This document shows, piece by piece, positions 1 through 33,651 of a stretch of 33,651 nucleotides of DNA. Within the stretch, counting starts at the first letter, position 1, and every line of letters starts with the position of its first letter. The position numbers and the translations under genes are program-made. The stretch is from an uncultured Alphaproteobacteria bacterium (lineage in GTDB: Bacteria > Pseudomonadota > Alphaproteobacteria > CAAHEQ01 > UBA3637), in the NCBI GenBank assembly GCA_947629595.1, contig CANREI010000003.1:1-33651 (forward strand), given 5' to 3'. Below the pieces are notes generated by a model. The model saw only the letters and a program-made list of their open reading frames with translations. It was not told where the DNA came from and did not search any database.

Positions 1-21
1 GAACCCTCTTCTCGGGTTCTT
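1..21. terminator. Possible terminator hairpin at window edge
   Basis: GAACCC-tcttctc-GGGTTC inverted repeat at 1-19; truncated by the window start and only weakly T-rich afterwards. Confidence 0.3.
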
Positions 22-42
22 ATCCCCTCCCCTCCGCTCATT

Positions 43-71
43 AAAAAAACCACCTCTTCGGTGGTTTTTTT
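43..71. terminator. Bidirectional rho-independent terminator, downstream of the minus-strand tRNA-Gly
   Basis: AAAAAAACCACC-TCTTC-GGTGGTTTTTTT: strong stem with A-tract and T-tract on either side. Confidence 0.85.
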
Positions 72-145
72 GGAGCGGGTGAAGGGATTCGAACCCTCGA
101 CATCAACCTTGGCAAGGTTGCGCTCTACCCCTGAGCTACGCCCGC
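71..145 (-). tRNA. tRNA-Gly (anticodon GCC)
   Basis: Reverse complement GCGGGCGTAGCTCAGGGGTAGAGCGCAACCTTGCCAAGGTTGATGTCGAGGGTTCGAATCCCTTCACCCGCTCCA: D-arm, CAACC-TTGCCAA-GGTTG anticodon arm, GAGGG-TTCGAAT-CCCTT T-arm, encoded CCA. Confidence 0.95.
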
Positions 146-274
146 ATTCAATATTTTTCTTTTATACCACTTTTTCCCCATTTTGCAAGAAAAATTTTCA
201 TTTTATTTTATTTTTTTTATAAATAATTGAAATATATTATATTTTTTTATTCACTTTTTACCGGAAATTTTAAA

Positions 275-1537
275 TTACAATGTTGGCGGAACCACTTCCA
301 CGCCTAAAATGCGATTCCTTTCTTTCTCCGTAACCGTAAAAGAATAACCGTTCAGCACAAAAGTTTCCCCGACTTGCGGAATTTTTTCGGTTTCATACAT
401 TAAATAACCGGCAATGGTTGCCGCATGCTCATCGGACAGATTCCATTTGAAATGGCGGTTAATATCACGAATGGTTGCTGCCCCTTCCAACAAATAACCG
501 CCGGCATCTGTTTTTTTCACCTGCAAAATCGATTCTTCCGGCCGATCATTTTCATCGGAAATATCGCCGACAATTTCTTCCAACACGTCTTCCAACGTGA
601 CAACGCCTTCAATACTGCCGTATTCATCAACCACCAATGCAAAATGTTCCCGCCGTTTTTTAAACGCATGCAACTGATCCAATAACGAGGTGGTATTCAA
701 CACAAACCACGGCTTTGTAATATAATCGGCTATATGAATGTTTTTTTTGCCGTGATAATATAAATTCATCACTTTCAACAAGGCCTTTGCATGCAAAATG
801 CCGATAATATTATCCGGCGTTCCTTTCCACAACGGCAATCGACTGTACGGCGACCGACTGACAAAATCAAAAATTTCCGCTAATCCGGCAGTAATGTTTA
901 ACGACACCAACTGACTGCGATGCACCATAATATCTTCCACCGTTACTTCGCCCAAATCAAGCACGCTTTTGAGCATACCTTTTTCCTGACTCATCACGGC
1001 ATCATCCGTGGGCATCAGTAATGCGCCGCGAATTTCGGCTTTCACCTCTTCCGCCGTTGTTTGACTATTCTCTTTTGCCGGAAACAGGCGCATTAACATT
1101 TTTGAAATCCAATTTAAAGCTTTGACAAACGGCGAAAAGCACACCGTCATCACCGATAAAATCGGTGCTACCTTTAACGTAAAACTCGTGGCATTGTTAA
1201 TGGCGTATGTTTTCGGCAAAATTTCGGAAAAAACAAGCACGACGAAACTCACGCCGAACGTGGCAATCAACACGCCGTATTTATCGCCGAACAATTCAAT
1301 TAACAAGCCGGTTGCCAAAGCGGTAATGGCAATATTAACAATATTATTGCCGAATAACAACGTTCCCAACAAGCAAGATGAATCCTGCTTTAACTGATTG
1401 ACTTTTTTAGCGCGCGCATTTCCGTTTTTTTCCAACTCGCACAATAAGGGGCGTGAAACCGCCGTCATAGCCGTTTCCGTTCCCGAAAAGAAAAAGGATA
1501 ACATCAATAAAATAAGTAACAAGCCGTATTCAATCAT
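275..1537 (-). CDS. HlyC/CorC-family transporter/hemolysin-like protein (DUF21/CNNM membrane domain + CBS pair + CorC_HlyC domain)
   Basis: 420 aa; N-terminal membrane segment (FFFSGTETAMTAVSR), CBS-type region (VEDIMVHRSQLVSL...LVVDEYGSIEGVVTLEDVLEEIVGDI), C-terminal transporter-associated domain. ATGA overlap with aroK. Confidence 0.9.
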   Translation of the reverse strand: MIEYGLLLILLMLSFFFSGTETAMTAVSRPLLCELEKNGNARAKKVNQLKQDSSCLLGTLLFGNNIVNIAITALATGLLIELFGDKYGVLIATFGVSFVVLVFSEILPKTYAINNATSFTLKVAPILSVMTVCFSPFVKALNWISKMLMRLFPAKENSQTTAEEVKAEIRGALLMPTDDAVMSQEKGMLKSVLDLGEVTVEDIMVHRSQLVSLNITAGLAEIFDFVSRSPYSRLPLWKGTPDNIIGILHAKALLKVMNLYYHGKKNIHIADYITKPWFVLNTTSLLDQLHAFKKRREHFALVVDEYGSIEGVVTLEDVLEEIVGDISDENDRPEESILQVKKTDAGGYLLEGAATIRDINRHFKWNLSDEHAATIAGYLMYETEKIPQVGETFVLNGYSFTVTEKERNRILGVEVVPPTL

Positions 1538-2223
1538 TTTTTCTCATCCGTTGATTTAGAAGTGTTTAAATTTGATTCGAAACGATGCCGATATCGATGA
1601 AAAAAACGCCGCTTTATTTTTGTTTGCTTATAGCGAAACGATTTTTTAAACTCCGATTTTTGTTCCGATTCGTCATCAAAAACAACCGTAACCAATCCGC
1701 GCTTTTCCAATTCGTTCAGCAATCTGCCGACGGTTCTGTACGGCGATTCGCGAAACGATTCAATCATTAAATCGGCTTTTTCATAATACGGATATCGCTC
1801 GGCAATTAACTGTTCAACCACTTTTTTGTTATCGGCAGCCGGAACAAGCGGCCGATGCGTACGCCCCTGCGTGCGCCGACTGATCACTTCACTGCCGGCT
1901 TTCAGCCAAACGGATACCGCTTTTTCTTTGGCAAGCGCCCGTGTTTTTTCCGACAAAAACGCATCGCCGCCCGAAGATAACACGCAAGGCGCCCCGTTTA
2001 ACAGCCGATTCATCACGCGTTCTTCGCCCAATCGAAACTCATCAATTCCGAACTTGGCAAACAACTCATTGATTGAAAAACCGGTGCTTTTTTCAATTTC
2101 TTTATCACTGTCCACAAACGGCAATTGCAGTTTGCGCGATAAGATTCGTCCTAAACTTGTCTTACCGACACCCATCATACCGACAAGTAAAATAATTTTG
2201 GGTTGTAATAATTTTCGTTTCAT
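1534..2223 (-). CDS. aroK: Shikimate kinase with basic C-terminal extension
   Basis: 229 aa; Walker A GMMGVGKTSLG, VDSDKEIE, SSGGDAFL and RTHRPL motifs typical of AroK. Confidence 0.9.
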   Translation of the reverse strand: MKRKLLQPKIILLVGMMGVGKTSLGRILSRKLQLPFVDSDKEIEKSTGFSINELFAKFGIDEFRLGEERVMNRLLNGAPCVLSSGGDAFLSEKTRALAKEKAVSVWLKAGSEVISRRTQGRTHRPLVPAADNKKVVEQLIAERYPYYEKADLMIESFRESPYRTVGRLLNELEKRGLVTVVFDDESEQKSEFKKSFRYKQTKIKRRFFHRYRHRFESNLNTSKSTDEKK

Positions 2224-2226
2224 TTC

Positions 2227-2256
2227 TTGACAATTCCGGTTAAATTATTGTATAGT
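2227..2256 (+). promoter_or_regulatory. Sigma70-type promoter for the 2310 -> xerD -> lpt operon
   Basis: TTGACA (2227-2232), 18-nt spacer, TATAGT (2251-2256), about 54 nt upstream of the first ATG. Confidence 0.6.
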
Positions 2257-2309
2257 GTTATTCACATCATATCAATAAATATTTCATTTGTCTAGTGAGG
2301 GATGAAAAA

Positions 2310-2459
2310 ATGTTTAATAAATCCGAAAAAAAATATTATTTGGCTAAAATTTTAGCCGTTTTGGTCGTGGCCGCATTCGTTGCTTTGGCGTTTGTGAACC
2401 CCAAACCCGCCGTTCAGCATATTGAAAAACCTTATACAAATATAACGCATGCCCAATAA
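2310..2459 (+). CDS. Small single-TM protein of unknown function (49 aa)
   Basis: MFNKSEKKYYLAKILAVLVVAAFVALAFVNPKPAVQHIEKPYTNITHAQ*; GTGAGGGATG SD-like upstream; overlaps the next ORF start by 11 nt. Not in the ORF track (below length cutoff). Confidence 0.6.
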   Translation: MFNKSEKKYYLAKILAVLVVAAFVALAFVNPKPAVQHIEKPYTNITHAQ

Positions 2460-3969
2460 TTTTTTTCAATTTTTAATGCTGATTATCGGCTTTTTCAGCC
2501 TGCTTCCCGCATGGGCGCAAGATTTTAAATCGGAAGTGGCCGTTGAATCGCTGCCCGAGTTATCGGCCAACGTTTTAGGCACGATTCCAACAAAAAATCC
2601 GCGCTTGTGGTCCGGCACACCGGCAGATAAGCTGTTGGAAACACTTGAAAAAACAGGAAAAGCAAATTTATCGCCCGCTGCACGCGCGCTGGTGACTTAT
2701 TTATTGCAATTAGACATAACGGGCGCCGGTTTTAACGATTCTCAAAATATTTTGCAATCGGATCAGTTTTTCGTTGCCCGATTAAAAACACTCGAACGCC
2801 AAGGTGAATGGGATATTGTTTTAAACCTGATTGAAAAAGTGCCCGAAACGGAAATAACAAACGAAATAAAGCAAATAAAAGCAACGGTTTTGTTAATGAA
2901 AGGGCTTGTGAAAGAAGCGTGTCAATTACAGGAAGAATTAGCCGAAACAAAAAATGAAAACGGAGAAGCCGTTTCAAATATTGAGGCCGATAAAATGCTG
3001 ATCAGCTGTTTTTTGGCAAAAGAGGAAAAAGACAAGGCCGTTTTGGCGTATGATGTGTTTCAAGACGCGCACCCCGATGCCGATTCGGATTTTACGGCAC
3101 TGGCCGATATGACGTTACGGGAACTACCGGTCGAATTGCCCGAAAATCTTGTTTTATCACCGAGTAATGTTTATTTGTATGCGTCGGTTAAAAATCCGAC
3201 ATTGAATATTGCCCTGCAAACACGGGAAGTGAAAAAAATATTGTCGGATTTACCCGCAACCGATATTATTTTACGCATTCGTCTCGGGGAACAAATCGGA
3301 TTGGATTTGACTGAATTACAACGACTTTATCGCTTGCCGCTCCTCAATTTACCGACGGATAATGCCGTTGCCCAAAGAGTGCAAACTTATCAACAAATTC
3401 AAGCCGAAACCGATGCATCGAAAAAAGCAGCCCTTATTTCAAAATGGCTGAACCTTATTCAAAAAGACAACTTGTTTGTGCCGCTGGCGCCCCTGATTGC
3501 CGAAACATTTCACCAACTGGAAGCCGATGAAAAATATATTGACTTGGCGTTATATGCCGTTCAAGCGTTTGCCTTAACAAAAAATCCGGCAGCGGCAGAA
3601 CCGTGGTTTGAGTTATTGGAAGATAACGATCTGTATCAGCAACATTACTTAACGGCCTCTTTATTACTGCAAACCCTCGGCAGCGGCCCGCGGGATTTTC
3701 AAGAACGGCTCGATTATTATTGCTCCTATGCCAAACCGATTGACTGCGCGCGTTTAAAAAGATTTCTGCCCGAAGAAAACGACGATGAAATTTCTTCTTC
3801 CGAAAAAGAAAAAACGAACCTCACAACACAACTCGGCGAATCGCTTTTGAATGCCGTTTTAAATATTGCCGACGGAAAAGACGTCAAAGACTCTTACACT
3901 TTTATTCAAAAAGCGGCGCGACCCGTCCAAGGTCGTGCCTTATTAAGAGAGGGGATTATTTCACAATGA
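2449..3969 (+). CDS. Exported alpha-helical repeat-like protein of unknown function
   Basis: 506 aa; signal peptide MPNNFFQFLMLIIGFFSLLPAWAQ^D; helical TPR-like remainder; ATGA-type overlap with xerD. Confidence 0.75.
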   Translation: MPNNFFQFLMLIIGFFSLLPAWAQDFKSEVAVESLPELSANVLGTIPTKNPRLWSGTPADKLLETLEKTGKANLSPAARALVTYLLQLDITGAGFNDSQNILQSDQFFVARLKTLERQGEWDIVLNLIEKVPETEITNEIKQIKATVLLMKGLVKEACQLQEELAETKNENGEAVSNIEADKMLISCFLAKEEKDKAVLAYDVFQDAHPDADSDFTALADMTLRELPVELPENLVLSPSNVYLYASVKNPTLNIALQTREVKKILSDLPATDIILRIRLGEQIGLDLTELQRLYRLPLLNLPTDNAVAQRVQTYQQIQAETDASKKAALISKWLNLIQKDNLFVPLAPLIAETFHQLEADEKYIDLALYAVQAFALTKNPAAAEPWFELLEDNDLYQQHYLTASLLLQTLGSGPRDFQERLDYYCSYAKPIDCARLKRFLPEENDDEISSSEKEKTNLTTQLGESLLNAVLNIADGKDVKDSYTFIQKAARPVQGRALLREGIISQ

Positions 3970-4871
3970 AGCAGGCGCAAATCGAGGCTTTTTTGGAAAT
4001 GATGATTGCCGAACGCGGCGCATCACCCCGCACCATTGCTTCTTATCGGCATGATTTGGAAGATTTAAACGCGTTTTTATCGGCGCGTCACATTCAGGCA
4101 ACAAAAGCCGAACAGATTGATTTACAAACATATATGCGCTCTTTAACCAAGCAAGGATTAAGCCCGAAAACGTGTACACGACGGCTGTCGGCCATTCACG
4201 AATTTTATCGGTTTTTATTTTCGGAAAATATCATTAAAAAAAATCCCGCCGATTATTTGGAGGCACCGAAAACAGGGAAATCTCTGCCGAAATATTTAAC
4301 GGAACGGGAAGTTGCAACACTTATTCAAACGGCTGCACAAAAAAACACGCGTATGCGGGCTTTATTGGAAATTTTATATGCCTCCGGTATGCGCGTGAGT
4401 GAATTGGTTTCGCTGTCCGTGCAAGCCGTCACGAAAGATAATCGTACCGTTTCGGTTGTCGGAAAAGGCAATAAGGAGCGCCTTGTCCCTTTAAACGAAG
4501 CAGCGCGGTTGGCGCTCAATGATTGGTTAACGGAACGGGAGCTGACTTTAAAAAAAGGGCGCTATTCCAAATGGCTGTTTCCGTCAAGCGGCGCATCGGG
4601 CCATTTAACCCGAGACGGTTTTTTTAAAGCCTTAAAAGAAATTGCTTTAACCGCCGGTATTATGCCCGATAAAGTTTCGCCGCATGTTTTTCGACATTCG
4701 TTCGCCAGTCATTTAATTGCGCATAACGCCGATTTGCGCACCGTTCAGCAAATGCTCGGGCATGCCAACATTGCCACAACGGAAATTTATACGCACATTT
4801 TGCAGGACCGATTAAAAAACACGGTTGAAAAATCACATCCTTTGGCGTATAGTAGAAAAAAGGATTTATAA
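3966..4871 (+). CDS. xerD: Site-specific tyrosine recombinase XerD
   Basis: 301 aa; SAM-like N domain; catalytic motifs ASGMRVSEL, HVFRHSFASHL, LGHANIATTEIYTH; next to divergent aroK, an arrangement known in alphaproteobacteria. XerC cannot be fully excluded. Confidence 0.8.
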   Translation: MKQAQIEAFLEMMIAERGASPRTIASYRHDLEDLNAFLSARHIQATKAEQIDLQTYMRSLTKQGLSPKTCTRRLSAIHEFYRFLFSENIIKKNPADYLEAPKTGKSLPKYLTEREVATLIQTAAQKNTRMRALLEILYASGMRVSELVSLSVQAVTKDNRTVSVVGKGNKERLVPLNEAARLALNDWLTERELTLKKGRYSKWLFPSSGASGHLTRDGFFKALKEIALTAGIMPDKVSPHVFRHSFASHLIAHNADLRTVQQMLGHANIATTEIYTHILQDRLKNTVEKSHPLAYSRKKDL

Positions 4872-7800
4872 ATGAAAATTTTGAACAGATACATTTTAAA
4901 ACAACTGATTGTTGCTTTCTTGTTGATTTTACTGGGATTAACAACGCTTGTTTGGTTAACTCAATCCCTGCGTATGATTGATATGATTGTAACCCAAGGC
5001 GTTTCGGTGCGTATTTTTATTCAAATGACTTTATTGGTTTTGCCGAATTTTTTACAAATTCTGTCACCGCTGACGTTGTTTGCCGTTATTTTATTTATTT
5101 TCTCCCGCATGCAGAGCGATAAAGAAATTACGGTTATGCAGGCCATCGGTATGTCCAACGGGCAAATTACCCGACCGGTTCTTTTACTGGCCCTGCTCTT
5201 AACGGTTTTCGGTTATATCATGACGCTGGATTTAATTCCGGCTTCCTATGCCAAACTGAATAAACTGCGTTGGCAGGTTCGGAACGATTTATCGCATCTT
5301 CTTTTACAGGAGGGGCAATTTAATTCGTTCAAAAACGGCTTAACGCTTTACATTCGCGAACGCTTATCCGACGGAACGGTTCGCGGCGTGATGGCGTATG
5401 ATGCAAAAGATCCGGAAAAAATTGCCGTGTTGGTTGCCGAAAACGGTTTGATTTTTCAGGAAGATGACGGTTTTCAACTGATTTTTCATAAAGGAACGCG
5501 TCAAGAATATAATCCGAGCACACAGAATTTTTCCATTTTAAAATTTGATAAATATACCATGTTTTTTAATGATAAAACCAATGCGGACAGTGCCAAAAAT
5601 TCAAGTGCTTCCGAATATTCTTTATCTTATTTGGCGGCGGCAACACCCGAAAGCGCACCGACACCTGCCATGTATCGCAAATATAAAGTAGAAATCATTA
5701 AACGATTGACAAAACCTTTATATAACTTAACGTTTGCCTTTTTGGCATTGTTCGGTGTGTTGGCTCCGTTTTATAATCGGCGCGGACAAATCGGACGCAT
5801 TTATTTCGTGATTTTTTGCACTTTATTGGTACAATCCGCCAACTTGGGATTGGAAAATCTGGCAACCAAAAATCTTGTTTTTTCACCTTTGTTGTTTATC
5901 AATATTTTTCTGCCCGTTATTTTGGTGTGGTTCTTTTCGAAACAACGTTCATTTAAATTTTTCCGTTTTAAAAAAGCCGTCGTTATTGCCGGATTAACCG
6001 GTGCCGTTCTCGGCAGTGCCGTGCCGGCAGAAGCACAAATTAAAATTGATCCGCAAATTAAAATTGAAAAAGATCAACCGATTGATTTTGAAGCCGATAC
6101 GTTTTCATACGATGAAAAAAACGATATCGTAACGGCTTCGGGCGATGTTATCGTTTCGCAAAACGGCACAACCGTTAAAACCGATACATTTTCTTTTTAT
6201 CGACAAAAAAACGTGGTGGTCATGCCGAATAAAGTGCGTATTTACACCAAAGACGGTACCGTAACCGATGCCGAAAACGTTTCTTTTTCCGCCGATATGA
6301 ATGATGTGTTGGGTGAGGCGGTTTTTATGCGTTTATACGAAGGATCGCTGTTAACGGCAAATCGGTTGAAACGCAAAAATGAAGGACAGGCCCTTTATTT
6401 AAAAAAAGCCGCCTACACCCCTTGCACAACCTGTGACGGCGATTCGCCTTTATGGCAAATTACCGCGCGCAATTTCAAACATGACGTTCCCGAAAAAGAA
6501 ATGATTTTTACGCACTCCTTTTTGGAGGTGAAAGACATTCCCGTTTTTTATGTGCCGTATTTAAATATTCCCGATTTTACGGTGAAACGGAAAACCGGCT
6601 TATTGGCGCCCAGCTTTTCACACGGCTCCGAAATGAAACAAGGGGTCAATCTGCCGTTTTTCGTGAATATTGCCGATAATCAAAACTTAATTTTACAACC
6701 AACCTTTGCCATCGATCATGATCCGTTGGGGGTGTTTGATTATTCGGCACTGTTTTCCCATGCCCAAGTGAATTTACAAGGCAGCGGCACACGCGATAAT
6801 GACGGCACAAATCAAGGGCATATTAAAGCCGATATGCGCTATGATTTGAACGATAATTGGCGATTCAGCGGACAATATTATCGCGCTTCAAGCGATACCT
6901 ATTTCCGGCGTTACCGTTTGCCGAATGTTAATACTTCACAGGCCTTTTTACGGTCATTCATCACCACCGAACGATTTGGCGAACAAAATTACTTTAACCT
7001 GACAGGGCTTTCTTTTCAAAGTCTTTATCGAAACGCCGATCCCAAAGCTTTGCCCGTATTGATTCCCATCTTGAATTATTCCTTGCAAACCGATCCGCTC
7101 ACGGATAACGGCTTATATGCTTTTTCGGATATTAACGGCGCCATGTATAACAACCGTTTACGGTTTAAGTCGGATCGCATTTCCTTAAATCAAGGTATTG
7201 CATTGCCCGTTGTAACAAACTGGGGTGCCAATGTTGATTTAAAAGCACAAGTGCGCGGCGATGCCTATCATGTCGATACGGGAAAAAACAGCTTTGATCA
7301 TCGCCCCAAAGACGATACGTATTCTGCCGGACGCCTGTTCCCGATTGCCTCGGCAAAAATCAGTTATCCGTTTATCAATGCCGGCACGCAAACAACGCAG
7401 GTTTTGGAGCCGATTATTATGTTAATTACGTCACCCGTCAGCGGCAATTCTTCCAAAATTCCCAACATTGACAGTACCGATGTTGATTTCGATGATACAA
7501 ATTTATTTACCGAGAACCGATTCGTCGGCTATGATCGCGTGGAAAACGGATCGCGCGCCAATTACGGCGTTCAGTGGTCTTTATATGACTATAAAAATCG
7601 CTCTTTATCCGCTTTATTCGGACAATCCTATCGTTTTTCGGGGGATGACGAATATGATCATATTGTCGGGTTAAAATCAAACTTTTCCGATTATGTCGGA
7701 CGCATGAAAATTGATTACAAAAATCTGTCTCTTGCCTATCGCTTTCGGTTAGATGAAAATACTTGGGAAGCCAAAAAGAATGAAATTTCCTTATCCGGCC

Positions 7801-8123
7801 GCGGCGGCCCCTTGCGTTTAGGGATGAGTTATACCCAACTGAAAGCGGTACGACTTGCCAATACTTTTTACAACGAAAGGGAAGAAATTTTGTTTTACGG
7901 CGCTTCAAAACTCACGCAAAAGTGGAATTTATCCGGCTTTTATCGATATAATTTGGCCAAAAACGATAAAGGACCCACGGAATACGGCGTTGTTTTACAA
8001 TATGATAACGATTGCACCGCTGTTGAGTTTGATTTAAATCGTTCTTTCACAAAAGATCGGGATTACGAAGGGGACACCTCCTTTGTCGTGAAATTTATTT
8101 TAAAAACATTGGGACAAATGTAA
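4872..8123 (+). CDS. LptF-LptD fusion: LPS-export permease (about aa 1-360) joined to LPS-assembly outer-membrane protein (about aa 389-1083)
   Basis: N-half: RYILKQLIVAFLLILLGLTTLVWLTQSLRMIDMIV...LPNFLQILSPLTLFAVILFIFSRMQSDKEITVMQAIGMS plus C-terminal TM set, LptF-like. C-half: OstA-type DFEADTFSYDEKNDIVTASGDVIVSQNGTTV..., then LptD signatures AAYTPCTTCDGDSPLWQITA and terminal LKTLGQM. No stop between. Confidence 0.9.
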   Translation: MKILNRYILKQLIVAFLLILLGLTTLVWLTQSLRMIDMIVTQGVSVRIFIQMTLLVLPNFLQILSPLTLFAVILFIFSRMQSDKEITVMQAIGMSNGQITRPVLLLALLLTVFGYIMTLDLIPASYAKLNKLRWQVRNDLSHLLLQEGQFNSFKNGLTLYIRERLSDGTVRGVMAYDAKDPEKIAVLVAENGLIFQEDDGFQLIFHKGTRQEYNPSTQNFSILKFDKYTMFFNDKTNADSAKNSSASEYSLSYLAAATPESAPTPAMYRKYKVEIIKRLTKPLYNLTFAFLALFGVLAPFYNRRGQIGRIYFVIFCTLLVQSANLGLENLATKNLVFSPLLFINIFLPVILVWFFSKQRSFKFFRFKKAVVIAGLTGAVLGSAVPAEAQIKIDPQIKIEKDQPIDFEADTFSYDEKNDIVTASGDVIVSQNGTTVKTDTFSFYRQKNVVVMPNKVRIYTKDGTVTDAENVSFSADMNDVLGEAVFMRLYEGSLLTANRLKRKNEGQALYLKKAAYTPCTTCDGDSPLWQITARNFKHDVPEKEMIFTHSFLEVKDIPVFYVPYLNIPDFTVKRKTGLLAPSFSHGSEMKQGVNLPFFVNIADNQNLILQPTFAIDHDPLGVFDYSALFSHAQVNLQGSGTRDNDGTNQGHIKADMRYDLNDNWRFSGQYYRASSDTYFRRYRLPNVNTSQAFLRSFITTERFGEQNYFNLTGLSFQSLYRNADPKALPVLIPILNYSLQTDPLTDNGLYAFSDINGAMYNNRLRFKSDRISLNQGIALPVVTNWGANVDLKAQVRGDAYHVDTGKNSFDHRPKDDTYSAGRLFPIASAKISYPFINAGTQTTQVLEPIIMLITSPVSGNSSKIPNIDSTDVDFDDTNLFTENRFVGYDRVENGSRANYGVQWSLYDYKNRSLSALFGQSYRFSGDDEYDHIVGLKSNFSDYVGRMKIDYKNLSLAYRFRLDENTWEAKKNEISLSGRGGPLRLGMSYTQLKAVRLANTFYNEREEILFYGASKLTQKWNLSGFYRYNLAKNDKGPTEYGVVLQYDNDCTAVEFDLNRSFTKDRDYEGDTSFVVKFILKTLGQM

Positions 8124-8133
8124 AGGGGAAAAA

Positions 8134-9312
8134 ATGTTAAAATACGGATTGATTTTATTGATGTTATTATTCGGTTACACGGCACAAGCCGGGCAAATTG
8201 TGGCAACGGTGAATGATGAACCGATTTCCAGCTTTGATGTGGAAGCGCGCGCCAAACTTATTGCCGTTCAACGAGCGGAATATTTAAACAACAAACGAAA
8301 AGCACAATACATTAAAGAGGCGCTTGATTTAATCATTGATGAAAAAGTGAAAAACATTGAAGCCAAAAAATACGGCTTTACGGTCAGTGACGCCGATGTT
8401 GCCCAAGCTATCGCGCATCTTGAAAAGCAAAACAATTTAAAACCGGGTGAAATGAAAACAATGCTGGCCAAAAACGGTGTGCCGATTGAAGTGTTGCAAA
8501 ATCAGCTGAAAACCGATTTGTTGTGGTTACAGGTCATTCAAAAACAATATGATGCCGGTATGACGGCACTGCCGGCCGAAATTGAAAAGAAAAAACAGGA
8601 ATTACGGGCAAAACTGAGAGAAGAAGAATTTTATGTGTTTGAAATTCTCATTTCCGGCAAAAAAGAGGCCGAACAATGCTATAAAGAATTGCGCAGCGGC
8701 ACGCCTTTCGATCAAGTTGTTGCCAAATATTCCAAAGCGCCCACAAAAGATGTCGGCGGTGAAGTCGGTTGGATAAAACCCGGCCATTATTCCAAAGAAA
8801 TCACAGCTGTTTTACGGCAATTAAACATTGGTGATTTATCGGCACCGTTAAAAACCAAAAACGGTTATTTAATTTTGTTACTGCAAGAGAAAAAAACACC
8901 CCTTTATTCCGATTCCGTCACGTTATGGGAATTGGCACAAATGGCTATGCCGACAAAAGAGGCCGTTCAATTTGAAAAAGAATTAACCGCTTTAAACGGA
9001 TGTGAGTCGTTTTTAAATTTTGCCGATACGCACGCCATTAAAGAATCCGTTAAATCCGGATTGGTGGCCCCCGATCAATTACCGAACGAGCTGAAAGAAA
9101 TTTTATCCGAAGAACCCGTTAAAACAGCCATCGGCCCCGTTCGCACGCAAGATGCCGACGTATTTTTTATGAAATGTGCCATCCGAACAAAAAAAGTTTT
9201 GCCGGATGATGATATCATTAAAGCACAAATTGAAAATGACAAAATGGAAGCACTTTCCGATAAATTGTTAAGAAACGCCAAACGGTTTGTCGTGATTGAA
9301 CGGAAAAAATAA
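8134..9312 (+). CDS. surA: SurA-like periplasmic peptidyl-prolyl isomerase/chaperone
   Basis: 392 aa; signal peptide MLKYGLILLMLLFGYTAQAG; N-terminal SurA chaperone region (IVATVNDEPISSFDVEAR); parvulin core (GGEVGWIKPGHYSKEI...GDLSAPLKTKNGYLILLLQEKK); follows lptD. Confidence 0.88.
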   Translation: MLKYGLILLMLLFGYTAQAGQIVATVNDEPISSFDVEARAKLIAVQRAEYLNNKRKAQYIKEALDLIIDEKVKNIEAKKYGFTVSDADVAQAIAHLEKQNNLKPGEMKTMLAKNGVPIEVLQNQLKTDLLWLQVIQKQYDAGMTALPAEIEKKKQELRAKLREEEFYVFEILISGKKEAEQCYKELRSGTPFDQVVAKYSKAPTKDVGGEVGWIKPGHYSKEITAVLRQLNIGDLSAPLKTKNGYLILLLQEKKTPLYSDSVTLWELAQMAMPTKEAVQFEKELTALNGCESFLNFADTHAIKESVKSGLVAPDQLPNELKEILSEEPVKTAIGPVRTQDADVFFMKCAIRTKKVLPDDDIIKAQIENDKMEALSDKLLRNAKRFVVIERKK

Positions 9313-9325
9313 AAAAAGAGGGCTT

Positions 9326-10189
9326 ATGAAAACAAAAAAAATGAAAACAAGGCTGATTGACGGTAAAAAAGCCGCCGCCGAAATTGAAAAAACTTTAAAA
9401 CAGGAAATTGCCTCTTTTTCCAAAAAGCCCGGGTTGGCCGTTATTTTAGTCGGAGATAATCCCGCCAGTTTGATTTATGTGACGCATAAGAAAAAAACGG
9501 CCGAAAGAATCGGGATTGATGCTCAAATATACCACTTATCCCCCGTTATCACGCAAGATGCGTTAATTGCGTTTATTGAAGAGTTGAATCAAAACGCATC
9601 CGTTCACGGCATTATCGTTCAATTGCCTTTACCGGCACACATCAATGAAAACGCCGTATTGGAAGCCATTTGCCCCGAAAAAGATGTTGACGGTCTTCAC
9701 CCTCAAAATTTGGGACGCTTATTTATCGGGCAACCGACACTGATTCCCTGTACACCGCTGGCGTGTTTAACGCTCCTTAAAAGCGTTTGCAAAAATCTGA
9801 CGGGAAAAACGGCCGTTGTTGTGGGTCGTTCCCGCCTGGTCGGGAAACCGACGGCACAATTATTGCTGAATGAGCAATGTACGGTGATTCAGGCACATTC
9901 GAAAACAAAGAATTTGAAAAAAATATGTCGCACGGCCGATATTATTGTTTCGGCAACGGGACACGCCGGGTTAATTCGAAAATCTTATGTGAAAAAGGGA
10001 GCCGTTTTAATTGATGTGGGAATTATTCGTCTGGCTGATAAAAAAATAACGGGAGATATGGCTTTTGATGAAATGATCGGACATGCCAAAGCCATAACGC
10101 CGGTCCCGGGCGGTGTGGGTCCGATGACCGTTATTACTTTAATGCAAAATCTGGTGACAGCCTATTATCAAAACGAAAAAAATATCTGA
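9326..10189 (+). CDS. folD: Bifunctional methylenetetrahydrofolate dehydrogenase/cyclohydrolase
   Basis: FolD motifs YVTHKKK, GIIVQLPLP, PEKDVDGLHPQNLGRL, VVVGRSRLVGKP, ITPVPGGVGPMT. Start moved from 9296 to the ATG at 9326, preceded by AAAGAGGG. Confidence 0.95.
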   Translation: MKTKKMKTRLIDGKKAAAEIEKTLKQEIASFSKKPGLAVILVGDNPASLIYVTHKKKTAERIGIDAQIYHLSPVITQDALIAFIEELNQNASVHGIIVQLPLPAHINENAVLEAICPEKDVDGLHPQNLGRLFIGQPTLIPCTPLACLTLLKSVCKNLTGKTAVVVGRSRLVGKPTAQLLLNEQCTVIQAHSKTKNLKKICRTADIIVSATGHAGLIRKSYVKKGAVLIDVGIIRLADKKITGDMAFDEMIGHAKAITPVPGGVGPMTVITLMQNLVTAYYQNEKNI

Positions 10190-10234
10190 AAAATATTCTT
10201 ATCCGATTTTTTGCGTCAATATCTAAAAAAATAC

Positions 10235-10262
10235 TTGCAATTTTTCATAAACGGTGTAAAAT
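10235..10262 (+). promoter_or_regulatory. Putative promoter of the T4SS locus
   Basis: TTGCAA (10235-10240), 16-nt spacer, TAAAAT (10257-10262), then SD GAGGAGGG before ATG 10301. Confidence 0.5.
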
Positions 10263-10300
10263 GAGAATATAAAGGGTATTGTATTTTTTGAGGAGGGTAA

Positions 10301-11236
10301 ATGATAAAAGGATATCAATATTTATTTTTATCATTGGCAGGGTTTCTGCTTTGTTTTTTTATAACAACACCCGGTTTCGGACAGATGCTGATTTATGGTA
10401 TGGGTGTGGCTGCCGAAAGTGCCGAAGCCGCAACAGAAGATATGAAAACGGTTCGAAAACCCATTTCTTTGGTTAACCAGCAAACACAAGCTCTTGTCAG
10501 CGGTTTTACCGAACAACTCAACAGTTTAACCGAATCCATACAAGGGAATGTGATGGATACGGTTAATGAATATAAAGACAAAGCTAACGAGGCCATTACG
10601 GACAAATTTCAACAAGCAAACGACTGGATGGATAAGAAAAAACAAGCTGCCGATTCGTGGATGGAAGATCAGGCACACAGTGCCGGTGATTGGATCAGTG
10701 ATCAATTTTCTTCATCAAGTCCCGGATCGGGTTTCAGTTTAAGCAGCGGCACCATGAAAAATGTGAAAGGCGCCTTTACCGCCATGGGAAAATTAGCCGC
10801 GCCCGCAGCAGCTTTGGCTTCCGGCAATCTTATAGGCGGTTCGGCGGAATTGGGCAAAACGTTATTCTTGGGCAAAACAAATACGGAAGATAAACTGTCT
10901 TCTTACGACGCAACCTCCGTTCAAAAAAATGTGAAACAATACATACAAGATGCCACCGCAACAACCCTGGGCGATGCAACAAAAATCATTAACGTATCTG
11001 CTCAATACGACGGAAAAGACGGAACGGCCAAAGCAGCAAGTACGGCTGCCAACAAAGCCATTAACATTCGGGAAGATATTAAAAACGCAACGGAAATGGG
11101 CATTTCCATGAATGTTATGACGAATACGTTACTTTCTATGGATATTACCGATTTATCCATTCAAAGCGCTTTAATTTACGGAGAATTAAACAATATGAAA
11201 AACATGACCATCAAAGCTATGGGTTTGGGAGGATAA
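10301..11236 (+). CDS. Exported helical T4SS-locus protein 1 with hendecad repeats
   Basis: 311 aa; signal peptide MIKGYQYLFLSLAGFLLCFFITTPGFGQ; strong SD; four 11-residue repeats around aa 90-135. Confidence 0.8.
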   Translation: MIKGYQYLFLSLAGFLLCFFITTPGFGQMLIYGMGVAAESAEAATEDMKTVRKPISLVNQQTQALVSGFTEQLNSLTESIQGNVMDTVNEYKDKANEAITDKFQQANDWMDKKKQAADSWMEDQAHSAGDWISDQFSSSSPGSGFSLSSGTMKNVKGAFTAMGKLAAPAAALASGNLIGGSAELGKTLFLGKTNTEDKLSSYDATSVQKNVKQYIQDATATTLGDATKIINVSAQYDGKDGTAKAASTAANKAINIREDIKNATEMGISMNVMTNTLLSMDITDLSIQSALIYGELNNMKNMTIKAMGLGG

Positions 11237-11238
11237 TC

Positions 11239-12165
11239 ATGAAAGTGAGATTTTTCTTCCTAACTCTTTTTATGGCATTTTTTTCATTTAAAGTATCCGC
11301 ACAAGTACCGGCAATGGATCCGCATGAGTTGGCTCAATCGGCCAAAACATTATCAACCAGCGTTGAAGATTTGAACAAAGAAATTGATCAAACTCAAAAA
11401 GAAATTAAGCAATTGACGGATTTTGGCTCTCTCACATCGGGATTGATGTCGAGTATTCAAGGGTTTGCCGGTTTGCCGGGAACACTTTTAGATCAAGTTT
11501 TAGATGTAAACTTTTTGTTTCCGAAAAAAATCAGCGATGATGCCAAAGAAGCTTTACCGCAACAAACACAACAAAGTCAGGCCGATAAATTAACGGGGGG
11601 TGCCGCCAGTGCCGCAACAGGATTGTTAGGCGGAAGCAACAATGACAAACTTCCCGAAGGGGAAGAAGCCAAAAGCATTGCTAAATCTATGCAAACAGAA
11701 GACAGTGAAGGTTGTGTCGAGACCGGTTCCGATATTGCCGGCGCGGCACAAGATATCATCGGATCCGTTACCGGCGGTTCCGGAACAAAAAAATGTCCGA
11801 CCGGCACGGAAATAGCTGCCAAACGGCAACAACTCGGAAATTCAAAGCAGGCCTTTGCCCGATTTACGTTGGCAACCGGTTTGGTTAACCGAACATTGGC
11901 TTATCGTACAATCATTAACAACAAAAAAGAAACGCAGTCATCAACCGGCTCCGCCAACACCATTCGACAAGCGCATACCACTAAAACAACCGGCATTACC
12001 GCCATGGCGGATACTTACAATCGTTTACTTTTTTCACAGGCGGTCGGAAACGGATTACAAGCATTCAAAGCAATGGATCAAATTGAAGGCCGAATCAATC
12101 TCAGCATTCCGGTACCAACGGGCTCAGGTGATGCCTTGGGAACATTGAAAGGATTTATGAAATGA
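11239..12165 (+). CDS. Exported helical T4SS-locus protein 2
   Basis: 308 aa; signal peptide MKVRFFFLTLFMAFFSFKVSAQ; coiled-coil VEDLNKEIDQTQKEIKQL; C-terminal helical region. Confidence 0.8.
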   Translation: MKVRFFFLTLFMAFFSFKVSAQVPAMDPHELAQSAKTLSTSVEDLNKEIDQTQKEIKQLTDFGSLTSGLMSSIQGFAGLPGTLLDQVLDVNFLFPKKISDDAKEALPQQTQQSQADKLTGGAASAATGLLGGSNNDKLPEGEEAKSIAKSMQTEDSEGCVETGSDIAGAAQDIIGSVTGGSGTKKCPTGTEIAAKRQQLGNSKQAFARFTLATGLVNRTLAYRTIINNKKETQSSTGSANTIRQAHTTKTTGITAMADTYNRLLFSQAVGNGLQAFKAMDQIEGRINLSIPVPTGSGDALGTLKGFMK

Positions 12166-12980
12166 AAAAACATCTGTTACTCTTATTGATCAGTTTGAGC
12201 ATTTCATCTTCCGCAATGGCGCAAGGATATGTCATTACCGAATGGATGAGTTTTGTGGAGCGAACATTACAACAGGTCACCGAAGATATTTCAAACATTG
12301 ATTTCGATGATATTCTGGGTACCAAAAAAGAAGAACAAAAATCGCAAGATCCTTCCGCCGACGGCAATCCTGCCGTTAATGAAAACGTCAGCAGCGTTCC
12401 GGTTTCCGAATTTCCGCCGTATGCCGATGCCAGTTTAAGAGCGGAATTATCAAAAGAAAACCCCTCCATTCCGACTGTTAACACACTGATTAAAGATTCT
12501 TTAACTTTTAAATCCAAAACAACGGAAAAAGAAGGCGATGCTTATTTAAAAAGCGGTGACTTTGAAGTGAAAGAAGGAACTTTAGGAACCGGCAACTATA
12601 AAACAAAGGCAAATATAACGGTAACGCCCGAAAAAACCGAAAACAATAAAAACACATTGGAAAAACAACAGGCACAAGCCATTGTTGTTTATGCCAATGC
12701 ACGGGCATTAGCACGGCGTACACTTGATTTAATTGATAAGGTTGAAGATGATACCCAAGTTATGACAAATGAAAAAAATCAAAAATCATCAACGGGGTCA
12801 TTATATAAAACAACGGCAGCGTCTTTAATTTTCAGAACGCACATGCTTTTAAATGAAATTGCAACGTTACGCAACAGCTATATTGAAATTTTATCCATCG
12901 ATACCATTCAAGGCGAAGAAGCAGCGCCTTCGGCAACGGATCAACTCACGGGAATGGTGAAAGGCGTACTGGGAAAATAA
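12162..12980 (+). CDS. Exported helical T4SS-locus protein 3
   Basis: 272 aa; signal peptide MKKHLLLLLISLSISSSAMAQ; ATGA overlap with previous gene; C-terminal helices with SSTGS element. Confidence 0.8.
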   Translation: MKKHLLLLLISLSISSSAMAQGYVITEWMSFVERTLQQVTEDISNIDFDDILGTKKEEQKSQDPSADGNPAVNENVSSVPVSEFPPYADASLRAELSKENPSIPTVNTLIKDSLTFKSKTTEKEGDAYLKSGDFEVKEGTLGTGNYKTKANITVTPEKTENNKNTLEKQQAQAIVVYANARALARRTLDLIDKVEDDTQVMTNEKNQKSSTGSLYKTTAASLIFRTHMLLNEIATLRNSYIEILSIDTIQGEEAAPSATDQLTGMVKGVLGK

Positions 12981-12992
12981 GGAGAAAATAAC

Positions 12993-13805
12993 ATGAAAAA
13001 AACAGGATTTCTTTTAGGTCTTTTCTTATTTATTCCGACAATTGCCATGGCCGTTTGTCCGGCAATGACAACCAATCCGCCGCGAACCGTTAAAGGAACA
13101 ATGAAACAAGTTAAAAATTTCATTGTTGAAAAATACGAAGAGTTATCGGAAACGGCAGAAGAACAGAAAAAAGAAGCCAAGTCCGGCAATCAAGGGTGTA
13201 GCGCCAGTCCGCAAAACACGGCAGATCAATCCATAAAAATCAAAGTTTATGAATATTTGGCAGATAAAGTCATCGGACATGATGATGAAACGGAAGAATT
13301 TTTAACACCGACAAAAGACTTTACGGAAGCGCGGAAACAAGTTAAGGAAAAATTGTTTCAACCGGCGCCGCCGCAACTAACGGAAAGAGGCGAAAAATTA
13401 CAAGAATACACCGGTTTCAATACGCAAGTGGTCGGGCAAGTCGGAAATACGATTGATCAGGTGCGCGCCCTGCTTCGGCGAGATGAATATGCCAACGCCG
13501 TTGCTTCCAAAAACTTGGAAATTGCAACCGAATTACGTAAAAAAATATTGGAAGATATTTCTTCCACGCAACAAGCCGCAACAGACGGATGTAATCAATT
13601 GCAGGGATTAGTTTTGGAAAACAGAAATTTAGGTGCGTTGGTGGCCGAAACGGCTTCCGATATTACCATTCAAATTTTAACACTTGAATCTATGGCTGCC
13701 CGAAACCTGCAAAAGGAAGAAATTTCTTTGGTGCCGGTACCAAAGGTACCCAAAGCAAACAAAAACGGCGATCAAACGACAAAACTCGGCGGAATAGTAA
13801 AATGA
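12993..13805 (+). CDS. Exported helical T4SS-locus protein 4
   Basis: 270 aa; signal peptide MKKTGFLLGLFLFIPTIAMAV; SD AAGGAG; ATGA-type overlap with next ORF. Confidence 0.8.
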   Translation: MKKTGFLLGLFLFIPTIAMAVCPAMTTNPPRTVKGTMKQVKNFIVEKYEELSETAEEQKKEAKSGNQGCSASPQNTADQSIKIKVYEYLADKVIGHDDETEEFLTPTKDFTEARKQVKEKLFQPAPPQLTERGEKLQEYTGFNTQVVGQVGNTIDQVRALLRRDEYANAVASKNLEIATELRKKILEDISSTQQAATDGCNQLQGLVLENRNLGALVAETASDITIQILTLESMAARNLQKEEISLVPVPKVPKANKNGDQTTKLGGIVK

Positions 13806-14647
13806 AACCGAAGGAGAACAAAAAAATGAAACAAATGAAAAAAGGGCTTTTTTATGTATCGACAGCTTGTTTTCTTGTGTTTTCGAGCTTGACGGCTTAT
13901 GGCGAATGTCTTGTTTTCCCGCCGGTTTGTCCGATTGAAATGTGCGGATATCAAACACAGGATAATCCGGGCGAACAAATGCTTCAAAAAACGGTTTCCA
14001 CCTATAAACAAACCAAAAAGGTCATTAAAACCGCCCGAAAATCAATCGATCATATTGTCAGTATGGCAACTTCTTTACCGGGTACCATATCCAGTTTGGT
14101 TTTAAAAGCCATGACATGGCCGTTTAAAAAACTCGGTGACTGGTTCGGATTGACCGAAGATGCCGTTGATGAAGATACCCAAGGCATTACGCAAGATAAT
14201 TCTCATGGCGACATCAGTATCAGCGAACGGATTACCCGCGATTTAAAAGCTTATGCCACCGAACCGCAAACAGCTGTTGAAGTGAAAGAATTCAATCAAC
14301 AACGGCGGAAATATATTCGGCAGCAGGCAACCATTACGTTAATGGCGCGCGTTTTAACGCTTAAAGCAAGGCTTAACGATATTAAAGATGTTATGGAGGA
14401 AACAAAAGCACAAGTTCAAAAGAATGTGTCTGCTTCCGGCGGGGATCCGAGCAAAACATACAACGAATCTGCCTTAATTAAAACCAATTACGAATTAAGA
14501 CAAGCGTGGTTTAAATTATTGGCTATTCAACGGCATATCGAAGCCGTAAAATTGGAGTATGCCGCCAATCAGGCCATGGCGGGTATGAAAATGATTAAAA
14601 CAGTGCCGACAGTTGCCGGTAATGACAAAAACAGCAAAACAAAATAA
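13802..14647 (+). CDS. Exported helical T4SS-locus protein 5
   Basis: 281 aa from 13802; the internal ATG at 13829 (MKKGLFYVSTACFLVFSSLTAYGE region; MKQMKK) after AAGGAGAAC is a possible alternative start giving a cleaner signal peptide. Confidence 0.75.
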   Translation: MKPKENKKMKQMKKGLFYVSTACFLVFSSLTAYGECLVFPPVCPIEMCGYQTQDNPGEQMLQKTVSTYKQTKKVIKTARKSIDHIVSMATSLPGTISSLVLKAMTWPFKKLGDWFGLTEDAVDEDTQGITQDNSHGDISISERITRDLKAYATEPQTAVEVKEFNQQRRKYIRQQATITLMARVLTLKARLNDIKDVMEETKAQVQKNVSASGGDPSKTYNESALIKTNYELRQAWFKLLAIQRHIEAVKLEYAANQAMAGMKMIKTVPTVAGNDKNSKTK

Positions 14648-14656
14648 GGGGGTTAC

Positions 14657-16324
14657 ATGAAGTACTCAACACTTTTATTAACAGGATTTTCACTCTTCGG
14701 GTTTATCACGGGTCTGCCGCAAACGGCATCGGCACAGTTTTCACAGGTAGAACCGTATATTGAAGAAGCAAAACCGGTTAAACCGGTTGAAAATTACAAA
14801 AATTCAATGATTCGGGCAATGGCACTTCATAACATTCAGTTTCAAATTAACTATATGTTAAATTCACTGATTCCCTCTTTAAAAGAAGAACAAGAAAAAC
14901 GGGATTTATCCGCAGCGCAAAACAAAGCGTTAAAAGAGTGCACAATTTTATCGTTATCAAATGTTTACTCTAATGCGGAAGAAGCCTATAACAACATTCA
15001 GTCCGCATTTAACGACAAAGTGAAAACCATAACGGTTTATATTAACGAAACCGGCGATACAACGGCCGATACGGATAACGCCGAAGCCTATCCTTACTGG
15101 CGGGTTGGTCGCGAAGTATTAACAGATGTTTATGAAAATCCGGAAAAATACGGGCAAAAGAAAGCAGATTTCCCGTTGTGGACAGATCAAAAATATCTTT
15201 ACACACAAGGGGTGAATGCTATTTTATCGGATATTCATAATAAGTTTACATTGCCCGAATCAAACGGAAGAACGCAAATTCCCCAAAATAAAGCCTTTAA
15301 TGACAAATTGGCGGAATACTTAAACGCTTTTTCACAACAAAACGGTATTTTAAACACGTTGGATTATACCCAAAACAGCAAAAAATACTCCGACCTGTTA
15401 AATTATTTAAAAGAACACCCGAAATATGAAGCATTAAAACAGAATGTAATGCCTGCTTTACCGCCATTGCCGAAACCCTTACCGCCGTTCTATGAAATGA
15501 TTCAATTAACCGAAGATCCGGCACAAAGCGGCACCATTTTCCCCGAATGGCCGGCACCGTGGGCAGAATATATCCGTCGGGGGTTGGATAAACGCGCGGT
15601 CGGCGGTGAAATGGATACCTGTTTCCTGCCCAAGTCCATTACGTTACGACCCGATGTCAGAAACTGGGATAAAACAAAAATTAACAACCGTCTTTCTTTG
15701 ACAAAAGAAAAAGAGGAAGAATTAGCCAATTTCCAAGCAACCGTTGCCTCGGCACAAGAAAGTTTGTTTAAAACCGTTGACAGCATTAACCAGGCTTTAA
15801 CCGAAAACGGCTTTACGCAACAACTTGATTTGGAAAAAATCTATCTCGACAACAAGTTTGATAGAATCAGCCAACTTGATTTGGAAAACACAAACACGAC
15901 AGAAATTCAAAAAATTGTAAAAGAAGCCAAAATGGAAGCCATTCAAAAAGGGTTGACTTTGTTTAAGCAAACGCCTCAAACCGTTAATGCAAACAATCCT
16001 TCCGTTGAATTATCATTGAATATGTTGGGCGATATGGATCCTAATTCCGAAGAATATAAAGACATGATGGATAAAATGAATGCCGCTCAATCGGCTTCCG
16101 ATGAAAAGTTTTTGAATGATATGGCACAAGACAGTGACGGTATCGGCTTACAAAGCAATTTATCAACAAATGATGCCGCTCAAAATATTGAAAGCCAAGA
16201 ATCTCAATATGCTTTACAAAAAGAAACCTTTGAAGAAGCCAAAAAAGAAAGAGTTGTATTGTGGCAAACGCCTATTGATAATGAAACGTGTATTAACGGT
16301 GGCGTAGCTTCGGCAAAGCCTTAG
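14657..16324 (+). CDS. Exported T4SS-locus protein 6, unknown family
   Basis: 555 aa; signal peptide MKYSTLLLTGFSLFGFITGLPQTASAQ; SD AAGGGGG; Pro-rich segment ALPPLPKPLPPF. Confidence 0.8.
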   Translation: MKYSTLLLTGFSLFGFITGLPQTASAQFSQVEPYIEEAKPVKPVENYKNSMIRAMALHNIQFQINYMLNSLIPSLKEEQEKRDLSAAQNKALKECTILSLSNVYSNAEEAYNNIQSAFNDKVKTITVYINETGDTTADTDNAEAYPYWRVGREVLTDVYENPEKYGQKKADFPLWTDQKYLYTQGVNAILSDIHNKFTLPESNGRTQIPQNKAFNDKLAEYLNAFSQQNGILNTLDYTQNSKKYSDLLNYLKEHPKYEALKQNVMPALPPLPKPLPPFYEMIQLTEDPAQSGTIFPEWPAPWAEYIRRGLDKRAVGGEMDTCFLPKSITLRPDVRNWDKTKINNRLSLTKEKEEELANFQATVASAQESLFKTVDSINQALTENGFTQQLDLEKIYLDNKFDRISQLDLENTNTTEIQKIVKEAKMEAIQKGLTLFKQTPQTVNANNPSVELSLNMLGDMDPNSEEYKDMMDKMNAAQSASDEKFLNDMAQDSDGIGLQSNLSTNDAAQNIESQESQYALQKETFEEAKKERVVLWQTPIDNETCINGGVASAKP

Positions 16325-16342
16325 AAAAATCGGAAAGAAAGA

Positions 16343-16984
16343 ATGTCTTTTTTCAATTTCAGTTCCCAAGGATTGATTTACGGGTTAAGTGAAAAATTAG
16401 CCAAGTTTTGGATGATTGTTACTTCAATTATCATCGGAATAAACTTGTTTTTAATTTTAACACTGCTGCAAATGGCACCGAAACTGCAAGTTGTGGCGCA
16501 GGTGTTAACATCTTCCCCGATGACGTCTGTTCAGCTGTTGCAAACGGAACCGTTTTCACAAAGCACCAGTGATAAGAAACTGATTGATGAAACCATTTTA
16601 CGTTTTTATCTTGATTCGCGCTATAATACCTTTCAAGATAAAGATGAAATGAATTATCGGTGGGGACCGAGCGGACCGGTTGCCTTTTTTTCATCACCCG
16701 CTGTTTACCGAGCATTTACCACCGGATTAAGCGATAAAATTACGGCCATTTCTCACAATAAATCTTCAACCAGTATCGATATTATTTCCGTTTCCCGCAT
16801 TGATAACATTTATACGGTTGAGTTTGATGTCTATACATATATTCGCGGGCAAGTTTCAAAAAAACGCCGAATTGCCGTTGTGGAAGTCGCTTACAGTCCG
16901 GCACGACGGTCATTTAACACCATTCATTCCAACCCGTTCGGTATGTATATTCAAAAATTCACGGAAACAATAAAAAAAGAATAA
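16343..16984 (+). CDS. VirB8-like inner-membrane T4SS component (copy 1, divergent)
   Basis: 213 aa; one N-terminal TM, NTF2-like periplasmic domain (ETILRFYLDSRYNTFQDKDEMNYRWGPSGPVAFFSSPAVYRAF...), ending SNPFGMYIQKF, comparable to the VirB8 NPLGFxV ending. Confidence 0.7.
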   Translation: MSFFNFSSQGLIYGLSEKLAKFWMIVTSIIIGINLFLILTLLQMAPKLQVVAQVLTSSPMTSVQLLQTEPFSQSTSDKKLIDETILRFYLDSRYNTFQDKDEMNYRWGPSGPVAFFSSPAVYRAFTTGLSDKITAISHNKSSTSIDIISVSRIDNIYTVEFDVYTYIRGQVSKKRRIAVVEVAYSPARRSFNTIHSNPFGMYIQKFTETIKKE

Positions 16985-17048
16985 TTGCAATTTTTTGCTT
17001 GATTCTTTATTTTTCTGTGCTAATGTAAAAGAGTGAAAGGAAAATTGA

Positions 17049-17225
17049 ATGAAAAAATATATTTTAACGTTTGCCGTTTTAAGTTTAATTGCGCTTGTGG
17101 CCGCCTGCGGTTCCGTTTATGAAAAAGAGCCTGTCGGAATCGGCGCAGATTATTCCGAATTGAAAAAATCACCTTGTGCCTGTTTACAAATTGAAAAAGC
17201 ACCGGTATCCGATCTGTTTTTATAA
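17049..17225 (+). CDS. Small lipoprotein, VirB7-position
   Basis: 58 aa MKKYILTFAVLSLIALVAACGSVYEKEPVGIGADYSELKKSPCACLQIEKAPVSDLFL; lipobox LVAA^C; located between VirB8-like genes and upstream of VirB9. Not in ORF track. Confidence 0.75.
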   Translation: MKKYILTFAVLSLIALVAACGSVYEKEPVGIGADYSELKKSPCACLQIEKAPVSDLFL

Positions 17226-17247
17226 AACCGTATAATCGGGGATTATA

Positions 17248-17952
17248 ATGCCAAATCAGGATCAACCCATCGAGCAAAATTCTCAAATCGTCTATGAAGG
17301 CGATATTTCGGAAGAAGCCGTTACGGAACGTCGCTATTTATGGATGGCGCGAACGTTTGCGTTGGTTGCGGTTGTTTCTTTTTTAAGCACGCTGATTTTA
17401 TTGATTGCTCTTTTTTCGCTGTTACCCATTGTGCGTGTGCAACCGTTTTATTTAACAACGCTGAACAAAGAACAGCAGGTTATTCGGGTGGTGCGTCCGA
17501 ATTTTAATAATATCAATATGCAAATGTTAAGCGAATCGCTGATTCGGCAATATTTGTTGGCGCGAATGACGGTTAATTCCAATATTTCCGAAATGGAACA
17601 ACGTTGGGGCATTGACGGCATTATTAACTGGATGAGTTCACCTGTTGTGTTCGAAGAATTCGGTCGAACGGCAGAAGCCGCACTGAATCAGGCACGAAAC
17701 GACGGATTAACTCGTGCCGTTAAAATTTTGAACATTACACCCTACCGAACGGAAAAAAACGGAACGGCCATTTGGCGGGCGGAAATTGAATTAACCGATT
17801 TAAAATACGGTGATTCCGAACCCGTGCGCTCTTTATGGCAAATTACATTGCGTATTCGTTTCAAACCGACTCGGCAGGGGTTAAAATGGGAACAACGGCT
17901 TAAAAATCCGCTCGGATTTACGGTTGAAAATTTCGGTATTCAACGAAAATAA
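17248..17952 (+). CDS. virB8: VirB8-like inner-membrane T4SS component (copy 2)
   Basis: 234 aa; single TM then VirB8 domain with WGIDGIINWMSSPVVFEEF and RLKNPLGFTVENF. Confidence 0.85.
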   Translation: MPNQDQPIEQNSQIVYEGDISEEAVTERRYLWMARTFALVAVVSFLSTLILLIALFSLLPIVRVQPFYLTTLNKEQQVIRVVRPNFNNINMQMLSESLIRQYLLARMTVNSNISEMEQRWGIDGIINWMSSPVVFEEFGRTAEAALNQARNDGLTRAVKILNITPYRTEKNGTAIWRAEIELTDLKYGDSEPVRSLWQITLRIRFKPTRQGLKWEQRLKNPLGFTVENFGIQRK

Positions 17953-18059
17953 GTGCTTTACATAAAAAAATAACGGCAAATTGCATTTTTTTCTAGACTT
18001 TTCATCTCATTTTGGTCTATTTTATATACAGGATTGTAATTTTTACGAGGAGAAGGCTT

Positions 18060-19733
18060 ATGCTGAAACAAAAATCAAACAAATTCCGTTGGCTGACCGG
18101 TGTTGCATTGGCAACATTTTTTGCAACAAGCGCAACGGCCCAATCAATCTTACCCGCCAACACACAGGCCGAACAATTAAGCGATGCCATTGCGCAAACA
18201 AACGGCGAATTTGATTCGGTGAATTTGGATTACATCCATTCACTGGGTATGCAACAAAAAGCATGGAACGATCCGTTATCACACATGGGCGAAGGACAAT
18301 CCAAACCGGGCTACTCAAAATACACCTGGACGCCTGATGTGATTTTACCCATTCGGCTGCGGGAAGGAATGATGACATTGATTAACCTGCCCACCTGGGA
18401 ATTGATTGAAAAAGTGCATATCGGCTCGCCCGAATCTTTCGGCGGAGAAATTGCTGCCCCCAACTCTTTATTGGTGTATGCCGATCCGTCTTACTTAGGT
18501 GTTGACAGTAATATGATTATTTTCGGACGGTCGGGCAATCGCTACGTTTTCTATTTGCGTTCGGAAACATACAACACGGATAAAATCACGCAATCCGTTG
18601 TTGATGTGTTGGTCGGCCCGCGCTATACGCCCGTTGAAAACGGCGGAAAACTCGGAAATTTTAACGGCGCCTCGATTACGGCTGCCGGTTCAAGCGGATT
18701 GGGCGGTACCGGTTCTGCCAACTGGGCCAGCGGAAATCGAGGTAATGCAAGCACGCCGCCCTCTTCTTCCGGCGGTTCAACCGGCCCCAAAGATTGGTTA
18801 AAAACAATTCCCGTTGATCCGGAAAGTTTCCATTTTGATATTGATATGTATTTACCGAATCCGGAAGATGTTGACATTGCGCCCGATAATATTTGGCGCG
18901 ACAACATTTTCACCTATATTGATTTAGGGCCGAAAGCCTTAACCATGACGCAACGCCCGATTGTTAATCTGGTTGTGCAAGATACGGAAGTACCCGTCGG
19001 ATTTCGCACCAGCGGCCCGAACAGCCGTCTCATTATTGTTGAAGGCATCGGCGATATGGTGTTAAGGAACGGAAAAAAACTGATTTGTTTAAAACTGCGT
19101 CGTGATCCGGCTTCCGGTTTGGAATACACCGATTACAGCGGTGCGCAAAGCAACTCGATTACACATCCTTCTACCATCAGTAAAGAACCGGCAGATATTA
19201 TTCCGTCCAACGTGATGGCCCCGTCGCAAAGCAGTCTTGCCATGGCGAATAATAATGCCACTCAAATTGAAAAATACTTTAACAGCGGCGCTGTCGCCAC
19301 ACCCGCGGTTGCCAATGCACCGCAAAGTGCGGCCGTTATTTATGATCAAAATATGGCACCCCTGCCTTCCATTCCGGCCAATGTCATGAAATCGCCGGCA
19401 GCATCGGCAAACATTGTGGGAGTCATTAAAGATGTGGCTACTCCCGGCCCGTCAACCTCGGCCGCAACCGACAAAGAAACTATTTCCATTGAATTGGGCA
19501 CAAATCCCGATATTTCCGAATTAGAAAGTATTTGGGAATCTATTTATGCGCAAAACAAAGACACATTAAACGGTTATGAACCTTATTATTCGGTCGATAC
19601 AACCGCTGACGGCAACGTTCGGGAGTTATTCCGGTTACGGGTCGGTCCGGTTAAAGATATTCAAACAGCCGATAAGCTCTGTAAAAAATTGGGACGTAAA
19701 GGTTTTTCGTGTTCTGTTATCCGTGTTCAATAA
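18060..19733 (+). CDS. virB9: VirB9/TrbG-like outer-membrane core component with C-terminal SPOR domain
   Basis: Start moved from 18012 to ATG 18060 (SD GAGGAGAAGG; signal peptide MLKQKSNKFRWLTGVALATFFATSATAQ). VirB9-type region TPDVILPIRLREGMMTLINLPTWELIEKVHIG...VFYLRSE; C-term SPOR-like segment. Confidence 0.85.
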   Translation: MLKQKSNKFRWLTGVALATFFATSATAQSILPANTQAEQLSDAIAQTNGEFDSVNLDYIHSLGMQQKAWNDPLSHMGEGQSKPGYSKYTWTPDVILPIRLREGMMTLINLPTWELIEKVHIGSPESFGGEIAAPNSLLVYADPSYLGVDSNMIIFGRSGNRYVFYLRSETYNTDKITQSVVDVLVGPRYTPVENGGKLGNFNGASITAAGSSGLGGTGSANWASGNRGNASTPPSSSGGSTGPKDWLKTIPVDPESFHFDIDMYLPNPEDVDIAPDNIWRDNIFTYIDLGPKALTMTQRPIVNLVVQDTEVPVGFRTSGPNSRLIIVEGIGDMVLRNGKKLICLKLRRDPASGLEYTDYSGAQSNSITHPSTISKEPADIIPSNVMAPSQSSLAMANNNATQIEKYFNSGAVATPAVANAPQSAAVIYDQNMAPLPSIPANVMKSPAASANIVGVIKDVATPGPSTSAATDKETISIELGTNPDISELESIWESIYAQNKDTLNGYEPYYSVDTTADGNVRELFRLRVGPVKDIQTADKLCKKLGRKGFSCSVIRVQ

Positions 19734-19787
19734 GAAAACGGGCTTTTGCCTGTTCGGATAGGATCTTTTTTATGAAGTAGGATAAAA

Positions 19788-22700
19788 ATGCAAGGAAACA
19801 AAAGAACAAGCTCGTCAGAGCAATATACAAAAAAAAGCAACCGTACACTCTTATTCGGTGGCATCATTTTACTGCTCGTTTTTTTAACGATGCTTGTTTT
19901 AATGTCGAACGGCAAAAAAGTTCAGGAAGAAGAGCAAGAACCGGATTGGACAAATACTCAAATTGAAGAACGGGAACAAGAAATTCAAAACGGTGATCCC
20001 TTTTCCAGCGGTGATGCCCAATTAAAAGCGGAACCGGCTCAAATTGAAATGAATAATGTTGTGTTGGGCTCCAAAGTGGAAGCTATTTTAACCTTAACGG
20101 CGGAAAAAGCGCCCATCCAATTCAAAAAACTTGAATTTGCCCAACAACAGGCCGACGGGTTTACAACGGAAACAACCTGTTCGCCCGATACACCGATTGA
20201 AGTCGGCAAAAATTGTATTGTGAAAGTGTTATGGAATCCCATTGCCTTGCAACAACTTCAAAATAACCTGGTTATCACGTGGAAAGAAAATTCAACACGT
20301 GTGATTACCGAACAAACAACAACCGTTGTTGTTAAGGGGCAATCCACCGATTCAAAAGATTGCGTTATTTGCGAAGATATTCGGAAAAAAGAAGCCGTTG
20401 AACCGAAAATGGCCATGGGTTTAAACGGAGAGATGTATCCCATTAACGCGGACGACAACACCATTACCATTGACGGGAAAAAGGTTCACATGACCGAAAA
20501 CGGTGTCTTTATTGATGAAGAAGGGAACATTGTTGCCATTGCTCCGCCGGAATATATTGCTTTAAATATGCAAAATGAGCTGATGGGAACGGTTTCCGAC
20601 ACAAATGAAGTGATTGATGCCAACGGTGAAAACGTGGGAAAAACATTGGGTGATAAAACCATTGTCGATTCCAAATTAACCGTTTTAGGGGCGGCGGTTC
20701 CCGTTTTGTCCGTTATGGATACCCAAGGGAAAGTCATCGGTAAAATGACAAAAGAAGGAACGGTTGTTGACGGATCCGGCACCGTTATCGGCAAAGTTTG
20801 GGTTGATCATCAGGTGTTTTCCATCGACGGGCAATTTATGGGCTATATTCGCCCGTGGGGATTGGTTGCCGATTTTTCGGGAAAAATTCTCGGTGCCATT
20901 ATTCCGGACGGAACCGTTATTAACGGTAAAAACGAAACCATCGCCAATATTACGCCGAACGGTTTTGCCATCAATGCCCAAGGAGAGCTGATCGGTGCAA
21001 CCATTCCGGAAGGCGTGGCGGTCGGCCCGGGTTGTCAATCGTTGGGAAAAGTGTTGCAAAACGGTGATGTACGGGATTCTTACGAACAAGTCATCGGAAA
21101 AGCTTTAATTGACGGCACAATCGTCAACACGGCAAACGAAGAAATCGGTTCCGTTATTTCACAAGGGTTGGTTATTAACGAAAAAGGCGAAGTCATCGGT
21201 TATGTCAATTCCGAAGGAAAAGCCGTCAGCAATGCCGGAAAAGTCATCGGTTGTATCAATCCCGACGGCACCATTTCTGCCGGTAAAAAGTTTATCGGTG
21301 CCGTTTTAAGCAAAGGGCATGTCATCGGCTATTCCTGCGGAACAATCGGAACGGTTTTCCCTTCCGGTGAAGTGTTTAATAATGCCTTGCATCCGGTGGG
21401 ACGTGTTATGCCGGACGGACTTGTTAAAAGCGCCGAAAATAAAATTATCGGTATGGTGGTAACGCGGGCGGCTGCCGTGGCCGACGGTTGTCGGTTATTG
21501 GGACTTGTTTCCGTTAACGGGCAAGTGTTGGATTTGGCCAATCAGCCCGTCGGTTGTGTTACACCGGAAAAAACGGTTATCAATGATAAAGGCGACGTGT
21601 TGGGCAGTTTGGCACCGCGCGGCGTTGTTCATAAAGATGACGGAACAGTGCTGGGACGTATTCGTTTAGACGGTAAAGTTATGGATATGGAAGGCAAGGT
21701 TATCGGTTGTGTGAATGCGGACGGCTCCGTTACTTCTTTAACGGGTGAAATTCTGGCACAAGCCCCGACCAAAGACGGTATTATTATGGGAGATGACGGG
21801 AATCCGACCGGTTGGACAAGAGTCGGAAACGATATTATTGATCAATACGGGAATAAAATCGGAACGGTTAACAAAAATAATGCTATTGTCGATGCAACAG
21901 GCAAATATATCGGCTTTATTCCGCCCGACGGCTCTATTTTCTCTCCGGACGGATTGATTTTAGGTCGCTATTCCTCCAAAGTCGGATATGCGACCAATCA
22001 GGCAAACGAACGATTCGGAAAAGTGTTGTCGAATATGGTTGTTGTCAGTGCCGAAACGGGGGAAGTTGTCGGCGGTCTCATTAAAGATAAAACAACCTTT
22101 ATCAATCAAGCCGGACAAATTATCGGCACGTTAACGGCGGAAGGTATTTTAAAGAACACCGCCGGTGAAGTGGCGGGAGCGGTTCGCGGTGACGGAACGG
22201 TTATTGACAAAGACGGCAATATTATCGGCTGGCAAGTGCCGACGGGTGATGTGTTTTCAACAACCGGAAAATTTGTGGGAACGGCCATGGAATCGGGCGA
22301 AGTGTTTTCAACCGGTCACACAAAAATCGGAACAATTCTCGGAAACGGCATTGCTATTTCGACGGACGGAAAAATTTTAGGCGGTGTCTTGCCCAAAATG
22401 GCGCTGGCTATGGATGCCGACGGACTTGTCGGTTATTTGGCGCCCGACGGAAAAGTAACAAACACAACGGGTGCCGTTGTCGGACAAGGATCACCGTTCG
22501 GGCCGGTTATTTCTCCGGAAGGAGCGGTTATTGCCAAACTGGTCGGTTTAAATGTGTATGTTGATGCCCACAACAAAACCGTCGGCTGGGTATCGTTTGA
22601 GGGAACACTTAAAAACAAAGAAAATCGTGATATCGGTTTCGTAACCCCGAACAGAATGGCTTTCGATAAATCAAATCAATTGTTGGGATCCGAAATTCAA

Positions 22701-25700
22701 ACCGGTGTTGTGATTGATGAAACGGGACAAATGGTCTCGGTGATGGCCGTTAACAATAAAGTGTTGCAAAAAGACAGATTCTTGGGTGCCGGTTCCGCTT
22801 CACCTTATGTTTATGCCACCGATGACCGACCGATGGGACGTGTTTTACAACCCGGTGTCGGTATCGGAAACGACGGCTTGTTAATCGGTTGGACAAGAAC
22901 GGACGGTTCTATCGGAACACAAAGCGATTCGCTCGGAAACGTGTTGTTTGATAATCATATTATTAACGAAAAAGGAATGATTATCGGAACTTATGTGCCG
23001 TTCGGTGCCGTTGCTTTTTCCGATGAAGGGAAAACAATCGGCGTGATTGGCAAAAACGGGGAATTGGTAAACGATAACGATATTTCCAAAGGCAAAATCC
23101 ACGCGGCGGATTTAGTGGTTCAAAACGGTGAGATTTCAGGCAAACTCATGTGCGAACTGCCCTTTGTCAGCAATAATTTACTGGGCAAAATGTCGGGGCT
23201 TTCTCAATATACCGGCGAAGTGATCAGTCTGGCGAATAAAAAGAATATCGGAAACTTATTACCGAATGATTATGTCACAAGTATGAACGGACAAATCAGT
23301 GCCGGTTTAACGGCGCAGGGAACACCCGTCACAAACTCTTATACCTCATTGGGACAAGCTTATGTAAACGGTACAACGGCGTTAAAAAACAATCCGACGG
23401 GAGAAGTCAGCGGCATTAAAGTTATTTATGACAATACCGGCAAAGTTATCGGCAGCATTTTACCGGCGGCAACCTTTATCAGCAGAACGGGAAATTTCAT
23501 CGGTAAAACAGCTGCAAGTCGAATTGTGACAGACCGAAAAGGAAAGCAAGCGGCTTTGCAAATGAACTTCGGCTATGCCTTAACAAGTGATAATATTTGG
23601 GCGGGCGGTATTTTACCGAAAGGATTGGCCGTGAATGATGACGCCGAAGCCATCGGTACAATTATGCCGGACGGTATTGTTTTAGACAGTGCCGATTCGA
23701 TTGTCGGCCGCGTTTTGGCTGACAGTGCCGTCATTGAAGTAACCGATAAAGAACTCTTTAATACCATGCCTTATGCCGGTTCCGTTGTGGCACAGGGTAT
23801 GCCGTTCAGCTATCGGGGTAAAGTATTGGGTGTGACAACTTTAAACGGTGCTGTTAAAGACACATCGGGCAACAAGATTTTCAAAATATTGGATGACGGA
23901 ACAATTTTAGGCAAAGATGAACCGTTGGCCGGTGCCGTTTTACCGTTTACAACCGCGACCGGATATAAAGGCGAAGTGTTGGGAGCTTTGGCCGGCGACG
24001 GTAAAGTTTTATCACCGGACGGTGATTCGAAAGGAACAATTGCCGTGAATGAAACGGTCAAAGCATCCGAATTAAAAATTGTCGGTGCATTGGTTCCGTC
24101 ACGGTTAATCACCAACGATTGTAAAGTTGTGGGCGTAACCAGTTATAACGGACAGGTCGTTGATGCCAACGGAACGGTTGTCGGTTATGTTAAACCCGAT
24201 AAATGGGCCGTTAATGCGGCCGGGCAACAAATCGGCCGCGTGACCCGTTCCGGTTTGGTGATTGCCGAAAACGGCGATTATCTCGGCAGAACGCTGCCCG
24301 ATTCCACAGTGGTTGATTTAGCCGGCGTCAATATGGGTTGCGCAAAAAATGACGGTTCGGTTGTTGACAATAACGGAAATGTTATCGGAAATATTGTTGA
24401 ACGCGGTCTTGTTTTAGGTAAAGACGGAAAGCCTATCGGTCGAATTAAAGCGACCGGCCAAGTTGTGAATAAAGACGGCGAAGTCATCGGTAAAGTTTTA
24501 GCCAACGGTGATGTGGTTGATAACGAGGGCAATGTTATCGGACATAATGTTTCCCGTGATCAAGAATTGTTGTTTGACGAAAAAGGGAATATTAAAGGAA
24601 CTTTCGGAACGGACGGCACTTTCTATGATCCGAAAACAGGGAAAGCCGTTTTCAAAGTTGACGGCGAAACGGGCAATGTTTATGATCCGCAAGGAAATCT
24701 CATCGGAAAGTTGGATGAAAAAACCGGTAATATTACCACATTAGACGGAGAAACACTTGACAATCTCACCATGTTGGTTGATAAAGACGGGCATGTGTTC
24801 GGTATTGTTTCGGGTTGTGATGTTAAAAACAATCTGGGTGAAAAAATCGGCTCCATTTTGGCCAACGGAAACGTGGTGGATTTAAACGGTGATGTTTTTG
24901 CCAAAATTTTGGGTGACGGTACCATTTTGGATAAAGACGGAAACGAAATGGGGCGTGTTGCCGGAACTGATACCCGCTTAGATAAATGCGGCATTAAATC
25001 GGTTGATTCCATTGACAGTATTGATAAGAGCGATATCGGCGGTAGCGGTACCGAAATAGCGGGACGGAAAATCATTATCGGCAACCAAAAATATAACGTT
25101 TCCGAAAAAGGCTCCATCATCAGCGATGACGGAACAATTATCGGTTATATGGGTGAAGACGGCAAGCCTTATACGTTGGATAATCGGATATTAACGACCA
25201 GCGGCGATGTGGCAGGACGTTCGCGTCCGGATGTGAAGCAAACACAGAAGTTAACACCGGAACAAGTGCAACAAATTAAAGATTTATTGACACAAAAACG
25301 GGAAAGTATGCGTGCCGGCATTACCGAACGCGGCAAAATTACGGCAAACGGACAAATTCAAGCCATGAGTCGTCCCAAAAAAGACAAAAAATGGAAAGGC
25401 GTGGGCGCTATTGTTTCCTCATGGCCGGTTGATATGTCTCGCGTGATTTTAAAGGATAAAGCCATTCCTGCCGTTATTGTTCGATCGGTGGATTCGCGGT
25501 TCTCCGATGTGCCGGTTACGGCTATTGTGGAACGACATGTCTATGCCGAACAAGGACGCAACATTCTCATTCCGGCCGGCAGCCGTGTCATCGGTAAAAT
25601 GTCGCAAGGCGATAACGGCGGTAAAGTGGCCAAAATGGAAATCACTTGGGAGCGTCTTATTCGTCCCGACGGCGGTGCATTCAGCTTTGCGGCAACCTCG

Positions 25701-26393
25701 GGTGATGCGCAGGGACGCGGCGGCGTTGCGGCTTATTTGGATGATCAGCTGATTAACAAATACGGTAAGCCGGTTATGACGTCTGTCGTTACATCGGCCA
25801 TTTCATATATGATGGCTGCCAACGATGACTATCAGGCGGATTTAGAATCGGGAACAACATCGCAATCTTCCAAATCGCAAGCTGCGAATGATGCCCGTCA
25901 GAACTTTATTGATGCCATGGATCGAATCTTTAATAACTTAATTCAGGAAGCAACGGAAATTCCGAATGTTGTCTTTGTGCCGTCCGGCACACGGGTGACT
26001 ATTTTCTCCGATCAGGATTTGTGGCTCCGTTCGGAAGATGATGATGTGGAGGAATATCAAAACTCGGAAGATTTTGTTGATACAACACAAATGCAAAAAC
26101 CGCAAACGGGTTCGTGGGTTGATAAACGAAATCAAGAAAGTTCTTCCGAAGAAGATAGTAACAACACGTCTGCCAATAAAACGGAAAGTAATAACAGCGA
26201 GGCCGAACAACAAAAAGAAGAACTGCCGAATTATTACGCACCGAATAATGCTTATAAAGAAGGCAGTAATTCTTCTGCCATACCGTCCAATCCCGTTTAT
26301 GACGGCAGTACGCCAACGGAAAACGTACCGCTTAAAGACAGAACCGTTGCGCCGGTCTTGCCGAAAACAGGATCAACAGGTTCTTTATTTTGA
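19788..26393 (+). CDS. virB10: Giant VirB10/TrbI-like T4SS core protein with long 17-aa repeat tract
   Basis: 2201 aa; N-terminal cytoplasmic stretch + TM (TLLFGGIILLLVFLTMLVL); about 1580 aa repeats; C-terminal VirB10 core GVGAIVSSWPVDMSRVILKDKAIPAVIVRSVDSRFSDVPVTAIVERHVYAEQGRNILIPAGSRVIGKM...WERLIRPDG...GRGGVAAYLDD. Confidence 0.92.
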   Translation: MQGNKRTSSSEQYTKKSNRTLLFGGIILLLVFLTMLVLMSNGKKVQEEEQEPDWTNTQIEEREQEIQNGDPFSSGDAQLKAEPAQIEMNNVVLGSKVEAILTLTAEKAPIQFKKLEFAQQQADGFTTETTCSPDTPIEVGKNCIVKVLWNPIALQQLQNNLVITWKENSTRVITEQTTTVVVKGQSTDSKDCVICEDIRKKEAVEPKMAMGLNGEMYPINADDNTITIDGKKVHMTENGVFIDEEGNIVAIAPPEYIALNMQNELMGTVSDTNEVIDANGENVGKTLGDKTIVDSKLTVLGAAVPVLSVMDTQGKVIGKMTKEGTVVDGSGTVIGKVWVDHQVFSIDGQFMGYIRPWGLVADFSGKILGAIIPDGTVINGKNETIANITPNGFAINAQGELIGATIPEGVAVGPGCQSLGKVLQNGDVRDSYEQVIGKALIDGTIVNTANEEIGSVISQGLVINEKGEVIGYVNSEGKAVSNAGKVIGCINPDGTISAGKKFIGAVLSKGHVIGYSCGTIGTVFPSGEVFNNALHPVGRVMPDGLVKSAENKIIGMVVTRAAAVADGCRLLGLVSVNGQVLDLANQPVGCVTPEKTVINDKGDVLGSLAPRGVVHKDDGTVLGRIRLDGKVMDMEGKVIGCVNADGSVTSLTGEILAQAPTKDGIIMGDDGNPTGWTRVGNDIIDQYGNKIGTVNKNNAIVDATGKYIGFIPPDGSIFSPDGLILGRYSSKVGYATNQANERFGKVLSNMVVVSAETGEVVGGLIKDKTTFINQAGQIIGTLTAEGILKNTAGEVAGAVRGDGTVIDKDGNIIGWQVPTGDVFSTTGKFVGTAMESGEVFSTGHTKIGTILGNGIAISTDGKILGGVLPKMALAMDADGLVGYLAPDGKVTNTTGAVVGQGSPFGPVISPEGAVIAKLVGLNVYVDAHNKTVGWVSFEGTLKNKENRDIGFVTPNRMAFDKSNQLLGSEIQTGVVIDETGQMVSVMAVNNKVLQKDRFLGAGSASPYVYATDDRPMGRVLQPGVGIGNDGLLIGWTRTDGSIGTQSDSLGNVLFDNHIINEKGMIIGTYVPFGAVAFSDEGKTIGVIGKNGELVNDNDISKGKIHAADLVVQNGEISGKLMCELPFVSNNLLGKMSGLSQYTGEVISLANKKNIGNLLPNDYVTSMNGQISAGLTAQGTPVTNSYTSLGQAYVNGTTALKNNPTGEVSGIKVIYDNTGKVIGSILPAATFISRTGNFIGKTAASRIVTDRKGKQAALQMNFGYALTSDNIWAGGILPKGLAVNDDAEAIGTIMPDGIVLDSADSIVGRVLADSAVIEVTDKELFNTMPYAGSVVAQGMPFSYRGKVLGVTTLNGAVKDTSGNKIFKILDDGTILGKDEPLAGAVLPFTTATGYKGEVLGALAGDGKVLSPDGDSKGTIAVNETVKASELKIVGALVPSRLITNDCKVVGVTSYNGQVVDANGTVVGYVKPDKWAVNAAGQQIGRVTRSGLVIAENGDYLGRTLPDSTVVDLAGVNMGCAKNDGSVVDNNGNVIGNIVERGLVLGKDGKPIGRIKATGQVVNKDGEVIGKVLANGDVVDNEGNVIGHNVSRDQELLFDEKGNIKGTFGTDGTFYDPKTGKAVFKVDGETGNVYDPQGNLIGKLDEKTGNITTLDGETLDNLTMLVDKDGHVFGIVSGCDVKNNLGEKIGSILANGNVVDLNGDVFAKILGDGTILDKDGNEMGRVAGTDTRLDKCGIKSVDSIDSIDKSDIGGSGTEIAGRKIIIGNQKYNVSEKGSIISDDGTIIGYMGEDGKPYTLDNRILTTSGDVAGRSRPDVKQTQKLTPEQVQQIKDLLTQKRESMRAGITERGKITANGQIQAMSRPKKDKKWKGVGAIVSSWPVDMSRVILKDKAIPAVIVRSVDSRFSDVPVTAIVERHVYAEQGRNILIPAGSRVIGKMSQGDNGGKVAKMEITWERLIRPDGGAFSFAATSGDAQGRGGVAAYLDDQLINKYGKPVMTSVVTSAISYMMAANDDYQADLESGTTSQSSKSQAANDARQNFIDAMDRIFNNLIQEATEIPNVVFVPSGTRVTIFSDQDLWLRSEDDDVEEYQNSEDFVDTTQMQKPQTGSWVDKRNQESSSEEDSNNTSANKTESNNSEAEQQKEELPNYYAPNNAYKEGSNSSAIPSNPVYDGSTPTENVPLKDRTVAPVLPKTGSTGSLF
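20481..25230 (+). repeat. Protein-level tandem repeat, 17-aa (51-nt) unit, roughly 90 degenerate copies
   Basis: Register such as IGKMTKEGTVVDGSGTV|IGKVWVDHQVFSIDGQF|MGYIRPWGLVADFSGKI|LGAIIPDGTVINGKNET; consensus [IVLM]-G-x-[VIL]-x-x-[DEN]-G-x-[VI]-x-[DN]-x-x-G-x-[VI]. Copy number estimated as length/17; occasional 16- and 18-residue units. Confidence 0.92.
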
Positions 26394-26434
26394 CAACGGG
26401 GAAAAAGTTATTATATAAAAGAAAGGGATATTGA

Positions 26435-27424
26435 ATGGGCGAGTTATCAATTTCAGATACATATCGGGTATTAGAATCCGCACTGCGTCCGCTTTCTTAT
26501 TGGTATAATCAAGATAACGTGGAAGAAGTGGCGGTTGATTCGCCGGGCGGCATTTGGCTGCGTCTGCGCGGCAAACACACCTATCCGTGGCACTATTATG
26601 AAGATCCGAAACTCACACGAGAATATTTGAACAATATTTTATATATTATTGCCAACTCTTACGATTATGCTTTTGATCCCGATCAAGGCACGCCTGTTGT
26701 TTACGCAACGCTTCCCGGCGGACACCGTTTTACGGGCATTGCCGGACGAAACGTGATGTATGATAATAACGATTTAACGGGCGGTATTGCCTTGGCCATT
26801 CGTATTTATCGGGAAGACTTATCCATTTCCATGAGTGATTTCGGTATTCAGCAAGGCGCACGGCTTCGGCCGTTAAACCGATTAAAACAGGTTGAAGATC
26901 CGGATGATCCGTTCGATCGATTATTGCTCTCCATTAAACGCGGCGATCACGTTTTGGTCAGCGGGGCAACGGCAACCGGTAAAACAACGTTTTTAAATAA
27001 CCTGATTAAACTGTTGGATCCGCATAAGCGCATTTTAACCATTGAAGATACGCGCGAATTAATTGTGCCGCATAAAAATCGGGTGCATATTGTGTTACCG
27101 CGTACGGAACTCACGAACAAGTTTGACTATAAACGCGTGATTGACTTGGCGGTACGCTTTACGCCCGATGCCATCATCGGCGGTGAAATTTCCACTTCGA
27201 ATGCCGGTGCTTTGTGGGAATTGATGGGATCCGGTCACGATAACTGCTTTGCCACCATTCACGCCGAAAGCCCCGAAGCGGCCTATAAGGCGTTTATCGG
27301 GCGTATTTTACACTCTTATCCCACAACCGATCGGGAAAAAACCTATCGGGAAATGAAAGAGAAATTGCGTGTTGTTCAAATCAATCGTGACGGCAACATT
27401 CGGGCGGTTACGGAAGTAACTTAA
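26435..27424 (+). CDS. virB11: VirB11-family secretion ATPase
   Basis: 329 aa; Walker A GATATGKTTF, ILTIEDTRELIVPHKN, VRFTPDAIIGGEIS, GSGHDNCFATIHAESPEAA. Confidence 0.93.
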   Translation: MGELSISDTYRVLESALRPLSYWYNQDNVEEVAVDSPGGIWLRLRGKHTYPWHYYEDPKLTREYLNNILYIIANSYDYAFDPDQGTPVVYATLPGGHRFTGIAGRNVMYDNNDLTGGIALAIRIYREDLSISMSDFGIQQGARLRPLNRLKQVEDPDDPFDRLLLSIKRGDHVLVSGATATGKTTFLNNLIKLLDPHKRILTIEDTRELIVPHKNRVHIVLPRTELTNKFDYKRVIDLAVRFTPDAIIGGEISTSNAGALWELMGSGHDNCFATIHAESPEAAYKAFIGRILHSYPTTDREKTYREMKEKLRVVQINRDGNIRAVTEVT

Positions 27425-27436
27425 TGCTTGTTTTTC

Positions 27437-27460
27437 AAACCCCGTTACGGGGTTTCTTAA
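27437..27460. terminator. Terminator hairpin between convergent virB11 and lon-family gene
   Basis: AAACCCCG-TTA-CGGGGTTT stem; T-rich tract on both sides; lies between convergent genes. Confidence 0.65.
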
Positions 27461-27493
27461 AAACAACGGCTCTTTCCGTCATTTTTTAAAAAA

Positions 27494-29881
27494 TTATTTC
27501 TTTTTTTGCCGAATATCCGTTTCCTGCGCTTTTTGGAAAAATTCACGCATCCGACGCGTAATAATGCCGTTGACGGAATTGCTCGGATATTGCCCGTTTT
27601 TATCAAGCGTACCCGCGGGTAATCCCGTTAAAATTTCCATACCTTCATCAATGGTATTCACGGCATAGATGTGGAATTTTCCTTGCTCGACGGCCGAAAC
27701 AACATCAGGCGCCAACATTAAATTATGAACGGTACTGGCCGGAATAATCACCCCTTGATGAGAAGTTAACCCTTGCTTTTGACACACGGCAAAATAGCCT
27801 TCAATTTTTTCGTTAACGGCGCCGACAGCCTGTACCTGTCCTAACTGATTGACCGATCCCGTTACGGCAATAGCCTGATTAAGCGGTAAATTACCGATGG
27901 CGGAAAGCAAACAATAAAGCTCGGTTGATGAAGCCGAATCGCCGTCCAACTCACTGTAAGATTGCTCAAACACCAAAGAGGCATCCAGTGAAAGCGGCAT
28001 TCCCTGCGAAAAACGCGCCGCCAAAAACGAAGAGAGAATTAAAACACCCTTTGAATGCAAAGCCCCGCCCAATTCCACTTCTCTTTCAACATCAATTAAA
28101 TCACCGTGTCCCAAGTGAACCTGACACGTTACCCGATTCGGACGCCCGAATGAAAACGAACCGTAATCGTGAACCACCAACGCATTTAATTGCCCGACTT
28201 TTTGTCCGCTCGTTTCAATGGCAATAATACCGCGTTGCACCATTTCCAAAATTTCGTTTTGCATAGCGCCTGACCGCTTGCGTTTGGCCTGCAAAGCTTC
28301 TTCAATATGCACGGGCAACACCTGCTTTGATTTATGCAGCGTTGCAAAAAAACTGGATTCGCGCATCACATCATTCACATGTGTCATAAACGTGCTTAAA
28401 TGCGCGCAATCCCCCGACAAACGGGACGCATATTCCAAAATGCGTCGCAAGGCATCATTGGAAAAGGCCTTTAATTTTTCATGACGGGCAAAATTCACCA
28501 AAATTTGCGCATAAATGCGTTCGGTTTCTTTTGTGCGCTCCGTTTTTTGCGCAAATCGCGATTGAATTTTAAACAATTCACCGAATTCATCGTCTTTTTC
28601 CATTAAAGCATAATATAAACCGGCCTCTCCGATTAAAATCACTTTAACCGATAAGGGAATCACCGCCGGCATTAACGAAACAACACCGGAAATGGAATTA
28701 TCGTCGGTACCCGATTCCATTTTAATTTCTTTGGAAAATAACGAGCGTTTTAACGCATTCCACACATATTCGTTTTCAATCAATTCGCGCGCTTCAATAA
28801 TTAAATAACCGCCGTTGGCCTGATGCAATGCACCGGATCGAATCAATGAAAAATCGGTAATTAAAGAGCCTAAATGTTGTTGGCGCTCGATTTTACCGAC
28901 CAAATTCGAGAGTGTCGGGTGGTTTAAATGAACAACGGGCGCACCGGAACCCGCTTTGTGCGAAACAAACAGATTAACGGCATAGCGTGACCACATTTCG
29001 CTGACTTGTTCGGCAACCGCTTCCCAATTCGCCTCGTTCGGTTGAACGGTAAAAAGAGCAATATTATCCAAAATATCTTGCTTAATGGCTTCCAAATAGG
29101 CCATAATAACGGCCGATTTCGCATACGTTTTTAAAACGGGCTTCATAACGGTTTTTAACAATTTTGTTGCCATTTCCGTATGCAGTTGCTTTAACATTTC
29201 CAGTTGCGCCGATTCCCAATTCGGTATTTCCTTAATGGTTTCCTCCAACCGTTGCTGCGCGCTTTTTAATTGTTCCAAAATATCTTTTCTTTCTTCTTTC
29301 GGCAGCTTATTAAATGTTTTCGGCGTTAAAATCTTGCCGTTTTTAACCGGCCCCACGGCCACACCCGTCGGCATACGCATTAACGTCACGTTATCGGTTT
29401 CCACCGCTTTTTGCAATTGATTAAAATAATCATCTTTGGCACGGGTACATTGCTGTTCAATATGCGCCACCTGAATTTTATAGGCTTCATCGGCAAACAA
29501 CGCCGGTAAATTCAATTTCAGCGCGTTTACCGTTTTTTTCATATCTTTGGCAAAAACTTTACCGCCGCCGGCGGGAAAATTAAGCGCTATCGGCTGATGC
29601 GGTGTTTCAAAATTATGCACGAAACACCAATCATCGGGCGTTTTTTGCGAGGCGGCATACTCTTTCACCGTTTGAATGGTTAAAACCGTTCGGCCGACCC
29701 CTTTGGGACCCGTACAAAAAATATTATAACCGGTGGCTTTCATTTGAATGCCGAAATTGATGGCTTCAAGCGCATCATCTTGCCCCAAAATGGGACTTGT
29801 TTTCGGTAAAGAAGCAATGTCGCTGTCTTTTAGCAGACTTTTGGTGTAAATTTGTTTGGATTTTAATTCATATTTTTTCAT
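27494..29881 (-). CDS. Lon-family (LonB/YcbZ-like) ATP-dependent protease
   Basis: 795 aa; GPKGVGRTVLT Walker A; S16 peptidase catalytic Ser in ELDGDSASSTE and Lys region VNQLGQVQAVGAVNEKIEGYF. Confidence 0.9.
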   Translation of the reverse strand: MKKYELKSKQIYTKSLLKDSDIASLPKTSPILGQDDALEAINFGIQMKATGYNIFCTGPKGVGRTVLTIQTVKEYAASQKTPDDWCFVHNFETPHQPIALNFPAGGGKVFAKDMKKTVNALKLNLPALFADEAYKIQVAHIEQQCTRAKDDYFNQLQKAVETDNVTLMRMPTGVAVGPVKNGKILTPKTFNKLPKEERKDILEQLKSAQQRLEETIKEIPNWESAQLEMLKQLHTEMATKLLKTVMKPVLKTYAKSAVIMAYLEAIKQDILDNIALFTVQPNEANWEAVAEQVSEMWSRYAVNLFVSHKAGSGAPVVHLNHPTLSNLVGKIERQQHLGSLITDFSLIRSGALHQANGGYLIIEARELIENEYVWNALKRSLFSKEIKMESGTDDNSISGVVSLMPAVIPLSVKVILIGEAGLYYALMEKDDEFGELFKIQSRFAQKTERTKETERIYAQILVNFARHEKLKAFSNDALRRILEYASRLSGDCAHLSTFMTHVNDVMRESSFFATLHKSKQVLPVHIEEALQAKRKRSGAMQNEILEMVQRGIIAIETSGQKVGQLNALVVHDYGSFSFGRPNRVTCQVHLGHGDLIDVEREVELGGALHSKGVLILSSFLAARFSQGMPLSLDASLVFEQSYSELDGDSASSTELYCLLSAIGNLPLNQAIAVTGSVNQLGQVQAVGAVNEKIEGYFAVCQKQGLTSHQGVIIPASTVHNLMLAPDVVSAVEQGKFHIYAVNTIDEGMEILTGLPAGTLDKNGQYPSNSVNGIITRRMREFFQKAQETDIRQKKK

Positions 29882-30057
29882 TTTTTACTCCGTGTTTGTT
29901 TTCTTATAACCTTTTTTTGATTGAAATAAAAGATTTTTTATAAAAAAGACGAAAAAAAGTTTGTGAAACGCATTTTTTTGTGTCTTTTTTTAAAAAAATA
30001 TTCTATACTGTCACCAAGTAAAAATTTAAATCAACCATCATCGGAAGGAATCAAAAA

Positions 30058-31173
30058 ATGATGAAATTAACAATTGAACGTTCACTGTTATTAAAAGCGC
30101 TTTCACACGTACAAAACATTGTCGAGCGACGGCAAACCATTCCCGTTTTATCCAATGTTTTAATTGAAACAAACGGCGATGAAGTTTCGCTTCGGGCAAC
30201 CGATAATGAAATTGAAATCATCGAAAAATTACCGGCCAATGTTGAAACACAGGGAGCCGTTACCATTCCGGCGCATAAGCTTTACGATATTGTTAAAAAA
30301 TTGGCTGACGGTTCTCAAATTCAAATGAGTGCCATGGAAGAAACAGGCCAAGTTTCTTTGGTTTGCGGGCGCGCTAAATTTGCGTTGGCCAGTTTGCCTG
30401 CCGCTAATTTCCCCTCCATGATGCGGGAAACAATGCCCTTTTCTTTCACCGTTTCCGCAACGGATTTGTTAGACTTAATGAGCAAAACGGGCTTTGCCGT
30501 TTCCATGGAAGAAACACGGTATAATTTAAACGGTATTTATATGCATGAAAAACAAGGGGCGGAATCAAAATTAACCGCCGTTGCCACAGACGGCCATCGG
30601 CTGGCTTGTGCCGGCGTTCCGTTACCTGCCGGTGCTGCCGGTATGCCGGGCATTATCATTCCGCGCAAAACCATCGGTGAGCTTTCAAAACTGCTCGCGG
30701 AAACGGAAAATGAAGTATCGGTTTCTTTGTCTGCCAATCAAATTTGTTTTACGATTGACGATGTTGTTTTATCTTCCCGCCTGATTGACGGAACATATCC
30801 GGAATATGAAAAAGTGATTCCCACAAATAACGATAAAAAATTACAGGCCGATGCCAAAACATTAAGCGATGTGATTGAACGCGTTTCCGTTGTTTCCGAA
30901 AAATCGCGCGGCATTAAACTTTCTTTGCAATCGGGACTGATTCAAGTTTTTGCCGCTTCCGCCGATGAAGGGTCGGCCGAAGATGAAATGGATGCCGTTT
31001 ATGACGGCGAACCCATGGAAATCGGCTTTAACTTCCGTTATTTATTGGATATTTTGGCCCAAGTGAAAAGCGAAACGGTGCAATTATATTTGCAAGACGG
31101 CATTTCTCCCGTTATTTTGCAAGATGAAGCCGATAACAATGCTTTATATGTTTTAATGCCGATGCGCGTTTAA
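30058..31173 (+). CDS. dnaN: DNA polymerase III beta subunit (sliding clamp)
   Basis: 371 aa; MKLTIERSLLLKALSHVQNIVERRQTIPVLSNVLIE...; C-terminal LYVLMPMRV. SD GGAAGGAA. Confidence 0.96.
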   Translation: MMKLTIERSLLLKALSHVQNIVERRQTIPVLSNVLIETNGDEVSLRATDNEIEIIEKLPANVETQGAVTIPAHKLYDIVKKLADGSQIQMSAMEETGQVSLVCGRAKFALASLPAANFPSMMRETMPFSFTVSATDLLDLMSKTGFAVSMEETRYNLNGIYMHEKQGAESKLTAVATDGHRLACAGVPLPAGAAGMPGIIIPRKTIGELSKLLAETENEVSVSLSANQICFTIDDVVLSSRLIDGTYPEYEKVIPTNNDKKLQADAKTLSDVIERVSVVSEKSRGIKLSLQSGLIQVFAASADEGSAEDEMDAVYDGEPMEIGFNFRYLLDILAQVKSETVQLYLQDGISPVILQDEADNNALYVLMPMRV

Positions 31174-31200
31174 CGTTTTAAGTCAAGAAAAGTCAAGTTA

Positions 31201-33651
<2,451 letters not shown>

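What the first reader, a model, noticed from the sequence alone, without database searches (positions are those of the whole stretch)
4872..8123. LptF and LptD encoded as one continuous polypeptide
Seen: one uninterrupted 1083-codon frame with a complete LptF-like permease followed by a complete LptD-like protein (OstA N-domain, CxxC, barrel, C-terminal end). Known: LptF is an inner-membrane ABC permease subunit and LptD an outer-membrane translocon; they are normally separate genes. Inference: two opposite-membrane ends of the LPS bridge are made from one message at fixed 1:1 stoichiometry, probably as a polyprotein.
Basis: partly seen in the sequence, partly recalled or inferred. Interest (0 to 1): 0.85.

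Follow-up and report, generated by a model that had tools for sequence, protein, structure and literature searches.

The report
LptF–LptD polyprotein in gut Alphaproteobacteria
In an uncultured order of gut Alphaproteobacteria, two essential lipopolysaccharide-export proteins that work in opposite cell membranes are made as one long chain, which carries a conserved internal cut site that should split it into an inner-membrane protein and an outer-membrane protein.

Summary
Window 4872-8123 is one uninterrupted 1083-codon frame: complete LptF (residues 1-356), a ~32-residue linker, complete LptD (389-1083). It is not an assembly error. All 38 genomes of the family whose junction is assembled carry the same fusion (13 genera, 42-92% identity); the order is represented by this family alone. 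The nearest outgroups have xerD-lptF-lptD-surA in the same order as separate genes, so the fusion arose once, after lptG had left the operon. A scan of 246 class genomes showed no other case among the matches listed. The linker looks like an LptD signal peptide without a conserved start codon: basic stretch, hydrophobic segment, AxA motif. The only invariant residue between P348 and P403 is A388, the predicted -1 residue of signal peptidase I. There is no conserved internal start. Best explanation: LptF inserts (six helices, C-terminus in the cytoplasm), the linker re-engages Sec, LepB cuts at A388|Q389, and mature LptD goes to the outer membrane. Cleavage is inferred, not measured. Unexpectedly, LptC and LptA are also fused in the same family, without an internal signal sequence, so probably as one uncleaved bridge protein. 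Closest precedent: Bradyrhizobium FbcH (from memory). New variant of a known kind.

The parts
4872..8123 (+). single ORF encoding the LptF-LptD polyprotein, 1083 aa plus stop
4872..5939 (+). LptF moiety, residues 1-356: six hydrophobic/TM segments and a periplasmic jellyroll between TM3 and TM4
5940..5975 (+). linker n-region, residues 357-368 (KQRSFKFFRFKK): basic, predicted cytoplasmic; 3-10 K/R and 0-1 D/E in all 40 distinct junctions
5976..6026 (+). linker h-region, residues 369-385 (AVVIAGLTGAVLGSAVP): extra hydrophobic segment after the last LptF helix, the core of the internal signal peptide
6027..6035 (+). predicted signal peptidase I site A386-E387-A388; cleavage expected after A388 (6035|6036). 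A388 is invariant in 40/40 junctions; position 386 is A/V/T/S in 40/40
6036..8120 (+). predicted mature LptD, residues 389-1083 (695 aa)
6090..6326 (+). LptD_N / OstA jellyroll domain, residues 407-485
6423..6434 (+). CxxC of LptD, C518 and C521, invariant in the family
6810..7925 (+). LptD Pfam core (barrel), residues 647-1018
8013..8015 (+). C1048 of LptD, invariant; possible disulfide partner for C518/C521 (inferred)
3966..4871 (+). xerD, immediately upstream (neighbour kept in unfused outgroups)
8134..9312 (+). surA-like chaperone gene, immediately downstream (neighbour kept in unfused outgroups)

Best explanation
The ORF is a genuine LptF-LptD polyprotein gene, fixed throughout one order of uncultured gut Alphaproteobacteria. 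Expected path: (1) ribosomes translate all 1083 codons from the lptF start; (2) LptF is inserted co-translationally with six TM helices, leaving its C-terminus in the cytoplasm; (3) the basic stretch and hydrophobic segment that follow are the former LptD signal peptide and re-engage Sec as an internal, cleavable signal peptide, sending LptD into the periplasm; (4) signal peptidase I (LepB) cuts after A388 in AEA|Q; (5) LptF, with a short tail helix, stays in the inner membrane and pairs with LptG and LptB, while mature LptD goes by the usual chaperone/Bam route to the outer membrane. The pair is synthesised 1:1 and LptD translation depends on LptF translation. Shown by sequence: the continuous translated frame, both complete domains, family-wide conservation, single origin, conserved signal-peptide features, no conserved internal start. 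Inferred: topology, LepB cleavage, final locations, any benefit of 1:1 synthesis.
For: ORF and domains. Family of 44 held genomes: 34 full-length one-frame fusions, 4 more spanning the junction but cut later (contig end, N gap or downstream frameshift), 1 with the contig break exactly at the junction, 5 lacking the whole gene block. GTDB species scan finds the same in MAGs from several independent projects. Linker: 40/40 distinct junctions have a basic stretch, a hydrophobic segment (best 10-mer mean KD 2.3-3.6) and small residues at -3 and -1; A388 is the only invariant column between P348 and P403. Continuity is selected: 0 in-frame stops against 161 and 105 in the other frames; linker dN/dS 0.22. 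No conserved internal start: no ATG in 18/40; the window has only GTG/TTG without SD pairing. LptF has an even number of TM segments, the topology an internal signal peptide needs. Outgroup LptDs have ordinary N-terminal signal peptides with a Met and no fusion. Internal contrast: the LptC-LptA fusion of the same genomes has no second hydrophobic segment.
Against: No protein-level data exist; all members seen are MAGs. No SignalP-class predictor was available; signal features were scored by hydropathy and motif only. Some members do have an ATG, and 5/40 an ATG with a fair SD, in the junction, so occasional internal initiation cannot be excluded there. Five high-completeness family genomes lack the locus.
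Confidence: 0.85

Rival explanations
1. Internal translation initiation: LptF is made from the 5' start and LptD separately from a start codon inside the linker, so the continuous frame is incidental and no polyprotein processing is needed.
For: Some members have an ATG in the linker, and 5/40 have ATG with SD energy <= -4 kcal/mol. Free-standing relatives start LptD at an overlapping or adjacent ATG.
Against: No ATG in 18/40 junctions; the window and its closest relatives have none and no SD, while 28/40 lptF starts have SD <= -4. Zero in-frame stops in 2078 linker codons would not be needed if translation restarted. The AxA and hydrophobic segment do not distinguish this rival.
Confidence: 0.07
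2. The product stays uncleaved: LptF and LptD remain one chain, tethered to the inner membrane by the linker helix and reaching the outer membrane as a covalent bridge.
For: The frame is continuous. A different fusion in the same family (LptC-LptA) does appear to stay uncleaved.
Against: The -1 Ala is invariant in an otherwise variable linker, which is hard to explain without cleavage. Only about 15 residues separate the helix from the LptD jellyroll, too few to span the periplasm even with the jellyroll's own length (inference). LptA-type domains are still encoded.
Confidence: 0.05
3. Assembly or sequencing artefact: a lost stop codon or chimeric contig.
For: The window's own genome is a fragmented MAG (151 contigs, 77% complete).
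Against: The same frame occurs in 38 genomes of 13 genera from several projects, with 40 distinct junction sequences.
Confidence: 0.01
4. Relaxed selection: the fusion is decay in reduced genomes.
For: The genomes are small (0.7-1.8 Mb).
Against: Both halves are under strong purifying selection (dN/dS about 0.06 each), and C518, C521 and C1048 are invariant.
Confidence: 0.01

Closest known systems
FbcH of Bradyrhizobium japonicum (cytochrome b / cytochrome c1 precursor; Thony-Meyer et al. 1989, 1991; from memory, no paper on it found in the held library)
   Same: One gene for a polytopic inner-membrane protein followed by an exported protein, joined by an internal signal sequence that is cleaved.
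   Different: Unrelated proteins; both FbcH products stay in the inner membrane, whereas here the second product is an outer-membrane barrel.
Canonical Lpt system with separate lptF, lptG, lptD genes (e.g. alphaproteobacterial lptF-lptG-lptD operons, L043, L044, L047, L048)
   Same: Same LptF and LptD families and the same kind of operon next to surA.
   Different: There the three genes are separate; here lptG is elsewhere and lptF is joined to lptD.
Sister lineages f22 and f3 (G055, G192, G285, G036): xerD-lptF-lptD-surA
   Same: Same gene order, lptG absent from between, nearest branches in the LptD tree.
   Different: lptF and lptD are separate adjacent or overlapping genes; LptD has its own start codon and signal peptide.
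Fused LptC-LptA of the same family (e.g. L173, L174, L175, L176, L177)
   Same: Also joins two Lpt components that are separate in the outgroups.
   Different: No internal signal sequence: expected to remain one inner-membrane-anchored periplasmic bridge.

Membership tests
LptF (TIGR04407 / PF03739) | score above curated cut-off over nearly the whole profile; LptF rather than LptG | tested here: met
   235-239 bits against cut-off 230; LptG model 82-86 against 240
LptF (TIGR04407 / PF03739) | six TM helices with a jellyroll between TM3 and TM4 | tested here: met
   AF2 secondary structure and hydropathy; Foldseek to LptF chains
LptD (PF04453 + PF03968) | N-terminal jellyroll plus C-terminal barrel above Pfam cut-offs | tested here: met
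   188.3 bits (cut-off 22.4) and 27.6 bits (cut-off 20.4); Foldseek LptD E 4e-42
LptD (NCBIfam equivalogs NF002997 / NF003358) | whole-protein score above the curated cut-off | tested here: not met
   128-130 bits against 683 and 70-72 against 944; these models look narrow (known-lineage equivalogs), so this speaks against those equivalogs, not against LptD in general (inference)
LptD (PF04453 + PF03968) | conserved cysteines for inter-domain disulfides | tested here: inconclusive
   C518, C521 and C1048 invariant; only three, and the disulfides themselves were not tested
Signal-peptidase-processed polyprotein (FbcH-like) | single continuous translated frame, under selection for continuity | tested here: met
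Signal-peptidase-processed polyprotein (FbcH-like) | internal n-region, h-region and AxA site between the two proteins | tested here: met
   40/40 junctions, by hydropathy and motif only
Signal-peptidase-processed polyprotein (FbcH-like) | cleavage in vivo into two proteins | not testable with these tools
   needs N-terminal proteomics or a blot

The most novel reading that the evidence does not exclude
An entire bacterial order has rebuilt the LPS bridge from fused parts: LptF-LptD as a signal-peptidase-processed polyprotein that ties synthesis of the two opposite-membrane ends, and LptC-LptA as one continuous, anchored periplasmic bridge protein of variable length.
Probability: 0.7. Interest if true: 0.7.

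Novelty: new variant of a known kind. Interest (0 to 1): 0.62.

Why it matters
If confirmed, it would be a bacterial polyprotein whose two products end up in opposite membranes, and a natural case of the two ends of the essential LPS bridge being made in equal amounts from one translation event. It gives a direct test of whether Lpt assembly benefits from coupled synthesis. The LptC-LptA fusion offers a natural single-chain bridge for structural and stoichiometry questions; the number of LptA units in the bridge is described as unknown (PMC10094684). It also warns annotators that gene-by-gene searches for LptD and LptF will misname or split this locus.

Tried and rejected
Independent LptF/LptG-LptD fusions elsewhere: LptD frames over 1000 aa in G072, G128, G237, G200, G084, G206, G262, G163, G086 and G111 (and the long frames in L100, L101, L108) looked like fusions, but lptF and lptG lie in other frames; they are out-of-frame extensions upstream of LptD. 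Apparent split members L083/G067 (N gap), L079/G061 (frameshift late in LptD) and G063 (contig ends at the junction) are not unfused cases. Loss of LptD in five genomes: xerD, surA and folD orthologues are missing as well while LptG remains (LptC/LptA-type proteins were found in G016 and G028; of the five only G013, G016 and G028 were searched for them), so a missing stretch is likelier than gene loss. Papers: no report of an LptF-LptD fusion in the held library; no paper on FbcH processing was found there; nothing on a natural LptC-LptA fusion.

Full report
OBSERVATION. Window 4872-8123 (+) is one ATG-started frame of 1083 codons. Residues 6-355 match the LptF/LptG permease profile end to end; 407-485 match LptD_N and 647-1018 the LptD core. 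The permease is LptF by curated cut-off (235-239 bits against 230), not LptG (82-86 against 240). LptG is a separate gene on another contig of the same genome, G000:C134. An AF2 model from 31 aligned relatives gives the LptF fold, a low-confidence linker (358-402) and the LptD jellyroll and barrel; Foldseek matches LptDE entries (best E 4e-42) and LptBFGC entries (E 4e-14).

NOT AN ARTEFACT. Of 44 held genomes of the family (13 genera), 34 carry the full fusion in one frame; G008, G019, G061 and G067 span the junction but are cut later by contig ends, a late frameshift or an N gap; in G063 both contigs end at the junction; G010, G011, G013, G016 and G028 lack the locus. So all 38 genomes with an assembled junction are fused. 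The order-level search returned the same 44 genomes. A scan of GTDB species genomes found the fusion in MAGs from several projects; the closest, 89-92% identical, come from 'Lapin' (rabbit, by name) assemblies, others from rumen, cecum and rectum samples. Over 40 distinct junctions the linker has 0 stops in 2078 codons in frame and 161 and 105 in the other two frames; in four close relatives the linker dN/dS is about 0.22, against about 0.06 for both domains. The linker is therefore translated and selected as protein.

ORIGIN. In families f22 (G055, G192, G285) and f3 (G036) the order is xerD-lptF-lptD-surA, as in the window, with lptF and lptD adjacent or overlapping as separate genes, and no lptG between them; LptD there starts with its own Met and signal peptide. 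In the other alphaproteobacteria read here lptF-lptG-lptD is the usual order. An LptD tree puts all fused members in one clade (100/100), with f22 as sister (94/86) and f3 next (100/96). So lptG left the operon first, and the fusion happened once, on the stem of this order. In a class-wide sample of 246 genomes, every listed LptD frame over 1000 aa outside the family proved to be an out-of-frame extension; the list of matches was cut by the tool, so the weaker ones were not inspected.

LINKER AND MECHANISM. Between P348 in LptF and P403 in LptD the sequence varies freely in letters and length, but all 40 junctions keep 3-10 K/R with 0-1 D/E, then a hydrophobic segment, then small residues at -3 and -1; A388 is the only invariant column. 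This is the pattern of a signal peptide that no longer has a conserved start codon. LptF has six TM helices, so its C-terminus should be cytoplasmic, the side from which an internal signal peptide must start (topology from established LptB2FG structures). Internal translation starts are not conserved: 18/40 junctions have no ATG, and the window has only GTG/TTG without SD pairing, whereas 28/40 lptF starts have fair SD pairing. The best explanation is co-translational insertion of LptF, re-engagement of Sec by the linker, and cleavage by signal peptidase I after A388. The cleavage itself is inferred.

A SECOND FUSION. In the same family LptC and LptA are also one protein (about 330-625 aa), encoded between a sugar-isomerase (kdsD-like) gene and a gene of lptB size: LptC and LptA-type domains lie in one frame in G012, G014, G018, G022 and G023 (gene names of the neighbours by reading, not by profile). 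In the outgroups LptC is a separate protein of about 215-256 aa. The fused proteins have one N-terminal hydrophobic segment and none later (max 15-mer KD 0.5-1.4 after residue 60), so they should stay uncleaved. The contrast with the LptF-LptD linker supports cleavage of the latter. In G000 and G001 the LptC part falls below the Pfam cut-off and only LptA-type stretches pass; the G000 protein is the longest (625 aa), which may mean extra jellyroll units.

PLACE AMONG KNOWN THINGS. The parts are LptF and LptD by profile and fold tests; the narrow NCBIfam LptD equivalogs are not met. As a strategy it resembles FbcH of Bradyrhizobium (cited from memory). No report of an LptF-LptD fusion was found in the held library, which does not cover most subscription journals.

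LIMITS. No proteomics; no SignalP-class predictor; all members seen are MAGs; why five complete-looking genomes lack the whole xerD-lptFD-surA-folD block is not explained.

Noticed in passing
G012, G014, G018, G022, G023 and others (L173-L181); own genome L170:1969-3843 (-): LptC and LptA-type domains in one frame, followed by a gene of lptB size; outgroups have separate LptC. Length varies from about 330 to 625 aa.
   Followed up: partly
window 19788-26393 (+): 2201-aa TrbI/VirB10-like protein with about ten Bflower_2 repeats and a DUF3659 match ahead of the TrbI domain, next to VirB8, CagX and T2SSE-type genes: a type IV secretion locus with a giant repeat-bearing VirB10.
   Followed up: no
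window 16343-16984 and 17248-17952 (+): Two VirB8-family genes in a row.
   Followed up: no
G010, G011, G013, G016, G028: Five family genomes of 97-100% stated completeness lack xerD, lptFD, surA and folD orthologues as a block while keeping LptG; cause unknown (unassembled or withheld stretch suspected).
   Followed up: partly
window 10301-16324 (+): Six consecutive ORFs of 270-555 aa; none has a Pfam match at E <= 0.001 (the only lead is a weak TrbJ match for 11239-12165), probably part of the secretion locus.
   Followed up: no
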